A stretch of DNA of 64,000 bases from Stygiobacter sp. RIFOXYC2_FULL_38_25. Lineage in GTDB: Bacteria > Bacteroidota > Ignavibacteria > Ignavibacteriales > Melioribacteraceae. How positions within the stretch are numbered: the stretch's first letter is position 1; the number at the start of each line of letters is the position of its first letter. Shown here piece by piece: positions 1 to 64,000 of the stretch. The stretch covers positions 310,001-374,000 of the forward strand of contig MHAZ01000017.1 in the NCBI GenBank assembly GCA_001803165.1. The letters are read 5' to 3'. The translations under genes were made by a program, and so were the position numbers. Under the pieces are notes generated by a model that saw only the letters and a program-made list of their open reading frames with translations, searched no databases and was not told the DNA's origin.

Positions 1-474
1 CCATCAACAAATTCTTACAAACGGTTGGTTCCCGGTTATGAAGCTCCGGTTGCGTTAACTTATGGAATGGGAAATCGGGCAAGCGCTATCAGAATTCCGA
101 AGTATGTTAAAAATGCTGAGGAAACTCGTTTTGAATATAGACCGCCGGACGCAACTATTAATCCTTACTTGTGCATGAGTGCAATGATGCTTGCCGGTAT
201 AGACGGAGTTGTAAATAAAATTGATCCGCGTAAAGAAGGATATGGTCCGTATGATAAAAACTTTATGGATGAAGACGCGGGCAAAATCAAATTGCTTCCA
301 AGAAATTTGGAAGATGCGCTGGATGAATTGAAAGCCGATAACGATTTCTTAAAACGGGGCAATATTTTTAGCGATGAATTATTAGATCAATGGGTCAAAC
401 TGAAAGGTGAGGAAATTAATTCTATTAATACAATGCCTCATCCTTTCGAGTTCAAAATGTACTTTAACTTATAA
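1..474 (+). CDS. glnA: Glutamine synthetase, type I, C-terminal part (5' end outside window)
   Basis: ATP-dependent glutamate + ammonia to glutamine; central nitrogen assimilation in the cytoplasm. The reading frame is open from base 1 (PSTNSYKRLVPGYEAPV), so only the C-terminal ~157 residues are present. PSTNSYKRLVPGYEAP is the family's substrate-binding stretch, followed by the NPYL..AMMLAGIDG..NKIDP block, the LP.NLEDALDEL helix and the PHPFEFKMYF C-terminus typical of GSI. I do not see a clear NLYDLPPEE adenylylation motif at the expected place (GPYDKN instead), so adenylyl control is doubtful. A hairpin repeat begins three bases after the stop. Confidence 0.95.
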   Translation, partial: PSTNSYKRLVPGYEAPVALTYGMGNRASAIRIPKYVKNAEETRFEYRPPDATINPYLCMSAMMLAGIDGVVNKIDPRKEGYGPYDKNFMDEDAGKIKLLPRNLEDALDELKADNDFLKRGNIFSDELLDQWVKLKGEEINSINTMPHPFEFKMYFNL

Positions 475-476
475 TT

Positions 477-528
477 GAACGAAGAGTGTAGAATTAATTC
501 TTCGTTCTGCACTCTTCACTCTACACTA
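477..528 (-). repeat. Small intergenic hairpin repeat, copy 1
   Basis: Bases 477-485 and 499-507 form a perfect 9-bp inverted repeat (GAACGAAGA/TCTTCGTTC), and 490-501 is a 12-bp perfect palindrome. The minus-strand sequence of 494-528 matches 10762-10796 at 32 of 35 positions by eye. It fills the gap between glnA and the transporter gene and may act as a transcript-end hairpin, though no T-run follows. Confidence 0.7.
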
Positions 529-533
529 CAAAT

Positions 534-1418
534 ATGCTTGGTGAATTAGCAGCTCTTATTACAGCAGTACTTTGGTCAATGACCTCGATAGCTTTTTCGG
601 AAGCATCGAACCGTGTTGGTCCAATGTATGTAAACGTCACACGGATGATTTTCGCCGTGCTATATCTTTCAGTAACTATTGCAGTAATTGGAGCTCCTAC
701 TGATTTATCGTTTGGTCAGATTACAAATCTTGTGATAAGCGGCTTTATTGGTTTAATCTTCGGAGATACATTTTTATTTAAAGCTTATCGTTTGATTGGT
801 GCGCGATTAAGTATGCTGGTTATGTCTTCTGCGCCGGCTATAGCAGCAGTACTTGCCTACTTTTTTCTTAGGGAGAATCTATCACTGCTCGGAATTTTCG
901 GAATAATAATTACTATTGCCGGAATTGCTTTAGTTGTTCTTCAGAGAGAAGAAAAACCAACTTCGCGTTACAAGGTTGATTACACCGGAATTTTGTATGC
1001 GTTTCTGGGAGCGGTTGGGCAAGCTGTAGGATTAATCTTTGCCAAGTTTGCATTTAATCAAGGTGAAATAAACGGATTCGTTGCAACATTTGTTCGTGTT
1101 AGTTCTGCGCTGCTGATTCTTTATCCCATTGTGCATTTTACTAAATACTATGTTACACCGGTAAAAGTTTTCCGGGAAAACAAAAAAGGATTAGTGTTTA
1201 CAATTATCGGCTCGTTTATTGGTCCGTATCTCGGTATAACTTTCAGTTTGATTTCAATTTCTCACGCTAAAATTGGTATTGCTTCTACAATAATGGCAAC
1301 TGTTCCAATTCTAATGCTGCCCCTTGTTCGTTATTACTACAAAGAAAAACTTTCGTGGATTTCTATTCTCGGTGCGTTTATAGCTGTAGGTGGAATTGGA
1401 ATGTTATTCCTGGCATAA
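534..1418 (+). CDS. DMT-superfamily transporter with two EamA domains
   Basis: Inner-membrane protein of 294 residues, the normal length for EamA (drug/metabolite transporter) proteins. About ten hydrophobic segments are arranged as two homologous halves (roughly residues 1-137 and 150-294), each with the EamA pattern of small residues; the second half starts at DYTGILYAFLGAVGQAVG. The substrate cannot be told from sequence; relatives export metabolites or amino acids. The ATG at 534 follows repeat DNA directly and has no good Shine-Dalgarno sequence. Nothing in the context links it to glnA beyond orientation. Confidence 0.85.
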   Translation: MLGELAALITAVLWSMTSIAFSEASNRVGPMYVNVTRMIFAVLYLSVTIAVIGAPTDLSFGQITNLVISGFIGLIFGDTFLFKAYRLIGARLSMLVMSSAPAIAAVLAYFFLRENLSLLGIFGIIITIAGIALVVLQREEKPTSRYKVDYTGILYAFLGAVGQAVGLIFAKFAFNQGEINGFVATFVRVSSALLILYPIVHFTKYYVTPVKVFRENKKGLVFTIIGSFIGPYLGITFSLISISHAKIGIASTIMATVPILMLPLVRYYYKEKLSWISILGAFIAVGGIGMLFLA

Positions 1419-1447
1419 ATTTCTCAGCGAAACTTAAGATTTCTATT

Positions 1448-1954
1448 TCAAGCCTTAGTAAATACTTTTATCAATTCAGAATACTCAGGATATTTTTCAC
1501 ACAATTCTTTTTGTGTTGCTAATTCAAAATCCACAAAATCAAAACCGGGGGAGACAGTACAACCAACCAATGCGTAAGAATTTTTATCCTCAACTTCCGC
1601 CGCAAACCAATTTCCGTGTGGAATAACAGCTTGCGGTGTTTCACCGGCTAAAATATCATTCCCAATTTTAACCGTAGAATAATTTCCGGCTGCATCAATG
1701 AGATGAAGAACCAAAGTAGTGCCGGAATAGAAATGCCAAATTTCATCTGAGTTAATTCTGTGGAAATGAGATTTATCGTTGCCGGATAACATAAAATATA
1801 TTGAGGTGCTAAAGTTTCTACCGCCGGAAAACCTTTCCGGCAATTCTGGTTTCCCAATTTTTTCTACTGCTCTGTAAATCTCCTTAAAATAACCTCCTTC
1901 GGGATGAGGTTGTAAGCCAAGTTTCTCAGCAATAATTTTTGCTTTAGCTATCAT
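1448..1954 (-). CDS. Cupin-fold protein, DUF985 (Cupin_5) family
   Basis: A 168-residue protein with the DUF985 pattern: LGLQPHPEGGYFKEIYR at the N-terminus, then IYFML..ND.SHFHRINSDEIWHFYSG and the barrel strands LVLHLID, QAVIPHGNWFAAEV, YALVGCTVSPGFDFVDFEL. The family is a small single-domain cupin of uncertain reaction, probably a sugar or small-molecule epimerase/isomerase. Its start codon overlaps the stop of the esterase gene upstream (shared ATGA, 1951-1954), so the two are translationally coupled. Confidence 0.88.
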   Translation of the reverse strand: MIAKAKIIAEKLGLQPHPEGGYFKEIYRAVEKIGKPELPERFSGGRNFSTSIYFMLSGNDKSHFHRINSDEIWHFYSGTTLVLHLIDAAGNYSTVKIGNDILAGETPQAVIPHGNWFAAEVEDKNSYALVGCTVSPGFDFVDFELATQKELCEKYPEYSELIKVFTKA

Positions 1955-2790
1955 TTTGTTTTTCCTTTTCTGCCAAAGAGAAATATGAGTGGTTTATATA
2001 AACGGTTAGCCCAATCAATTTCTGTGTGCTTCCCATCTTTTTCAAAATGGCAATAAACGGAATTCTCTTTATCAACACCCATTCGTCTCAGCATTGCGCA
2101 CATACGTTTATTATCGCGGATAAGCTGCTTCTCAGCTGTACCGCAATCAATATAAATTTTCTGATTTTTTCGTTTAACTACCGTTTCTTGAACAAAATCA
2201 AAAATCATTTTGTCGTTCACCCAAAAAGAATTTGAAAGACAAGCGGCTTTGCCAAAAACATGTGGCAGAACCCATGCATTCTGGAATGAAATAAGTCCGC
2301 CCATTGAAGAACCCATAATTCCAGTATTCCCGGCATTTTGTTTTGTTCGGTAGTTAGTATCAATAAAGGTCTTTAACTCGTTTACAAGAAAAAGAGAGTA
2401 ATATTTCTCCGCATCTGTAAACAAATTGTACTCGTCAAGTCGGTTCGGAGTGTTATAAATTCCTACAACAATAAACTCCTCAATTAGTTTTTTATCTAGA
2501 AGAAACTGAATAGTTTCATCAACCCGCCAATCATTACCGTTGAAAGCAGTTGAAGGGTTAAACAAGTTTTGCCCATCTTGCACGTAAAGCACCGGATAAC
2601 GTTTCTTGCTTTTGTAATAAGAGGGAGGCAGCCAGATTATCAAGTCCCGCTCATTTTTAAGGTAGCGGCTTGTAAACTGATACTGATACTCTACATGACC
2701 GAGAATCTCGTATCTCGGCTGTGTGTTAATTTCTAAGTTTGAAATCACTTGGTTCACAATAATTTGATGCAAATTAAATGAAAAAATCAT
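1951..2790 (-). CDS. Alpha/beta hydrolase, esterase D / enterochelin-esterase-like
   Basis: 279 residues of the PF00756 type. Visible marks are RDLIIWLPPSYY..KKRYPVLYVQDGQNLF near the N-terminus, the nucleophile elbow GSSMGG (Ser in IMGSSMGGLISF) and a late His in DGKHTEIDW that completes the triad. There is no signal peptide, so it is probably cytoplasmic. It precedes and overlaps by 4 bp the DUF985 cupin gene, forming a two-gene minus-strand operon. Relatives hydrolyse acyl esters; the substrate here is unknown. Confidence 0.85.
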   Translation of the reverse strand: MIFSFNLHQIIVNQVISNLEINTQPRYEILGHVEYQYQFTSRYLKNERDLIIWLPPSYYKSKKRYPVLYVQDGQNLFNPSTAFNGNDWRVDETIQFLLDKKLIEEFIVVGIYNTPNRLDEYNLFTDAEKYYSLFLVNELKTFIDTNYRTKQNAGNTGIMGSSMGGLISFQNAWVLPHVFGKAACLSNSFWVNDKMIFDFVQETVVKRKNQKIYIDCGTAEKQLIRDNKRMCAMLRRMGVDKENSVYCHFEKDGKHTEIDWANRLYKPLIFLFGRKGKTK

Positions 2791-2952
2791 TTACTAAAAA
2801 TTTTGATGGCGCAATTAAGAGTGTCTTAAAATAAATTCTAATCTCATCTTGATACGTGCTTATACTCTGTTGGTCTTGAAATAAGAGTGAAAACAATATC
2901 TAAACTTGGCACCTCAATTGCGCTCATTAAACAAAAAATATTGCAGAGTACG

Positions 2953-3393
2953 ATGGAACTGATTCAGATTATATACAGCATCTTATTGTTTGGCGGCGGG
3001 TTTTTACTCGTTATTATGATTGTCTCTTTTATGCTATCCAAATCGAAAGCACATGAATTGCCTTACACTCGAGTGCCGGAGAAAGTTGCTATTTCCAACC
3101 AAATAATTAGGTCTAGAGTAAATTATCAAAATCAAATTGCTTCTGTTCTGCCCTCGTATCGGATCCATAAAGAGCAGAACGAAATTAGAAATCAAAGCCA
3201 GCAATTAAGACTTCAAATATTTCCTATAGATCAGATTCAACCGCGTGAAGTTAAGATTGTTAGAAAGCCAACCGTTAGAGAGGATGCCAAGATCAGGACT
3301 ACCGAAGAACGAAAGATGAACGGAAGGCGATACACGATTGTAAATGAAGATCAAAAGAACTCGAGTAACCGGGCAATTAATTTTTACCTCTAA
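2953..3393 (+). CDS. Hypothetical membrane-anchored protein
   Basis: Not recognised. From ATG 2953 it encodes 146 residues: an N-terminal hydrophobic helix (IIYSILLFGGGFLLVIMIVSF), then a basic, Gln/Arg-rich soluble tail (…KIRTTEERKMNGRRYTIVNED). A GTG at 2887 would add 22 residues; neither start has a strong ribosome binding site, and I prefer 2953 because it puts the membrane helix at the N-terminus. It stands alone between divergent neighbours. Confidence 0.55.
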   Translation: MELIQIIYSILLFGGGFLLVIMIVSFMLSKSKAHELPYTRVPEKVAISNQIIRSRVNYQNQIASVLPSYRIHKEQNEIRNQSQQLRLQIFPIDQIQPREVKIVRKPTVREDAKIRTTEERKMNGRRYTIVNEDQKNSSNRAINFYL

Positions 3394-3567
3394 TTTAGTA
3401 CCCCCACACCAATTCAAATTCCAACTAACTAAATTGTTGATATTCTAACTCGCTGATTTAGGGTATTATTACCAATGTTTTTGTTTCTAAACTTTAAAAA
3501 AAAGAATATTGTTAGTAACAATGCTAATAATACTCTTTAGTGTTAATTCTATTTTTCATCCCAACGT

Positions 3568-3624
3568 CAGTGACATATACCTCGTTTTCGCAGAAAAGGG
3601 TCACTGGGGGGATGATCCTTTTCT
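3568..3624 (+). other. Intergenic segment with two competing hairpins
   Basis: Bases 3592-3603 pair with 3613-3624 (12 bp including one G-T wobble) around a loop of mostly G. Bases 3568-3574 (CAGTGAC) are the exact reverse complement of 3600-3606, which overlaps the first stem, so the two helices exclude each other. No gene follows on the plus strand, and the next gene ends on the minus strand at 3685. Apart from this, the gap 3394-3684 holds only the terminator at 3644-3673. Confidence 0.35.
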
Positions 3625-3643
3625 TGAAATCTTTTTGTTAGTC

Positions 3644-3673
3644 AAAAAAAATCCCGCCTAAGCGGGATTAAAA
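3644..3673 (-). terminator. Rho-independent terminator of the 3685-5385 gene
   Basis: Stem ATCCCGC/GCGGGAT with a 4-base loop. On the minus strand it is followed by a run of eight T residues, directly downstream of the stop of the 570-residue protein gene. Confidence 0.85.
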
Positions 3674-3684
3674 ACTATAAACGA

Positions 3685-5385
3685 CTATGCTTTCATTCGC
3701 TCCCCTTTTTCTTCTTTGATAAAGATCCAACCTACAACTTTACCAATATCTATCTTTTCAAAGTTACTCCAATACTTTTTAGTTCTTACGTGCATAGAAC
3801 TTGTATCGGTTGTTGAAATGCTTTCTGCCTCTTTAATAATTGTTTCAATTCTTGTTTGCCAGGCTTTCATATTTTTCTCTCGCAAATCAACCCAGCCGTC
3901 GTGAGCCCAGAGATTAATATTAATATCTGAAATTTCTAATTCATGATCTCCACGGAAAGGTGGAATTTTTATGTCGTTGCCTCTCAGCAGAGTTTTGCCG
4001 TCAGGCATAAGTATAGGAATGCCAATAGAAATTATTTCATTTCTGAGCTTGGAATTGTTTTGCAAGTATTCCAATGCCTTTGCAGATAAGTTTGCCGGAG
4101 TATCACTAATAATGTTTCTCATTCCTTTGTGAATTAATTTGAGAATGTTTATCTCATGTAAAAGTTTAGAAAGTTTCGGAGGTCCTAAAAGTTCAAAAGC
4201 AACACTATTAGCTCCGTGTAACTCTTCCAGTTCTTCTAATTTTTCTACAGCCCAATGCTGCATAAATCCGGCGCGGTAAGTTGGTTCAAGCGTAGCATTA
4301 TCTAAAGCATTAATAATATCGTGACCGGTATTTCCGCCAAGAATTTCATAAATAGCATCAACAGCAATTTCTTCCGGAGTAACATATTCCATTTGTCCTT
4401 GCGCAGTGATGGCTTCAAACTCGCCGCGTGAGAAAGTTCCGTTTTCGCCGGTATCAATAAATACAGATTTAAGTTTGTTGCCACTTGTCGGGAATTTAGT
4501 ATCAAGTTTCAATTTTAATTTACCGGTTAATGAAATTGCCTGCTCAAGAGGAACTTCTACCATTTCAATTGGCTTTCCACCTTTTTTGATTTCGCCAAAC
4601 TCAATACGTTTCCATGCAATTGCGGCTGTAGGCTTAATTTCTTTTGTGATTGGTCCTTCCGGTGTTCTACCCATTAAGAATAAAAGCAAAGTATGTGCGC
4701 CGGCTACAGATGATTTGCTAAGTAAAACACGGGAAGGTTTTTCTTCGCTGTGGGTATAAGGAATATTCAAACCCATTCCGCCGGTTCCGCTGGTTCCAAT
4801 CTTAACATAGATGTTGGTTCCGGCTTGATGCATAGAGTTGTACATGATTTGCACGTGCCGTATCAATTGTGGAATGTATTGAGTGCAGATTAGTTTTTCA
4901 GTTTCGGCAGTAATTTCTTCAGCCGATGGATTGCGTTCAATTGTTTTTTTAATTCTTCTGTAAGTTGTGTAAAGGTCCTGGTAAGCAATTCCGGTTGCCG
5001 TATTTATACAGTCAATGATTATGTCCGGCTTATGCTCCATCAGCAATTTGTAAATAGAAGAGTTGTGAAGAATTTCGTCTCCTAATTCTTCCATAGTATC
5101 TTGCATCAAAATTCTGCGCGAAGCAGCATCTTCAAGAAGAGCTAATCTGTCGCTATCTTTTAATTCATGACGTACAAAAATATTTCCCCACCATGGTGCA
5201 AAGTAGCCTGCCGGTTTAGAAGCAAACTCAGCTTGTAATCTTTTAACTTCATCTTCTGCTTCATCTTTTCTAAGCGAAGTAACAATAATTTTCTTCGGGT
5301 TTTCCGGAACAAGTTTTCTAATAACAGCGTTTCCAACCAAACCCCATCCGCCTAGAACCAAAACAGTTTTGTTCTTAATATCCAT
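3685..5385 (-). CDS. NAD(P)-binding Rossmann-fold protein, SDR/epimerase-like, function unknown
   Basis: Starts with the dinucleotide-binding loop KTVLVLGGWGLVGNAVIRKL, so a nucleotide-binding Rossmann domain is clear. The next ~280 residues keep dehydrogenase-like features (IIIDCINTATG, then IYVKIGTSGTGGMGLNIPYTH), but I see no canonical YxxxK catalytic pair. The C-terminal ~300 residues match nothing I know. At ~566 residues it is far longer than an ordinary SDR (~250). I chose ATG 5385 because GAGG lies six to seven bases upstream; the TTG twelve bases earlier overlaps that ribosome binding site. It is monocistronic, with its own terminator. Confidence 0.7.
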   Translation of the reverse strand: MDIKNKTVLVLGGWGLVGNAVIRKLVPENPKKIIVTSLRKDEAEDEVKRLQAEFASKPAGYFAPWWGNIFVRHELKDSDRLALLEDAASRRILMQDTMEELGDEILHNSSIYKLLMEHKPDIIIDCINTATGIAYQDLYTTYRRIKKTIERNPSAEEITAETEKLICTQYIPQLIRHVQIMYNSMHQAGTNIYVKIGTSGTGGMGLNIPYTHSEEKPSRVLLSKSSVAGAHTLLLFLMGRTPEGPITKEIKPTAAIAWKRIEFGEIKKGGKPIEMVEVPLEQAISLTGKLKLKLDTKFPTSGNKLKSVFIDTGENGTFSRGEFEAITAQGQMEYVTPEEIAVDAIYEILGGNTGHDIINALDNATLEPTYRAGFMQHWAVEKLEELEELHGANSVAFELLGPPKLSKLLHEINILKLIHKGMRNIISDTPANLSAKALEYLQNNSKLRNEIISIGIPILMPDGKTLLRGNDIKIPPFRGDHELEISDININLWAHDGWVDLREKNMKAWQTRIETIIKEAESISTTDTSSMHVRTKKYWSNFEKIDIGKVVGWIFIKEEKGERMKA

Positions 5386-5480
5386 TAATTTCCTCAATAA
5401 TTAAATTTTTAGCGTTGATAAATTACCGCTTAACCCCAACCCCCGCAAGAAATAAAGATTCGTTAAAAACCAACTTTGTT

Positions 5481-5511
5481 TTGGTAAAAGGAAGCCCCTT
5501 TCTTAAATTTG
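5481..5511 (+). promoter_or_regulatory. Bacteroidota-type promoter for the PTS-IIA/hisS operon
   Basis: TTG at 5481-5483, a 20-base spacer and TAAATTTG at 5504-5511 match the TTG-N~20-TAnnTTTG layout known for Bacteroidota housekeeping sigma factors. It lies 30 bases before the first start codon of the operon. Confidence 0.65.
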
Positions 5512-5541
5512 CCACGCCTATTAAGTAATGTGTGAATAATC

Positions 5542-6015
5542 ATGAAAATCTGCGAAATTCTTAAAATCGAAATGATCATCCCTTCTATGAAGTGTACCAC
5601 AAAAGAAGAAGCTATTAGTGAGCTGATTGATTTGTTCAAAAATGACGACCGGGTTAAAGATACCGAGTCAATTCTAAATTCCGTTCTAGAGAGGGAAAAA
5701 ATTATGTCCACCGGCGTTGGTAAGGGATTCGCAATTCCTCACGCCAAGACTAACAGTGTGAATGAAATAATTGCTGCTTTTGGAAAAATTGATAATCCAA
5801 TTGATTTCCAGGCGCTTGATGACCAGCCGGTAAATTTGGTTTTTCTTTTGGTTGGAAAGGAAAATTTGGTTGGTCCGCATATTAAGCTCCTAAGCAGAAT
5901 TTCTAGAATGATGAACATTGAAGAGTTTAGAGAAAGCTTAGCCAATGCTACAACAGCACAAGAGATTTACGATTTATTTGAAACTGAAGAAAAACAATAC
6001 TTTGAAGGCTCATGA
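5542..6015 (+). CDS. PTS sugar/nitrogen-type EIIA domain protein
   Basis: A 157-residue single EIIA-2 domain (fructose/PtsN type). The phosphorylatable histidine is His67 in KGFAIPHAKT, and EREKIMSTGVG just before it is typical of the family, as is FLLVGKENLVGPHIKLLSRISR. Stand-alone EIIA proteins of this type usually have a regulatory role rather than moving a sugar, and no EIIB/EIIC is nearby. The stop overlaps the hisS start by 4 bp (ATGA, 6012-6015), so the genes are co-translated. A promoter-like sequence precedes it. Confidence 0.88.
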   Translation: MKICEILKIEMIIPSMKCTTKEEAISELIDLFKNDDRVKDTESILNSVLEREKIMSTGVGKGFAIPHAKTNSVNEIIAAFGKIDNPIDFQALDDQPVNLVFLLVGKENLVGPHIKLLSRISRMMNIEEFRESLANATTAQEIYDLFETEEKQYFEGS

Positions 6016-7274
6016 TAAAAGCTGTTACTGGCACTAAAGATATTCTTCCCATCGAAATCCCTCGTTGGAATTATTTAGAAGAAATTGTAAAGAAAATTTT
6101 CTCGCAGTTTAACTATAGAGAAATCCGCACACCAATTTTTGAGTTAACTCAGCTATTTGCCCGTGGAATTGGTGAAGCTACTGATATTGTTAGCAAAGAA
6201 ATGTACACGTTTCTTGATCGCAGCGGCGATAGCTTAACACTTCGCCCCGAATTAACTGCAAGCGTTGTTCGTGCTTTTGTTGAACATTCACTTGATAAGA
6301 AACAAGGATTGAACAAACTGTTTTACGTTGGACCAATGTTCCGCCAAGAAAGACCGCAAGCCGGAAGATTCCGCCAGTTTCATCAATTTGGCGCGGAAGC
6401 TCTCGGTAGTCACGATCCGCTTCTTGATGCCGAAATGATCATTATGGCTTACGATATAATTGCTAAGCTCGGTTTGAAGAAGCTCGTGGTAAAAATTAAT
6501 TCACTTGGTGTTCCATCCGCCCGCGAAGAATATAAAACTGTACTACGCGATTATCTTAATCAGCATTTAGATAAACTTTCTGAAGAAAGCAAAAAGAGAT
6601 TAGAACTGAACATTCTTAGAATCTTTGATAGCAAAGATGAACGTGATAAATCTGTGATGAAAGCCGCTCCGCTATTGATTGATTATCTGGATTCCGAAAG
6701 CATTGATCACTTTGAAAAAGTTAAATCCGCTTTACAAAATGCAAGTGTTCCTTTCCAGGTTGACGCTACTCTTGTGCGTGGATTAGATTATTATACTCAC
6801 ACAACTTTCGAAGTAGTAAGTGGGAGTGTTGGCTCGCAGAGCGCACTTTGCGGTGGCGGTAGATATAACGGATTAGTTAAAGAACTGGGCGGACCCGATT
6901 TACCCGGCGTTGGCTTTGCTGCTGGAATGGAAAGAATTTTACTTGCTTGCGAAAATGAAAATTCGTTCAAAGCTGAAGAAGAGAAAACGGATGTGTTCAT
7001 AATTACGATTGATAAAACTTTACAAGGTTTTTCTTTTCAAACAGCTCTTGCATTACGCAGAAGTGATTTGATTGTTGAAACAGACTATTTATCGCGCAGC
7101 GTTAAAGCCCAAATGCGGGAAGCCAACCGCTTGAATTCGAAGTTTGTTCTTTTCGTTGGCGGAGATGAATTTGTAAATGGTGAAGTAGTTTTGAAAAATA
7201 TGTCTAACAGCGAGCAGAAGAATATTAGCAAAGGCAATTTGGAAGAAATTGTAAAACTGATAAAGGTAAACTAA
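6012..7274 (+). CDS. hisS: Histidine--tRNA ligase
   Basis: Class II aminoacyl-tRNA synthetase of 420 residues, normal for the family. It starts IKAVTGTKDILPIE, and shows motif 2 (YVGPMFRQERPQAGRFRQFHQFGAEALG), the histidine-A signature LVRGLDYYTHTTFEV and GAGMERI-like motif 3 (GVGFAAGMERILLA). A C-terminal anticodon-binding domain follows (roughly residues 325-420, TDYLSRSVKAQMREANRL). It charges tRNA-His in the cytoplasm. Overlaps the EIIA gene upstream and is followed without a gap by the next gene. Confidence 0.97.
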   Translation: MIKAVTGTKDILPIEIPRWNYLEEIVKKIFSQFNYREIRTPIFELTQLFARGIGEATDIVSKEMYTFLDRSGDSLTLRPELTASVVRAFVEHSLDKKQGLNKLFYVGPMFRQERPQAGRFRQFHQFGAEALGSHDPLLDAEMIIMAYDIIAKLGLKKLVVKINSLGVPSAREEYKTVLRDYLNQHLDKLSEESKKRLELNILRIFDSKDERDKSVMKAAPLLIDYLDSESIDHFEKVKSALQNASVPFQVDATLVRGLDYYTHTTFEVVSGSVGSQSALCGGGRYNGLVKELGGPDLPGVGFAAGMERILLACENENSFKAEEEKTDVFIITIDKTLQGFSFQTALALRRSDLIVETDYLSRSVKAQMREANRLNSKFVLFVGGDEFVNGEVVLKNMSNSEQKNISKGNLEEIVKLIKVN

Positions 7275-7793
7275 GTGTCACTTAGAAAGCCAAAAGTTCT
7301 TCCCAAAATTCCCAAGACCAGAAAGAAAAAACCGCACGCCGCTCTTGAAGCAGTACCCGCAAAGAAGCCTGATAAATTAGAATACTACTGCAAAGCATTT
7401 TTCAAGTATGATGAAAAGAAGAGGAAGCAATATTATGCTTTTGCGATTGAAACCGTTGTCGAGTTTACAGCTTTCGCTTACGAAGTTTCTGTAGATGTGA
7501 TTAAAGAGAAAAATGTAATAAATCTTGTAGTAATGGGTTTGAGAGCTAAGATGAACTCCGTTCCTCGAATACAGCCGGCGAGAAACGAATCTTTGTTTGA
7601 AGATTTGTTCGGAGATTTCACTGTAAACGTTGTTAAGCAAGATGGCGCAATAAACAGCGCTGACTTTCACTTTAATATTTACAAGAAAGAACTTTTGCTG
7701 ATTAAGCAGTACAAACCGAAAAAGAAAAACAACCGGCTCTTTTGCGAGTTCAAAGTTGCGGAAGACGAATTTTCCTTTCCTGAAGAAAATTAA
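7275..7793 (+). CDS. Conserved-looking hypothetical protein between hisS and rlmB
   Basis: Not recognised. 172 residues with a very basic N-terminus (KTRKKKPH…), a mixed alpha/beta middle with FKYDEKKRKQYYAFAIETVVEFTAF, and an acidic end. No signal peptide, membrane helix or known motif. The GTG start at 7275 directly follows the hisS stop, with AAAGGT seven bases upstream as ribosome binding site. Its place in a translation/RNA-modification operon and its charge make an RNA-linked role possible, but that is a guess. Confidence 0.7.
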   Translation: MSLRKPKVLPKIPKTRKKKPHAALEAVPAKKPDKLEYYCKAFFKYDEKKRKQYYAFAIETVVEFTAFAYEVSVDVIKEKNVINLVVMGLRAKMNSVPRIQPARNESLFEDLFGDFTVNVVKQDGAINSADFHFNIYKKELLLIKQYKPKKKNNRLFCEFKVAEDEFSFPEEN

Positions 7794-7811
7794 ATTGGAT
7801 CAGAATTAATC

Positions 7812-8540
7812 ATGCAAAAAATAATTGGTAGAAAACCAGTTTTAGAAGCTATTAACTCCGGTGCTGAAATTGAAGTAGTTTATGTTGCTTTTGGGCAGCA
7901 CGGAGATGCCATAAACCGGATTTTTACCGCAGCGAAGAAAAATGGCATAAAGGTATCTCAAGTCTCTCCGCAGAAGTTTAATTCAATCGCAAAGAACGAA
8001 GACGCGCAAGGCGTAGTTGCATTCAAATCAACGCAAAAATTTTACGAGCTTGGTGATTTAATTGATGAAGCAAAAAAATCTGCTCATCCGCTTCTTCTTC
8101 TTCTCGATTCAATTCAAGACCCGCATAATCTTGGTGCAATCTTACGCACGGCAGAGTGTGCCGGTGTTGATGGAGTAATAGTAACTACAAACCAAAGTTC
8201 GCCAATTACGGAAACAGTAGAAAAAATTTCTGCCGGAGCTGTTTCTTATGTTAAAGTTTGCCGCGTAAACAATCTTGTCCAAACTATGAATATTCTAAAA
8301 GAGGAAGGTTTCTGGACAGTTGGCACCTCACTCAACAATTCAAAAAACTACGCTGAAATGGATTACAAAATGCCCGTTGCACTCGTGATGGGAAATGAAG
8401 AAAAGGGAATCCGCAAACTTGTTGCGGAGACTTGTGACTTTCTCGTTAAGATTCCAATGAATGGAAAAGTTGATTCGCTAAACGTTTCCGTTGCTACAGG
8501 TGTTTTACTCTTCGAAATAAACCGCCAAAGAAATTCATAA
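7812..8540 (+). CDS. rlmB: 23S rRNA 2'-O-ribose methyltransferase, SpoU/TrmH (RlmB) family
   Basis: 242 residues. An N-terminal RNA-binding domain opens with the RlmB hallmark IIGRKPVLEAINSG. The SPOUT knot domain follows, with motif 1 LLLLDSIQDPHNLGAILRTAECAG, motif 2 ALVMGNEEKGIR and motif 3 IPMNGKVDSLNVSVATGVLLFE. RlmB methylates G2251 of 23S rRNA using S-adenosylmethionine; paralogues with the same motifs methylate other positions, so the exact target is an inference. It is the last clear gene of the hisS operon. Confidence 0.9.
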   Translation: MQKIIGRKPVLEAINSGAEIEVVYVAFGQHGDAINRIFTAAKKNGIKVSQVSPQKFNSIAKNEDAQGVVAFKSTQKFYELGDLIDEAKKSAHPLLLLLDSIQDPHNLGAILRTAECAGVDGVIVTTNQSSPITETVEKISAGAVSYVKVCRVNNLVQTMNILKEEGFWTVGTSLNNSKNYAEMDYKMPVALVMGNEEKGIRKLVAETCDFLVKIPMNGKVDSLNVSVATGVLLFEINRQRNS

Positions 8541-8564
8541 AAATATTTTTAACGGAGGGATTTT

Positions 8565-9059
8565 ATGAAATCAGTGATTAAACAAGAAGAAATTGTTGGA
8601 CGGATTTATTTTCTTCGTGGCGAAAAGGTTATACTTGATCGAGACTTAGCTTCACTTTACGAAGTTGAAGTTAGGACTCTGAACCAATCTGTTAAAAGAA
8701 ACATCAAGCGATTTCCCAATGATTTTATGTTTCAGCTTTCTCCTGAAGAATTCAAAAACTTGAAGTCACAATTTGTGATATCAAGTTGGGGCGGTGTTAG
8801 GAAATTGCCATTAGCTTTTACTGAACAAGGTGTTGCTATGCTTTCCGGTCTACTAAATTCTGAGCGTGCCATTAAGGTGAATATCGAAATTATGCGGGCA
8901 TTCGTTCAACTTAGAAAACTTATTGATTCCAATAAAGAACTTGCAAAGAAGATTGAAAAGCTGGAATCAAAGTACGATGAGCAGTTCAAAATTGTCTTTG
9001 AAGCGATCCGGCAATTAATTAGAGAAGATGATAAACCAAAGGGGAAAATCGGTTTTTGA
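8565..9059 (+). CDS. ORF6N-domain protein
   Basis: 164 residues. The N-terminal ~90 match the ORF6N domain seen in phage and mobile-element proteins: RIYFLRGEKVILDRDLASLYEVEVRTLNQ, RFPNDFMFQL, and FTEQGVAMLSGLLNSERAI. A C-terminal coiled coil follows (LRKLIDSNKELAKKIEKLESKYDEQF). Proposed roles of the family are DNA binding and antirepression; none is proven for this gene. It stands between rlmB and the suf operon with its own ribosome binding site (GGAGG), and is probably a cargo gene acquired by transfer. Confidence 0.9.
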   Translation: MKSVIKQEEIVGRIYFLRGEKVILDRDLASLYEVEVRTLNQSVKRNIKRFPNDFMFQLSPEEFKNLKSQFVISSWGGVRKLPLAFTEQGVAMLSGLLNSERAIKVNIEIMRAFVQLRKLIDSNKELAKKIEKLESKYDEQFKIVFEAIRQLIREDDKPKGKIGF

Positions 9060-9230
9060 GTCGTTTTACAACTTTTAATTTGATTGTTTCAGCAATTTTA
9101 GTTGGAAGTTTTATAGCTAAACGGCTCCTTTGCAACTATTCCCTCATCTCGAAATAAGCCACCAAAGAGGTAACTAATTTTTTACTATTTGGGAACGAAT
9201 CTCGAAGAAAAACCGTTATTATTTTTAATC

Positions 9231-9261
9231 TTGACTTTTTTTTCCAGATGGAATAGGTTTG
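9231..9261 (+). promoter_or_regulatory. Promoter of the suf operon, Bacteroidota-type
   Basis: TTGAC at 9231-9235 and TAGGTTTG at 9254-9261, with 20 bases between TTG and TA. It matches TTG-N20-TAnnTTTG exactly and lies 24 bases upstream of the sufB start. The rest of the 226-bp gap 9060-9285 shows no other clear feature. Confidence 0.7.
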
Positions 9262-9285
9262 AAACATGAATTGTGAGGAATTTGA

Positions 9286-10764
9286 ATGAATGAAATAAAA
9301 GAGAACCCGGCTGAAGAACTTTCGGAAGATATGAAAGTACTAGATGATGTTACTTCATCGGAGTATAAGTGGGGATTTGTTACTGATATTGAGTCTGAAA
9401 CTGCTGCAAAAGGTTTGAATGAAGATGTAGTAAGAATGATTTCGAAGAAGAAAAAGGAACCGGAATGGATGACAGAATGGAGGCTGAAGGCTTTTCGCTA
9501 TTGGTTGAAAATGGAAGAGCCAAAATGGCCCAACGTTGAATATCCTAAAATTGATTTCCAAAATATTAGTTATTACTCAGCTCCAAAACAGAAGCCGCAG
9601 CTTAACTCGCTAGATGAAGTTGATCCGGAGTTGTTGAAAACTTTTGAGAAGTTGGGAATTCCTCTTGAAGAACAAAAAATCCTTTCCGGTGTTGCGGTTG
9701 ATGCAGTCTTCGATTCTGTTTCTGTAGCAACCACTTTTAGAGAGACTCTGAAGGAAAAGGGAGTAATCTTCTGCTCAGTTTCGGAAGCAGTAAAAGATTA
9801 CCCGGAATTGATTAAGAAATATCTTGGCTCAGTAGTTCCTTATACAGATAATTTTTATGCGGCACTAAATGCCGCGGTTTTTAGCGATGGCTCATTCGTG
9901 TTCATACCAAAAGGTGTTCGCTGCCCGATGGAGCTTTCCACTTACTTTAGAATTAACTCGCAAGAAACCGGACAGTTTGAACGCACATTAATTGTTGCCG
10001 AAGAAGGAGCTTACGTAAGCTATCTTGAAGGATGCACAGCGCCAATCCGCGATACTAACCAGCTTCACGCGGCAGTAGTAGAACTTGTTGTGCTTGATAA
10101 TGCAGAGATAAAATATTCCACAGTACAAAATTGGTACCCGGGCGATAAAGAGGGTAAAGGCGGCATTTACAATTTTGTAACTAAGCGCGGAGCTTGCAGA
10201 GGTAAGAATTCAAAAATTAGCTGGACGCAGGTTGAAACCGGCTCTGCAATCACCTGGAAATATCCAAGCTGCATTTTGCAAGGGGAAAATTCTGTTGGCG
10301 AGTTTTATTCAGTTGCCGTAACAAACAATATGCAGCAAGCCGATACCGGAACAAAGATGATTCACATTGGAAAAAATACACGCAGCACAATTGTATCTAA
10401 AGGTATTTCTGCCGGAAAGAGTAATAACTCTTACCGCGGTTTAGTTAGAATAGGGAAGAACGCTGAAGGCGCAAGAAATTATACTCAGTGCGATTCTATG
10501 TTGATGAGCGATAGATGCGGCGCGCATACGTTTCCATACATCGAAGTTGAAAACAACACTGCAAAAGTTGAACATGAAGCGACGACATCAAAAGTAGGTG
10601 AAGATCAAATATTTTATCTTAATCAGCGCGGTATAACAAGTGAAGATGCGGTGAATATGATTGTAAACGGTTTCTGTAAGGAAGTGTTTAACAATCTTCC
10701 GATGGAATTTGCTGTAGAAGCGCAAAAGTTACTAGCAATCTCACTCGAAGGTTCAGTCGGATAG
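9286..10764 (+). CDS. sufB: Fe-S cluster assembly scaffold protein SufB
   Basis: 492 residues, normal for SufB. It forms the SufBC2D scaffold on which Fe-S clusters are built. Visible SufB signatures are [72 protein letters not shown] and [16 protein letters not shown] (the conserved Cys region), ending [20 protein letters not shown]. The ATG at 9286 has GAGG upstream. The stop codon TAG lies inside a dispersed repeat (10762-10796) that fills the gap to sufC. Confidence 0.97.
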
Positions 10765-10796
10765 TGTAGAGTGAAGAACGTAGAACGAAGAATTAA
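10762..10796 (+). repeat. Small intergenic repeat, copy 2, between sufB and sufC
   Basis: 35 bp matching the minus strand of 494-528 at 32 of 35 positions by eye. The sufB stop codon forms its first three bases, and the sufC ribosome binding site begins just after it. Confidence 0.7.
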
Positions 10797-10812
10797 AAAC
10801 GAAGGAATAAAA

Positions 10813-11571
10813 ATGTTATCAATCAAAAATCTACAAGCTAATGTAGATGGAAAAGAAATCTTAAAAGGAATTAATCTTGAAGTTAAAGCTGGTGAAATAC
10901 ACGCTATTATGGGTCCAAACGGTTCGGGCAAAAGTACACTTGCAAATGTGTTGACTGGAAATAAAAGCTATGAAGTTACCGGTGGTGAAGTTTTTTTTGA
11001 GTCGAAAAATTTATTGGAAATGGACCCGGAAACGCGCGCGCGTGAAGGAATGTTCTTAGCGTTTCAATACCCAATTGAAATTCCAGGAGTTAGCAACGCT
11101 ACATTCTTAAAGACAGCTTTGAATGAAGTTAGAAAATATCATGGTGAAGAAGAGTTAACGCCAAAAGAGTTTTTAACAATGCTTAAAGAGAAAGCAAAAG
11201 TTTTGGGAATGGATGAAACAATGATTAGCCGGTATGTAAATGTTGGTTTTTCCGGCGGTGAGAAAAAACGCAACGAGATTTTGCAGATGCTAATGCTCAA
11301 GCCAAAGTTTGTTTTGTTAGATGAGACAGATTCCGGACTTGATATTGATGCGTTAAAAATTGTTTCAAGCGGTGTGAATATCTACAAAAATCCAAATACG
11401 GCTTTTCTTGTTGTAACTCACTATCAGCGTTTACTCAATTACATCGTACCGGATTTTGTTCATGTGCTATATAAGGGAAGAATAATCAAATCCGGCACAA
11501 AAGAACTTGCGCTTGAACTAGAAGAACGTGGCTATGATTGGCTGATTGCAGAACAAGCTGAAGTTGTTTAA
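10813..11571 (+). CDS. sufC: Fe-S cluster assembly ATPase SufC
   Basis: ABC-type ATPase of 252 residues driving the SufBCD scaffold. Walker A is GPNGSGKST, the signature is the SufC-type [14 protein letters not shown], and Walker B is [16 protein letters not shown]; the late H-loop is [10 protein letters not shown] take ATG 10813 (GAAGG nine bases upstream); the GTG at 10771 lies in repeat DNA. The protein has no membrane domain, as expected for SufC. Confidence 0.97.
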
Positions 11572-11582
11572 CCGGAGAGATG

Positions 11583-12908
11583 ATGAATAGTAAAGAATTC
11601 TATATAGAAAGTTTTAAGACCTACGAGAGCAAGCTGAATGGAGATTCAAAATCTTTTCTGCATCAATTAAGAAAAGATGCGTTGAAGCAGTTTAGAGAGA
11701 CAAACTTTCCTACGCTTCGAAACGAGGAGTGGAAGTACACAGATATCTCGTCAATTGTAAAACTGAATTTTACACCGGCAATTAATTCTACACCGGAAAG
11801 GTTTACAAAAGAACAAATAAATAAGTTTTTATTTAAGGATTTTGATTGCCACTTGCTGGTTTTTGTGAACGGAATTTATAGCGAAGAACTTAGCCTAATA
11901 AACAATTTGCAAAATGGTGTTGTAGTTGGGAGCCTGAAAAAGCTCGCGAAAGAAAACCCAAGCGTGATTGATTCATACATCGGCAAACTTTCCAAGATTG
12001 ATAATGCATTTAATGCTCTCAATACTGCTTACGCAGTTGATGGATTAGTAATAGTTGTGCCGGATGGTAAGATTTTGGAGAAACCGATACAAGTTTTATA
12101 TCTGAACTCCTCTTCGGATGAAACAATGCTTGCTTCACCAAGAAATCTAATAGTTGTAGGAAAAAATTCGCAAGCGAGTGTCATCGCAAATTACAGAGGC
12201 ATTTCCGAAAAGGCTTATCTAAACAATTCGGTTACAGAAATTTTTATAGATGAAGATGCGATTATAAATCTATACAAGATTCAGAATGAATCTGATGAAG
12301 CATACCACATCGAGAAAGTTCAAGCTACACAAAAGAAGAACAGTGTGCTGAATCATTACAACATTACATTCGGCGGCGCAATCGTTCGAAACGATATCAA
12401 TTCCGTTTTGGATGGTGAGAATATCGAGACGCATTATTACGGATTATACATGATTAACGGAAAGCAGCATGTTGATAATCATACTTTTGTTGACCACGCA
12501 AAACCAAACTGCATGAGCAATGAACTTTACAAAGGAATTTTAGACGATAACGCTCGCGGTGTGTTCAACGGAAAAATCATCGTTCGTCAAGACGCACAAA
12601 AGACAAATGCATATCAGCAGAACAAAACAATTCTGCTTTCGAAAACAGCAACCATTGACACGAAGCCGCAATTAGAAATTTTTGCTGACGATGTAAAATG
12701 TTCACACGGAGCTACTGTTGGTCATCTAGATGATGTAAGCGAGTTTTACATTCGCTCGCGCGGTGTGCCACAAGAATTAGCAAAGAGTATGTTGATCCGT
12801 GCTTTTGCTAACGATGTAATTGAGACAATAAAAATTGAGCCGCTCAAAGAGCAGATCAATCACATGATATTTGAGCATTTACATAAAGTTGAAGTAGGCA
12901 ACGAATAA
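11583..12908 (+). CDS. sufD: Fe-S cluster assembly protein SufD
   Basis: 441 residues. It pairs with SufB in the scaffold. The N-terminus carries the LRNEEWKYTDIS motif typical of SufD; the C-terminal beta-helix has NHTFVDHAKPNCMSNELYKGILD, ARGVFNGKIIVRQDAQKTNAYQQN, and the conserved region FADDVKCSHGATVGHLD. Two ATGs lie in tandem (11580, 11583); GGAG at 11574-11577 favours the second. A quasi-palindromic repeat fills the gap to sufS. Confidence 0.95.
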   Translation: MNSKEFYIESFKTYESKLNGDSKSFLHQLRKDALKQFRETNFPTLRNEEWKYTDISSIVKLNFTPAINSTPERFTKEQINKFLFKDFDCHLLVFVNGIYSEELSLINNLQNGVVVGSLKKLAKENPSVIDSYIGKLSKIDNAFNALNTAYAVDGLVIVVPDGKILEKPIQVLYLNSSSDETMLASPRNLIVVGKNSQASVIANYRGISEKAYLNNSVTEIFIDEDAIINLYKIQNESDEAYHIEKVQATQKKNSVLNHYNITFGGAIVRNDINSVLDGENIETHYYGLYMINGKQHVDNHTFVDHAKPNCMSNELYKGILDDNARGVFNGKIIVRQDAQKTNAYQQNKTILLSKTATIDTKPQLEIFADDVKCSHGATVGHLDDVSEFYIRSRGVPQELAKSMLIRAFANDVIETIKIEPLKEQINHMIFEHLHKVEVGNE

Positions 12909-12994
12909 AATAGAACGCAGATTAAACTGATTGGACAGATCAAAACTGATAAATCTGTTTTTATCAGTTGAATCTGTAAAATCCGTGTTCCATT
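12909..12994 (+). repeat. 86-bp element with terminal inverted repeats between sufD and sufS
   Basis: It begins directly after the sufD stop. Bases 12909-12923 and 12980-12994 are inverted repeats matching at 12 of 15 positions by eye. The interior repeats the words ACTGAT and AATCTG and their complements, so the RNA can fold along its whole length. AAAAGG, the ribosome binding site of sufS, follows immediately. Confidence 0.6.
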
Positions 12995-13006
12995 AAAAGG
13001 TGTATA

Positions 13007-14257
13007 GTGATAACTACCGTTCAAGAAGTAAAAAGAAAATTTGATGTTAATGATGTCAGAAAAGATTTTCCAATTCTAACCAGATTGGTTAACGGGAAGC
13101 CTTTGGTTTATCTTGATAACGCAGCTACATCTCAAAAACCGCAAGCAGTAATTGATGCGCTTACTCAATATTACACTTTTGATAATGCAAACATTCACCG
13201 CGGACTATATTTTTTAAGTGAACTTGCCACAGAGCAATATGAAAGCGCCCGGCTAAAGGTAAAAGAGTTTATTAACGCAATGAGCGTTTCGGAAATTGTT
13301 TTTGTACGCGGTGCTACAGAAGCGATTAATTTAGTGGCTTCCTCATTATGCAAAGCAAAGCATTTCAAAGACGGCGATGAAGTAATTATTTCGCACATGG
13401 AACACCATGCGAATATTGTCCCATGGCAATTGTTGGGAGACCGGAAGAAAATCAATCTAAAAGTAATTCCAATTAATGACGCTGGTGAACTTGATATTGA
13501 TGCTTTTGAAAAAATGATTAGTGAGAAAACGAAACTTGTTTCTGTTGTTCACATTTCGAACGCGCTTGGAACTATAAATCCGGTGAAAAAGATAATTGAA
13601 ATAGCTCACGCGAAAAAGATTCCGGTACTGATAGATGGCGCACAGGCTATTCCGCATCATAAAGTTGATGTGCAGGAACTTGATGCCGACTTTTATGTTT
13701 TCAGCGGGCACAAAGTTTTTGGACCAACAGGAATTGGTGTTCTCTACGGCAAAACAGAATTTTTAGAAATGATGCCACCGTACCAAGGTGGCGGTGATAT
13801 GATTAGAACTGTTACGTTTGAAAAAACAACGTTCGATGATATTCCGAGAAAGTTTGAAGCCGGTACTCCAAACATTGCCGGTGGAATTGCTCTCGGAGCG
13901 GCGATAGATTATGTGATGCAGTTTGACCGCTCGGAATTAGCCGAATACGAAAACGAGTTGCTCGTTTACGGAACAGAAAGACTCTCTCAGATAGAAGGAC
14001 TTAGAATTATAGGCACAGCAAAAGAAAAAGCAAGCGTAATTTCTTTTGTGATTGAAGGAATTCATCCTTACGATATTGGAACAATAATAGACACTGATGG
14101 TATTGCGATCCGCACAGGGCATCATTGCACACAGCCGATAATGCAGAGGTTTAATTTGCCGGCAACGGCGCGTGCATCGTTTGCGTTCTACAATACAAAA
14201 GAAGAAATAGACAAACTTGTACTTGGTATTCACAAAGTAAAAAAGATGTTCGCATGA
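13007..14257 (+). CDS. sufS: Cysteine desulfurase SufS
   Basis: PLP-dependent class-V aminotransferase-fold enzyme, 416 residues, which takes sulfur from cysteine for Fe-S assembly. The PLP lysine is Lys236 in [11 protein letters not shown], the catalytic persulfide Cys374 lies in [11 protein letters not shown], and [14 protein letters not shown]-type and [12 protein letters not shown] motifs are present, as in group II desulfurases. It starts at GTG 13007 with AAAAGG six bases upstream. No SufE or SufU partner is encoded in this window. The stop overlaps the next start by 4 bp. Confidence 0.96.
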
Positions 14258-14568
14258 TTGACAAAGGAAAATTAGAACAAGAAATAATACAGAAGCTTAA
14301 GACTTGCTACGATCCGGAAATCCCGGTTGATATTTGGGAGCTCGGCTTGATTTACGAAATCAGAATTGATGATGAAGGAAACACCTACGTTAAAATGACT
14401 TTAACTTCTCCCAATTGCCCGGTTGCGGAATCTTTACCTCCGGAAGTGAAAGAAAAAGTTAAGTCGGTAAAAGGCGTTAAAGATGTTTACCTCGATTTGG
14501 TTTTTGAACCGGCTTGGACTATGCAAATGATGAGCGAAGAAGCAAAACTGGAATTGGGCTTTCTATAA
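14254..14568 (+). CDS. SufT-like MIP18/DUF59 Fe-S carrier protein
   Basis: 104 residues, a single DUF59 domain: [22 protein letters not shown], then [15 protein letters not shown] and [16 protein letters not shown]. The conserved Cys of the family is in SPNCP. These proteins help mature Fe-S proteins and are often encoded with suf genes. It overlaps sufS by 4 bp (14254-14257). The hairpin at 14581-14606, inside a repeat element, probably ends this part of the operon. Confidence 0.92.
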
Positions 14569-14711
14569 AGCCCCATCCAACCTTCCCCAAAGGGGAAGGC
14601 TTTTTTAATAAAATGTCAGTTCAAAAAGTCCATTCACTTTAGAAGGACCTTTTGAAAAATAAATTGCTCGCCAATTCTCCTTCCCTTTGGGAAGGGGTTA
14701 GGGGTTGGGCT
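14569..14711 (+). repeat. 143-bp MITE-like element with inverted ends (left of the bacilliredoxin gene)
   Basis: It begins at the base after the sufT-like stop. The left arm (AGCCCC…CCAACC plus CCTTCCCC AAA GGGGAAGG) is mirrored at the right end by CCTTCCC TTT GGGAAGG then GGTTAGGGGTTGGGCT. Between the arms is AT-rich filler. A related element with the same end sequence lies on the other side of the next gene (15246-15367). Confidence 0.65.
14581..14606 (+). terminator. Terminator-like hairpin inside the repeat element, after the sufT-like gene
   Basis: Perfect 8-bp stem CCTTCCCC/GGGGAAGG with an AAA loop, followed by C and six T residues: a good intrinsic terminator placed 13 bases after the suf operon's fifth gene. 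Confidence 0.7.
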
Positions 14712-14725
14712 GAAAGGACTTTAAT

Positions 14726-15259
14726 ATGTTTAACATAAATCAGAGAGCACCTATTTACGATCCGGAAGCAGTTCAGCCAATGCGCGATGAACTAACTTTT
14801 GTCGGATTTCAAGAAGCAACAACTCCACAGTTGGTAGAAGATTTTCTCGGCAAGCAAACTGACGAGACAGTTTTAGTTGTACTTAATTCTGTCTGCGGAT
14901 GTTCAGCCGGAAGCGCGCGCCCCGGTGTTGCCGAAGCACTTCAGAATTCTGTTATTCCGGATAAACTTATTACACTTTTTGCAGGACAAGACCGCGATGC
15001 GGTAGATTACTTCCGGCAAAAATATTTGCCTGAAGTTGCGCCATCGTCTCCGTTTATTGCTTTGTTCAAAAACGGAAGCGCAGTTCATTTAATGCCTCGC
15101 TACAAAATTGAAGGAAGATATGCCGATGAAATTGCGGATGAGTTAAAACAAGTTTTTAACAACCTATGCAAAACTCAAGGTCCTTCTGTTTCAAAAGAAA
15201 AGTACGGTCAATTGGTTTATGCTAAGACTTGTGGAAGTAAAATTCCAGCCCATCCCTAA
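14726..15259 (+). CDS. Bacilliredoxin, BrxA/BrxB (YphP) family
   Basis: 177 residues. Thioredoxin-fold disulfide isomerase family carrying the diagnostic CGC motif (Cys57-Gly-Cys59 in LNSVCGCSAGSARPGV), with FVGFQEATTPQLVEDFL at the N-terminus and the IEGR…IADEL end of the domain. Bacilliredoxins remove bacillithiol from S-bacillithiolated proteins; whether this organism makes bacillithiol cannot be seen here. The C-terminal ~30 residues exceed the usual ~145-residue length. The last codons and stop (GCC CAT CCC TAA) lie in the left end of a repeat element. The gene sits between suf genes and an Rrf2 regulator. Confidence 0.9.
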   Translation: MFNINQRAPIYDPEAVQPMRDELTFVGFQEATTPQLVEDFLGKQTDETVLVVLNSVCGCSAGSARPGVAEALQNSVIPDKLITLFAGQDRDAVDYFRQKYLPEVAPSSPFIALFKNGSAVHLMPRYKIEGRYADEIADELKQVFNNLCKTQGPSVSKEKYGQLVYAKTCGSKIPAHP

Positions 15260-15367
15260 ATCCCTTCCCAAGGGGAAGGGACTTTTAGAAAGATAATTTA
15301 TGAACTGTAGAATGAAATATAAAACGATATTTCAATTCCTCCCCTTTGGGGAGGTTAGGAGGGGCTG
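15246..15367 (+). repeat. MITE-like element with inverted ends (right of the bacilliredoxin gene)
   Basis: Left end CAGCCCATCCCTAAATCCC and right end GGGGAGGTTAGGAGGGGCTG are imperfect inverted copies. Inner hairpins are CCCTTCCC/GGGAAGGG-type at 15262-15280 and CCTCCCC TTT GGGGAGG near 15338-15354. It overlaps the bacilliredoxin stop and ends at the first base of the rrf2 start codon, supplying AGGAGG as that gene's ribosome binding site. Confidence 0.65.
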
Positions 15368-15837
15368 TGAAATTCAGTGCCACTGAAGAATATGGTTTAC
15401 GCTGTCTGCTTCGTATAGCTAAGTTCTACGAAGTTGAGAAAGCGTTTACAATTCCTGAGATTAGCAAGGCGGAAGGATTAAGCGAGCATAACGCCGGCAA
15501 AATTCTCCGTTCGCTTCGTATTGGTGGATTTTTAGAAAGCTCACGCGGACAAATTGGCGGTTACATGCTGACTCGTCCGCCGGAGCAAATTTTTGTTGGG
15601 GAAGTGCTTATCGCTTTAGGTGGAAAACTATTTGATGATGAATTCTGCAACTCTCACGCCGGGGTATTTGATATTTGCACAAACTCGATTGATTGTTCTG
15701 TACGCTCATTGTGGAAGAAAATTCAGTCTGCAGTTGATTCTGTTGTTTCTTCAATGACTTTAAAAGATTTGATGGGGAATGAATATATTTTTGAATCTCA
15801 AAACTTAAATTTACCGCAGATCACCACCAGCTCGTAA
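15367..15837 (+). CDS. Rrf2-family transcriptional regulator with possible Fe-S cysteines
   Basis: 156 residues. The start MKFSATEEYGLRCLLRIAKF and the winged helix (FTIPEISKAEGLSEHNAGKILRSLRIGGFLESSRGQIGGYML) are typical Rrf2. Cys94, Cys104 and Cys110 (EFCN, DICT, IDCS) lie where IscR/NsrR-type regulators bind an Fe-S cluster, though the spacing (9 and 5 residues) differs from IscR. Its place after suf genes suggests it senses cluster supply and controls the suf operon. The start is GTG 15367, whose AGGAGG ribosome binding site lies in repeat DNA. Confidence 0.9.
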   Translation: MKFSATEEYGLRCLLRIAKFYEVEKAFTIPEISKAEGLSEHNAGKILRSLRIGGFLESSRGQIGGYMLTRPPEQIFVGEVLIALGGKLFDDEFCNSHAGVFDICTNSIDCSVRSLWKKIQSAVDSVVSSMTLKDLMGNEYIFESQNLNLPQITTSS

Positions 15838-15895
15838 TACGTTGAATTGGTAAAATCAAATAACTATCTTGCCTTCAAATCATAGAGGAAAATAA

Positions 15896-16222
15896 ATGGG
15901 ATTTCGGAAAGCTATAGTTGTTATCATCCTATTGATCGGTACACTTTACGTTACGGCATGCAGCTGCGGATGCGGTAAAACTGAAGACAACGTAAAGAAA
16001 GGATTCGTAACTGTAATTGGGAATGAACCTTTTACAAAACTGGCGATTAAGACAGATGACGGAAAGTTTTATGTTTTGAAGAGCAGTAAAGAGTTGAGTG
16101 CAGAACTAAGCAAAAAGCAAGGCTCATACTATCTTATTCAATATGGTGAACTTAGAACCGAAGATGATAACGAAGTACTGATTGTTGAAAAAGCAATCCC
16201 AATTAAAAACGAAAGCAAATAA
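15896..16222 (+). CDS. Small predicted lipoprotein, unknown function
   Basis: Not recognised. 108 residues: a hydrophobic signal (AIVVIILLIGTLYVTAC) ending in a lipobox-like VTAC, then a Cys-rich start CSCGCGKTEDN and a small beta-rich domain (FVTVIGNEPFTKLAIKTDDG, YLIQYGEL). Likely anchored in the envelope. It lies 15 bp before the metallopeptidase gene, so the two are probably co-transcribed. Confidence 0.7.
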   Translation: MGFRKAIVVIILLIGTLYVTACSCGCGKTEDNVKKGFVTVIGNEPFTKLAIKTDDGKFYVLKSSKELSAELSKKQGSYYLIQYGELRTEDDNEVLIVEKAIPIKNESK

Positions 16223-16237
16223 TCTGACGAGAAAATC

Positions 16238-18553
16238 ATGAAAGTAAAACTAAGTGTAGTTCTTTTTTTGTTATTGGCATTAATAAATGTCTCGGCACAA
16301 TTTAAATCTACTGTTGCAAGAGTTTCTGAAGCTGCAACACTTGAAGAAATTGGACATCCAATTGATCCTCAGCCGCTTATAGATAGATTTAACAAAGCAA
16401 ACGGTATTGACCCGACAAAGTTTGTAAATGAACCGGTTCAATTAAAGAAGGCAACAGCCTATAATGTTGGAGACAAGAAAAATATATGGGCTTCCAATTT
16501 TGTAACTAACCAATTCTATCTATCGCCATCCACTTGTCGTGCGGTAGGAACCAATTGCTATGTTTTCGTTGAAGATTCTATGTGGGCGACCGACCGCATT
16601 GGTCAAAGTGGAGTTAATTCCGTAATGAATGCATTTGATAACGCAACACCGGCAAATGCTGCAAAAGGAATTTATCAGACAAACGTTGAAACATTTGGAC
16701 TTCCACCAAACATTGATGGCGATTCCAAAATTATTATTCATATACTAAATATTCCGGATGGTTACAGCGGTAATGCCGGCGAAGGCTATGTTGCTGGTTA
16801 CTTTTATAGTGTAAATCAAACTCTTAGTCATCCTAACAGCAACAAGGCAGAAATCTATTATTTAGATTGTAAACCGTTAAACTTGCTCACTGCAAGCGGG
16901 TTGAATGTTGGAATGGGCACAGCGGCTCATGAATTTCAGCATATGATTATGTACAATTATCATCCAAGTCAAGAGACGTTTTTTAACGAAGCATGGTCTT
17001 TAGTAGCAGAAGTTGTTTGCGGTTATGGTTTGTACGGACAGTCGGGAACACAAGGTTATTCTAACAATACTAACCGTTATCTGCTTAACTGGAATCGCAC
17101 TGATGGAACCGATGTACTAAAAGACTATTCTCGTGCAGCGCGTTTCTCATTATATCTTTACGAGCAATTTGGTGTAGACATTCTCAAGAAATATACACAG
17201 TCTATAAAAACCGGGGTAGACGCGTTTGACAACGATGTGTTTCCAAAATTAGGAACTACGCGCAGATTTGCCGATGTAACTCTTGATTGGTGGATTGCGA
17301 ATTATTTGAATGACAAAACGGTTGATTCTAAATGGGGCTATTCTTATTCCCCAGTTTCAAAGGTTAACCCAACAGTAATTGCAAATCCAAATGTTTCCAA
17401 TTCCGATGGAGTTAATAAATTTGCTGCTCAATACATTTCATTCACTTCAGGCAAAAACCTAACCATGAATTTTAACCGCGGGACTAATTCCTCCGTAAAA
17501 GTTAAAGCAATAAAAATTGGAACCGGTGGAAAACAAGTTGTAGATGTTGCTACCAATGCGGATGTTAACTTTAGCGATTTTGGAACCACGTACAACAACA
17601 TTACTTTTTTAGTTTACCAAAACAATTTTAGTACTACAGTACCTATGGATGGTACTTTTTCATACACTTATACAGCTAGTGGGACAACAGCCAGTGGAAT
17701 ACAGGAACTTGTTTATGTAGCTACTGAACCGACTGGAACGGGCGGTGGAAGTGACAAAGATACTACAGCAATATTTTTTAGCGGTATATCTGGTGCAAAA
17801 TTAGATTCAATTAAAGTTGCAATGAGGCAAGCTGGTACAATGCAAGGAGCAGTTTACTCTTATTCTGGAGTACAACGACCATCGCCGCTATCGCGTAAAA
17901 TTATTGGTAGCGATTTTGCAGCAATTTCTAGTATAGCAACTAGACCACCAAGCAGCCCTTATCCAACACCATGGCCAAATTGGGTAAAAGTAGATTTAAC
18001 AAAGAATACGCCTCAAGTTGATGTTTCCAATAATTTTGTTATTTCATTTGTAAATAGCGGCGACTATTCCGCTACCACCGGAAATGGTATTATGTTAACC
18101 ACCATTACTGGTTCAGATACGCATTCTTACATGTACTTACACAACCCTGGGGGAACCAGTACTGCAAATTGGTATGTTTTAACTGATCAGAGTGGCTCTT
18201 ACACAGAGTTTCTTGTAAAAGCTTATGTACACATTGTTGGAACTGATATAAACGAGGTGGTTGAGTTATTACCTTCTACATTCACACTTGATCAGAACTA
18301 TCCTAATCCTTTTAATCCGAGCACAGTTATTAGCTACACTCTTCCAAAGCAGAGCAGAGTACAGATTAAAATTTATGATGCAATCGGCAACGAAATCCGT
18401 TCTTTGATTGATGAAGAAAAGACGGCAGGCAAATACAACATACTTTGGGATAGCAGAAACAATTTCGGCACAAGAGTTTCAAGCGGTGTTTATTTCTACA
18501 AAATTAATGCAGATGGTTTTGCCCAAACGAAGAAAATGGTTCTAATGAAATAA
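16238..18553 (+). CDS. Secreted zinc metallopeptidase with T9SS sorting domain
   Basis: 771 residues. Signal peptide (KLSVVLFLLLALINVSA), then a catalytic domain with the zinc motif HEFQH (His231-His235) and a downstream Glu251 in NEAWSLVAE, the layout of gluzincins such as the M30/hyicolysin group. A beta-rich middle follows. The last ~90 residues are a type IX secretion sorting domain: FTLDQNYPNPFNPST, then VQIKIYDAIGNEI and SSGVYFYKI…KKMVLMK. It should be exported, crossed through the T9SS and attached or released at the surface. The exact peptidase family is inferred from motif spacing only. Confidence 0.85.
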   Translation: MKVKLSVVLFLLLALINVSAQFKSTVARVSEAATLEEIGHPIDPQPLIDRFNKANGIDPTKFVNEPVQLKKATAYNVGDKKNIWASNFVTNQFYLSPSTCRAVGTNCYVFVEDSMWATDRIGQSGVNSVMNAFDNATPANAAKGIYQTNVETFGLPPNIDGDSKIIIHILNIPDGYSGNAGEGYVAGYFYSVNQTLSHPNSNKAEIYYLDCKPLNLLTASGLNVGMGTAAHEFQHMIMYNYHPSQETFFNEAWSLVAEVVCGYGLYGQSGTQGYSNNTNRYLLNWNRTDGTDVLKDYSRAARFSLYLYEQFGVDILKKYTQSIKTGVDAFDNDVFPKLGTTRRFADVTLDWWIANYLNDKTVDSKWGYSYSPVSKVNPTVIANPNVSNSDGVNKFAAQYISFTSGKNLTMNFNRGTNSSVKVKAIKIGTGGKQVVDVATNADVNFSDFGTTYNNITFLVYQNNFSTTVPMDGTFSYTYTASGTTASGIQELVYVATEPTGTGGGSDKDTTAIFFSGISGAKLDSIKVAMRQAGTMQGAVYSYSGVQRPSPLSRKIIGSDFAAISSIATRPPSSPYPTPWPNWVKVDLTKNTPQVDVSNNFVISFVNSGDYSATTGNGIMLTTITGSDTHSYMYLHNPGGTSTANWYVLTDQSGSYTEFLVKAYVHIVGTDINEVVELLPSTFTLDQNYPNPFNPSTVISYTLPKQSRVQIKIYDAIGNEIRSLIDEEKTAGKYNILWDSRNNFGTRVSSGVYFYKINADGFAQTKKMVLMK

Positions 18554-18582
18554 GTTGTTAGTAATTAGTATTGAGTAGTTAG

Positions 18583-18610
18583 AAAAAAACCCGGCAAGCC
18601 GGGTTTTTTT
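18583..18610. terminator. Bidirectional terminator
   Basis: Stem ACCCGGC/GCCGGGT with a short loop, flanked by seven A on the left and seven T on the right. It serves the metallopeptidase gene on the plus strand and the Spy-like gene on the minus strand. Confidence 0.9.
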
Positions 18611-18626
18611 GATGGGAGGCAAATTT

Positions 18627-19115
18627 TTATTTATCACCGCGTCTGTTTTGCATTCTATGTTCCATAATCATTTTTCTAGCACCGTCCTTAAATCTTTCTT
18701 TCATCATTTTCATTCCGGCGCCCATTCTTAACAAATGTTTAGCCCAAATTTCTTTCTGGTCTTTATCCAACATCTTATTGATTTCAATCCACTTCTTAAC
18801 TCCCATTTCTTTCATTTCAGCTTGCAGCTTACTGTTTTCGTTTGTGAGCTGAAGAAGTTTTTTCTCATCAACATTACCGTCTTTGAGCATTCCCTTTAAT
18901 TCAATTTGGTTCTTCGCTATTTTTGCTCTTACATCAACCATTGCTTTTTGATGTTCAAGATTCAAGTCATCAAATTTCTTTTCTTGATCCGGTGTAAGCT
19001 TAAGAGCCTTCACAATATGTCTGCCTTGCTGCATTGGCGGCATATCCGGCTGTTGTGCTGAAACGACTTGGGCTAAGAAAACAAACCCTACAATTAATAA
19101 TGCTGTTTTTTTCAT
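18627..19115 (-). CDS. Spy/CpxP-like periplasmic protein (LTxxQ type)
   Basis: 162 residues with a signal peptide ending VSAQQ. The mature part is highly charged and helical: LKLTPDQEKKFDDLNLEHQKAMVDVRAKIAKN, followed by Met/Lys-rich helices. LTPDQ is the LTxxQ-like motif of Spy/CpxP/ZraP proteins, which act as periplasmic chaperones or metal/stress sensors. It is divergent from the ECF sigma gene at 19309, so it may belong to that regulon; this is inference from position. Confidence 0.8.
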   Translation of the reverse strand: MKKTALLIVGFVFLAQVVSAQQPDMPPMQQGRHIVKALKLTPDQEKKFDDLNLEHQKAMVDVRAKIAKNQIELKGMLKDGNVDEKKLLQLTNENSKLQAEMKEMGVKKWIEINKMLDKDQKEIWAKHLLRMGAGMKMMKERFKDGARKMIMEHRMQNRRGDK

Positions 19116-19308
19116 GGCTACCTCTTTTTATTGGTTCTGTTTGTTTTGATCTTTTGGTAATTTGACATCAGTTGATTAAGCTAGGTTTAACTTTATTTGT
19201 TTCTATAAAATTGGACCTCTGAGAAAGTTCAAAGAGTTAGTATTGTAGAAAAATGTTTTAAACCATTTAACCGGATTATTTGTCCATCCAATAAGAGAAA
19301 ATGGGAAT

Positions 19309-19857
19309 ATGGTTCAAGACGCAGATTTTGATCTGGTAAAACAATTTCTTGAAGGCTCAGAACCGGCGTTCAACGAGATTGTACGGAAATATCAGAAGAG
19401 GATTTATTGGCACGCGCGTCAGATGTTAGGCAATCATTTGGATGCCGATGAGGTTACGCAAGAAGTTCTTATTGTAATGTACAAGAAACTCAAGAGTTTC
19501 AATTATCAATCTAATTTGTTTACTTGGATATATAGAATTGTTACTACAAGAAGTTTGAACCAGATAAGAAAAAGAAAGGTGAAAAATTTCTTTTCTATTA
19601 ATGATGAAGAAAACGAAGTTGAACTTAAGGGCGATGTTGATATTGTTAATGATATAGTTAACAAAGAAAGACTTGAAAGAGTGAGAAAAGTATTAGAGAC
19701 TTTGCCTGTTAAGCAGAGGCAAATTTTTGTGATGAGAAACTTTGAACAACTGTCATACGAAGAGATTTCGGAAATTACAGGAAAAAGCGTAGGCGGTTTG
19801 AAAGCAAATTATTTTCATGCTATAAAGAAGGTGTTGGAGAAAACCAATGAACGCTAA
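19309..19857 (+). CDS. RNA polymerase ECF-type sigma factor
   Basis: 182 residues. Sigma region 2 is VKQFLEGSEPAFNEIVRKYQKRIYWHARQMLGNHLDADEVTQEVLI with FTWIYRIVTTRSLNQIRKRK; region 4 is LETLPVKQRQIFVMRNFEQLSYEEISEITGKSVGGLKANYFHAIKK. It directs RNA polymerase to a stress or envelope regulon. It overlaps the next gene by 11 bp, the normal arrangement for a sigma/anti-sigma pair. Confidence 0.95.
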   Translation: MVQDADFDLVKQFLEGSEPAFNEIVRKYQKRIYWHARQMLGNHLDADEVTQEVLIVMYKKLKSFNYQSNLFTWIYRIVTTRSLNQIRKRKVKNFFSINDEENEVELKGDVDIVNDIVNKERLERVRKVLETLPVKQRQIFVMRNFEQLSYEEISEITGKSVGGLKANYFHAIKKVLEKTNER

Positions 19858-20449
19858 TAGCGAAAGAATCTTAAGATATCTTTCCGAGCTGATGGATGAT
19901 AGAGAGAAAATCGAATTCAAAAAAGAATTGGAAACCAATTCTGCTTTAGCAGATGAGCTCAGTCAGCAAAAAACAATATTGGAAAATCTTTCCATAGAAA
20001 ATATTGAAGCCGATGAAAGATATTTTGGTAGTTTAATTCCAAAAGTAAGAAGTAGAATAGAAAAGCCGGCTAAGGCAAAATTTATAACTCGTCTAGCATT
20101 TGGTTTGCCAACTTTAGTTGTTGTGGTTATTGTGGGTGTGGTTTTCTTTAAGTCCGGCTTCAACTCCAACAACGGAAACACCGAAATTGTTAATCAAATT
20201 ATTGAAAACATAGATGATGAAATTGTTTCTTCGAAATACATCTCTGATCTGGATCTCGATGTGAACACTACTTATAAAACATTGAACGATAAAGCTGAAA
20301 GCCAAGAAATAGTTTACGATGAGCAAACCAAAAACAAAATTTTAGCTATCTATGATTATCCTTTAAGCGACGAACTACTTTCCGTACAAAGTTTATCTAA
20401 GGAAGAATTAACAAGTATATATTCTAAAATTGAACCAAAGAATTATTAA
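19847..20449 (+). CDS. Probable membrane anti-sigma factor
   Basis: 200 residues with one central membrane helix (GLPTLVVVVIVGVVFFKSGF, near residues 86-105). The cytoplasmic N-terminus (ERILRYLSELMDDREKIEFKKELETNSALADEL) resembles the anti-sigma domain that binds ECF factors, and the C-terminal part would be periplasmic. No zinc-binding HxxxCxxC motif is present, so it is not a ZAS-type anti-sigma. Function rests mainly on the 11-bp overlap with the sigma gene. Confidence 0.75.
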   Translation: MNANSERILRYLSELMDDREKIEFKKELETNSALADELSQQKTILENLSIENIEADERYFGSLIPKVRSRIEKPAKAKFITRLAFGLPTLVVVVIVGVVFFKSGFNSNNGNTEIVNQIIENIDDEIVSSKYISDLDLDVNTTYKTLNDKAESQEIVYDEQTKNKILAIYDYPLSDELLSVQSLSKEELTSIYSKIEPKNY

Positions 20450-20462
20450 TTAGGAGTGTATG

Positions 20463-20939
20463 ATGAAAATCGTACGTGTTTTATTCTTAGTGTTGGTCCC
20501 GTTTATTTTTATAAACGCGCAAGGAATGCGCAGGCAAGCTGACCCCGCTGCATTAGAAAAAATTGAGCAGCTTGAAAATGCAAAACTGATTAAACTTCTC
20601 GATTTGAATGAAGAAGATGCAATCCGGTTCTTTGCCAGAAGAAAAGAGTATCAGCAAAATATGCGCGAATTTCTTCAGCAGAGAAGAGAGATAATTGATA
20701 ATACGCACGAATTGTTGAGGCAAGATGAAAAGGGAAATCATAAAAAATTAAATGATAAGATTGATGAAATCTTTGAACTTGAATCCCAAATTTTTAAAGA
20801 GAAGAGAAGTTACTATAAATCTCTTCTTGATATAGTTTCGCCGAAACAGATATTGCAATTAATGTCGTTTGAAGAACGCTTCCGCCGCGAGGTTAGAGAA
20901 AAATTGATAAATAGACAGAATAAGAGGGACGGCGAGTAA
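20463..20939 (+). CDS. Periplasmic Spy/CpxP-like protein of the sigma operon
   Basis: 158 residues. Signal peptide (VLFLVLVPFIFINAQ), then a long helical, charged protein: LEKIEQLENAKLIKLLDLNEEDAIRFFARRKEYQQNMREFLQQRREI, ending LLDIVSPKQILQLMSFEERFRREV. The layout is like heavy-metal-sensor/Spy proteins. It follows the anti-sigma gene by 13 bp and probably acts with it in envelope-stress sensing. Of two tandem ATGs I take 20463, which has better spacing from GGAG. Confidence 0.7.
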   Translation: MKIVRVLFLVLVPFIFINAQGMRRQADPAALEKIEQLENAKLIKLLDLNEEDAIRFFARRKEYQQNMREFLQQRREIIDNTHELLRQDEKGNHKKLNDKIDEIFELESQIFKEKRSYYKSLLDIVSPKQILQLMSFEERFRREVREKLINRQNKRDGE

Positions 20940-20953
20940 TATTTCTCCAAAAT

Positions 20954-20984
20954 TTGCATTTCTACTGCTCGACTAATATTTTTC
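20954..20984 (+). promoter_or_regulatory. Promoter of tRNA-Leu
   Basis: TTG at 20954-20956, 20-base spacer, TATTTTTC at 20977-20984; 12 bases later the tRNA begins. Same layout as the promoters at 5481, 9231 and 59720. Confidence 0.6.
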
Positions 20985-20996
20985 GGGCGGTTTTTT

Positions 20997-21083
20997 GCGG
21001 AAGTGGTGAAATTGGTATACACGCTACTTTGAGGGGGTAGTGCCCGTTAGGGCGTAGGGGTTCAAGTCCCCTCTTCCGCACCA
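20997..21083 (+). tRNA. tRNA-Leu, anticodon GAG
   Basis: Acceptor stem GCGGAAG/CTTCCGC with discriminator A at 21080 and an encoded CCA (21081-21083). The anticodon loop TTGAGGG between stems CTACT/GGTAG gives GAG, reading CTC/CTT leucine codons. The long variable arm (TGCCCGTTAGGGCG region) marks a class II tRNA, as expected for leucine. The T-loop TTCAAGT is intact. Confidence 0.97.
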
Positions 21084-21173
21084 TTTCTTCATCCCAAAAT
21101 TTCCATCTTATTTTAGTTCATAGCTCATTTATTTATATTCGTTCCTAATTTTACATAGATCGGCTAACTATTA

Positions 21174-22001
21174 ATGCAGATACCGTCAATTCTATCAAAT
21201 GAATTTCTATTTAACCACCTACTCTTGGGCTTTTCAATAGCTTTTATTATTGTTTTCCTTTCTTATAAAGTAAAGTTTCTCACTCTTAGCGGTTCGGTTG
21301 CAACATTCTTTTTAGCTGGAACGATATTCAGTCTTGGCGGAATTAAGTGGAGCGTTCCAATTCTAACTTTTTTTATTCTTTCTAGTATTCTTTCAAAACT
21401 CCGTAAAAAGAAAAATGCCGAGATAGAATTATTTTTTGAGAAGAGCGGTGTGCGAGATTATTTTCAAGTACTCGCAAATGGTGGGATTGGAGGCGTGTTA
21501 GTGATTTGGAATTTCATTTCACCGAACGAACTTTTTTATTTGATTTATCTCTCGTCGCTTGCCGCTGTATGCGCAGATACTTGGGCAACGGAAATAGGAA
21601 CTTGGAAAAGAACAGCCACGTATAATGTCTTAAATTTCAAACCGATAGAACAAGGTGTTTCCGGCGGTATATCTGTAATTGGAACTTTCGGTGCTCTGTT
21701 AGGTTCATTGGCAATTTGCTTTTCAGGAATATTTTGGAATTCGCTGCCGATTACCCAATACTTTTTGTTGATAACTTTTTCCGGAATATTCGGAAGTTTC
21801 TTTGATAGCTTTCTTGGAGCAACAGTGCAAGCGCAAAGTAAATGTAATATTTGCAGTAAGATTACCGAACGTGATATTCACTGCGGTAAGGAAACAAATT
21901 ACCATAGCGGATTGAGATGGATTAACAACGACATGGTAAACTTTCTTAGCAGCGCTTCAGGCGCGCTTGTTATTATTCTACTAATTAAAATTTTGAATTG
22001 A
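21174..22001 (+). CDS. DUF92 family integral membrane protein
   Basis: 275 residues, about six membrane helices. The N-terminal part FLSYKVKFLTLSGSVATFFLAGTIFSLGG and the block AVCADTWATEIGTW with FKPIEQGVSGGISVIGTFGALLGS are diagnostic of DUF92 (TMEM19-like). The cytidylyltransferase-like FDSFLGATVQ motif suggests a link to phytol-phosphate kinases in relatives, but the reaction here is unproven. It leads the envelope operon and lies 4 bp before the TPR gene. Confidence 0.88.
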   Translation: MQIPSILSNEFLFNHLLLGFSIAFIIVFLSYKVKFLTLSGSVATFFLAGTIFSLGGIKWSVPILTFFILSSILSKLRKKKNAEIELFFEKSGVRDYFQVLANGGIGGVLVIWNFISPNELFYLIYLSSLAAVCADTWATEIGTWKRTATYNVLNFKPIEQGVSGGISVIGTFGALLGSLAICFSGIFWNSLPITQYFLLITFSGIFGSFFDSFLGATVQAQSKCNICSKITERDIHCGKETNYHSGLRWINNDMVNFLSSASGALVIILLIKILN

Positions 22002-22005
22002 CAGA

Positions 22006-24969
22006 ATGAAAAAAATATTATTTCTCTTCATATCGCTTACTTGTTTGTTTGCTCAAACCGAAACTGATAAATTCTCTCAAGCGCACCGGGCTTTTGAGAA
22101 CAATAATTTTTCGCTGGCACTAAGACTCTTTAAGGAAATTACAGCAACCGGAAAATTAGAACAACAGAAACTTTCTTCGGCAAAGTTTTATTCCGCAGAG
22201 TGTTTCCTGAACTTGGATCAGTTAGATGCAGCAGCGGTTGAGTTTGAATCGTTTTTGGACGAGTATAAATTTTCAACTTACAAACCGACTGTACTTTACA
22301 AGTTAGGAACGATTTACTTTACAAAGAGAGAATGCAGAAAAGCGAGAGAAAGATTAACAACACTGACGACAGAATTTCCATTTAGTGAATTTCATGGCTC
22401 ATCATTCTATTGGATTGGGGAGACTTACGCTTCAGAAAACAAATTTGTTGAAGCCGAAGAGAATTTTAGAGAAGCGATAGCTAACAAGAAAACCAACAAG
22501 TACATAATCAATTCAATTTATTCGCTTGCTCAACTTTACGAAAAGACCGGCGATTACGGCAGCGCAATTACAAATTATGATGAATTACTAACGTATTACA
22601 AACAAAGCCCGCTTGCACCAAAAGCACAACTAAGAATCGGAATCTGCTATTTCAATCAAAAAGATTATGATAACGCAATTCTCGAATTAACGGATTCAGA
22701 AATTAAGCAGCTACCTTTTGAAGAAATTGCAGAAGCGAGATTTTTCTTGGCAAATTGCCACGCCCGTTTACAAGAGTATGGCGATGCTTCGCAAATACTG
22801 AATGAGCTTTACACAAATGTTGTTGAAGAGCAATTCAAAAACAGAATATTGTTCAGCAAAGCTTGGATTGACTTTCAGCAGACAAAATACAACGATGCTT
22901 TTGACAAGTATAAATCGCTGACAGAAACTGCGAATGACTCACTGAAAATTCTATCGCTATACTGGTGCGGAGAATGTAAACGGTATTTGGGTGATTCAAA
23001 AGGTGCAGACACAATCTTCAAAGAGTTTATAGAGAAATATCCTTCGCACCGGCTAGTTGCAAAGGCACAATTGGCAAGAGGATCAGTTTTCGTTTCTCAA
23101 AGCAATTCCGTTGATGCAGAGGCAGCACTGCTAAACGCTACAATTTCTCCCGACAAGCAAACAAAAACTAAAGCTTACGCAATGCTTGGTGAAATTAGAC
23201 TTAACGCAATGCGATATGATGATGCAAGAAAGTATTTTTCTGAGGCGATGAAACTAAGGCCTGACCAACAGGACTTGAGGAACCGAACTCAGCTTGGTTA
23301 CTCGGTTTCGGAGTATTTTCTTAACAAGTATAATGAAGCAGAAAAGAATTTAACCGAGCTTAAGGAAAGAGATAAAACCTTCGAGAGCGATAAAGTTAAT
23401 TTTTACCTCGCAGAAATTTACTTTGCCACAAAGAAGTATAGCGCTGCCTTAAAACATTACAATCTTGTTAAGACTGGTGATAAATCAATACTGCGCCAAA
23501 CAGTTTTGGGCAAAGCTTATTCCTATTTCAACATGAAAGACTTTGCTAATTCTATTTTCTTTTTCGGCGATTACATTGAAAAATTCGGTAACGAGAAAAA
23601 TCTTGCCGAAGTAAAACTACGTTTAGCGGATAGTTATTTCGGTTCTAAGAATTTTAACAAGGCATCTGCAATTTATAAGGAACTCTTTTCCAAAGACAAA
23701 CTTAGTTCCGAAAGCGATTTAGCTTTCTACCAGTATTGTCAATCGTTATTCAAAGCCGGAAAAGCCAATGAAGCAAAAAATGCGTTTGAAGAACTTCAGC
23801 AGAAATTTCCGAAATCAAAATTTACAGACGAAGCGCAATATGTAATCGGCTGGATAGATTTTCAGCAGAATGATTACAACTCTGCAATTTCCGGCTACAG
23901 AAGACTTATCAGCCGTTATCCCCGTTCTGAATTAAAGCCGCTTGCTATTTACAATATTGGCGATGCATTTTTTAACCAAGGTAACTACGATTCATCTATT
24001 GTCTATTATTCAAAAGTTATAGAGTCGTATCCGAACTCGCAATACATTTTGGATGCAGTAAACGGAATACAGTATGCCTACGTTGCAAAAGAACAGCCGG
24101 AAAACGCAATTACGTTTATTGATTCGTTCATCTCAGCAAATTCAGATTCACGTTACAGCGATCAAATATTCTTTAAGAAAGGCGATCTATACTATTCGAT
24201 AGATAATTATGGCGAAGCGATTAAGGCATACAAAGACTTTATTGCCAAATATCCTTCAAGCGGATTTGTTTCTAACGCATACTTTTGGATTGGAAAGTGT
24301 TCTGCTAATTTGAAAAACGAGGCAGAAGCTGTTGCAAACTACAACACGGCAAGACAGAGATCTCCGAAAACTGATATTGGAATTTCCGCTACGCTCGAAC
24401 TGGCAAAAATTTATTCTAACAAAAAACAGTACGACAATGCTATACGTGTTATTGATGAATCGGTTGCCGCGAATTCTACTTCAAACCAAGTTGCCGAAAT
24501 GCTGTTTACAAAAGGATCTAATGAATCGCTTGCAAAAAAAATGAATGACGCGGCAGCTACATTTGAGCAGATTACAAGCTATTACGAGGGAACAATTTTT
24601 GCCGCCAAAGCCAAAGTTGAGTTAGGCAAAATAGAAATTGAAAGAAAGAATTTTGAAAAAGCCCAAGCGTATCTCCGTGAAATTGGTGAGAAGCGGTTGG
24701 ACGATGTAGGCGCTCAAGCTCAGTATTACTTGGGTGTTTCGCTTTTCTATCAAGGAAATTATAGCGACGCGGTAACTGCATTTGTGCGCACCCGTTCAAT
24801 ATTTTCCGGTTATGATGAGTGGTACACAAAATCACTTATGATGCTTGGAGATTGTTTCATAAAACTTGATGATAAAAAGCAAGCAAAAGAAATGTACCGT
24901 TCAGTTCTGCTTCGTCATCCTGAAGGGGAGTACGCACAAGAAGCTAAAAGAAAGATGAGAGGTTTATAA
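22006..24969 (+). CDS. Large exported tetratricopeptide-repeat protein
   Basis: 987 residues: signal peptide (KKILFLFISLTCLFA) followed almost entirely by TPR units of ~34-37 residues (for example SAISGYRRLISRYPRSELKPLAIYNIGDAFFNQGNYDSSI). The repeats resemble those of YbgF/CpoB and BamD-type periplasmic scaffolds, with the recurrent YP.S motif. It probably organises protein contacts in the periplasm. The stop overlaps the start of the next gene by one base (TAATG at 24967), and the ExbB/TonB genes downstream suggest an energised envelope complex. Confidence 0.85.
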   Translation: MKKILFLFISLTCLFAQTETDKFSQAHRAFENNNFSLALRLFKEITATGKLEQQKLSSAKFYSAECFLNLDQLDAAAVEFESFLDEYKFSTYKPTVLYKLGTIYFTKRECRKARERLTTLTTEFPFSEFHGSSFYWIGETYASENKFVEAEENFREAIANKKTNKYIINSIYSLAQLYEKTGDYGSAITNYDELLTYYKQSPLAPKAQLRIGICYFNQKDYDNAILELTDSEIKQLPFEEIAEARFFLANCHARLQEYGDASQILNELYTNVVEEQFKNRILFSKAWIDFQQTKYNDAFDKYKSLTETANDSLKILSLYWCGECKRYLGDSKGADTIFKEFIEKYPSHRLVAKAQLARGSVFVSQSNSVDAEAALLNATISPDKQTKTKAYAMLGEIRLNAMRYDDARKYFSEAMKLRPDQQDLRNRTQLGYSVSEYFLNKYNEAEKNLTELKERDKTFESDKVNFYLAEIYFATKKYSAALKHYNLVKTGDKSILRQTVLGKAYSYFNMKDFANSIFFFGDYIEKFGNEKNLAEVKLRLADSYFGSKNFNKASAIYKELFSKDKLSSESDLAFYQYCQSLFKAGKANEAKNAFEELQQKFPKSKFTDEAQYVIGWIDFQQNDYNSAISGYRRLISRYPRSELKPLAIYNIGDAFFNQGNYDSSIVYYSKVIESYPNSQYILDAVNGIQYAYVAKEQPENAITFIDSFISANSDSRYSDQIFFKKGDLYYSIDNYGEAIKAYKDFIAKYPSSGFVSNAYFWIGKCSANLKNEAEAVANYNTARQRSPKTDIGISATLELAKIYSNKKQYDNAIRVIDESVAANSTSNQVAEMLFTKGSNESLAKKMNDAAATFEQITSYYEGTIFAAKAKVELGKIEIERKNFEKAQAYLREIGEKRLDDVGAQAQYYLGVSLFYQGNYSDAVTAFVRTRSIFSGYDEWYTKSLMMLGDCFIKLDDKKQAKEMYRSVLLRHPEGEYAQEAKRKMRGL

Positions 24970-26555
24970 TGAAAAAATTATTGTTGATTCTCATCCTTTT
25001 TGCTTCAGTTGTTTTCTCGCAGAGTGAGCAGCAAAACATTGAATTGCCGGATTTCATTATCACTGGCAGACAAGCTATTGATATTCCAGCAGCACAGAAA
25101 CCAAAAACGGAATTGATTTCAATTTTGTCTAAAGACTTCTTTACTCCGCAATATTCTTCCGAGGAACTTCCATTTTTAATCACATCGGCTCCGGTTGCAA
25201 TTTATCCAAGTATCAAAAGTTCGGAGAACTATTTTAACGGTAACGTTAAAATAATGCTTGGCAAAGAAACAATGCCGTACGGTTTGCTGAATCTCTCTCA
25301 GAGCTTTGATTATTACTTGCTAAACTTGAAAGCCTGGGGAACAAACGTTAAGGACTATCAGCCATTCTCGGACTACAACAGTTCCGGAATTGAATTGAGT
25401 AACGATTTCTCAATCAGCACCCGATCAGAGTTTATGCCGGGTGCGAAAATTTTAGCCGACGCCAAATACTACCGCGATTCATATTATATGTTTGGTTCCA
25501 TTACTCCGGCACAATTAAGAGAAAAGAATAACGGCGAAGCGCGTGTAGCATTTTCAAGTTTATACAGCAAAATTTTTAATCTGGCTTTAGGACTTACGGG
25601 TAATTTGTTTTCGTTGAATGAAAACAGTTTGAAGGAAACAAATGTTCTTGCCGATGGAAAAATCAATTTCCGTTGGAACGGATTGATGTTTGGCGGTAAG
25701 GCAGAACTTAAAAGGCAAACACTTACAAATAATCTAAGTGGAAAAGGCAGCTATAATAATCTGAATACAGAAGCTTACGTTGAAGCGGCGTTGAACGGCA
25801 GTCTTTGGATTAATGCCGGTGCTTACTTTAACACAAATACTTCTTCCAATATGTTCTCTCCTTTTGTAACTGTAGAACTCTTAATAGATAAAGGATTAAC
25901 ATTTGGCGCCGAATACAAACCCAAAGTGGATTTTTTCACTATGAAGAACCTTTTGGAAAAGAATCCATTTACCACACTTGGATTGACCGACAATATCTTC
26001 ACAAAATATTATAATGATTTATCAGCTACGCTGCGATATGAGTACCAAAAGGTTTTTTCGGTAGCCCTTCTTGCTAACTTTGCCAAGATTGATAATTATT
26101 TATACTATGAAGATTTGCTCAACGTTGGCAAATTTGATATTCAAACAGCAAACGGCGTACAGGTTCTAAAATCAAAACTGAATTTTTATTTGCAGCCTGC
26201 CCAATTTGGTTCTTTGTTCGCAGAAGCAATCGTTCAAGATGTTCGTGATATAAACGATCAACGCATTCCGTATGAGCCGGTTTTTATTTCTTCTTTTTCA
26301 TATAACTATTCTTTCGATTCAAGCTTTGGATTTGGTGTTAAATACAAGATTGCAATGCAAGCATATGCAGATTTGAAAAACACCCAGACCATAAACAATT
26401 ACACTGATCTTTCTGCTTCTGTTTGGTATGAGCTGTTCGGCGGCTTAAAATTGACCGTGGACTTTCAAAACATCTTGAATAGGAGTAACTTTGCCTGGAA
26501 GCAATACCAAGAAAAACCATTCGACTATTTATTCGGTTTTGAGTATCGTTGGTGA
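24969..26555 (+). CDS. Predicted outer-membrane beta-barrel protein
   Basis: 528 residues with a signal peptide (KLLLILILFASVVFS). After ~45 residues (ELPDFIITGRQAIDIP, a TonB-box-like/plug-like start) come many amphipathic strands with alternating hydrophobic residues, and the protein ends in an aromatic residue (FDYLFGFEYRW), the usual barrel-assembly signal. It is not a full TonB-dependent receptor in length. It overlaps the TPR gene by one base and probably works with it in the outer membrane. Confidence 0.65.
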   Translation: MKKLLLILILFASVVFSQSEQQNIELPDFIITGRQAIDIPAAQKPKTELISILSKDFFTPQYSSEELPFLITSAPVAIYPSIKSSENYFNGNVKIMLGKETMPYGLLNLSQSFDYYLLNLKAWGTNVKDYQPFSDYNSSGIELSNDFSISTRSEFMPGAKILADAKYYRDSYYMFGSITPAQLREKNNGEARVAFSSLYSKIFNLALGLTGNLFSLNENSLKETNVLADGKINFRWNGLMFGGKAELKRQTLTNNLSGKGSYNNLNTEAYVEAALNGSLWINAGAYFNTNTSSNMFSPFVTVELLIDKGLTFGAEYKPKVDFFTMKNLLEKNPFTTLGLTDNIFTKYYNDLSATLRYEYQKVFSVALLANFAKIDNYLYYEDLLNVGKFDIQTANGVQVLKSKLNFYLQPAQFGSLFAEAIVQDVRDINDQRIPYEPVFISSFSYNYSFDSSFGFGVKYKIAMQAYADLKNTQTINNYTDLSASVWYELFGGLKLTVDFQNILNRSNFAWKQYQEKPFDYLFGFEYRW

Positions 26556-26567
26556 AAGAAAATAGAA

Positions 26568-29294
26568 ATGAATCCAGCTGAATTATATAAACGGGTAGCC
26601 GATGTACTCGGCGTGTCTGCATCTCAAAAAGATCTCGCTTTTGAAGTGCTGACTGAGTCTATTGCCGAAATTCTTACCGAAGGAATAACACTAAAAGTAC
26701 CCCGCATTGGTTTTTTTCAGCTTAAGGCTGATTCGCAAAAAAGTAATTCTGTAAAACAGTTGATGTTTTCTTCTTTGCCTGAAGATTTTGACCGAACCGA
26801 AAAAGTTCTTTATCATACCTTTGATATAAATCCTAAATACAAAAATTCTTTCGAAATGGATTCCCAGGTTTTTAGCATTGGCGTGGGGAAGCCATTATTG
26901 CCGCTTCATGATGAGGAAAGCGTGCACGATCCCGAAACCTCTTTTGCTATGCTGCGTAAATCAATTGAAGAGAGAGTAAAAGAAATTTTAGCTGAGTCAG
27001 ACCAGATTCCAAATTTCAATATTTGGGAAGACATCTACTCAAATAATGATGAGCTGGATTTGGAATCTAATATTTCTTCAAAGCTACTAGAGCTTACAAG
27101 CGATTTGCACTTCAATGAAGAGTCCAAGCCGGTAGTTCCGGAATTAGATAAGCAGCATCAGGACTTGCTGAATTCGCTTTTATCTAATGATAAACCGGAA
27201 GCCAGCGAGGAATTTTTTGCAGAGGAAAGAGCAGAATTTGTTTCTGAGAATGAATCTACTGCCGAACGGCAATTTTTTGATGAAGATCTTTACAAAATAG
27301 ATGAGACCGGACCGGCGCAAAATTTAACTGTTACTGATCTACTTGGCGAAACGGACTGGATGCAGAAAGCTGATTTGCCGCTTGAGTCCGAAGCTGAAAA
27401 TAAAGAAGTGGAAGAAACCGGATCGGTGCAAAACTTATCTGTTATAGATCTGCTTGGTGATATGGACTGGATGCAAAAGGTTGATTCACTACTGACTGAG
27501 GATGAAGTAAAAAACGAAATAGCCGAAGAGCCCGGGCAGAACTTGCAAGACGAACAAATTGATATTACAATTCCCGAAAGTTTTTTAGACCCGGCAAAAA
27601 TTGAAGTAACTGAAAGTCCGTTAGAATTGGCGGAAATTTCAAGTGAAATATTTGGCGCAGAAATAGATACCAAACATGTACAAGAAACAGAGGAAGACTT
27701 ACCTGTTACCGATTCAGTTGATAAGGAAGTGCTTAAAAATTTATTAAGTGAAGAATCCGGCGAAGAAGCAAAAGAGAATGAAGAGATAACTATAGAACCT
27801 CCATCTTCCGGTAAGGAATTACTAATTAGCGCTTATGATGAACCGGCGGAAGCAAGCAAAAATACTTGGGCTATAGAAGAAGAGGACTTGAAAGGAATTA
27901 TTAACGAAGAACTCCGGGAATATGACCACGAAAAAATTGCTAATGATAATTCCCGCGTGCTAAATGATTTGCTTGAAGATGCGTTTCATAGAAAAGTTGA
28001 AATTGATTCTTCTGAAGAAATTGACGGAGAAAATTCTGCTGATGAGACTCCGGAAGAAGAAACCATAACGGGACGAATTGAATGGAGCTGGGGAGACGAA
28101 TTAAAAGAAGAATTTGGAATTAGACCGGAAGAAGAAACGGAAATCATCCCGGAAAACCCGCTCTCGTTAATCTTTGAAGAAGAAGATTTTGTTGAGCCAA
28201 CAGAGTTCGAGTTTGATATTGAAAAAACAAGGCAAGATTTGTTTTCCCGCCTTGCTAAAACTTTGGAAAAAGAAGTTACGTCGCTTCATGATAATTACAC
28301 CAGCTCTGTTGAAGAAGAATCAGGAATCCAAAAGCCAACATTGGAACGTAATGCTTATACAAAACCGGAAATCAAAACCGAACATACTGCTACAAGAATA
28401 AGAGAGGAAGTTCCGCCTGTTGCAGAATTCAAGGATGAAAAAGTATTTCTCGATTTTAAAACTCCACCGCCACGTTACGAATTTATTGAAGAACCTGAAC
28501 CTCCCCGTATAGAAGATGATTTTCACGAGGAGCATCTTCTTACCAAACCGAAGAGAATAACAATTCTTCTTGAACGAGATGAGATGGAAGAAGCAGTCTC
28601 AAAAGTTCCGGGACAAAAAGAAGAAACTGTCTTGGAAGAACCAAAACCGCAGAATAACATTTTCGGTAAACTCTTTGTTATTACGCTCGCTTCTTTAGTT
28701 GTTATAACTGCTATCGCGCTTTACCTTTACTTTAAATCCGGTTTGCCGAATCAAGAAGTTGCACAGCAGACGCCAACTGAAAACCAGTCGCAAAGCATTA
28801 ACAGCATTGAGAATCCAAGGAATACGATATCTAGAGAATCACTTGGGCTAAATCCGGATGACTTTAGCGAGTTCCCAACAAGTGCAACTCCGCCAACTCC
28901 GGTTAAAGAAGGCGGCAGTGTAGATGTTTCCAAAATATTAGGAAATACCGAAAGCCAGAATCTAAAAAAGAATGAAGAGATCTTGCGCGAGTCGCAGAAA
29001 GAAGACTTAGCACGTAAAGTTCAAACAGTACAGAACAATAAACCGGCTGCTGGAGAAACCCGCTTGACGGATATGGTTTTCTATGATGGAAAATCCTACA
29101 ACTTCCAGATTTCATCTTGGAAAAATAAAATGCTGGCTCAAGAAGAAGTGAACAGGTTGCGCGCGCAAGGTTTTAATGCGTTTTTGGTTGAAGCATATTT
29201 GCCGGACAAAGGCGGCAACTGGTACAGAATTCGTATCGGCTCGTTCAAATCTGAACAAGAGGCTCTAGATTTTAAGAAGAAAAATAGTTTCTAA
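26568..29294 (+). CDS. HU-like domain, membrane helix and SPOR domain fusion protein
   Basis: 908 residues. Residues 1-~75 look like an HU/IHF-like DNA-binding fold (LYKRVADVLGVSASQKDLAFEVLTESI, then VPRIGFFQLKAD). A long acidic linker follows, including a ~37-residue tandem duplication (QNLTVTDLLGETDWMQK and QNLSVIDLLGDMDWMQK). A single membrane helix lies near residues 700-722 (LFVITLASLVVITAIALYLY), and a C-terminal SPOR domain (~833-905, YNFQISSWKNKMLAQEEVNRLRAQGFNAF…YRIRIGSF) binds peptidoglycan stripped of stem peptides at septa. Similar HU-SPOR proteins are known in Bacteroidota. Its role in division is inferred. Confidence 0.82.
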   Translation: MNPAELYKRVADVLGVSASQKDLAFEVLTESIAEILTEGITLKVPRIGFFQLKADSQKSNSVKQLMFSSLPEDFDRTEKVLYHTFDINPKYKNSFEMDSQVFSIGVGKPLLPLHDEESVHDPETSFAMLRKSIEERVKEILAESDQIPNFNIWEDIYSNNDELDLESNISSKLLELTSDLHFNEESKPVVPELDKQHQDLLNSLLSNDKPEASEEFFAEERAEFVSENESTAERQFFDEDLYKIDETGPAQNLTVTDLLGETDWMQKADLPLESEAENKEVEETGSVQNLSVIDLLGDMDWMQKVDSLLTEDEVKNEIAEEPGQNLQDEQIDITIPESFLDPAKIEVTESPLELAEISSEIFGAEIDTKHVQETEEDLPVTDSVDKEVLKNLLSEESGEEAKENEEITIEPPSSGKELLISAYDEPAEASKNTWAIEEEDLKGIINEELREYDHEKIANDNSRVLNDLLEDAFHRKVEIDSSEEIDGENSADETPEEETITGRIEWSWGDELKEEFGIRPEEETEIIPENPLSLIFEEEDFVEPTEFEFDIEKTRQDLFSRLAKTLEKEVTSLHDNYTSSVEEESGIQKPTLERNAYTKPEIKTEHTATRIREEVPPVAEFKDEKVFLDFKTPPPRYEFIEEPEPPRIEDDFHEEHLLTKPKRITILLERDEMEEAVSKVPGQKEETVLEEPKPQNNIFGKLFVITLASLVVITAIALYLYFKSGLPNQEVAQQTPTENQSQSINSIENPRNTISRESLGLNPDDFSEFPTSATPPTPVKEGGSVDVSKILGNTESQNLKKNEEILRESQKEDLARKVQTVQNNKPAAGETRLTDMVFYDGKSYNFQISSWKNKMLAQEEVNRLRAQGFNAFLVEAYLPDKGGNWYRIRIGSFKSEQEALDFKKKNSF

Positions 29295-29311
29295 TTATTT
29301 ACGGATAGAAC

Positions 29312-29983
29312 ATGAATCTGACTGAAATGTTATTAAAAAACGGGTTTATGATTTTACCCATCCTAATTTGTCTCACCGTTTCAATTCTGTTAATTGTTGA
29401 AAAATACATTGTACTAAAAAAGTCCAAAGTAAATGTTGCCTCATTTACCATTAAGATTAGAGGAATCCTTAAACGAAAAGAATTTGCCGAAGCAATTAAC
29501 TATTGTACCGAAGAAAAATCTCCTCTTGCCAATATTCTTAAGCGCGGATTAAGAAAAAATAAGTTTGGCAGAAAAAGAATGATTGAAACTTTCGAAATTG
29601 CTTCCAAGTTGGAAATTATGAAACTTGAAAAAGGATTGCCAACTTTGGCAACTCTTTCCAAGCTAACGCCGTTGCTGGGATTTCTTGGAACGATTATCAG
29701 CTTAACTTTTGCTTATTTCAAGCTGCAAGAACAGCAGCCAAATCCGGACCTAACAAACTTTAATAATGAAATTTATGGCGCGCTCATTTCTTCTGCGCTT
29801 GGAATCATTGTGGGAATTTTCTCACTCATTTTTTATAACCAGATAGTTGCCACGGTAAAGAAAATTGTTTTTGAAATGGAAATGGTCGCTACCGAAATAA
29901 TAGACGTGCTTGATGAATCAATACCAAGTTTTGCTGATGCTGAAGATGATGTAAATGAATTCGATGAGGAAGAGACAGAGTGA
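29312..29983 (+). CDS. MotA/TolQ/ExbB proton-channel protein
   Basis: 223 residues. Three membrane helices (near residues 12-32, 108-133, 150-175), with the ExbB-type GLPTLATLSKLTPLLGFLGTIISLTFAYFKLQE and EIYGALISSALGIIVGIFSLIFYN. It forms part of a proton-driven motor that energises the outer membrane through TonB. It is joined to the TonB gene by a 4-bp overlap. No ExbD/TolR gene, the usual partner, is present next to it. Confidence 0.92.
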   Translation: MNLTEMLLKNGFMILPILICLTVSILLIVEKYIVLKKSKVNVASFTIKIRGILKRKEFAEAINYCTEEKSPLANILKRGLRKNKFGRKRMIETFEIASKLEIMKLEKGLPTLATLSKLTPLLGFLGTIISLTFAYFKLQEQQPNPDLTNFNNEIYGALISSALGIIVGIFSLIFYNQIVATVKKIVFEMEMVATEIIDVLDESIPSFADAEDDVNEFDEEETE

Positions 29984-30561
29984 AATTTGAAAGCTCACTT
30001 CGCCCTCAAGCCGGAATAAGTTACGTAGCCCTCGGCAGTGTTTTGCTGCTGGCTATATTTTTGTTTTTACTTGCTTCAAAAATGTCCGAACAATCTCTGT
30101 TAACTCCATCTGAAGTTAAGAAGGAAAATCCTACACGGAAGAAAATTTCAGCTCCCTCTGAAAAATTTGCCAATATAACTCCAAAAGAAGAGAAACCAAT
30201 TGTACAAGAGTCAGAGCAAAAACCTGAAGTAGTTGTTAATAAAGAGAAGAAAACTGAAACCAGAAAAACCGGCGGAAGGGAATTAGGTTTTGATTTAGAC
30301 TTTGGCACAGAGCGCGCAAGAATAATTAAAAACTTTGTTTTACCGGAAGCAAAAAATGCCGGTAGCGGAAGAGTGATTCTTAAGTTTCGTTTTACTATTA
30401 GACCGGACGGCTCTGTAGCAAAAGTTTTTCCTATAATGAGGGGAAACCCCGATTTAGAACTTGAGGCAATGAATTTGCTGAGGAAGTGGCGATTTGAAAA
30501 ATTACCTAGAACCGACGATCAGGTTGATCAAAAAGTAGAAATTAGTTTTCGCCCTCAGTAG
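29980..30561 (+). CDS. TonB-family energy transducer
   Basis: 193 residues. N-terminal membrane anchor (SYVALGSVLLLAIFLFLLAS), a Lys/Glu/Pro-rich linker, and a C-terminal TonB domain (GRVILKFRFTIRPDGSVAKVFPI, LELEAMNLLRKWRFEKLP). It starts at GTG 29980, overlapping exbB. The N-terminal region is short, and with no ExbD nearby the protein may carry both roles or use a distant ExbD. Its last 20 bp overlap a convergent gene on the other strand. Confidence 0.88.
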   Translation: MKFESSLRPQAGISYVALGSVLLLAIFLFLLASKMSEQSLLTPSEVKKENPTRKKISAPSEKFANITPKEEKPIVQESEQKPEVVVNKEKKTETRKTGGRELGFDLDFGTERARIIKNFVLPEAKNAGSGRVILKFRFTIRPDGSVAKVFPIMRGNPDLELEAMNLLRKWRFEKLPRTDDQVDQKVEISFRPQ

Positions 30562-30838
30562 CCGGTTTATCATCCGCGTAGTAAAACTTGTAGAAGAAAT
30601 ATTCCACAATAGTAAGAAGTGTTAAAGAAATCGTATCAGCGTCAAACTGAATTCCGAATCCCTTTTGATCGAAGAAAATTTTTACAACAGAAGTAGTAAT
30701 AGACCAGCCTACTGTAAAGAGAATAACAACCAAAGCCAGATTGATAAATGCCGATGAGAGAGATTCGTCTTGCCATTTTTTTGTAAAGATATAAGCTGTG
30801 AAAATTAAATGCCCGGCAAAAATCAATGCTGAAATCAT
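30542..30838 (-). CDS. Hypothetical three-helix membrane protein
   Basis: Not recognised. 98 residues with about three hydrophobic helices (ISALIFAGHLIFTAYIF, SSAFINLALVVILFTVGWSI, DTISLTLLTIVEYFFYKFYY). Its 3' end overlaps the tonB end by 20 bp, convergent. It is the last gene of a minus-strand operon and lies 1 bp after the next membrane gene. Confidence 0.7.
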   Translation of the reverse strand: MISALIFAGHLIFTAYIFTKKWQDESLSSAFINLALVVILFTVGWSITTSVVKIFFDQKGFGIQFDADTISLTLLTIVEYFFYKFYYADDKPATEGEN

Positions 30839-30839
30839 G

Positions 30840-31349
30840 TTAAACTTCCGAAGATTTATTTTTACTGTTAATAATTTGCGCGCCTATCAATCCGCCAATA
30901 ATTCCAAATACCGAATTGATGAAGAAGTTGTTGAATAAGATTGAGATTGTATAAATCCAAGAAAAGCCGGTGTCCATCAACTCTTTGCGGACAGTTTGAA
31001 AAATACTCATCACTTCATTTTTGATTTCCGGACTCAACGGAAAACCCTCAACCATTCTTTGCATTTCCGGGAAGGCTATTATAATATCGTTCTGGCGGGT
31101 AATGAATGTAATCATAATCTCGAAGATGGTTCCGAAGAACGCGGCTGTTAATCCCGTGTATAAGCCGAACAGAAGAGCTTTAGACATCTGGATTCGCTCG
31201 GTAGATTTAGTTGCTTTTTGATCGAGCAGTAATGCAAAAAAAGCAGCAGCCGGAAGTATAAGACAGCATGAAAAGCTTTTAATCAATGGTACAACTTGCA
31301 GAACTCCTGCGGCAAAACCGCATACTACCGGCGAAATGTATTTTTTCAA
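30840..31349 (-). CDS. Integral membrane protein, DUF4199-like
   Basis: 169 residues, about four membrane segments with a soluble loop (EMQRMVEGFPLSPEIKNEVMSIFQTVRKELM) in the middle. The arrangement recalls DUF4199 proteins of Bacteroidota, but I am not certain of the family. Its start overlaps the DUF2085 stop by 4 bp. Confidence 0.65.
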   Translation of the reverse strand: MKKYISPVVCGFAAGVLQVVPLIKSFSCCLILPAAAFFALLLDQKATKSTERIQMSKALLFGLYTGLTAAFFGTIFEIMITFITRQNDIIIAFPEMQRMVEGFPLSPEIKNEVMSIFQTVRKELMDTGFSWIYTISILFNNFFINSVFGIIGGLIGAQIINSKNKSSEV

Positions 31350-31807
31350 TTTTTCTTCGAGCTTAATTCTTGAATTAGTTTTTTCAGTGCGGAGTAAAAA
31401 TATAAAAATCCCGCTGAACCTAAAAGAACACCGGTTAATAAGGCTAAAGTTTTCGAGTAATCATAAAAACCGAGCGAATAAAGAATTACATCGGCAATCA
31501 TTGGAATTGCCGCGATTAGCAAGATTTTTAGCTTTGGCTCTTTTTTTATGGCGTAAAAAAGACTTACGATACTTACCAGGTAGAAACCCAAATATATTCC
31601 GGCGCATCTTGAACAAACCAGCGAGTGATAAACTGATTCGCCGAGAAGTTTTTGCTGCTGCTGATGGCAGACTAACGAATATGATTTTTGTAAGAATGGA
31701 ACAGCTGCTGCGATATTTGGAAAAACCGGGATGAGCCATTCAATGAAAACACCAAACAACCAGAGAGTAAGGAAAAGTACAATTAAGAGCCTTAGGATAA
31801 AGCGCAT
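31346..31807 (-). CDS. DUF2085 membrane protein
   Basis: 153 residues. The family signature is clear: SLVCHQQQQKLLGESVYHSLVCSRCAGIYLGFY, with conserved CHQ and CSRCAGIY motifs that may bind metal or form a disulfide, followed by further membrane helices. Function unknown. It is the second gene of the minus-strand operon, 1 bp after the NHL gene. Confidence 0.88.
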   Translation of the reverse strand: MRFILRLLIVLFLTLWLFGVFIEWLIPVFPNIAAAVPFLQKSYSLVCHQQQQKLLGESVYHSLVCSRCAGIYLGFYLVSIVSLFYAIKKEPKLKILLIAAIPMIADVILYSLGFYDYSKTLALLTGVLLGSAGFLYFYSALKKLIQELSSKKN

Positions 31808-31808
31808 C

Positions 31809-32657
31809 TTATTCTTGCTGCATTTGATAAATGAAAATTGCAGAGCTTGTTAAAACATACAATTTCGATTTGAAAACGCACGCGTCAACAATTTCTTCGG
31901 CTAAATCAAGTTTGATTAATTTCAGTGGAGCGGTGAAATCATTCTTGCTTTCAAAGACTACAACGCTTTTAGCGTCAACAAGAGTAATCCAGCTAAAAAG
32001 AGAATTAATGTTTTTAGCAGTAACCGGAAGGCTAAGTTTTTTCTTTCCATTGCCAAATTGGTCAAAAACGAAAAGAGAATTTCCCTCGATGGCTAATAAA
32101 TTGAAATTATCATCTAAACAAAACTTAACCGGATTTGTCATGCGGAACTCGCCGGCTTCAATTCCTCCAAACTCTGATATAAACTCTCCGCGAAGGTTAA
32201 ATTTCAGAATCCGCTGGTTATCGGAATCGAGAACGTATAAATCTCCTTGGTTTGATGTTGCAACAGAGGTTGGATATCTGAACGAATAACGCTCATCACC
32301 GGATTCTTGAGTTGAAAGCTGGGAGAGGAAATTCAAATCTTTATCAAAAAGTTGGATACGGTTGTTGTTCTTATCAGCTACAAAAACATTGAGAACATTG
32401 GAGAAAACGTCTATCGGGCAGTCGAATGAGCTATTATCCCAGCCATAACCGCCAATAGTTTTAATCACGTTTCCAAGAGTATCAAGCTTGGTGATTTCGT
32501 TCTTTAGGTCATCGCTTACAAAGATTATCCCGTACGGGTTTATAGAGAAACTTCCGGCAGAATTAAAACTGCCGATTTCGCCGGCAGGTATCAAGTTTTG
32601 CCCATAATTTGCGATGGTAATTATGAGTAAAAATAACATGTAAACTTTGTTCTTCAT
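31809..32657 (-). CDS. Exported NHL-repeat beta-propeller protein
   Basis: 282 residues. Signal peptide (YMLFLLIITIANYG), then NHL-type blades: SFDCPIDVFSNVLNVFVADKNNNRIQLFDK, RYPTSVATSNQGDLYVLDSDNQRILKFNLRGEF, MTNPVKFCLDDNFNLLAI. About six blades fit the length. Such propellers usually bind proteins or sugars. It is the first gene of the four-gene minus-strand operon. Confidence 0.82.
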   Translation of the reverse strand: MKNKVYMLFLLIITIANYGQNLIPAGEIGSFNSAGSFSINPYGIIFVSDDLKNEITKLDTLGNVIKTIGGYGWDNSSFDCPIDVFSNVLNVFVADKNNNRIQLFDKDLNFLSQLSTQESGDERYSFRYPTSVATSNQGDLYVLDSDNQRILKFNLRGEFISEFGGIEAGEFRMTNPVKFCLDDNFNLLAIEGNSLFVFDQFGNGKKKLSLPVTAKNINSLFSWITLVDAKSVVVFESKNDFTAPLKLIKLDLAEEIVDACVFKSKLYVLTSSAIFIYQMQQE

Positions 32658-32795
32658 TTCGGTCCTTGCGGCGATTTATCTTAAATCACAATAAAAACTT
32701 AGGCATAGTTTCTGAAAGAAAACTCTTAATAAAAATAATGAAATTTCTTAAATTTGCTTCGAAGTCGAACTCCCTAACAGACAATAGAGGAAACA

Positions 32796-35700
32796 ATGAA
32801 AAAAATCCTATTTGCCTTCCTATTTCTTGTGCTTATTATTTCCTCTTGTAAACTAAAGGAAGACACAACCGGAACTGATCCTACAGGAACAACCTCAACC
32901 GCCATAAAAGTTTTAACACCAAACGGAAACGAAGTTTTGCCGGAAGGCTCATCTTACCAAATCACCTGGAGCGGAACCGGAACAACTCTGGTTAAAATTC
33001 AGTACAGTATTGATAACGGCACATCATGGTCTTTGGTTGTTGATAGTTTAACAAACACCGGAGTTTATAGCTGGTTCCCGGTTCCAAATACAATCTCCAA
33101 TCAATGCCGGCTTCAAGTAACAAGCGTTGATGGAAAGAGCACAGACGCTAGTGATAATGTTTTTTCAATTGTCAGAAACAGCAATCAAAGTTTAAAAATA
33201 GTTGCACCAAAAGATAAAGAAGAATGGGAAGGCGGTAGCGCCAAACAAATTAAGTGGTTTAGTTCCGGAATTGATTCTGTAAAAATTGAATACACAACCA
33301 ACAACGGCACCAAATGGAATTTAGTTGCTGTTGATAAAAAGAATACCGGCATTTTCTATTGGGAACCGGTGCCTAATACTCCTTCTACCTTAGCAAGAGT
33401 TAGAATAATGGATGCAAAAGATGGCGAGCCTTCTTCCGAAAGCGATGTGTTCAACATTCTACCTGAACCTAAAATTAAAGTGATAGCTCCTAACGGCGGA
33501 GAAAGAATTCTTTCTTCTACAAGCAGAAAAATTGAATGGGTAACTGAAAATATTGAAAATGTTAAGCTTGCCTATACAACCAATAATGGTTTTGAGTGGG
33601 TTGTTATTAAAGATGCTGTCCCTTCTACCGGATTTTATATTTGGGATCCGGTTCCAACAGCAAACTCTCAGCTATGTAAGATTCGTGTTTATGATGCAAA
33701 AGATAACGAGCCTTCGGATGTTTCCGATAGTACCTTTACAATTACAAATCAAATCACTCAAACACTTGAAGTAACCGGACCAAACGGAAGTGAAAGATGG
33801 CAAGCCGGAACAAATCAGCAAATCACATGGAAATCAAGCGGTGTTGCAAAAGTTAAAATTGAACTAACATCTAACAACGGTTTAACCTGGAACACAATTG
33901 TTGATCAACTTGCAAATACCGGCGCTTACGAATGGAACGTTCCAAACTCAATTTCCACTCAATGCTTAATTAAGATTAGCGATGCAGATGATAGCGATCC
34001 GGTAGATCAAAGCAACGGCTTGTTTAGAATTGTTCCAAAACCCGAATTAAGAATTACAAAGCCAAATGGCGGCGAAACATGGACTGCCGGAATTATTGAT
34101 ACTATTAAATGGAATTCTGTAGGTGTGGAAAATGTAACGATTGAGTTCACACCAAATAATGGTACCAACTGGTTCACGATTGTAGAAAAGACTCCATCCA
34201 GCGGAAGTTACATTACAAGCTTATCTACTGCCGGAACTCAATATAAAATTAGAATTACTGATAAAGAAAACGGCTCTCCGCAAGATGAAAGCGACGGAAC
34301 GTTTACAGTTTCGGCGGAACCAAAGATTGTTGTTCTTGAACCAAATGGAAAAGAAGAATGGTATGCCGGCTCTTCGAATAATATTAAGTGGACTTCAACA
34401 AATATTGAAAACGTGAAGATTGAATACACTACTAATAACGGTGCAAGCTGGACTTTAATTACTTCATCTACTCCGAGCGATGGAGTTTATTCGTGGGATA
34501 AAATTCCTAATGTAAGTTCATTGCAATGTAGAGTTAGAATAAGTGATGCTATAGATAACATTCCGTCTGATGTTTCTGATGATAACTTCAGCATTACAAC
34601 TCAAGGAAATCAGTTGATAAAAGTTGTTAAACCGAATGGCGGTGAGAACTGGCCTCTTGGCTCACCTCAAGAAATTACCTGGGATGCCGCCGGAATTACA
34701 AATGTTAAAATTGAGTACACAATTAACAACGGCTTGAATTGGAATTTGATTACAGCGAGCACGCCAAGTACCGGTTATTATACATGGACACAAGTTCCAA
34801 ACACTCCTGCAACAAACTGTAAAGTGAGAATAAGCGATGCACAAGACTCCGCGCCATCCGATGAAAGCGATCTCTTCTTTACAATCGGGACAGCGCCTTC
34901 GTTAAAAGTATTAGAACCAAACGGTAATGATACCTGGATAAGCGGTACAACTAAACAAATCCGGTGGTCATCGGAAAACGTTGCAAATGTTAAAATTGAA
35001 TACACGATTGATGGCGGCGCAAGCTGGAATGTAATTGTTAATTCAATGCAAAGCACAGGCAGCTATTACTGGAATAATATTCCGGCAATAAATTCGCTGC
35101 AATGCAAAATTAAAATTAGCGATGCGCAGTTCGGTACTCCTTCGGATCTATCCGATGACAATTTTGCAATTATGAAACCGGGTGATCAGCAATTGAAAGT
35201 TAAGACTCCAAACGGAGGAGAAAAATGGATTGCCGGAACTCCTCAAAATATAACTTGGGATGCCGGTGGAATTGCGAATGTTAAGATTGAGTTTACAAGT
35301 AACAACGGAATTAGCTGGAATACAATTATCGAAAGTACACCAAGCGATGGTTTCTATACATGGACTCAAGTTCCAAACACACAAGCAACAAATTGCCTTA
35401 TCAGAATAAGTGATGCTCAAGATAACGAGCCATCAGACGTTAGTGATAATTTCTTTAGTGTAGATGTTGAACCATCGCTTAAAATGGTTGCACCAAACGG
35501 CGGAGAAGTTTGGTCAAGCGGTTCCAGCAAAGAAATTCGTTGGACAAGTTCCAACGTAGCGACCGTAAAAATTGAGTTTACTACTAATGGTGGTGCATCC
35601 TGGGCTACAGTTGTTAATTCTATTGAAAACACTGGCTCATATCAGTGGTCAAACATTCCTAATGCAAATTCTTTGCTCTGCAAAGTAAAGGTTAGTGATG

Positions 35701-37055
35701 CGGACGATGGAAATCCTTTTGCGATTTCTGATAACTATTTCCAAATTTCTAATCAGATAGTTCAGACGATAAGAATTTTATCTCCGAATGGCGGAGAAAG
35801 CTGGCGTGAGCAACAAAACAGAACAATTACTTGGTCCTCTAACAGTATAAGTAAAGTTAATATTGAATATACAATCAACAATGGTCAGGTTTGGACTTCA
35901 ATAGTTTCAGATCTGCCAAGTTCCGGTTCTTACGAATGGCATATTCCTGCTGGTATCAATTCAACACAATGTAAAGTGAGAATCAGCGATGCTTCTGATG
36001 GTGATCCTTCTGATGAAAGTAACTCATCATTTGCTATACAGGTTACTCCCGAGATATCTGCCATTACTTTTCCAACTAACGGCGCTTCTATAATAGCCGG
36101 AGAACAAATTACAATTCAATGGGAATCAAAAGGAATTAGAAAAGTTAAAATTGAGTATAATAGAAATGATTTAAACCAGCCTTCGGATTGGTTTACTTTA
36201 GTTGACAGCTTAGATAACTCGGGATCATTCCCAACAACATTTAAGTATGATCCTTTAGCTACATCTTATGTAGTTAGAATTAGTGCTACAGACGGAAGTG
36301 CTTCATTGATGAGTGGAACATTTAAAGTATTACCGCCTCCTTCAGTATCAGTATTATCGCCAAATGGTGGCGAACAATGGCTGGCAACTCCGGCAGGTGC
36401 ATCAACTACTGATCCTCAGAAATACCATCCTTATGAAATAACTTGGCGTTCAACCAATGCTGAAAAAGTAAAAATTGAATGGTCAACAAATGGAGGTGGT
36501 TCTTGGTATTTGGTTCCTGGAGCCGAAGATCTTAACAGTACCGGATCATTTATTTGGGCGCCAGGAAGAGATGATCTTGTTAGACCGCAAAATTCTGATA
36601 ACTGTTTGATTAGAGTAAGTAGCTCAAGCGGTTCATCCGATATGTCTGATGCGAACTTTTCGATTCACGATACTAAAAAGATTAGAGTTGAGTATCCGAA
36701 TAGCGGTGAAGATTTTTATGTTGGTCATGCTGATAGATATGTTATGTTAATTTCTTGGACGAGCTATGCAATTCCAGGCAATGTTAAGATATTTTATAGC
36801 TTGCAAAACGGCGCTGAGGGTACTTGGGTTCAGCTCGCAGAAGTTAAATCTACAGGCGCATATGTATGGGATTACGCTAATGATCCATTAATTGGTACTA
36901 CAACGGTTTCAACTCAAGGAAAAATTAAAATTCAAGATGCAGTTGATGATAAAATCTGGGATGTAAACGATGTGGCATTCTGGTTGAATATTAAGAAGAC
37001 CAGCGGCAAAATCATCCAAGATGAGAATAAAATAAAAGGTAACACACAAAAATAA
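32796..37055 (+). CDS. Surface lipoprotein of 14 tandem Ig-like repeats
   Basis: 1419 residues. Signal peptide with lipobox LIISSCK (Cys18), a short TTGTDPTG spacer, then 14 repeats of ~94 residues. Each has the pattern PNGGE.W..G….I.W.S..I..VKIEYT.NNG..W..I, G.Y.W..VPN…CKVRISDA.D..PSD.SD..F.I, close to the Kre9/KNH-type Ig-like domain. Repeats 6-11 alternate long and short linkers, showing growth by duplication of two-domain units. There is no T9SS domain, so it is probably anchored by lipid and displayed on the surface. SD AGAGG precedes ATG 32796. A TAAATTTG -7-like box lies at 32749-32756. Confidence 0.9.
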   Translation: MKKILFAFLFLVLIISSCKLKEDTTGTDPTGTTSTAIKVLTPNGNEVLPEGSSYQITWSGTGTTLVKIQYSIDNGTSWSLVVDSLTNTGVYSWFPVPNTISNQCRLQVTSVDGKSTDASDNVFSIVRNSNQSLKIVAPKDKEEWEGGSAKQIKWFSSGIDSVKIEYTTNNGTKWNLVAVDKKNTGIFYWEPVPNTPSTLARVRIMDAKDGEPSSESDVFNILPEPKIKVIAPNGGERILSSTSRKIEWVTENIENVKLAYTTNNGFEWVVIKDAVPSTGFYIWDPVPTANSQLCKIRVYDAKDNEPSDVSDSTFTITNQITQTLEVTGPNGSERWQAGTNQQITWKSSGVAKVKIELTSNNGLTWNTIVDQLANTGAYEWNVPNSISTQCLIKISDADDSDPVDQSNGLFRIVPKPELRITKPNGGETWTAGIIDTIKWNSVGVENVTIEFTPNNGTNWFTIVEKTPSSGSYITSLSTAGTQYKIRITDKENGSPQDESDGTFTVSAEPKIVVLEPNGKEEWYAGSSNNIKWTSTNIENVKIEYTTNNGASWTLITSSTPSDGVYSWDKIPNVSSLQCRVRISDAIDNIPSDVSDDNFSITTQGNQLIKVVKPNGGENWPLGSPQEITWDAAGITNVKIEYTINNGLNWNLITASTPSTGYYTWTQVPNTPATNCKVRISDAQDSAPSDESDLFFTIGTAPSLKVLEPNGNDTWISGTTKQIRWSSENVANVKIEYTIDGGASWNVIVNSMQSTGSYYWNNIPAINSLQCKIKISDAQFGTPSDLSDDNFAIMKPGDQQLKVKTPNGGEKWIAGTPQNITWDAGGIANVKIEFTSNNGISWNTIIESTPSDGFYTWTQVPNTQATNCLIRISDAQDNEPSDVSDNFFSVDVEPSLKMVAPNGGEVWSSGSSKEIRWTSSNVATVKIEFTTNGGASWATVVNSIENTGSYQWSNIPNANSLLCKVKVSDADDGNPFAISDNYFQISNQIVQTIRILSPNGGESWREQQNRTITWSSNSISKVNIEYTINNGQVWTSIVSDLPSSGSYEWHIPAGINSTQCKVRISDASDGDPSDESNSSFAIQVTPEISAITFPTNGASIIAGEQITIQWESKGIRKVKIEYNRNDLNQPSDWFTLVDSLDNSGSFPTTFKYDPLATSYVVRISATDGSASLMSGTFKVLPPPSVSVLSPNGGEQWLATPAGASTTDPQKYHPYEITWRSTNAEKVKIEWSTNGGGSWYLVPGAEDLNSTGSFIWAPGRDDLVRPQNSDNCLIRVSSSSGSSDMSDANFSIHDTKKIRVEYPNSGEDFYVGHADRYVMLISWTSYAIPGNVKIFYSLQNGAEGTWVQLAEVKSTGAYVWDYANDPLIGTTTVSTQGKIKIQDAVDDKIWDVNDVAFWLNIKKTSGKIIQDENKIKGNTQK

Positions 37056-37098
37056 TTTTAAAAGTGAGCAAGTAATTCTATATTTGTTAGATAGAAAC

Positions 37099-37171
37099 TG
37101 CCCCATAGTGTAATTGGCAACACGTCTGACTCTGGATCAGAAGACTTCAGGTTCGACCCCTGATGGGGCAG
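37099..37171 (+). tRNA. tRNA-Gln, anticodon CTG
   Basis: Acceptor stem TGCCCCA/TGGGGCA (37099-37105 and 37164-37170), discriminator G 37171, CCA not encoded. The anticodon stem TCTGA/TCAGA encloses loop CTCTGGA, giving anticodon CTG for CAG codons. T-loop GTTCGACC is intact. TATATTTG at 37079-37086 is a likely promoter box, with TTT rather than TTG at the upstream position. Confidence 0.97.
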
Positions 37172-37250
37172 CAATTTAAATCCTTGCGAAATAAAATTTG
37201 CGAGGATTTGCCTTTTTATCACTTGATGTGAATCATTTCATTAACATGGT

Positions 37251-37281
37251 GTTGGTAAAACAACCTTATCTTGATATATTA
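37251..37281 (+). promoter_or_regulatory. Possible promoter of the histidine kinase gene
   Basis: TTG at 37251-37253, 20-base spacer, TATATTAT at 37274-37281: same spacing as the other promoters, but the -7 box departs from TAnnTTTG. Confidence 0.4.
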
Positions 37282-37303
37282 TCTAAGAACTTGAAAGCAA
37301 TAA

Positions 37304-40270
37304 ATGACAAACTCGATATTTAAATATCGTGGACAAATTTTAAAAAAACCGCTCGCTGTTCTAACCACACTATACTTAGTTATTAATGTTATACTTTTAG
37401 TTGTTGGTATTAGTTATTACAATTATGAAAAAGAAAAAGTTATAAATGACCGCTTCGCTTATCTGGAATCAATTTCGGATTTCAGGAAATCTCAGATTAA
37501 TGATTGGCTTAAAGAAAGATATGCTCAACTGGAAGTCCTCCGTGCTGATTCCCCGTTAATAAATAAACTTGGGACACTCACTTCTAACAGTTCCAAAGAA
37601 TTAAAAGAATGGTTTGAGGCACTAAAAACCTTCTATAAATACGATGATATAATTCTAGTTGGTCCCTCAAAGAAAATAATCTACAGCATATATTCGGAAA
37701 ACGCCAAGTTAAGCAACCTTGACTCTCTACTGTGTGAAAGTTCAAGCAATTCCAATTCAATAGTATTTTCAGATTCAGATGAGAAATTTGCTTCTCCAGA
37801 ATTTCTCAAATTTTATGTCCCACTCGGCTACACAACAAATATTCCTTTCAAGGCAAAGGATGTTTTAATCTTTTCAGTCGAACCGAACAAAATTTTTAAT
37901 GCCATGCTAAACCGGAATATTGATAAGTCTCCAACTCTGGAAACATTGCTGGTAAAACCCTATAAAGAAGGAATTGTTTATCTAAATACACTGAAGTTTG
38001 ATGTTGAGGGGAAAGAAAATAATCATAGTGCAAATAGAAAGGCATTGATAAAAGCCAACACCATGAAATCCAGAAGAGGTTTTATTGATGGTGTAGATTA
38101 TAAAAATGATGAAGTGATTGCTTTAATGAACAGGGTTCCATCTTCCATTTGGACTCTAATAACGAAAATAAACCAGTCAGAGTTTTACGCCCCGGTTAAT
38201 AATCTTGCCAAAATTGTTTTCTTAGCAATAATTTCTGCCGATTTGCTCTTTGCAGTTGTTTTCTTTTTCATTTGGCGAAAAAGCATTCTTGCCAATTACA
38301 AAAAAATGTATGCAGCAGAGATTGAAAAATCCAAACTGGAAAATCGTTTCGAATCTTTAGTTAACGGTGTAAAAGATTTGGCCATTTTTATAATGGATAG
38401 TGAGGGAAATATTACTTCGTGGAACGAAGGCGCTGAAATCATTGAGGGCTATTCTTCTGATGAAATTATCGGAAAGAACTTTTCAACTTTCTATTCAGAA
38501 GAGGAAAACAGAAATAATAGACCAAGCAAAAACCTAAAGCTCGCTCTCGAGAAGGGTAGCTATCAAGAAGAGGGATGGCGAATCAAAAAAGATGGAACTG
38601 CTTTTTGGGCTAATGTATTACTAACAGCTCTACAAGATGAGAATGGAAAAGTCTATGGCTTTTTGAAAGTTACGCGCGATTTAACAGAGAAAAAAAGAAG
38701 CGAAGAAGAAATAAAAAAATCGCGCGACTTTTATTTAAAACTTCTCGATGATTTTCCAACACCGGTTTGGCGCTCAGGATTAGATGGAAAATTTAACTAT
38801 TTGAATAAAGCGTGGCTCAATTATGTAGGAAGAAAAATTGAAGATGAGAATGGAGATGGCTGGACTTCGAACCTTCACCCAGATGAAAGGGAAAACACAG
38901 TTAAACTTTATCATGAATCTTTCCGGCAGAGAAAGAGTTTTACCCTTGAGCACAGATTGAAAGATTCGAATGGTGAATATAGATGGATGATAAATTTTGG
39001 AATGCCGTATTCCGATATGGAAAATAATTTTGCCGGTTATCTCGGTTCTTGCTATGATATTGATGATAGGAAAAAATATGAAGAGACCATCAATACGCTA
39101 TTAAGAATAGGGGAAAGACTTTATTCATCGCTGGAAATAAATCAAATTCTGGATTCGCTTGTAACGGAAAGCATTCATCTGGCAAGCGCTGAGAGCGGAT
39201 TTGCATGTATAAAGAATGAAGATGAATTTGTGATAGGAAGATATTATCACAAGGACCATTGGGAATATTACGACAAGAAATACCGGGTTGAAGATAAAAT
39301 TCTGAAACAGTTTGGCTCCAATAGAGAACCAATTTTGGCAAATGAACAAGCCAATCAAGAAAATATTGATAAAGAACTTGTGAACAGATATTCAGTAAGG
39401 CAAGCAATTTCAACACCGCTATTTGGCTCTAACGGGGAGCTAATGGGATTTTTTGAAATTCATAATAAAAAAGGAAATAAGGGATTCACCAAGGATGACA
39501 TTAATCTTCTAACTGCAGTAGCAAGAAATGCTTCTATCTCAATTGCCAAATCTTTGAACTACGAGCAGCTTCGCAAAGCTGAAACTCAATTACGAAACTC
39601 TGAATCTGAGCTTAGAAGTCTTGCCGCTCAAATTCAATATGCCCGCGAAACGGAAAGGCAGCACATAGCAAGAGAAGTTCACGATGAGTTAGGGCAGTTA
39701 TTCACAGGTATCAATCTAAATATTTCTCTTCTTACTGAAATGATTGAACAAAACCAAGAACCATCAGTTAGCGAAATAATTGATGAGCTGCATTCGGTTC
39801 AGCAGTTTGTGAACAAAGGTATTCAAACTGTGCGCGATATTTCCGGCAGCTTACGTTCTTACGTTCTTGATCATTTGGGATTAATACCCGCAGTTCAGGA
39901 ATACTGCCGGGAAATAGAAAGGATGAGCAATGTTACTTGTAACTTCAAGTCGGAAGTAGAGTCATTCAATTTTAACGATGAAAAAAATGTCGCGTTGTTT
40001 AGAATTATTCAAGAAGCTATTACTAATGTGCTTCGTCATGCCGAAGCAACGGTAATTAATGTGATGATCAGCCAAAAGGAAGGCAGTCTTGAAATTGGTA
40101 TTACAGACAATGGAAAAGGAATGCCGGAAAGTAAAGAAGCAATAACAAATTCAATGGGAATTCTTGGTATGAAAGAGCGTGCTATATTTCTTAAAGGGAA
40201 ATTGAAGATTGACAGTGTGACAAATGAAGGAACCAAAATTCACCTCTCCATTCCGGTTGAAAAACTATAG
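37304..40270 (+). CDS. Membrane sensor histidine kinase (PAS-PAS-GAF-HisKA_3-HATPase)
   Basis: 988 residues. Two membrane helices (near 18-40 and 300-325) enclose a ~260-residue extracytoplasmic sensor. Then come PAS 1 (~345-465, ends VTRDLTEKKR), PAS 2 (~475-590, DFPTPVWRSGLDGKFNYLNKAW), GAF (~600-755) and a HisKA_3 domain with the phosphorylated His793 in REVHDELGQLFTG. The ATPase domain has FRIIQEAITNVLRHAEA and GITDNGKGM, ending GTKIHLSIPVE. This NarX/DegS-like type pairs with LuxR-type regulators, and one follows 12 bp later. The signal sensed is unknown. Confidence 0.95.
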   Translation: MTNSIFKYRGQILKKPLAVLTTLYLVINVILLVVGISYYNYEKEKVINDRFAYLESISDFRKSQINDWLKERYAQLEVLRADSPLINKLGTLTSNSSKELKEWFEALKTFYKYDDIILVGPSKKIIYSIYSENAKLSNLDSLLCESSSNSNSIVFSDSDEKFASPEFLKFYVPLGYTTNIPFKAKDVLIFSVEPNKIFNAMLNRNIDKSPTLETLLVKPYKEGIVYLNTLKFDVEGKENNHSANRKALIKANTMKSRRGFIDGVDYKNDEVIALMNRVPSSIWTLITKINQSEFYAPVNNLAKIVFLAIISADLLFAVVFFFIWRKSILANYKKMYAAEIEKSKLENRFESLVNGVKDLAIFIMDSEGNITSWNEGAEIIEGYSSDEIIGKNFSTFYSEEENRNNRPSKNLKLALEKGSYQEEGWRIKKDGTAFWANVLLTALQDENGKVYGFLKVTRDLTEKKRSEEEIKKSRDFYLKLLDDFPTPVWRSGLDGKFNYLNKAWLNYVGRKIEDENGDGWTSNLHPDERENTVKLYHESFRQRKSFTLEHRLKDSNGEYRWMINFGMPYSDMENNFAGYLGSCYDIDDRKKYEETINTLLRIGERLYSSLEINQILDSLVTESIHLASAESGFACIKNEDEFVIGRYYHKDHWEYYDKKYRVEDKILKQFGSNREPILANEQANQENIDKELVNRYSVRQAISTPLFGSNGELMGFFEIHNKKGNKGFTKDDINLLTAVARNASISIAKSLNYEQLRKAETQLRNSESELRSLAAQIQYARETERQHIAREVHDELGQLFTGINLNISLLTEMIEQNQEPSVSEIIDELHSVQQFVNKGIQTVRDISGSLRSYVLDHLGLIPAVQEYCREIERMSNVTCNFKSEVESFNFNDEKNVALFRIIQEAITNVLRHAEATVINVMISQKEGSLEIGITDNGKGMPESKEAITNSMGILGMKERAIFLKGKLKIDSVTNEGTKIHLSIPVEKL

Positions 40271-40282
40271 AAAGGTAAAACG

Positions 40283-40918
40283 ATGAATATTGCAATTACA
40301 GATGACCATGAGATTATTAGAGAAGGCTTAAAAAAAATACTGGCAAAACATGATGATCTTAAAGTTGTTGCTGAAGCATCGAGCATTGCAGAATTGGAAA
40401 AATTGCTGGACGAAACGCAGATTGATTTCATAATGCTTGATATTTCTCTGCCGGATAAAAGCGGTTTGGATTTTGTGAAAGATATTAAAGCACGTTTCCC
40501 CGAAGTTAAGGTCTTAATATTCAGCATATATCCAGAAGAGAAATTTGCGAAGAGAGCAATTAATTTGGGTGCAGACGGATACTTGAGCAAAAATGCAAAG
40601 CCGAGCGAAATCATTGAAGCAATTAGAAAAATTGAAAGGGGTGGAAAGTATTTAAAAGCCGAACTCATCGAAGAACTTTTCTTGCACAATGATAAATTAC
40701 ACACTAATCCTACTCATGAGCTGCTTTCCAACAGAGAATTTGAAGTGCTCAGATTGTTAGCCAAAGGAAATAAAATTACAGAGATTGCTGAATCTTTGGG
40801 ATTAAGCGTTAACACAATTGCATCATATAAAACAAGGATACAGGATAAGCTAAATATAAAATCCACAGCAGAATTGATACGCTATGCAATTGATAACGAC
40901 TTAGTGGAAAAATATTAG
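40283..40918 (+). CDS. NarL/LuxR-family response regulator
   Basis: 211 residues. Receiver domain with phosphoacceptor Asp53 (IMLDISLPDKSGLDF) and acidic pocket ITDDHE, followed by a LuxR-type helix-turn-helix (LLSNREFEVLRLLAKGNKITEIAESLGLSVNTIASYKTRIQDKL). It is the partner of the kinase upstream. The first genes downstream share a 48-bp upstream element that it could bind; this is inference. Confidence 0.96.
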   Translation: MNIAITDDHEIIREGLKKILAKHDDLKVVAEASSIAELEKLLDETQIDFIMLDISLPDKSGLDFVKDIKARFPEVKVLIFSIYPEEKFAKRAINLGADGYLSKNAKPSEIIEAIRKIERGGKYLKAELIEELFLHNDKLHTNPTHELLSNREFEVLRLLAKGNKITEIAESLGLSVNTIASYKTRIQDKLNIKSTAELIRYAIDNDLVEKY

Positions 40919-40963
40919 CGAAATTTAAGAACTGCTGCTTAACCAGACACCTCATTTTATTCT

Positions 40964-41011
40964 TGCCGTATAATCGACCACATTTTTTATCAAGAAACTA
41001 CTACATACAAA
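40964..41011 (+). promoter_or_regulatory. Conserved 48-bp upstream element, copy A
   Basis: Matches 42971-43018 without gaps at 39 of 48 positions by eye. Best conserved are TGCCGTA, CGACCACAT and ACTACATACAAA. It lies 138 bp before the lipoprotein gene at 41150, outside any coding region, and could hold the promoter and a regulator site. Confidence 0.6.
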
Positions 41012-41149
41012 ATCCCTCCCCGGCTGTAGATTGTAGACGCAATTGCAGACGAGAATTTGCTGATCAAGATTAAACAACTGATAAGTACTGGATAATTGAA
41101 AATTTTGCATCACTTTTAATTATTTCTTAAATAATTAATAAGGAGTACC

Positions 41150-41596
41150 ATGAGACTCATCGTTTTTATTTCAACATTATTTATTACTGCCGGGTGCAGC
41201 TCGGTAATGCTTCAGCCCGTTGACTTTTCTTGGCCTGTAGAAACTGTGCTAAAAGTAAATCAAAACGGGCAAGTATCGGAAGACAGGTATGCTTTTGATA
41301 TTAACGTAAAACCAATTTTTTACGAAGAATTCGAAGATTCAAACTCGGTTGCCGGAAGGGAAATCAGAGTTATACGCGACCGCGCCGGTCATTACTATTT
41401 CACCGGGTCAGGCTTCAAAAATATTTATCTCTTTATGCCGGTTGAAGGTGGGATGAAATTAGCTGATAAAATAAACATATCAGATTCACTTACTCTTAAA
41501 ACGCCAGTGTTCAATCAGAAATCAACTAATGTGGAACTGATTGACGGACCGAACAAATATTCGGTTATTGGCAAAGAAATTGTGAGGACGAAATGA
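41150..41596 (+). CDS. Predicted lipoprotein, unknown function
   Basis: Not recognised. 148 residues: signal peptide and lipobox FITAGCSS (Cys16), then a beta-rich domain (QPVDFSWPVETVLKVNQNGQVSEDRYAFDINVKPIF, HYYFTGSGFKNIYLF). Probably anchored in the envelope. First gene after the conserved 48-bp element; its stop overlaps the next start (ATGA, 41593). Confidence 0.75.
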   Translation: MRLIVFISTLFITAGCSSVMLQPVDFSWPVETVLKVNQNGQVSEDRYAFDINVKPIFYEEFEDSNSVAGREIRVIRDRAGHYYFTGSGFKNIYLFMPVEGGMKLADKINISDSLTLKTPVFNQKSTNVELIDGPNKYSVIGKEIVRTK

Positions 41597-42828
41597 AAAC
41601 AAAAATATTTCTCGGTATTCTATTCTTGTTTGTAATAAGTGCTTCCATATTTGCACAATCGGATTATGAGACTGTGCAAAATTTTAAGAGGCAGCACAAA
41701 CAGATAGTGGAGGCGATAAAAAATGCTGTTTCACCGGATGATTGCAATATCATAGAGGAAAAGATTAATAATCTTAGAAATGAATTTGAGGGCAATAAAG
41801 CATTGCTCGATAAAGCTCTATACCCGGATAATTTTGAATCGTCTTTTGAAAAAATTGAAAGCGCTTTTCAATCAAAAAGAACTGATTTAGCCCAGATAAA
41901 CATTTTAACTACTCAAGTCGGAACGCTTCAAGAGCAAGTTCTAATGTTGAATCAAAAAAATGAAGATTTGATGAAACGTATTAGCGACCTGACTTTGAAA
42001 TCGGAAAAAGATCAGGCGGATATTGCTAATCTCAAAAAACTTGTTTCGCAATTAAGAGGAAATATAAATCAGAGAGATTTACTTGTTCGTGATCTTGTGG
42101 ATAGCCTGCTTGTCGAATTCATAAAGTCGCCGGAAGAAATGACCCAGAAAGAAAGACGTGTCATTATCACTAAGATTAATAAAGGCAATTTGTTTAATAA
42201 CATTAAGCGAACAATAGAAGACAACATCCGTTTTACTAATGTAACACAGATGACTGCTGATGATTTTTCAAAAATGAAAAAGCAGCAGCGCAACTTTGAT
42301 AAAGTTTGGAAGCAAATTGGACCGAGATTAAGCAGTGTTTATCTCAAGGAGAAGAATAAGAAGTTGGAAATTTCTCAAATCGACACCTTGTTTGTTCAAT
42401 GGAACAATCAGATGAATAACGAAATTTGGAGAAGTATCCATTCATTATTCATGGAAAAAAATATTAATCTGATCTCTTTCAACAACTCTAACCAGTTTGT
42501 TGATAAGGTGTGTTCATTTATTGACGAACAAATCAAAGATCTTGATGTTAAAAGTACAGATGAATCGGAAGAAATTTTTCACACATTCACGGATAGTGTT
42601 TATTTCAAAACTGTCGAGAAGAAGTGGATTCCGGTTCTACTTGAAAATAACATGATGACTCAAACTGAAAAAGATCTTATTGATGGAAAAATAAATGAAT
42701 GGAAAAATGAAATTACTCCATCGTATGCATATTTAGGATTCATAATTGTAGGAGTTATAATTATTGCAGCAGTTTTATATGCCTACAAGAAAACGAAAAA
42801 AGCATCGTCCAAACCGGTTACATCCTAA
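41593..42828 (+). CDS. Exported coiled-coil protein with C-terminal membrane helix
   Basis: Not recognised. 411 residues: signal peptide (IFLGILFLFVISASIFAQ), helical domain, a coiled coil (~95-160: TTQVGTLQEQVLMLNQKNEDLMKRISDL), more helices and a C-terminal membrane anchor (YLGFIIVGVIIIAAVLYAY) with a Lys-rich tail. It should lie in the periplasm, held to the inner membrane. It is coupled by a 4-bp overlap to the lipoprotein gene, so the two probably form a complex spanning the envelope. Confidence 0.75.
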   Translation: MKTKIFLGILFLFVISASIFAQSDYETVQNFKRQHKQIVEAIKNAVSPDDCNIIEEKINNLRNEFEGNKALLDKALYPDNFESSFEKIESAFQSKRTDLAQINILTTQVGTLQEQVLMLNQKNEDLMKRISDLTLKSEKDQADIANLKKLVSQLRGNINQRDLLVRDLVDSLLVEFIKSPEEMTQKERRVIITKINKGNLFNNIKRTIEDNIRFTNVTQMTADDFSKMKKQQRNFDKVWKQIGPRLSSVYLKEKNKKLEISQIDTLFVQWNNQMNNEIWRSIHSLFMEKNINLISFNNSNQFVDKVCSFIDEQIKDLDVKSTDESEEIFHTFTDSVYFKTVEKKWIPVLLENNMMTQTEKDLIDGKINEWKNEITPSYAYLGFIIVGVIIIAAVLYAYKKTKKASSKPVTS

Positions 42829-42856
42829 GAGTGATAGCCGGCACACTAACCCTTTC

Positions 42857-42885
42857 AATCCCGCTTTTTTAGCGGGATTTTTTTT
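42857..42885 (+). terminator. Rho-independent terminator
   Basis: Stem ATCCCGCT/AGCGGGAT, loop of T, then eight T residues; ends the two-gene operon 41150-42828. Confidence 0.9.
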
Positions 42886-42970
42886 CAATAACATGAGACA
42901 AAACCTTCGTTTTTGAGCGAAAAAAGAGATTTATCAAAAAATGAAATCATCCTAAAACATTCCTTAACTC

Positions 42971-43018
42971 TGCCGTAAAACCGACCACATCGTTTTGCAA
43001 GTAATCACTACATACAAA
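42971..43018 (+). promoter_or_regulatory. Conserved 48-bp upstream element, copy B
   Basis: Pair of 40964-41011 (39 of 48 identical). It lies 58 bp before the stand-alone receiver gene that heads the 43077-48455 gene run, after the terminator of the previous operon, so a promoter here is expected. Confidence 0.6.
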
Positions 43019-43076
43019 CTTGATAGCTGCGGTTAAATTAGCTCCCGGAAATTCAATAATTCAAGGACAAGTAAAA

Positions 43077-43484
43077 ATGAATATTCTGGTTGTTGACGCG
43101 GTTAGTGAAGTTAGGAGAAAATTAATAAAGTACTTACAGCTGGAAGAAAAGTTTCATTACGTGTTTGAAACCCAAACCGTAAAAGAAGCACAAAGGATCA
43201 TGGGAACAATAAGGATTGATGTGATCATATTCGATATACAACTACCTGATAAATCCGGTTTAGATCTGATGATGTTACGGCATAAACTTGTTTATAAGCC
43301 GGTAACGATAGTTTGTTCAAATTACGGCTGGCCGCAATACCTAAATGCGTATGATAATTTGTCTGTTGATTACTTCTTCGATAAATCAACAGAACTTCTC
43401 GAATTGAAATTATTCATCAAAAATCTGGTGGATAAAAGCGACGACTATTCCAGTGTATTTAGTCATAATCATAATTTCAACTAA
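43077..43484 (+). CDS. Stand-alone response-regulator receiver protein
   Basis: 135 residues, one receiver domain, no output domain. Asp53 lies in IIFDIQLPDKSGLDLM, almost the same sequence and position as in the regulator at 40283, but the N-terminal acidic pair is changed (NILVVDAVSEV, one Asp rather than two), so metal-dependent phosphorylation may be weak. The usual late Lys is present near FDKST. I take ATG 43077 with AAGGA upstream; the longer TTG frame from 43020 would run into the conserved element. It leads a run of lipoprotein genes. Confidence 0.85.
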   Translation: MNILVVDAVSEVRRKLIKYLQLEEKFHYVFETQTVKEAQRIMGTIRIDVIIFDIQLPDKSGLDLMMLRHKLVYKPVTIVCSNYGWPQYLNAYDNLSVDYFFDKSTELLELKLFIKNLVDKSDDYSSVFSHNHNFN

Positions 43485-43506
43485 ACTAAAAATATAGGAG
43501 GCTGAC

Positions 43507-44556
43507 ATGAAGCGTTATTCTGCTTTCATTGTATCATTCACAGTAATAATAATTACAGCTTTAGCGGTTAATGGCTGTAAAGACCCTTTCGATATTAACG
43601 AACCGCAATCCGTTAACAGTAGTGAAACACAAAAATTTATGAAAATTGCGGAAAGTAGTTCTTCTGTTAACTCTTTCACCCCAAATTATAATGAAGAACA
43701 AGCTATGGCTCTAGCGGGTGCACTTGGGAAAAACCTTTATCCAATCCGGATTGGACAAAAAATGAAACTTGTGGATAAAAGTTTAACTCTTGTAAAAGAC
43801 AGTACGACAGCAACCGGAACTCTAGTTCAAAAATTTGACGGGCAATTAATAATTCAAGGCTCGTTCCAGGAGCCTACAATCGGTATGAACTCTCATGTGG
43901 ATACAACCATAACTAAGAATTTTTCCACAACGGTTACCAGAAAAATTCAATTCAAAAAAATTGCTAACTCAGGCAACGACACAATTGACTGGAAGGTAAA
44001 TGCTGTTTCTCTTTCCAGCGGAGGAACTGCCGGGGATAATATTCAAATTGTAAAACTAATTCTTACCACTCAAGATGGAACCGAAGTGGTGATAGATGAT
44101 CCGAATACATTTTTCTTCAAAGCCGGAAAAGAAAAGAAGTATAAAGATCACGATGAAGATGAAGAGGAAGAAATGGATGATAATGACAACCATGGATTTG
44201 AAGCCGGGTTCAGCATTGGTGAACACGGTTGGAAAAACCTGCTTACATGGTACAGAAAAAATCAACCAATAAAACTTACTGTTGAAATCTTAAGCAGATC
44301 AGCGGATCCGGATTTCATCACTGTTACTTACGGTGCAATGATGTACGGCAATTCGAGATCGAAAGAAAAATTTAATTTGGTATCCAGCAATCAGGAAGGA
44401 TCTTATTATAGAAAGATTTATGAAAGGAAATTGTACACTCATTCTTTTGCTGCAAGAATGCACGCTGTAGTAAATGCTTTACCGAGAAACGTAGTGTACG
44501 ATACCGACACGAGCGTTGAAGAAAAAACATGGGGAATTCCATACAGAGTTAAATAG
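43507..44556 (+). CDS. Predicted lipoprotein with acidic patch, unknown function
   Basis: Not recognised. 349 residues; lipobox LAVNGCKD (Cys24). Beta-rich domain in the middle (TATGTLVQKFDGQLIIQGSF, TTVTRKIQFKKIANSG) and a striking acidic run (HDEDEEEEMDDNDNHG, near residues 217-232) that could bind cations such as Ca. Then FEAGFSIGEHGWKNLLTWYRK. Probably an envelope protein of the same operon as its neighbours (22 bp after the receiver gene). Confidence 0.7.
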   Translation: MKRYSAFIVSFTVIIITALAVNGCKDPFDINEPQSVNSSETQKFMKIAESSSSVNSFTPNYNEEQAMALAGALGKNLYPIRIGQKMKLVDKSLTLVKDSTTATGTLVQKFDGQLIIQGSFQEPTIGMNSHVDTTITKNFSTTVTRKIQFKKIANSGNDTIDWKVNAVSLSSGGTAGDNIQIVKLILTTQDGTEVVIDDPNTFFFKAGKEKKYKDHDEDEEEEMDDNDNHGFEAGFSIGEHGWKNLLTWYRKNQPIKLTVEILSRSADPDFITVTYGAMMYGNSRSKEKFNLVSSNQEGSYYRKIYERKLYTHSFAARMHAVVNALPRNVVYDTDTSVEEKTWGIPYRVK

Positions 44557-44607
44557 TTTTTTGAAAAGAAAAAATTAACTAATAATAAATTAAAGGAGGA
44601 CATAACA

Positions 44608-45942
44608 ATGCTAAATCTAAAAAAACATATAGTTCGCTTGCTCTTTTCGGCAGTTATAACAGCTTCACTTTTTGTAACTGCATGTTCAAACGATGATAAC
44701 CCGGTTGACTCTACCGGCGGAACTGCCAAAGTAGCGGGCAGAATATCATCCGGTAACAGTATGGCTAAAGTTTTGAGTAAAACCGGAAATACTGAAACAA
44801 CTGCTTCGGTTCAAGGTGCAGTAGTTGTACTGGCTCAAGTTCAGGCAGATGGTTCATTGAAGACAGTTTCTAATCAAAGCGTTCAGACGGATGTTTCCGG
44901 AAAATTTGTTGTAGAAACAAATCTTAGCGGCGCAAATAATCTCGTTGTAGTAGCAACTCAAGGTGCGGCTGAATGGAAAGCAATTGTTTCGGCAACTGTA
45001 CAAAGCGGTAGTACTGTTTACGCTCCGCCGCTTAGTGTTGAATCTACTACCGAGACTAACCTCTATATCAAATTGGTAAGTCAGGGTCGTGCAAACAATA
45101 TTGATGCTGCTGACCTTAAAATTTTGTTAAGCGCTCAGGGTGCTGCTCATATTGGCGGTAACGCAAATGCCGAAGCTGAATTCATCAATGCGTTGCAAGC
45201 TCAATCGCAAGCTACCGTTCAAGCTTCCGGTAATTCGTATTTTGGATTATCGAGCAGTCAAATTCAAGCAATGTTGCATGCTAAAGCAGAAGCAAAAGCA
45301 AAGTTAGATGCCGCATTATATAATTCCGGCGATACCGAAGATGAAGCTGAGAACGATATTAACGAATATGATGGGTGGGTTTGCACAAATAGCAGCGTTA
45401 ACGCAAAAGTACATGCTGAATTGATGAGGATAGGTGTTACAACCTTTCTCAATGCAACTGCATCAATGAGTGCCAATGGAAGATTAGCTATAGCAAAATC
45501 TTTTTATAAGAGATATGCATTTGTACTTAGTATTGCCATGAAGCAGCAATTCCAAGCAGCCGGCGCTTCGGATGCTCAAATTAGCTCTGTTAATTCTGCA
45601 GGCAGCTCGTTATATGCTTCGATCAAAACTTCTAACGACTTGAATCAAATAGCAGATGCTTTTGCTCAATATCATTCTACTGTAAAGGCTCAGTTAAAAA
45701 TTACTTTGGCATCTTATGCTAATGCAATTGAAACAACGGATACGAGCATTAACACAACTGCATCAGCCAAAACAGTTTTAAGTACTTCGTTAGGCGGAAC
45801 AATTTCACTCGACGCTATTATCAACGCTTACGTAGCATTCTTTAATTCGGTTAAATCAACTACTCAGGTAACTCTTGTTGGTGCGACATCAACTCAAGTA
45901 AGTGCAGCTACTCAAATTATGATTCTGGCAAATATGAATTAA
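44608..45942 (+). CDS. Predicted lipoprotein, alanine/serine-rich, unknown function
   Basis: Not recognised. 444 residues; lipobox FVTACSND (Cys25). An N-terminal Ig/carboxypeptidase-regulatory-like domain (AKVAGRISSG… VQGAVVVLAQVQADGSLKT…VQTDVSGKFVVETN) is followed by a long Ala/Gln-rich helical part. Strong Shine-Dalgarno AAAGGAGG precedes the ATG. It probably belongs to the surface protein set with the genes on either side. Confidence 0.7.
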   Translation: MLNLKKHIVRLLFSAVITASLFVTACSNDDNPVDSTGGTAKVAGRISSGNSMAKVLSKTGNTETTASVQGAVVVLAQVQADGSLKTVSNQSVQTDVSGKFVVETNLSGANNLVVVATQGAAEWKAIVSATVQSGSTVYAPPLSVESTTETNLYIKLVSQGRANNIDAADLKILLSAQGAAHIGGNANAEAEFINALQAQSQATVQASGNSYFGLSSSQIQAMLHAKAEAKAKLDAALYNSGDTEDEAENDINEYDGWVCTNSSVNAKVHAELMRIGVTTFLNATASMSANGRLAIAKSFYKRYAFVLSIAMKQQFQAAGASDAQISSVNSAGSSLYASIKTSNDLNQIADAFAQYHSTVKAQLKITLASYANAIETTDTSINTTASAKTVLSTSLGGTISLDAIINAYVAFFNSVKSTTQVTLVGATSTQVSAATQIMILANMN

Positions 45943-45951
45943 TTAATAGTT

Positions 45952-45981
45952 AGCGGAACCGGAAAAGCCGGTTCCGTTGTT
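45952..45981 (+). terminator. Terminator-like hairpin
   Basis: Stem CGGAACCGG/CCGGTTCCG with an AAAAG loop, followed by a weak T-rich stretch (TTGTTT). It may attenuate rather than stop transcription into the DUF5666 gene. Confidence 0.6.
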
Positions 45982-46034
45982 TAGAAATTAAAAAGCTAAA
46001 CTAAGTGAATAAATTATTTAAGGAGATTATTACA

Positions 46035-48455
46035 ATGTCAAAACTATATTACTCTTTGAGTGGAAAGGTCGGAAGTGTAATAGTCCTTCTGATCGTTTCC
46101 TTTTTATTTCTATCGGTAAATCAAACTAAAGCTGATGGCGGTGTTGAGGTAACCGGATCAATTCAAGTGAAGACAGATTCGAGTATAACAGTAAACTCAT
46201 TGGAATTTTTAGTCAATTCATCAACTAAGATTTCCGGAACTATGGGCAGTAGTTTACCATTTGATAGCCTTAAGGTTGGTAGTTTGGTCAAAATTGAAGC
46301 TGAGTCAAAAATTATTGGCAAACTTGTTGCAACAAAAATTCGTTTAATGACGGCTAAGATAAACCTCGAGTTAAATGGGAAAATAACAGCGCGTACTACA
46401 AATTCGATAACTGTTAAAGGAACCGAAGTATTTGTAGATACCAACACAATCATATTCACGCAATTTCATGCAGCACTTAGCTTTGCAGATTTGAAAGTCG
46501 GCGACAGTGTTTTAGTGAAAGCAACTCAAGCGATAGGCGGTCAATTAACTGCCGTGGCTATAATCGTGAAGACGGAAAATACCAGGCAAGAAATTGAGCT
46601 TGAAGGAAAGATTCAGGCTATCACAGAAACATCAATTAAAGTGCAAGACACTGTGTTTTTCGTTGACAGCTCTACAATCATTCTATCTCATCAAAAAACA
46701 GTTCTTAATTTCGGCGATTTGAAAGTTGGTGACGAAGTAGAGGTAAGAGGGTTCTTGCGTCAAGATTCTACTTATCTGGCTTTATACATTCGTGTTGAGA
46801 ATGAGGAGTTTGAGCAAAGGGAATTAGAAATAGAAGGAGCTATAAGCGCAATTGCTTCCAACAGCATTACTGTAAACATGGTAACTTTTAAAGTTGACTC
46901 CAGTACAGTGATATACGCTCACGAAGGGGGAGTTTTAAACTTCTCAGATTTGAAAGTAGGAGACCAGGTTGAAGTTAAAGCTATTCTACTTAGCGATAGT
47001 ACCTATAAAGCCGTTAGAATTAAATTGGAAAATGAAGAATCTGATAATGAACTGGAAGTTGCCGGCTTAATTGATTCCGTAAGTACCGACAATATTATTG
47101 TTGGCGGTTACAAAATTTATGTTAATAGTCAGACCAAGATATATAATCACTTTAAGCAGAGTCTAACTTTTGCAGATTTGAAAGTGGGAACCTTTGTTGT
47201 AGTTAAAGCGAATTTACAAAATACTACTTATCTCGCAGCAACAATAAAGGTTAGAAACAATATTAACGCGGAATCTAATTTTACCGGCGCAATAGAATCC
47301 ATAAGCGGAAGTTCTATTACGGTTAAAGGATTAATCTTTGTCACGGATCAGAACACAGAATTTTTGGATGACAACCGGAACACAATTACGATAAGTGATT
47401 TGAAGGTAGGTCAGATTGTAAAAATTAAAGCTACGCTTCAAAGTGGAAACCAATATTTAGCTCTCAGAGTTATAGCAAAGAATTTCTGGCGTCCAACAGT
47501 TAAAGTTGAAGGAGCTATTGAAAACTTAACCCTTACTTCCATTACTGTTATGGGAAAAACTTTCGCGGTAGATTCATCAACTATTGTAGTTGGGCACGGA
47601 ACCGGAGTAATCACTTTTGCCAGTCTAACTTTAGGATTGAATGTTGAAGTGAAAGGGTCCTTAACTACCGCCGGAGTCTTAACAGCTAAACTAATCAAGG
47701 TTCATCCGGATCATGAATTTGAAGTACACGGTAAGATTGATACTCTTTCTGCAAATCAGTTTGTAGTCGCCGGATTAACAATCAAGACTGATCAGAATAC
47801 TGTTTATTACGATGAGTTTGATAAACAAGTAACTTTCGATAGCCTTAAAGTCAATCAGTTGGTAGAAGTTAAATATGTTAAGACAGTAACAAACGAAAAT
47901 CTTGCCGTTAAGGTTGAGATTGAAAAGGATCCTCATACTGTTCAGTTCAACGGAGTTGTAACTGCAACCAGTGCAAACAGCATTCGTCTCTCGATTCCTT
48001 CATTCTCGTTAACAAGCAATACAGTATTTATTAGTTCAACTTACTCTCCTGTTCAATCTGCTTCAATTAAGGTTGGACAAAGTGTAACGGTTTGGGCGGA
48101 TCAATCACCGAGCGGAAATTTACAAGCGGTTCAGGTTCAACAAATATCCGCAGTAGTAACAGATCTTGAAGGGAATAAAGATAACCTCCCGGTTTCTTAT
48201 GAGTTGAAACAGAACTATCCTAATCCGTTTAACCCAACTACCGAAATTGCATTTACTTTGGCAAACCAAGAAAATGTGAGCTTAGTGGTTTATAACATTA
48301 TTGGTCAGGAAGTTGCAACTTTGATAAGCAGCCCGATGAGTGCGGGTTCTCATGCTGTTAAATTCAATGCAGCTAATCTATCATCCGGAATTTATTTATA
48401 CAGATTGAAAGCCGGAAATTTTGTTTCAATTAAGAAAATGATTCTTCTCAAATAA
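46035..48455 (+). CDS. T9SS-secreted protein of nine DUF5666 repeats
   Basis: 806 residues. Signal peptide (VIVLLIVSFLFLSVNQTKA), then nine ~75-residue repeats with the DUF5666 pattern: G.I..I…SITV.G..F.VDSST.I, F.DLKVGD.VEVKA, Y.A..I.V. The C-terminal ~85 residues are a T9SS sorting domain (LKQNYPNPFNPTTEIAFTL, VYNIIGQEVATLI, SSGIYLYRLKAG…KKMILLK). The short repeats suggest an OB- or SH3-like extracellular scaffold. I take ATG 46035 with AAGGAG upstream; an earlier in-frame GTG is less likely. Confidence 0.88.
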   Translation: MSKLYYSLSGKVGSVIVLLIVSFLFLSVNQTKADGGVEVTGSIQVKTDSSITVNSLEFLVNSSTKISGTMGSSLPFDSLKVGSLVKIEAESKIIGKLVATKIRLMTAKINLELNGKITARTTNSITVKGTEVFVDTNTIIFTQFHAALSFADLKVGDSVLVKATQAIGGQLTAVAIIVKTENTRQEIELEGKIQAITETSIKVQDTVFFVDSSTIILSHQKTVLNFGDLKVGDEVEVRGFLRQDSTYLALYIRVENEEFEQRELEIEGAISAIASNSITVNMVTFKVDSSTVIYAHEGGVLNFSDLKVGDQVEVKAILLSDSTYKAVRIKLENEESDNELEVAGLIDSVSTDNIIVGGYKIYVNSQTKIYNHFKQSLTFADLKVGTFVVVKANLQNTTYLAATIKVRNNINAESNFTGAIESISGSSITVKGLIFVTDQNTEFLDDNRNTITISDLKVGQIVKIKATLQSGNQYLALRVIAKNFWRPTVKVEGAIENLTLTSITVMGKTFAVDSSTIVVGHGTGVITFASLTLGLNVEVKGSLTTAGVLTAKLIKVHPDHEFEVHGKIDTLSANQFVVAGLTIKTDQNTVYYDEFDKQVTFDSLKVNQLVEVKYVKTVTNENLAVKVEIEKDPHTVQFNGVVTATSANSIRLSIPSFSLTSNTVFISSTYSPVQSASIKVGQSVTVWADQSPSGNLQAVQVQQISAVVTDLEGNKDNLPVSYELKQNYPNPFNPTTEIAFTLANQENVSLVVYNIIGQEVATLISSPMSAGSHAVKFNAANLSSGIYLYRLKAGNFVSIKKMILLK

Positions 48456-48476
48456 CTTTTCCAATATGTGTTCAGC

Positions 48477-48514
48477 GGAGGATGAGTTGCTTCAGGCTTA
48501 TCCTCCCTCTTATT
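48477..48514 (+). terminator. Probable terminator after the DUF5666 gene
   Basis: Stem GGAGGATGAG/CTTATCCTCC (one G-T pair) with a ten-base loop, followed by CTCTTATT. The T-run is weak. Confidence 0.5.
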
Positions 48515-48545
48515 AACTATATTCCAAAATTATCTTGGTGTAAAA

Positions 48546-49040
48546 ATGAAAAATTACTTTTATGCGTTACTGTTTGTTTTAATTATATCATCAACAATAT
48601 CTACCCAAGCGCAGAGTAAAAAATTTGGTCTGGGTGTAATTTTTGGAGAACCAACCGGCTTGAGCGCAAAGTTATGGCTATCCAATACTAATGCATTAGC
48701 TTTTGGATTGGGCTGGTCTGTACAAGGTTACCGCTTTAATGGCTTCGATTCCGATTACGACAGAGTAACTCGAACACATATTCATGTTGATTATCTCTGG
48801 CATTCTTTTAATGCTATAAGTTCCAGCCGGGAATTCCCTCTATTCTATGGAATTGGCGGAAAAATAAATACCGGTCCGGAATATAGCGGTACATTTGGTG
48901 TGAGAGGTGTTATAGGAATTGCCTGGCTGCCTCGCTCTACGCCGTTGGATATTTTTATAGAAGTTGTTCCAACTCTCTTACTTGTTAATTCAACCGGTCT
49001 TGGCATAGATGCCGGAATAGGCGCGCGATTTTTCTTCTGA
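48546..49040 (+). CDS. Small exported beta-barrel-like protein
   Basis: Not recognised. 164 residues: signal peptide (YALLFVLIISSTISTQAQ), then Gly-rich amphipathic strands (FGLGVIFGEPTGLSAKLWLSNTNALAFGLGW, FYGIGGKIN, IAWLPRSTPLDIFIEVVPTLLL) ending in aromatic residues (GIGARFFF), as in small outer-membrane porin-like proteins. Probably an outer-membrane protein. Confidence 0.7.
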   Translation: MKNYFYALLFVLIISSTISTQAQSKKFGLGVIFGEPTGLSAKLWLSNTNALAFGLGWSVQGYRFNGFDSDYDRVTRTHIHVDYLWHSFNAISSSREFPLFYGIGGKINTGPEYSGTFGVRGVIGIAWLPRSTPLDIFIEVVPTLLLVNSTGLGIDAGIGARFFF

Positions 49041-49104
49041 TATTATTAGGAATTTATTTCTCTGTGCTAATTGCTCTATAACATTAAAAGTGAATCATTC
49101 CAGC

Positions 49105-49683
49105 ATGATTATAAAAATCACTACATGGGTTTTTGTTTGCTTGATGTTGATGGCTGTTTTCTCATGCAGCAGCTCAAGGATAAATGATGATATTAATGGC
49201 AGTTTTGAAAATGATTCCGAAGGAGAAAACCCGGACGGATGGTTTGCCAATAATTTGCCGCTAACCCGAAAGTATGCAAAGTTATCGGTAGATAATTCAA
49301 CATTCCATAGCGGAGATAAATCAATTTTAATTTCTATTTCTGATCATCACCCGAAGGAAATAACAGTTTACAATTGGATAAGAAGAATAGATGGATTAAA
49401 AGTTGGAGATAATTATGAACTGCAAGGATGGGTTAAAACTGAACAGTTGAAAAGCCCACCTTTTATAGAAGTTCAATTCTGGAACAGCTCTCAGATGATT
49501 GGTACGGCATCTACAACGCGAGGATATTTAATCACCGGAACGAAAAACTGGCAGCATGTAAAAACAATTTTCAGTGTTCCTAATGGTACATCAAAAATTT
49601 TGATAAGAGCAGGAATCAGCAGCAGTAGAAATAATGGGGGAAAAGTTTGGTTTGATGATATTCAAATCCAAAATGTGGAATAA
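49105..49683 (+). CDS. Lipoprotein with carbohydrate-binding-like jelly-roll domain
   Basis: 192 residues from ATG 49105 (a GTG at 49090 would add five). Lipobox VFSCSS. The mature part is a beta jelly-roll: NGSFENDSEGENPDGWFAN, FHSGDKSILISISD, YELQGWVKTEQL, HVKTIFSVPNGTSKILIRAG, GKVWFDDIQIQNV, the pattern of CBM4/9-like domains. It may bind surface or matrix glycans; no catalytic domain is attached. Confidence 0.75.
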   Translation: MIIKITTWVFVCLMLMAVFSCSSSRINDDINGSFENDSEGENPDGWFANNLPLTRKYAKLSVDNSTFHSGDKSILISISDHHPKEITVYNWIRRIDGLKVGDNYELQGWVKTEQLKSPPFIEVQFWNSSQMIGTASTTRGYLITGTKNWQHVKTIFSVPNGTSKILIRAGISSSRNNGGKVWFDDIQIQNVE

Positions 49684-49775
49684 AGTCTCAAGTGTACTGA
49701 TTGTAATTCCATTTCATAAATGAACTCCATGATTATGATTTCCGTAATATAGTAAATTATTGTGTAGAGGAAATA

Positions 49776-50255
49776 ATGGTTTATCTTCTTTGGAAGCTTA
49801 TTCATGTTTTATCGGTTGTAATTTTCTTGGGTAATATTACAACCGGTTTGTTTTGGGCAGCACGTGCTCATAAGGCAAAAGATTTTAATCAAATTGCATC
49901 AACATTTAAAAGTATAATTCAGGCAGATCGTTTCTTTACAATTCCCGGAGTAATCGGGATAACCGCTGCGGGAATGTTTGCTACAGTAGAAGCCAGCATT
50001 CCGATGTTATCTACCGGTTGGGTTTTCTGGCCAATTGTTTTATTTATTATTTCCGGTATCCTATTCAGTGTGTATGTTGCACCGTTACAGAAAAAGATTG
50101 TGTCCTTGGCAGAAAGTAATGCTATGACTGATGAAAATTGGTCTGTTTACGAAAAATTGTATGACAAATGGGAGTTTTGGGGATTTCTTGCATTGTTAAC
50201 TCCTATTTCTGCGGCTGTTATAATGGTACTCAAACCGGCACTTCCCGGTTTATAA
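49776..50255 (+). CDS. DUF2269 integral membrane protein
   Basis: 159 residues, four membrane helices. LLWKLIHVLSVVIFLGNITTGLFWAARAHK and the PGVIGITAAG and VYVAPLQKKI regions match the DUF2269 family of unknown role. It stands alone, upstream of a bidirectional terminator. Confidence 0.82.
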   Translation: MVYLLWKLIHVLSVVIFLGNITTGLFWAARAHKAKDFNQIASTFKSIIQADRFFTIPGVIGITAAGMFATVEASIPMLSTGWVFWPIVLFIISGILFSVYVAPLQKKIVSLAESNAMTDENWSVYEKLYDKWEFWGFLALLTPISAAVIMVLKPALPGL

Positions 50256-50305
50256 TTTTTCAAGTTCTTCAAAGCAAATAATTGATTCGATTGGGAATGA
50301 AATAA

Positions 50306-50334
50306 AAAAGCTCTCTATTTAGTGGAGAGCTTTT
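50306..50334. terminator. Bidirectional terminator
   Basis: Stem AAAAGCTCTC/GAGAGCTTTT with A-run before and T-run after, between convergent genes. Confidence 0.8.
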
Positions 50335-50357
50335 GGTGAATGGTCCAACTTTCCATC

Positions 50358-52151
50358 TTATCTTGCTATCAATTCAAGAGTGAATGACATTTCCTTTCCA
50401 TCTCGAAGAGCAACAATCTCAACTTTGTCGCCGGCTTTATAATCTTGTACAGCATACATAAAATCATAAATGTTGCCAACAGCTTTCTTTCCGAACTTTA
50501 TAATTATATCGCCGGCTTTCATTCCGGCTTTTGCTGCCGGGCTTCCTTCTGTTGTTCCGGAAAGTTTATAACCGTTGCCGCTGTAGCCAAATTCCGGAAC
50601 AGTACCTACTGTAACTCTTGTAGTACCGCTTGGTCTTTGTGCTTTTTCCTCAACTTTAACATAATCTAACCGGGCGTTCATTTTTTGGATATCGTAAGCT
50701 ATATCGTAAACATATTTTAGAATTTTTTCTTCTCCGGCAAAATTAATTTTGTCAACATCATCGGACGGTTTGTGATAATCGCTATGCGTTCCGCTGAAGA
50801 AGAACAGAACCGGAATGTTTTTATTTGAAAAAGCTTGATGATCACTTCCGCCTGAGCCGCCATCACTCATAGAGAGGTTGAATCCGTAATTATTTTTTTG
50901 ATTAAGCAGCTCTTTCCACTTAGAAGAAGTCCCGGCGCCGATAATTGTAAGATTGCTTTCCGCATTCAATCGCCCAACCATATCCATGTTAAGCATAGCC
51001 GCAATGCTCTTAATATCTACCGAAGGATTATTTGTATAAAAAGTTGAACCGAGAATGCCTAATTCTTCGCCGGAGAATGTTAAGAAGATTATGCTGCGTT
51101 TTAATTCGTTTTTGATAGAAGCCAATTTCTCGGCAACTTCCAAAACTCCGGTTGTGCCGGAAGCGTTATCGTCTGCGCCGTTATGAATTTGTTTGTCTGT
51201 TCCTTTATACATGGATGATTCTTTCAACTGATCTACACCGAGGTGATCATAATGTCCACCGATTACAATGTATTCATTTTTAAGAACCGGATCATTTCCT
51301 TCTATAACACCGCCAACATTACGAGCAATTTTTTTAACTTCGTTCACTTCGGCAGAAATTTCAGCGGTTGTATTTATTATGGCGAATGATTGCGGCTTCT
51401 TTGCTGCATCAATATGTCTTTGAATATCAGCCAGAACAACTCCTTCGGATTTGAAAAGCTCCTCTGCAACTGAGCGGGAAATTTGCATCACTGGAAAATC
51501 TTTCATGCCGGGTGCGCCATCATAGTGAGGAGTCGGCAAAATATCATCGTTCTTGGGAAGCCAACCGTTAATAATTATAAGTCCGGCAGCGCCTTTTTCT
51601 TTAGCCATATTTGCTTTGTTGCGAAGCGTGGTAAACATTTCGAACTTAGAACGAGAGCTGTCATGTTCCGGATGATTTTTCATCGCGATAACAATTTTTC
51701 CCTTAACATCAATCCCGGCATAATCATCGTAATTCATTTTTTCAGCTGAAATTCCGTAGCCAACAAAAACTAAACCAGCAGAAAGTTTAGCTTTACCGGA
51801 AAAGCCGAGAGTTGTAAAATCTTTTGCTGCCTTAAGGCTAGTTTTCGTACCGGTTGTAACTAATACAACAGAATTCTTTTTCGTCATTTCCACTTTTTCG
51901 ATAAATGGAAATTCCTGGAACCACTTTCCGTTGAAAGCCGGTTTCAATCCGTATGATTCAAACTGTGCTTTTATATAATCGCCGGCTTTGCGTTCTTCAG
52001 GTGAGCCGGTAAATCTTCCTTTTAATGCATCGCCGGCAAGAAAATTAAGATGAGCTTTTACTTCATCGGCAGTAATCTCAGCATTGCGGCTTTTATCTTG
52101 CGCGCCGATCAACGAAACAACTAAAAGTAAAAGAAACAATGTTCTTTTCAT
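50358..52151 (-). CDS. Exported M28-family peptidase with PA and PDZ domains
   Basis: 597 residues. Signal peptide (LFLLLLVVSLIGAQ). A PA domain (~120-250) is inserted before the M28 catalytic domain, whose zinc ligands are visible: GGHYDHLG, HNGADDNASGTTG, FSGEELGILGS, NMDMVGR, GTHSDYHKPSDD. A C-terminal PDZ domain (~500-595, GYKLSGTTEGSPAAKAGMKAGDIIIKFG) probably captures substrates. It should be an aminopeptidase acting in the periplasm or outside. Monocistronic. Confidence 0.94.
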   Translation of the reverse strand: MKRTLFLLLLVVSLIGAQDKSRNAEITADEVKAHLNFLAGDALKGRFTGSPEERKAGDYIKAQFESYGLKPAFNGKWFQEFPFIEKVEMTKKNSVVLVTTGTKTSLKAAKDFTTLGFSGKAKLSAGLVFVGYGISAEKMNYDDYAGIDVKGKIVIAMKNHPEHDSSRSKFEMFTTLRNKANMAKEKGAAGLIIINGWLPKNDDILPTPHYDGAPGMKDFPVMQISRSVAEELFKSEGVVLADIQRHIDAAKKPQSFAIINTTAEISAEVNEVKKIARNVGGVIEGNDPVLKNEYIVIGGHYDHLGVDQLKESSMYKGTDKQIHNGADDNASGTTGVLEVAEKLASIKNELKRSIIFLTFSGEELGILGSTFYTNNPSVDIKSIAAMLNMDMVGRLNAESNLTIIGAGTSSKWKELLNQKNNYGFNLSMSDGGSGGSDHQAFSNKNIPVLFFFSGTHSDYHKPSDDVDKINFAGEEKILKYVYDIAYDIQKMNARLDYVKVEEKAQRPSGTTRVTVGTVPEFGYSGNGYKLSGTTEGSPAAKAGMKAGDIIIKFGKKAVGNIYDFMYAVQDYKAGDKVEIVALRDGKEMSFTLELIAR

Positions 52152-52405
52152 TCAATCCTCAATTATGATTTTGGAAAATTGTCTGGAAAATTAATTGATT
52201 CGCTATCGCGAACCAAGAGTAATTCTGTACGCATTGATACTTAAATATCATTGTATGCCAAAATTTAAACTATTAGACGCAGAAGTAAATCTTCAAATCG
52301 AACTAATTTGGTAATATTTTATGTTAGTTAATAAAGATGTATTTTGAAACTAATCCCGGGTAAATCAATTCATAGTGAACTTTTTAACATCAAAAAGGAG
52401 TTAAT

Positions 52406-52609
52406 ATGTCAAAGTCATTCGAAGTTGTAGAACGTGTTGGAATTTCAACTGAAAGCATAGCAGAAGCTGTCCGAGAAGTAGTTCTAGAAGCTCACTCCGA
52501 AAAGAAAGTTGGCTGGTTCGAAGTTGCTGAACAGCGCGGAAGAGTTACTTCGGAAGGCAAAGTTGAGTTTCAAGTTAAAGTTAGAATTGGAAGAAAACTA
52601 AAAGACTAA
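52406..52609 (+). CDS. Dodecin family protein
   Basis: 67 residues, exactly the family's size. VVERVGISTESIAEAVREVVLEAHSEKKVGWFEVAEQRGRV and the end FQVKVRIGRKL match dodecins, which form 12-mers that store or buffer flavins. The conserved Trp (GWFEV) that stacks on the flavin is present. It lies 11 bp before the peroxiredoxin gene with AAGGAG ribosome binding sites on both. The 254-bp gap upstream (52152-52405) shows nothing else I can name. Confidence 0.95.
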   Translation: MSKSFEVVERVGISTESIAEAVREVVLEAHSEKKVGWFEVAEQRGRVTSEGKVEFQVKVRIGRKLKD

Positions 52610-52620
52610 AAGGAGTAAAA

Positions 52621-53100
52621 ATGGCAATTCAAGTTGGCGATAAGGCCCCAAACTTTTCATTGAAGGATACATCAAACCAAACACATAATCTTGCCGATTA
52701 TAAAGGAAAGAATGTAGTGTTATTATTCTTTCCGGCAGTGGGCACAGGTGTTTGCGAAAAAGAATTATGTTCAACACGTGACAGCATGAAGGATTATGAA
52801 GGTCTCAACGCGCAGGTATTTGGCATTAGTGTAGATGGACCTTTCGCTCAAAAACTTTGGGTTGATAAATATCAATTTAACTTTCCACTCTTGAGTGATT
52901 TCAACAAAGAAGTCGCACCGGCTTATGGTGCTTTCTATGATGTTTGGTTGCCGGGCAAATGGGATTTAAAAGGGGTAGCAAAACGTTCTGCATTTGTAAT
53001 TGATAAACAAGGTGTTGTTCAATATGCAGAGGTACTTGAAGTAGCAGGTGATGAACCAAACTACGCTGCTATCCAAGAGTGCCTTAAGAAGTTAAACTAA
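52621..53100 (+). CDS. Peroxiredoxin (AhpC/TSA family)
   Basis: 159 residues. Peroxidatic cysteine region FFPAVGTGVCEKELCSTRDSM with a T/S two residues ahead, as in atypical 1-Cys/2-Cys AhpE-like peroxiredoxins. A second Cys in CSTRD may act as resolving residue. Thioredoxin fold continues with VFGISVDGPFAQKLWVDKYQFNFPLLSDF. Reduces peroxides in the cytoplasm. Followed by a strong terminator. Confidence 0.92.
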   Translation: MAIQVGDKAPNFSLKDTSNQTHNLADYKGKNVVLLFFPAVGTGVCEKELCSTRDSMKDYEGLNAQVFGISVDGPFAQKLWVDKYQFNFPLLSDFNKEVAPAYGAFYDVWLPGKWDLKGVAKRSAFVIDKQGVVQYAEVLEVAGDEPNYAAIQECLKKLN

Positions 53101-53120
53101 ACTTAGTTTGTTGGAAAGAA

Positions 53121-53149
53121 AAAGGAGACTATTAACGTCTCCTTTTTTT
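53121..53149 (+). terminator. Rho-independent terminator
   Basis: Stem AGGAGAC/GTCTCCT, seven-base loop and seven T residues directly after the peroxiredoxin gene. Confidence 0.92.
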
Positions 53150-53207
53150 ATTTTAAAGAGGAACTAAAATCGCCTAATGTGATGTTGGGATAATAAAAGA
53201 GGTGAAT

Positions 53208-53669
53208 ATGTTAGAAGTCGGTAAAAAAGCTCCAGCCTTTAAACTCCCGGATGCAAGCGGTAAGAAAATTTCACTTAGCGATTTTAAGGGAAAGAAAGTT
53301 GTAATTTATTTTTATCCGAAGGATATGACCAGCGGCTGCACCCAAGAAGCTTGCGATTTTCGGGATTGGTTTCCGGATTTCAGCAAACTCAAAACAGTTG
53401 TAATAGGAGTAAGTGCTGATTCGGCAAGCCTTCATCAAAAATTTATAGAAAAGTATAGTTTGCCGTTTGTTTTGCTCAGCGATGAGAATAAAGAAGTACT
53501 AGAAAAATATGGTGTGTGGAAAGAAAAAAGTATGTACGGCAGAAAATATATGGGAATTGAAAGAACAACGTTTGTGATAGATGAAGATGGTAAGATTCAA
53601 AATATATTTACCAAAGTTAAAGTTGCCGGTCATGTTGATGAAATACTCAAAGTTCTAAAAGGAAAGTAA
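53208..53669 (+). CDS. bcp: Thioredoxin-dependent peroxiredoxin, Bcp/PrxQ type
   Basis: 153 residues. The Bcp signature is clear: VIYFYPKDMTSGCTQEACDFRD (peroxidatic Cys in SGCTQEAC, resolving Cys five residues on), then GVSADSASLHQKFIEKYSLPFVLLSD and GVWKEKSMYGRKYMGIERTTFVID. Reduces hydroperoxides. I take ATG 53208 with AGAGG five bases upstream; a GTG six bases earlier is possible. It lies 2 bp before the pterin-synthase gene, so it shares an operon with it. Confidence 0.94.
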   Translation: MLEVGKKAPAFKLPDASGKKISLSDFKGKKVVIYFYPKDMTSGCTQEACDFRDWFPDFSKLKTVVIGVSADSASLHQKFIEKYSLPFVLLSDENKEVLEKYGVWKEKSMYGRKYMGIERTTFVIDEDGKIQNIFTKVKVAGHVDEILKVLKGK

Positions 53670-53671
53670 AG

Positions 53672-54085
53672 ATGGTTTATGTTACCCGCCGGGAAATTTT
53701 TTCTGCTTCACACAGATTGTTTAACCCAAATCTTTCGGAAGAAGAAAATAATTCACTTTTCGGAAAGTGTAATAACCCAAATGGGCATGGGCATAATTAT
53801 ACTTTGGAGGTAACAATCTGCGGGGAAGTAAATCCTAAAACCGGCTACCTGATAGATCTGAAGCTCCTAAAACAAATTATTATTGATAACGTGATTAACA
53901 AGGTTGACCACAAAAATCTTAATCTAGATGTGGATTTCCTCGCCGGTAAAATTCCTACTGCGGAAAATATTGCAATCGCAGTTTGGGATGAACTCGAAAA
54001 TAAAATTCCAAATGGAAAACTCTATTCCATCAGGTTACTCGAAACTGAAAACAACTACATCGAATACAAAGGAAAGAATGTTTAA
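53672..54085 (+). CDS. 6-pyruvoyl-tetrahydropterin synthase (PTPS/QueD family), animal-like
   Basis: 137 residues. Zinc ligands His14, His39 and His41 (FSASHRL, NGHGHNY) and the catalytic Cys33 in [15 protein letters not shown], with [10 protein letters not shown] and the Glu of [22 protein letters not shown] is almost letter for letter the stretch of animal PTPS, and the rest is also closer to PTPS than to typical QueD. It would turn dihydroneopterin triphosphate into 6-pyruvoyl-tetrahydropterin. The stop overlaps folE by one base. Confidence 0.9.
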
Positions 54086-54648
54086 TGGACTACTCAAAGT
54101 TTGAAGACAGTGTAAAAACTATTTTGTCGGAAGTTGGTGAAGACATGAGCCGGGAAGGATTGCTTAAAACTCCGTCTCGTGTTGCAAAATCATTTGAATT
54201 TCTTACAGACGGCTACCGAAAAAATATTGATGAGATTTTGAATGATGCTATTTTCGATGAGAAGTATGATGAAATGGTTATCGTAAAGGATATTGATTTC
54301 TACAGCATGTGCGAGCACCATCTTCTTCCCTTCTATGGAAAAATTCACATCGCTTACATTCCAAACGGTAAAATTGTGGGCTTAAGTAAAATTCCAAGAA
54401 TTGTTGAAATGTACGCCAGGCGATTACAAGTACAGGAAAGAATGACCCAAGAGGTTGCAGATACACTAGAAAAATATTTACAGCCAAGAGGTGTGGCAAT
54501 TGTTGCTGAGGGCTATCACATGTGTATGATGATGCGCGGAGTTGAGAAGCAAAATTCCATTACAACTACAAGTGCAATGCATGGCATCTTTAAAGAAGAT
54601 GCAAGAACTAGAGCCGAGTTTTTAAATTTAATTGCTAAGAGAATTTAA
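54085..54648 (+). CDS. folE: GTP cyclohydrolase I
   Basis: 187 residues. Makes dihydroneopterin triphosphate from GTP, the first step to folate or tetrahydrobiopterin. Signatures: [21 protein letters not shown], the zinc motif [44 protein letters not shown] and [14 protein letters not shown] with the second zinc Cys. It sits between the PTPS gene and a short-chain dehydrogenase, overlapping each by one base. Confidence 0.97.
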
Positions 54649-55352
54649 TGACCGATAAGAAAAAAATTGTTTGGATAACCGGAACCAGTTCCGGCATCGG
54701 AAAATCTTTGGCTGAAATATTTTCTTCGAACGGAGTGTTGGTAGCAGGAACTGCCCGCCGCAAAGAATTACTAAGTGATATTCAAAGGAATCTTGGCGAA
54801 TTATTTATTCCGATTCAGATGGATATAACTAATAAGGCAAAAGTTACAGAAGTTTATAGCGCGCTTAGTGCAGAATATGAGATTGATGCTCTTATAAATA
54901 ATGCAGGCATTACTTCGTTCAGAAATGCAATTGAAGATTCTGTAGAAACAATGGAGAATATAATTCAGACAAATCTTTTGGGCTCGATTTATACAATCAA
55001 AAGTGTTTTGCCGGATATGATTGATAGAAAGAGAGGAACAATTATTAATATTCTTTCGGTGGTAACACAGAAGATTTTTACCGGCAGCAGTGCATACTCT
55101 GCTTCAAAATCCGGATTGCTCGCGTTTACTCAGGTTCTAAGAGAAGAATTACGCGATAAAAATATCCGGGTCATTAATATTTCTCCCGGACCAACGGCTA
55201 CGGAGATTTGGAATGAAAAAGTTTTGGCAAAGCATTCCGAACGAATGATGAGTTCTGTTGCCATTGCGAAGCTAATCTATAGATTATACGAAGAGAAAAG
55301 TAACTTAGTGGCTGAAGAAGTAGTCTTACGCCCTATTACCGGAGAGTTATAA
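54648..55352 (+). CDS. Short-chain dehydrogenase, possibly a sepiapterin-type reductase
   Basis: 234 residues. Classical SDR: NAD(P) loop TGTSSGIG, NNAG, catalytic Ser in NILSV and YSASKSG (Tyr/Lys), plus SPGPTATEIW. The coupled PTPS-folE-SDR order suggests that it reduces 6-pyruvoyl-tetrahydropterin in the last steps of tetrahydrobiopterin synthesis, as sepiapterin reductase does. SDR sequences do not prove substrate, so the pathway role is inferred. Confidence 0.85.
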   Translation: MTDKKKIVWITGTSSGIGKSLAEIFSSNGVLVAGTARRKELLSDIQRNLGELFIPIQMDITNKAKVTEVYSALSAEYEIDALINNAGITSFRNAIEDSVETMENIIQTNLLGSIYTIKSVLPDMIDRKRGTIINILSVVTQKIFTGSSAYSASKSGLLAFTQVLREELRDKNIRVINISPGPTATEIWNEKVLAKHSERMMSSVAIAKLIYRLYEEKSNLVAEEVVLRPITGEL

Positions 55353-55371
55353 TTGTGTTTGCTTTCTGATC

Positions 55372-55411
55372 CCGCCATCGGCGGAGGAATGCCGAAGGCA
55401 TCCCTTCGGGA
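55372..55411. repeat. Cluster of three small palindromes
   Basis: Three consecutive hairpins: CCGCC ATC GGCGG (55372-55384), ATGCC GAA GGCAT (55389-55401), TCCC TTC GGGA (55401-55411). GC-rich against an AT-rich background. Between the SDR stop and the terminator. Confidence 0.55.
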
Positions 55412-55459
55412 GAATCTCAATGAAATCAATATCTAATAAATCTATTTTGTTTAAAACAA

Positions 55460-55486
55460 AAAAGCCGCTTCGATAAGCGGCTTTTT
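55460..55486. terminator. Bidirectional terminator
   Basis: Stem AAAAGCCGCTT/AAGCGGCTTTT with a four-base loop, A-run before and T-run after, between convergent genes. Confidence 0.85.
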
Positions 55487-55511
55487 ATTAGTACAACAAG
55501 AAACTTACTTT

Positions 55512-56540
55512 TTACTTTGAATAAATCTTAGTTAACTCTCTTGGTGTTCTGTTTTTCCAGTTTCCTTTATGGTAACCGTAACCGGCAACTAAAGGCATTG
55601 CCAAAGTAGCTTCGCTGTACACCATTTGTTCAAAAGTTGTTTCAACTTTTCCCCAAGAACTTGCTTCTTTAAGTGTAGATGAAGAAAGCGCGCCATCACG
55701 AACATCGGCAACAGTAATCTGAACAGCATACTTATGCATCGGTGCGTCTTCTTGTAATAAGTCGGCAGCAACAACTATATCTTGAGTAAAGTTTTTCGGA
55801 ACGCCGCCACCAATCATAAATATGCCGGTTTCTTTACTCTTTAATTTAACTTGAGTTAATTCAAGAAAATCTTTTCCGCTATCAATTGATACGTGAGAAT
55901 CTGGGTTTTTTACTTGGTGCATAACAATTCCAAACCCGGCAGAACAATCAGAAAAAGCTGGAACGAAGATAGGAACATTCTTTTTGTAAGCAGCATAAAC
56001 AACACTGTCATCAACTTTAGGTCCGCCGTTTTCATCTAAATACTTTCCAAAATGCCACAACAATTCACGCGAAGAATAAGCACGCTTTTCAAGAGATTCA
56101 AAAATCTTTGCAGTTGTATCATCGCAAACGCGTAATTCATCTTCATCAATAAACGTATCGTAAATACGGTCAATGTGTAAATCGCGCATTTCATTATCAT
56201 CAACAAAAGGAGTTCCAATGTAATGCTTAAAACCAAGCGCTTCGAAGAAATCCTGATCAACCATTATCGCGCCGGTAGAGACAATTGCGTCAACCATGTT
56301 ATTGTTTACCAAATCAAAAACAACTTTCTTCAATCCGGCACTGAACAAGCTTCCGGCTAATGTTAATATTACTGCGCAATCTTTATCCTGAAGCATCATA
56401 TCGTAAATCTTAGCAGCGCGGTTTAAATCTCGCGCGGTAAATGCCATAGCTTCCATTGAATCTACAAGTTTAATAACGTTGTGCTCTTTAATGTCTATAT
56501 GTTTAACTACATTTTTAAGATAATCTTGTTTTGTTGCCAT
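55512..56540 (-). CDS. Deoxyhypusine synthase-like protein
   Basis: 342 residues, close to the family's length. The DHS fold is recognisable: CAVILTLAGSLFSAGLKKVVFDLVNN, VDAIVSTGA, FVPAFSDCSAGFGI, IFMIGGGVPKNFTQDI, QITVADVRDGALS and SWGKVETTFEQMVYSEATLAMPLV, the last with the Lys that forms the covalent intermediate in DHS. Bacteria lack eIF5A, so bacterial members are thought to act on polyamines (homospermidine synthase-type) or unknown substrates. The three genes 57087, 56576 and 55512 lie on the same strand. Confidence 0.92.
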   Translation of the reverse strand: MATKQDYLKNVVKHIDIKEHNVIKLVDSMEAMAFTARDLNRAAKIYDMMLQDKDCAVILTLAGSLFSAGLKKVVFDLVNNNMVDAIVSTGAIMVDQDFFEALGFKHYIGTPFVDDNEMRDLHIDRIYDTFIDEDELRVCDDTTAKIFESLEKRAYSSRELLWHFGKYLDENGGPKVDDSVVYAAYKKNVPIFVPAFSDCSAGFGIVMHQVKNPDSHVSIDSGKDFLELTQVKLKSKETGIFMIGGGVPKNFTQDIVVAADLLQEDAPMHKYAVQITVADVRDGALSSSTLKEASSWGKVETTFEQMVYSEATLAMPLVAGYGYHKGNWKNRTPRELTKIYSK

Positions 56541-56575
56541 TTATTTCTCCTTTTTTTGTGCGCAAAGATATAAAA

Positions 56576-57085
56576 TTATTTATCTAAAATTTTCTTCCCT
56601 ATTAAATGAGAAACCGAAGTTTTTCCCATGGTAAATGGCTGTTCTTCAAAGAAGTCAAATCCTAATTTCCTGTACCAGTTTAGTGCGCGTTCGTTTTGAA
56701 TCATCACGCCGATGTATATTTCTGTGAAGTTGAGCTTCGCTGCTTCTTCACAAGCTAAATTGAAGAACTGCAATCCAATTTTTAGCTTTTGATATTCCGG
56801 CAAAACATAAATTGAAGAAAGATAGAAACGGTTTTCCTCTTTGTTTACATGCAATTTAAGCCAGCCGCAGATTGTATTGTCTATTTCGGCAACGTAACAA
56901 ATGAAATTGTTATTCTTGCACGCCTCTTTTAACAATTCTACAGTGTAAGTCTTGTCTAAGTAGCTGTCCAAATCAGTTTTGGGAATAAAGGGGGAATAAG
57001 CTTCTTGCCATGAAATTTGCAAAACATTCCGCACGGCTTCTGCGTCACTCTCATTCCACTTTCGAATTTTCACAGTTGGTCCCAT
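56576..57085 (-). CDS. GNAT-family N-acetyltransferase
   Basis: 169 residues. N-terminal RKWNESDAEAVRNVLQISWQEAYSPFI, acetyl-CoA loop region YVLPEYQKLKIGLQFFNLACEEA (in place of the usual Q/RxxGxG/A), and late GVMIQNERALNWYRKLGFDFFEEQPFTMG typical of the family. Substrate unknown. It lies 1 bp after the epimerase gene, so the two are probably co-transcribed. Confidence 0.88.
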   Translation of the reverse strand: MGPTVKIRKWNESDAEAVRNVLQISWQEAYSPFIPKTDLDSYLDKTYTVELLKEACKNNNFICYVAEIDNTICGWLKLHVNKEENRFYLSSIYVLPEYQKLKIGLQFFNLACEEAAKLNFTEIYIGVMIQNERALNWYRKLGFDFFEEQPFTMGKTSVSHLIGKKILDK

Positions 57086-57086
57086 A

Positions 57087-58121
57087 TTAGAAAAATCTCT
57101 TAGCTAATTTAAGAATACCTTGTTCCCAAGGAACGCGGTGGCTTATGCCGCTATGGTTCTGAAATGAATTTAAGTTTTCCAAATACCATTTATAATTTCT
57201 AATGAGCGCATCTTTGTTGGAGAACTTAGGAGCGAATCCTAAAATCTTCTCAGCCTTTTCGATTGAAACAAAAGAATCTTTGGAAGCTGTTTCATAAACC
57301 CACTTGTACAAAGGAGAAAGTTTTAGTGCCTCCAAGAATTTAAGTAGAAGTATAATCGGCTTCTCCGGCAAAGGAACAATTTGCTTTCCAAATCCGGCAT
57401 AATCTAAAACAGCTTGGTAATCTTCCTTCATAGTTGTGAATTCTTTAGCGCCAATATTAAATGTATCATTCACAATGTCTTTTGGAAGTATTATGCACTT
57501 GTAAATCGCTTCGCATAAATCTTCTACATCAAGCAATTGATAACGGTTGTTCCCGGAACCAATCATAGGAAAACCTTTGCCATCTTTTGCCCAATCATAA
57601 AACAAGGCAAATACTCCAAGCCTTTCCGGTCCAATAAAAGACTTTGGTCTAAGAATTGGAACACACAAATTTTTGTTGCGGTATTCACGACAAATATTTT
57701 CTGCTTCGATTTTAGCTTTACCATACGGACCAACACCATCTAACTTATCGGTTTCAAAAAGCGGATGATGGTCGGGAATTCCATAGACAGCAGTAGAGGA
57801 AATATGAATAAAGCGTTCAACTTGTTTTTCAAATGCGCTTTGTAAAAGAAGTTTTGTACCGGCAACATCCGTTGAGAAAATTTCTTCTTCAGCATAGAGT
57901 GGAAGAGCTGCCGCAGTATGGATCACAATTTCGGCTTTACTAATTGCCTGCCTGACGGACTCTAAATTCCTAATATCTCCCTTAATTACTTCTATCCGGT
58001 TCTTCTCCGGATAGTCGAATTCAACTGTATCTAATGAGGTAATTTCAAAATTCTTGTCAAGTAGGTAGCGAATTAGGTTAATTCCTAAGAAGCCGGAACC
58101 GCCGGTAACGAGTACTTTCAT
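57087..58121 (-). CDS. NAD-dependent epimerase/dehydratase
   Basis: 344 residues. Extended-SDR: MKVLVTGGSGFLGINLIRYL with GxxGxxG, GDIRN, HTAAALPLYAEEE, YGKAKIEAE (catalytic Tyr and Lys), and PKSFIGPERLGVF. Members act on sugar nucleotides or steroid-like substrates. I choose ATG 58121, where the Rossmann strand begins; an earlier in-frame start would add 11 residues. Confidence 0.88.
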   Translation of the reverse strand: MKVLVTGGSGFLGINLIRYLLDKNFEITSLDTVEFDYPEKNRIEVIKGDIRNLESVRQAISKAEIVIHTAAALPLYAEEEIFSTDVAGTKLLLQSAFEKQVERFIHISSTAVYGIPDHHPLFETDKLDGVGPYGKAKIEAENICREYRNKNLCVPILRPKSFIGPERLGVFALFYDWAKDGKGFPMIGSGNNRYQLLDVEDLCEAIYKCIILPKDIVNDTFNIGAKEFTTMKEDYQAVLDYAGFGKQIVPLPEKPIILLLKFLEALKLSPLYKWVYETASKDSFVSIEKAEKILGFAPKFSNKDALIRNYKWYLENLNSFQNHSGISHRVPWEQGILKLAKRFF

Positions 58122-58165
58122 TGGGTATCCGATATTTGTCCCAAAATTAAGCAAAAACAGTTTAC

Positions 58166-58260
58166 GGCGGTTCTAAAAATATCAATATCCTTTGCGGACT
58201 TTGCGTTTTCTTTGCGAACTCTGCGGTGAATTTTTATAAAAGCTAATTTTTAGAACTGCC
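58166..58260. repeat. 95-bp element with 15-bp terminal inverted repeats
   Basis: GGCGGTTCTAAAAAT (58166-58180) and ATTTTTAGAACTGCC (58246-58260) are inverted, 14 of 15 by eye. The interior has four tandem units (CTTTGCGGA, CTTTGCGTTTT, CTTTGCGAA, CTCTGCGGTG; 58190-58227). The size and ends look like a small non-autonomous mobile element. Confidence 0.6.
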
Positions 58261-58347
58261 CTTTAGTTCAGGTACCACTAGGAATTTTTCTGTTGTTTAT
58301 TTATGCTATAATTAAGTATAATTTACATATCAGTTCTGGAGGTGATA

Positions 58348-58404
58348 ATGGATTCAAATGGTTTAAGTCCGGCAGAAAGATTATTAATAATTGAAACACA
58401 CTAG
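58348..58404 (+). pseudogene. Antitoxin remnant (PF09720-like), left copy
   Basis: An 18-codon frame, MDSNGLSPAERLLIIETH, then a stop. It is related to the N-terminus of the antitoxin at 59350 (MDSKNIIQSALSLSPAERLFIIET) and has a GGAGG site. The upstream 40 bp also match those before 59350 (TTATTTAT…CTATAATT…ACATATCA). It is truncated and lacks the internal KNIIQSAL, so it is a decayed duplicate. Confidence 0.7.
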
Positions 58405-58430
58405 AACAAAAATAAAAAAGCCTTATTCGT

Positions 58431-59261
58431 ATGAGTAACATTAAACTTTTTGAGTCTGTAAAAATTCGTTCAGCATGGAACGAAGCAGAACAAAAATGGT
58501 ATTTCTCAGTTGCCGATGTTGTTGAAGCATTAACCAACACACCAAATGCTACCGACTACATCAAAAAGATGCGAAAGCGTGATGAGGAGCTTTCCAAAGG
58601 GTGGGGACAATTTGTCACCCCCCTTGAGTTGGAGACGGCTGGAGGAAAACAAAAGATTAATTGTGCCAACGCTGAAGGTCTGTTAAGAATTATCCAATCT
58701 ATCCCATCTCCTAAAGCAGAGCCGTTTAAAAGATGGCTTGCGCGTGTTGGTTACGAACGGTTGGAAGAAATTGAAAATCCCGAACTCGCCTCTCGACGAA
58801 TAAGAGAAATCTATAAAGCTAAAGGGTACAGCGATGAATGGATTGAAAAGCGATTACGCGGTATTGCTGTTAGAGATGAATTAACCGACGAATGGAAAAA
58901 GCGCGGAGTAAAAGAACAAATTGAATTTGCAATTCTTACTTCAGAAATTAGCAAAGCAACTTTTGGGTTAACTCCTTCAGAGTACAAAGAATTAAAAAGT
59001 TTACCGGGGAAAGGGGAAAACCTTAGAGACCATATGACAGACCTCGAGCTTATTTTTACTATGCTCGGCGAAGCATCAACTACTGAAATAACAAAAAAAG
59101 CTGATGCGAAAGGATTTGTTGAAAATAAAACTGCTGCTAAAAAGGGAGGTAAAATTGCCGGCGATGCCCGTATTGCTCTTGAAAATGAAACCGGTAAAAA
59201 CATTGTTTCAAAAGAAAATTACCTTAAGCTAGCTGAAAAGAAAAAACGGAAGTTGAAATAG
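58431..59261 (+). CDS. BRO-N/antirepressor family protein (DinD-like)
   Basis: 276 residues. N-terminal BRO-N: FESVKIRSAWNEAEQKWYFSVADVVEALTNTPNATDYIKKM and NCANAEGLLRIIQSIPSPKAEPFKRWLARVGYERLEE. The C-terminal ~150 residues (RDELTDEWKKRGVKEQIEFAILTSEISKATFGLTPSEYKEL) are the conserved part of DinD-like phage-associated proteins. Role probably DNA binding or antirepression. It is flanked by two antitoxin fragments, so it seems to have landed in or next to a toxin-antitoxin locus. Confidence 0.9.
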   Translation: MSNIKLFESVKIRSAWNEAEQKWYFSVADVVEALTNTPNATDYIKKMRKRDEELSKGWGQFVTPLELETAGGKQKINCANAEGLLRIIQSIPSPKAEPFKRWLARVGYERLEEIENPELASRRIREIYKAKGYSDEWIEKRLRGIAVRDELTDEWKKRGVKEQIEFAILTSEISKATFGLTPSEYKELKSLPGKGENLRDHMTDLELIFTMLGEASTTEITKKADAKGFVENKTAAKKGGKIAGDARIALENETGKNIVSKENYLKLAEKKKRKLK

Positions 59262-59349
59262 CAACGGAGATATTAAAACTGTCAAACCCGAGCATTTTTT
59301 CCCGTTATTTATTTATACTATAATTCACATATCATTTTTGGAGATAATA

Positions 59350-59552
59350 ATGGATTCAAAAAATATAATCCAAAGTGCTCTCAGCTTAAGTCCCGCAGAA
59401 AGATTGTTCATAATTGAAACTCCTTCCAAAAGTTTAGCGAACCGATTGCCGATGTGGAAAAACTTTGGAAAGAAGAAGTTGAGCAAAGATATGGCGCCTA
59501 TGTAAGCGAAAAAATTAAGACTATATCTTACGTAAATTTATTATTAGGGTAA
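59350..59552 (+). pseudogene. Frameshifted type II antitoxin (PF09720-like)
   Basis: Starts MDSKNIIQSALSLSPAERLFIIETPSKSL. A one-base loss near 59434-59437 then changes the frame; the other frame continues with SEPIADVEKLWKEEVEQRY and GAYVSEKIKTISY, the usual C-terminal half of these addiction-module antitoxins. As written the first frame ends at 59505. So it is a broken antitoxin, with a lost stop and a fused toxin end just after. Confidence 0.82.
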
Positions 59553-59608
59553 TTGCGGTTGCACATCAACACAGAAAACCGAATTTTTGGTTAAACCGCG
59601 AAATTTAG
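59522..59608 (+). pseudogene. RelE/ParE toxin C-terminal remnant
   Basis: A frame reading YILRKFIIRVIAVAHQHRKP then NFWLNREI and stop at 59606. IRVIAVAHQHRKPNFW is the conserved C-terminus of RelE/ParE-family toxins. The first ~60 residues are missing: the antitoxin's KTISY is joined almost directly to the toxin's last third, so a deletion removed the middle of the operon. The rest of the gap to 59719 holds a repeat-like stretch (GCATCTAGAATC, CCAGCATC) and no gene. Confidence 0.8.
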
Positions 59609-59719
59609 GCGAAAAGGTAAGAAGCGTTAGATAAGATTAGATACGATAAAGTTGTCAAGCATCTAGAATCGGCAATCCAGCATCAAAAACCGTGCTTTAA
59701 AATAAAATACCCACATTTC

Positions 59720-59750
59720 TTGACATTCTAAGCTCCTGCCAATATATTTA
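59720..59750 (+). promoter_or_regulatory. Promoter of rplM-rpsI
   Basis: TTGACA at 59720-59725, 17-base spacer, TATATT at 59743-59748 (TATATTTA). It fits the sigma-70 consensus and also the TTG-N20-TAnnTTT layout seen elsewhere in this window. Confidence 0.7.
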
Positions 59751-59790
59751 CACCCCTTGAAAAATAGTTATTTTGTGTTTGGAGGATGTT

Positions 59791-60231
59791 TTGAAGCAAG
59801 AAAGAATTACAAGATTCATCAAACCGGAAGATGCCAATCAAAAATGGTACGTGGTTGATGCAAAAGATCAGGTCTTAGGACGCTTAGCTGCACAGGTTGC
59901 TCGTGTAATACGCGGAAAAAACAAAGCGCTATTTACACCAAATATGGATGCCGGTGATTTCGTTGTTGTTATCAACGCAGATAAAGTTCGTATGACTGGA
60001 AAAAGAGAATCTCAGAAAGAATATTTTTCACACTCTCTTTATCCGGGTGGTGGAAGATTTCGTTCATTTTCCGAAGTAATGACAAAGAACCCATCTTGGG
60101 TTGTTGAAAATGCAGTTAAAGGTATGTTGCCAAAGACTAAACTCGGAAAAAGATTAGGCAAAAAGTTAAAAGTCTATGCAGGCGAATCGCATCCGCATAG
60201 CGCGCAGAAACCTGAAGTATTAAGTTTTTAA
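59791..60231 (+). CDS. rplM: 50S ribosomal protein L13
   Basis: 146 residues. [59 protein letters not shown] and the end [35 protein letters not shown] identify L13. The start is TTG 59791, five bases after GGAGG; a nearby ATG at 59786 is out of frame. Followed 13 bp later by rpsI. Confidence 0.97.
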
Positions 60232-60244
60232 CGGAGCTTTTTTA

Positions 60245-60631
60245 ATGATAGATAAAATCTATGTTGGTAGAAGAAAAGATGCTGTAGCCAGAGTCTATTT
60301 AAGATCTGGTTCCGGAAAAGTTACAATTAACGATAGAGCATTCGAAAACTACTTCCCTATGAAAGAGCAGAGAGATAATGTTCTCATGCCTTTTGTTGTT
60401 ACAGAGACAGTTGGAAAATATGATGTTTTTGCAAATGCCGCCGGCGGTGGTATTAACGGTCAATCCGATTCTATCCGTTTGGGTATTGCAAGAGCATTAG
60501 AAGGAATTAATGCTGATTTTCGTCCGCAGCTTAAATCAGAAGGACTTCTTAAAAGAGATCCTAGAATGGTTGAGCGTAAAAAATATGGACAGAAGAAAGC
60601 ACGCAAGCGCTTCCAATTCTCTAAGAGATAA
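60245..60631 (+). CDS. rpsI: 30S ribosomal protein S9
   Basis: 128 residues. [53 protein letters not shown] and the basic tail [24 protein letters not shown] that reaches the P site mark S9. Partner of L13 in the standard pair. Confidence 0.98.
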
Positions 60632-60742
60632 TTTTTACTTATTTAATTAACTAATCATACTCTCAGATTTGCAGCCTGTGTCCCGCACAAAAAGGGATGG
60701 AATGCAGAGAAGAAGAGAGTAGAAGAAAAACAGGAGCATTTT

Positions 60743-61681
60743 ATGCCAAGAGTACAACTCACTGAACTCATCGAATCCGGTGCACACTTCGGGCACCTTA
60801 CACGCAGATGGAACCCCAAAATGAAACCATTCATCTTCATGGAGAAGAATGGCATTCATATAATTGATTTAAAGAAAACTTCAGAAGCGATTGACGCTGC
60901 CGCACAAGCAATGACGGAAGTTGTTTCGCAAGGAAAGAGAATTCTTTTTGTTGGTACAAAAAAACAAGCAAAAGGAATTATTGCTCAAGAAGCAAAAAGA
61001 AGCGACAGCAACTGGGTTAGCGAACGCTGGTTAGGCGGTATGTTAACAAACTTTGCTACAATCCGTAAAAGCATTAAACGTTTGCAAGCAATTGATAAGA
61101 TGGAAAGCGACGGCACATTCGAAAAAATTACCAAGAAAGAACGTTTGTTAAAATCACGCGAAAGAGACAAACTCAGAAAACTTCTTGATGGTGTTGAAAC
61201 AATGGGAAAACTTCCGGGCGCTCTATTTGTTGTTGACGTAAAGAAAGAATCTATTGCGGTTAACGAAGCAAAAAGATTAAACATACCGGTTTTTGCAATT
61301 GTTGATACAAACTGTGACCCTGACCCAATTGATTATGTTATCCCGGCAAATGATGACGCTGCACGCGCAGTTGAAATTATTGGTAGAGTTATTGCCGATG
61401 CTGTTATTGAAGGTTCTGCTAAAGCTAAAGAACTAAAAGCTCACGAAGTTGCTGAAGGTGAAAAAGTAAGCAAAATTGAAGAAGAAGTAGATAAGAAAGA
61501 TGGTAAGGGAAAAGTTCGCCGTGTAAAATTTGAAGGACGCGATGATAGAAGGGGCGGTGGAGATAGAAGACCAAGAACAGATAGAAAACCATTCCCGAGA
61601 AACGATTCTAAACCGGCACCGGCTGCTCAACCGGAAGTAAAGGCTGAAGAAAAACCATCTGAACCAAAATCAGAAAATTAA
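60743..61681 (+). CDS. rpsB: 30S ribosomal protein S2
   Basis: 312 residues, longer than the ~240 of E. coli because of a C-terminal low-complexity tail ([18 protein letters not shown]… [13 protein letters not shown]). Core motifs are [46 protein letters not shown]-like ([19 protein letters not shown]) and [19 protein letters not shown]. It binds the S1-S8 region of the small subunit. It follows rpsI at 111 bp and precedes tsf. Confidence 0.98.
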
Positions 61682-61800
61682 TCCGCCGTGGCGGACGAGC
61701 AACAAATTATCATATTTTGATAGTAAATAAATTAGTTATCGGATACTTCTCTACTAACAGGATTGATTTATTAACATAGTAATAACAAGGAATTAGTTTT

Positions 61801-62670
61801 ATGGCAGTAAGTGCACAACAAGTGAAAGAGTTAAGAGATAAAACCGGCGCCGGAATGATTGACTGTAAGAAAGCGCTAGAAGAATCCAATGGTGTTTTAG
61901 AAGTAGCTATTGATATTTTACGTAAGAAAGGTGCTGCTGTTGCTGCAAAGCGTGCTGAAAGAACAGCTAGCGAAGGAACAGTATTAACAAGTATTTTTGA
62001 CGGCGGTAAATCAGCAGCAATGATTGAAGTGAATTGCGAAACTGATTTCGTAGCCAAGAATGATGATTTCTTAAACTTTGCAAATTTGGCTTTGGAAGCT
62101 TTAGTTGCTAACAAACCTGAGAACGTTGAAGCGTTAATGGCATTATCAGTAAATGGTAAAAACCTAGCTGATGAATTAAACGCATTAATTGGTAAGATTG
62201 GCGAGAAGATTGAAGTTTCCCGCTTCACTATTGAAACAGCAAGCAACGGTGTTATTGTAGATTACATTCACCACGGAAGCAAACTCGGTGTTCTTATTTC
62301 TGCCGATAATGTTTCTGCTGAAAAAGCTGCCGACTTTACACCAATGCTTAAGGATTTTGCAATGCAGGTTGCAGCAATGAGACCAATTTCCATCTACCGC
62401 GATGAAGTTGACAAAACTTTAATCGAGAAAGAATTGGAAATCTATAAAGAGTTAGCACGTAAAGAGGGCAAGCCGGAACAAATCTTAGAAAAGATTGCTA
62501 CTGGTAAGCTTAACAAATATTATGAGGAAAACTGCTTGTATGAGCAAGTTTTTGTTAAGGACAATTCAAAGAAAGTTTCTTCTCTCGTTGATGAGTTCAA
62601 CCAAAAAAATGGAACGCAGGCAAAGTTAGTCCAGTTCAAACGTTTTCATCTTAGTGATGAAAAGAAGTAA
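61801..62670 (+). CDS. tsf: Translation elongation factor Ts
   Basis: 289 residues. N-terminal VKELRDKTGAGMIDCKKALEE and the TDFVAKND contact region, ending with the paired repeats. It exchanges GDP for GTP on EF-Tu. It follows rpsB, as usual. The region 61682-61800 contains a 14-bp palindrome (61682-61695) and no gene. Confidence 0.97.
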   Translation: MAVSAQQVKELRDKTGAGMIDCKKALEESNGVLEVAIDILRKKGAAVAAKRAERTASEGTVLTSIFDGGKSAAMIEVNCETDFVAKNDDFLNFANLALEALVANKPENVEALMALSVNGKNLADELNALIGKIGEKIEVSRFTIETASNGVIVDYIHHGSKLGVLISADNVSAEKAADFTPMLKDFAMQVAAMRPISIYRDEVDKTLIEKELEIYKELARKEGKPEQILEKIATGKLNKYYEENCLYEQVFVKDNSKKVSSLVDEFNQKNGTQAKLVQFKRFHLSDEKK

Positions 62671-62677
62671 AACGCGG

Positions 62678-62710
62678 AAAGGTCTTATTTCACAATAAGA
62701 CCTTTTTTTT
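62678..62710 (+). terminator. Rho-independent terminator after tsf
   Basis: Stem AGGTCTTAT/ATAAGACCT with a short loop and nine T residues. The downstream pyrH start is 16 bp on, so pyrH-frr may need readthrough or their own promoter. Confidence 0.9.
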
Positions 62711-62725
62711 TATATTGGAATAGTT

Positions 62726-63463
62726 ATGAATAATAATCTTAAGTACAAAAGAATATTACTAAAGCTTTCGGGCGAATCTCTTGCCGGTGAAGGTGAATTT
62801 GGTATTGATCCGCAGATTCTAACTTTCTTTGCTAAAGAGATAAAGAAAATTCATGAGCTTGGGGTGCAAGTAGGTATAGTTATTGGCGGCGGAAATATTT
62901 ATCGCGGGTTAAATGCTAGCGGACAAGGTATTGACCGGGTAACCGGCGACCAAATGGGAATGCTTGCAACGATGATTAATTCTTTGGCTCTTCAGAATAC
63001 TTTGGAAAATAACGGAATGTACACCCGCCTTATGACTGCAATTGATATGAGCGCTATTGCCGAGCCTTACATTCGCCGCAGAGCAATCCGCCATCTCGAA
63101 AAAAAGAGAATTGTAATTTTTGGCGCCGGAACAGGACATCCATACTTCAGTACAGATACAGCCGCTTCTTTACGTGCGGTTGAAATTGAAGCCGACGCAA
63201 TTATAAAAGGCACACGAGTAGATGGCGTTTATAATGAAGATCCGGAAAAAAATCCGGATGCTATTATGTTTAACGAGATTTCTTATTTGGATGTACTTCA
63301 GAAAAACTTACGCGTTATGGATATGACTGCCATTTCGCTATGCAAAGAGAATAATTTGCCAATCATTGTTTTTAATATGGATAAACCGGATAATTTGCTA
63401 AAGCTTGTAACCGGACAAAGTATTGGAACTTCAGTTGGAAATTTTGCAGAAAGTAAGAATTAA
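62726..63463 (+). CDS. pyrH: UMP kinase
   Basis: 245 residues. Phosphorylates UMP to [71 protein letters not shown] and [14 protein letters not shown] are family signatures. Follows tsf and precedes frr, the common order. The start at 62726 has only a weak ribosome binding site. Confidence 0.97.
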
Positions 63464-63480
63464 TCTACGAGGACACTATA

Positions 63481-64000
63481 ATGAACAACGAACAAATTAA
63501 AGATGCTAGACAAAGGATGGATAAAACCGTCGAAGCATTTAGAAATGAAATTGCAAAAATTAGAACAGGTAAAGCTACAACCGCTCTTTTAGATGGAATT
63601 AAAGTTGATTATTACGGCACTATGAGTCCGCTGAGCCAAGTAGGGAACGTTAGCGTTCTTGATACTCACACCTTAGCAATTACACCGTGGGATAAATCAA
63701 TGATACAGCTCATTGATAAAGCTATTCTTGCTTCCGGACTTGGCTTAAATCCTATTAGCGATGGAACAAACATTAAAATTCCAATTCCACCGTTAAATGA
63801 GGAACGTAGAAAAGAATTTGTAAAACTTGTTAAAAAGTTTGGCGAGGAATCAAAAGTTGCACTGCGCAATGTCCGCCGCGATGCAAACGATCACTTGAAG
63901 AAGCAAGAGAAAGATAAGAAGATGACGGAAGATGAATTGAAAGAAGCCGAAAAGGAAACACAAAAACTTACGGATGAACACATTGTAAAAATTGATGAGA
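63481..64000 (+). CDS. frr: Ribosome recycling factor, partial (3' end beyond window)
   Basis: About 173 of ~185 residues are visible. It starts MNNEQIKDARQRMDKTVEAF, then RTGKATTALLDGIKVDYYG, NVSVLDTHTLAITPWDKSM and LNPISDGTNIKIPIPPLNEERRKEF, followed by the helical KKFGEESKVALRNVRRDAND stretch. It splits post-termination ribosomes with EF-G. The frame is open to the last base. Confidence 0.98.
   Translation, partial: MNNEQIKDARQRMDKTVEAFRNEIAKIRTGKATTALLDGIKVDYYGTMSPLSQVGNVSVLDTHTLAITPWDKSMIQLIDKAILASGLGLNPISDGTNIKIPIPPLNEERRKEFVKLVKKFGEESKVALRNVRRDANDHLKKQEKDKKMTEDELKEAEKETQKLTDEHIVKIDE

Follow-up and report, generated by a model that had tools for sequence, protein, structure and literature searches.

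Feedback of the FixT/Osp type has been described in Alphaproteobacteria, and the Osp and FixT circuits follow the logic proposed below for the locus (PMC9430884, PMC7078487, PMC12471899). FixT is a single-domain receiver, induced by its own pathway, that represses autophosphorylation of FixL (PMC7078487). Osp of Rhodobacter sphaeroides is a receiver-like protein without the acidic Mg2+ residues, and a conserved site for the pathway regulator lies 54 bp ahead of the osp start codon (PMC9430884). No literature was found on single-domain response regulator feedback in Bacteroidetes. Searches on Melioribacter two-component systems and on response regulators, operons and lipoproteins of Ignavibacteria taken together returned, in the partial texts retrieved, nothing on the locus described here. 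This locus lies within a window of 64,000 nt from Stygiobacter sp. RIFOXYC2_FULL_38_25 (contig MHAZ01000017.1); all coordinates are positions in this window, and every feature given with coordinates is on the + strand. As a whole, the sequence makes it somewhat probable that the locus is a self-contained two-component regulon for envelope or surface proteins, with feedback of a lone receiver (rec) on the kinase.

A sequence-only reading of the region had named a two-component pair, a lone receiver, lipoproteins, a coiled-coil protein and a type 9 secretion system (T9SS) cargo with nine DUF5666 repeats, all of which were found by Pfam or, for some features, by eye. The genes that it delimited at 40283-49683 belong to the unit, but the start must be moved upstream to a sensor histidine kinase (HK) of 988 aa (37304..40270), recognized by Pfam and by its orthologues in the co-linear clusters of relatives termed type A. 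The Pfam architecture of HK is PAS-PAS-GAF-HisKA_3-HATPase_c, with a periplasmic region flanked by two transmembrane segments (by eye) and a dCache match below the Pfam cut-off only. The response regulator (RR; 40283..40918) consists of Response_reg and GerE, a LuxR-type helix-turn-helix, and its pocket is intact (DD/D/S/K). HisKA_3, HATPase_c, receiver and GerE all exceeded the Pfam cut-offs (4/4), as for a NarL/FixJ-type pair. A tRNA-Gln gene lies directly ahead of HK, and a tRNA-Lys gene lies ahead of a second such cluster in the same genome (C12). A tRNA-linked island was considered and rejected: no tRNA was present in the 12 other-genome stretches among the 13 scanned, a weak test because some stretches start at HK or shortly before it.

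Downstream of RR are two gene groups, each preceded by a copy of a 48-bp element located by pattern and weight matrix. Copy A (40964..41011), followed 16 bp later by a −7-like TAnnTT box (41027..41034), precedes the genes for a small lipoprotein, lip148 (41150..41596), and for coil411 (41593..42828), which has a signal peptide, a coiled coil and a C-terminal transmembrane anchor (the last by eye). Copy B (42971..43018), with its box again 16 bp past the element (43034..43041), precedes rec (43077..43484), the lipoproteins lip349 (43507..44556) and ala444 (44608..45942), the DUF5666 protein with its T9SS C-terminal sorting domain (46035..48455), omp164 (48546..49040), a small exported protein and possibly a barrel (by eye), and a lipoprotein with a CBM_4_9-like domain (49105..49683; Pfam). 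The last is often, but not always, a cluster member in the relatives compared. Lipobox cysteines of the four lipoproteins were read by eye. No match above the Pfam or NCBIfam cut-offs was obtained for lip148, coil411, lip349, ala444 or omp164, and lip148 and omp164 were assigned to no family.

In the proposed circuit, the membrane kinase would, as is usual for its family, phosphorylate the NarL-type regulator, which is predicted to bind the 48-bp element upstream of the TAnnTT promoter box, an architecture apparent in the DNA itself. The regulator would activate two putative transcripts, lip148-coil411 and rec-lip349-ala444-DUF5666/T9SS, the second probably extending onward. This second transcript would begin with an output-less receiver whose Mg2+-binding site is eroded; the receiver would most likely bind HK and damp it as negative feedback. 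The remaining products, whose signals predict that they are lipid-anchored or T9SS-exported, would alter the cell surface.

The best start of rec is the ATG at 43077, backed by the aligned starts of relatives, in a frame open from a TTG at 43020. The 135-aa product contains Response_reg only, with no output domain. The sequence-only reading had noted the shared motif LPDKSGLD (8/8 letters identical in RR and rec) and had suggested that rec arose by duplication of the adjacent regulator. The closest own-genome relative, the receiver tree and a Mantel test all speak against this origin. Within its own genome, rec matches best a different lone receiver, one that neighbours a different RR (E 3.4e-19, compared with E 4.5e-9 for the RR of the window). 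In a tree of 54 domains from 20 own-genome stretches and the window (the genome has 109 receiver matches), RR and rec agree as pairs, and the correlation between them (Mantel r 0.45) was equalled or exceeded in 2/20000 permutations. Given that, by raw identity, the C3 receiver is 34% identical to that of C4, in the other pair group, and 22% identical to that of the window, the pairing is imperfect. Judging from these comparisons, RR and rec are inherited together as pairs, rather than rec having been copied from its neighbour.

The second, Mg2+-binding acid of the pocket is replaced by Ala in the window rec and is lost in 11 of the 12 type A receivers tabulated (A, G or S; E in one), but is present in all 23 RR rows; the table omits the receiver of G068, which a contig end truncates. 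This loss makes a phosphate sink less likely and favours a FixT/Osp-like inhibitor of the kinase, the most likely role of rec on the published descriptions of FixT and Osp from which the likeness is drawn. That HK instead phosphorylates rec, which would drain phosphate from RR or sense pathway activity, seems improbable. The acceptor Asp, Ser/Thr and Lys are retained in all 12 type A receivers (Asp, Ser and Lys in the window), so some phosphorylation is possible, and the pocket is intact in both type C receivers (L122, from the same genome, and L170) and in 6/7 other own-genome pairs. Set against this, the complete acceptor pocket with an acidic pair expected of a sink is absent from 11/12 type A receivers, the second acid is also gone in 2/2 A' and 2/2 C' receivers, and the acceptor of the L167 receiver is Glu. 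Of the two roles offered by the sequence-only reading, sink or partner, the first is thus weakened, and a phosphorylation-independent partner appears to fit better.

Such a partner might be positive or scaffolding rather than inhibitory, as a heterodimer with RR or an adaptor to envelope machinery, although this too is unlikely. The co-inheritance of RR and rec, the motif (S/T)NY..PQY conserved in 11/11 rec rows and the precedent of a lone receiver acting on an enzyme, as reported in PMC12802240, would suit this role; however, no target protein is linked to rec, and its position at the head of the putative output operon suits feedback at least equally.

The type A arrangement, in which HK, RR, lone receiver and surface genes are co-linear, is present in 13 of 146 related genomes searched (Melioribacter/Ignavibacteria), so the gene order is conserved. 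A few contigs are cut; HK-RR can be seen in 12 of these genomes, the exception being G002, whose contig begins inside coil411. The payload is variable: lip349 is absent in G006 and A' and broken in G021, and ala444 is missing from the cluster in G044 and G021. These observations derive from 40 lip349 stretches, covering 37 of 84 matching genomes, best scores first, and from 25 ala444 matches (15 fetched and 10 already included). The lip148-coil411, lip349 and ala444 families each have separate homologues outside the cluster. The coil411 family occurs in 89/146 relatives, lip349 in 84/146 and ala444 in 23/146 (43/395 phylum genomes sampled); lip148-coil411 is a stand-alone pair in 5/5 loci examined. 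Separate homologues had been named beforehand as evidence against a system; they exist, but the payload genes nonetheless co-occur here, and the best reading is that copies of separately encoded families have been gathered under one switch. Independent homologues and a variable payload would also be expected of neighbours without common function, their order preserved because too little time has elapsed. This is quite improbable, given that the order survives at 50-75% lip349 identity, that the upstream flanks of L042, L043/L044 and L046 differ in gene length and strand, and that the operator was copied together with the lip148-coil411 pair.

Structure models were obtained, as had been advised, for the 43507 and 44608 products. 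The lip349 model (mean pLDDT 78.3; AF2 with 39-row alignment A1, from which the partial L058 and broken L069 were left out) is beta-rich, with an unmodelled acidic loop at about residues 211-241. It gave generic beta-sandwich matches only, with a best Foldseek value of 6.9e-4 (RhoGDI) and VIA Z scores of at most 7.1 (rmsd 3.2, 124 residues). The ala444 model (mean pLDDT 87.0, 24 rows) comprises a transthyretin/CarboxypepD_reg-like domain and a long Ala-rich helical domain, which was searched only within the rest of the model. No Foldseek match was found at E ≤ 1e-3, and VIA Z scores reached at most 6.8 (3e8v; rmsd 3.1 over 82 residues of the N-terminal domain). No function therefore follows from either model. 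The DUF5666 protein is a T9SS cargo on the basis of Por_Secre_tail, TIGR04183 and the presence in the genome of SprA, the T9SS part looked for (1030.9 bits with its neighbour). Nine DUF5666 repeats also occur in L041; a literature search found, in the partial texts retrieved, nothing on the function of this domain.

The shared upstream element that had been noticed is the 48-bp sequence, whose two copies are 81% identical. Allowing ≤3 mismatches, its pattern had no match in the 4.4-Mb genome besides these two copies, and the reversed control pattern had none at all. When 13 sites from other genomes were used to build a weight matrix, the two copies scored 60.4 and 60.2 and the next best position in the window −4.0. 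Across the 146 relatives, searched with stricter filters and 38 candidates scored per genome so that weak sites may escape, operator model R1 gave 19 sites with E ≤ 4.4e-8, only in the 13 type A genomes. The next two (E 3.9e-5 and 2.6e-4) lie in HK-RR-rec-ala444 clusters of two further genomes, and the remainder have E ≥ 6.1e-4. Operator-like sites of type C and C' clusters scored at most 7.1 and 8.8, against best background scores of 6.5 in real and 16.5 in resampled DNA. A genome-wide regulon was rejected as unlikely because strong sites are confined to the cassette, in this genome and the 146 relatives. Strong sites precede the lone-receiver operon and, where present, the in-cluster lip148-coil411 pair: two sites occur in 6/7 genomes with that pair (the seventh being G002) and one in 6/6 without it.

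The distance from operator to the aligned rec ATG is 48 bp in 7/12 cases (range 39-58). In 18 of the 19 sites TAnnTT stands at +16, compared with a frequency per position of 0.006 in the window; the box is absent from the rec-side sites of L167/L168, and several A-sites read TAnnTTG. Internal repeat or dyad structure is modest only. Given the fixed 16-bp spacing, the element reads as a dedicated operator-promoter to which the neighbouring RR would bind. Although its position 5' of both gene groups, on the coding strand every time, would also suit an RNA leader or other element, this is very improbable, since the box at constant distance should place it upstream of the transcript start, its consensus fold is worth −0.12 kcal/mol, a single pair being doubly changed, it has no Rfam match at gathering scores and strong sites are restricted to the 13 cluster-bearing genomes.

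Cluster, operator and box thus agree with the earlier proposal of an undescribed, conserved and apparently jointly regulated envelope set, in a lineage whose regulation has been little studied. The locus would combine a two-component system, a long operator private to it and an eroding receiver inherited together with the regulator; its output would consist entirely of envelope proteins, with three uncharacterized, widely distributed envelope families (ala444, coil411 and lip349) placed under one candidate switch. If rec is an anti-kinase, FixT/Osp-like feedback would extend to Bacteroidota and would be recognizable in sequence from the way operator and receiver are arranged and from the missing second acid. 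More tentatively, and rather doubtfully, Bacteroidota may harbour a class of kinase-regulator-receiver cassettes whose receivers, having repeatedly lost the metal site, became induced anti-kinases, the cassettes serving as exchangeable control heads for surface-protein sets (DUF5666, subtilase, ala444) copied from separately encoded envelope families.

Within the same genome, C12 (HK-RR-rec-S8 protease-S8 protease-T9SS protein-ala444) shares the order of the cassette and includes a paralogue of ala444, but differs in its subtilase/T9SS payload, its intact receiver pocket and the lack of a significant operator copy. The TAnnTT box past the operator resembles flavobacterial sigma-A promoters, for which a TAnnTTTG −7 box is given in PMC9723704, the comparison being by the −7-like box alone. 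Like FixL-FixJ-FixT of Sinorhizobium and Caulobacter, the locus combines a histidine kinase, a FixJ-type regulator and a single-domain receiver; unlike FixT, rec heads a putative output operon of surface proteins, and the window rec, with one Cys, does not have the 4-Cys motif found in Caulobacter FixT. Like CckA-CtrA-Osp, it pairs a receiver with a degraded Mg2+ site with a conserved upstream element. However, Osp is without both acids and the Lys, whereas rec retains the first acid, the Asp and the Lys; moreover, a phosphotransfer protein takes part in the CckA pathway, and osp is presumed monocistronic, whereas rec leads a putative operon.

The 4.4-Mb draft genome from which the window derives (22 contigs) carries, on the + strand between 37304 and 49683, genes for a sensor histidine kinase (HK; 37304-40270), a NarL/FixJ-type response regulator (RR; 40283-40918), lip148 (41150-41596), coil411 (41593-42828), a lone receiver (rec; 43077-43484), lip349 (43507-44556), ala444 (44608-45942), a DUF5666/T9SS protein (46035-48455), omp164 (48546-49040) and a CBM-like lipoprotein. 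Names such as lip349 were coined in this analysis from protein type and length. The sequence-only reading had proposed an envelope system here, and its observation of the cluster was confirmed. The cluster reads as an envelope regulon under RR-operator control with a co-inherited, eroded receiver, binding of the operator being predicted. Adjoining it lie a gene for a 1419-amino acid protein in which Kre9/KNH Ig-like domains and a match to a Reelin subrepeat were detected (32796-37055) and, immediately 5' of HK, a tRNA-Gln (37099-37172). No tRNA was found near the cluster in 12 scanned stretches of other genomes, some of which start only at HK.

Relatives of lip349 were present in 84 of 146 genomes (own genome counted), with close relatives in ten named MAG records (Melioribacter, five; Ignavibacteria, two; Bacteroidetes, two; bacterium, one). 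Forty neighborhoods, from 37 of the 84 genomes, revealed two main contexts. Type A, observed in 11 of the 40, some ending at contig boundaries, has the order HK-RR-[lip148-coil411]-rec-lip349-[ala444]-DUF5666/T9SS-omp164-[cbm], where brackets denote optional genes. An additional type A locus without lip349 (L169, genome G006) was found through an ala444 search, and the total is 13 genomes, own genome included. The locus is divided between two contigs in G068 and G075 and is partial in G002, where the contig begins within coil411; in L069 (G021), lip349 (9667-10245) is broken by one TAA within the match, and the rec and DUF5666 frames are open.

In type B, a lip349 paralogue is followed by a 305-amino acid lipoprotein in 28 of 29 non-type-A stretches and by a 670-amino acid transglutaminase-core protein and a 227-amino acid protein in 27; 21 of these 29 stretches also have an upstream CHASE2/sigma-54 activator (Pfam). 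Three type B products fell below every Pfam cut-off, and the 670-amino acid protein appeared barrel-like by eye. Type B is an order-wide envelope operon (for example, L053:6684-14455 and 27 more stretches among L050-L080). The sole lip349 of the own genome is the type A copy.

The 48-bp operator lies 5' of lip148 (40964-41011) and 5' of rec (42971-43018). An operator model (A3/R1) built from 17 sites was run on the 146 genomes, with 38 candidates scored per genome. Nineteen sites had E ≤ 4.4e-8, every one in the 13 type A genomes; the next, at 3.9e-5 (G071) and 2.6e-4 (G025), each lie at an HK-RR-rec-ala444 cluster (A'; L167 and L168). Remaining listed matches (E ≥ 6.1e-4) behave as noise, given that at least 140 of the 146 genomes have matches at E ≤ 1. 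A matrix built without the window and L041 sites found only the two window sites (60.4 and 60.2; next, -4.0). Maximum control scores were 6.5 in 57 cassette-free stretches and 16.5 in 60 first-order resamples of the window. A' sites exceeded both (20.0-31.2). Two further arrangements, HK-RR-rec-subtilase-subtilase-ala444 (C; L122 in the own genome, and L170) and omp164-ala444-HK-RR-rec (C'; L179 and L180), gave sites scoring ≤ 8.8, which do not exceed both controls, and therefore no operator is claimed for them.

Within the operator, the best direct repeat (23 bp) and best inverted center (column 15) are both modest. TAnnTT occurs exactly 16 bp past the terminal CATACAA in 18 of 19 type A sites (16 of the 17 model-set sites and two from split contigs, in register when counted from CATACAA), the sole exception being that in stretch L058, CATATTTG; its background in the window is 0.006 per position. 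The two ala444-side A' sites also have the box; it is missing from both rec-side A' sites and from four C/C' sites. In Flavobacterium psychrophilum, the available text of PMC9723704 gives a -7 box of TAnnTTTG (variant class TAnnTTGY) at -12 to -5.

Operator number tracks payload. Two sites were found in six of seven genomes with lip148-coil411, the seventh being the cut G002, and one in 6/6 type A genomes lacking the pair. Elsewhere, lip148-coil411 is a stand-alone two-gene unit, conserved in all five loci read (L244-L248), including a second own-genome copy outside the cluster (L244). Thus, the cluster seems to have acquired a copy of the pair, which carries its own operator copy. Relatives of coil411 occur in 89 of the 146 genomes.

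Among the payload proteins, lip349 modelled as a beta-rich protein in which one loop, acidic in the type A consensus, was unmodelled; its structural matches were generic. The N-terminal domain of ala444 is transthyretin-like and covered by VIA matches; CarboxypepD_reg matched 13 of the 24 family members at E ≤ 0.1, the window's own not among them. Its Ala-rich helical domain was modelled with high confidence, and no clear PDB match to this domain emerged when it was searched as part of the whole protein. Relatives of ala444 occur in 43 of 395 sampled phylum genomes. In the DUF5666 protein, nine repeats are combined with a T9SS tail, and the own genome encodes SprA (T9SS).

In addition to HK-RR-rec, the own-genome C cassette (L122:5602-18229; C12:147602-160229) encodes two subtilases, a T9SS protein and a paralogue of ala444; a T9SS tail and an SLH match were detected in the one subtilase scanned. 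This cassette is preceded on its 5' side by a tRNA-Lys. Complete HK sensor regions are 40-65% identical within A/A' and 12-13% identical to C/C' kinases; A/A' kinases therefore probably share a signal.

Nine adjacent NarL-type RR/lone-receiver pairs occur in the own genome (contigs C17, C12, C3, C4, C9, C16, C6 and, twice, C11); that of C3 is located in a chemotaxis operon, and dyad-like sequences were visible by eye between the two genes of the C4 pair and of the C16 pair. In a tree of 54 own-genome receiver domains, rec clustered with three lone receivers, those of C12 and C3 and, on a long branch, one of C11; RR clustered with the regulators neighboring the C12 and C3 receivers. Raw identity places the C3 receiver closer to the other pair group. 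Distance matrices for regulators and receivers agreed over the nine pairs (r 0.45; 2 of 20000 permutations as high). Together, the matching groups and matrix agreement indicate inheritance as pairs, not single genes; rec and its RR share 26% identity.

RR pockets are complete in 23 of 23 rows. In the receivers, the second acid following strand 1 varies: of the 12 in type A, 11 carry A, G or S there and one carries E; both A' receivers carry N (L167 also has E in place of the acceptor) and both C' receivers R. It is D in both C receivers and, among seven other pairs, D in six and N in one. The acidic pair of receivers coordinates Mg2+. Given this loss, rec is probably phosphorylated poorly, even though it keeps Asp, S/T and Lys. 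The Osp paper, in its available text, likewise assigns Mg2+ coordination to these acids (PMC9430884).

There, Rhodobacter Osp is described as working with its Asp replaced and as inhibiting its kinase (PMC9430884); for Sinorhizobium FixT, which inhibits FixL, the available text reports that phosphorylation was not detected in vitro (PMC7078487). Each is induced by its own pathway (PMC9430884, PMC7078487), and a 2025 review, in its available text, groups them together (PMC12471899). By analogy, rec would inhibit HK, and this putative feedback inhibition is the most likely of its possible roles. The window's layout, an operator followed by rec as the first gene, matches the FixT/Osp logic.
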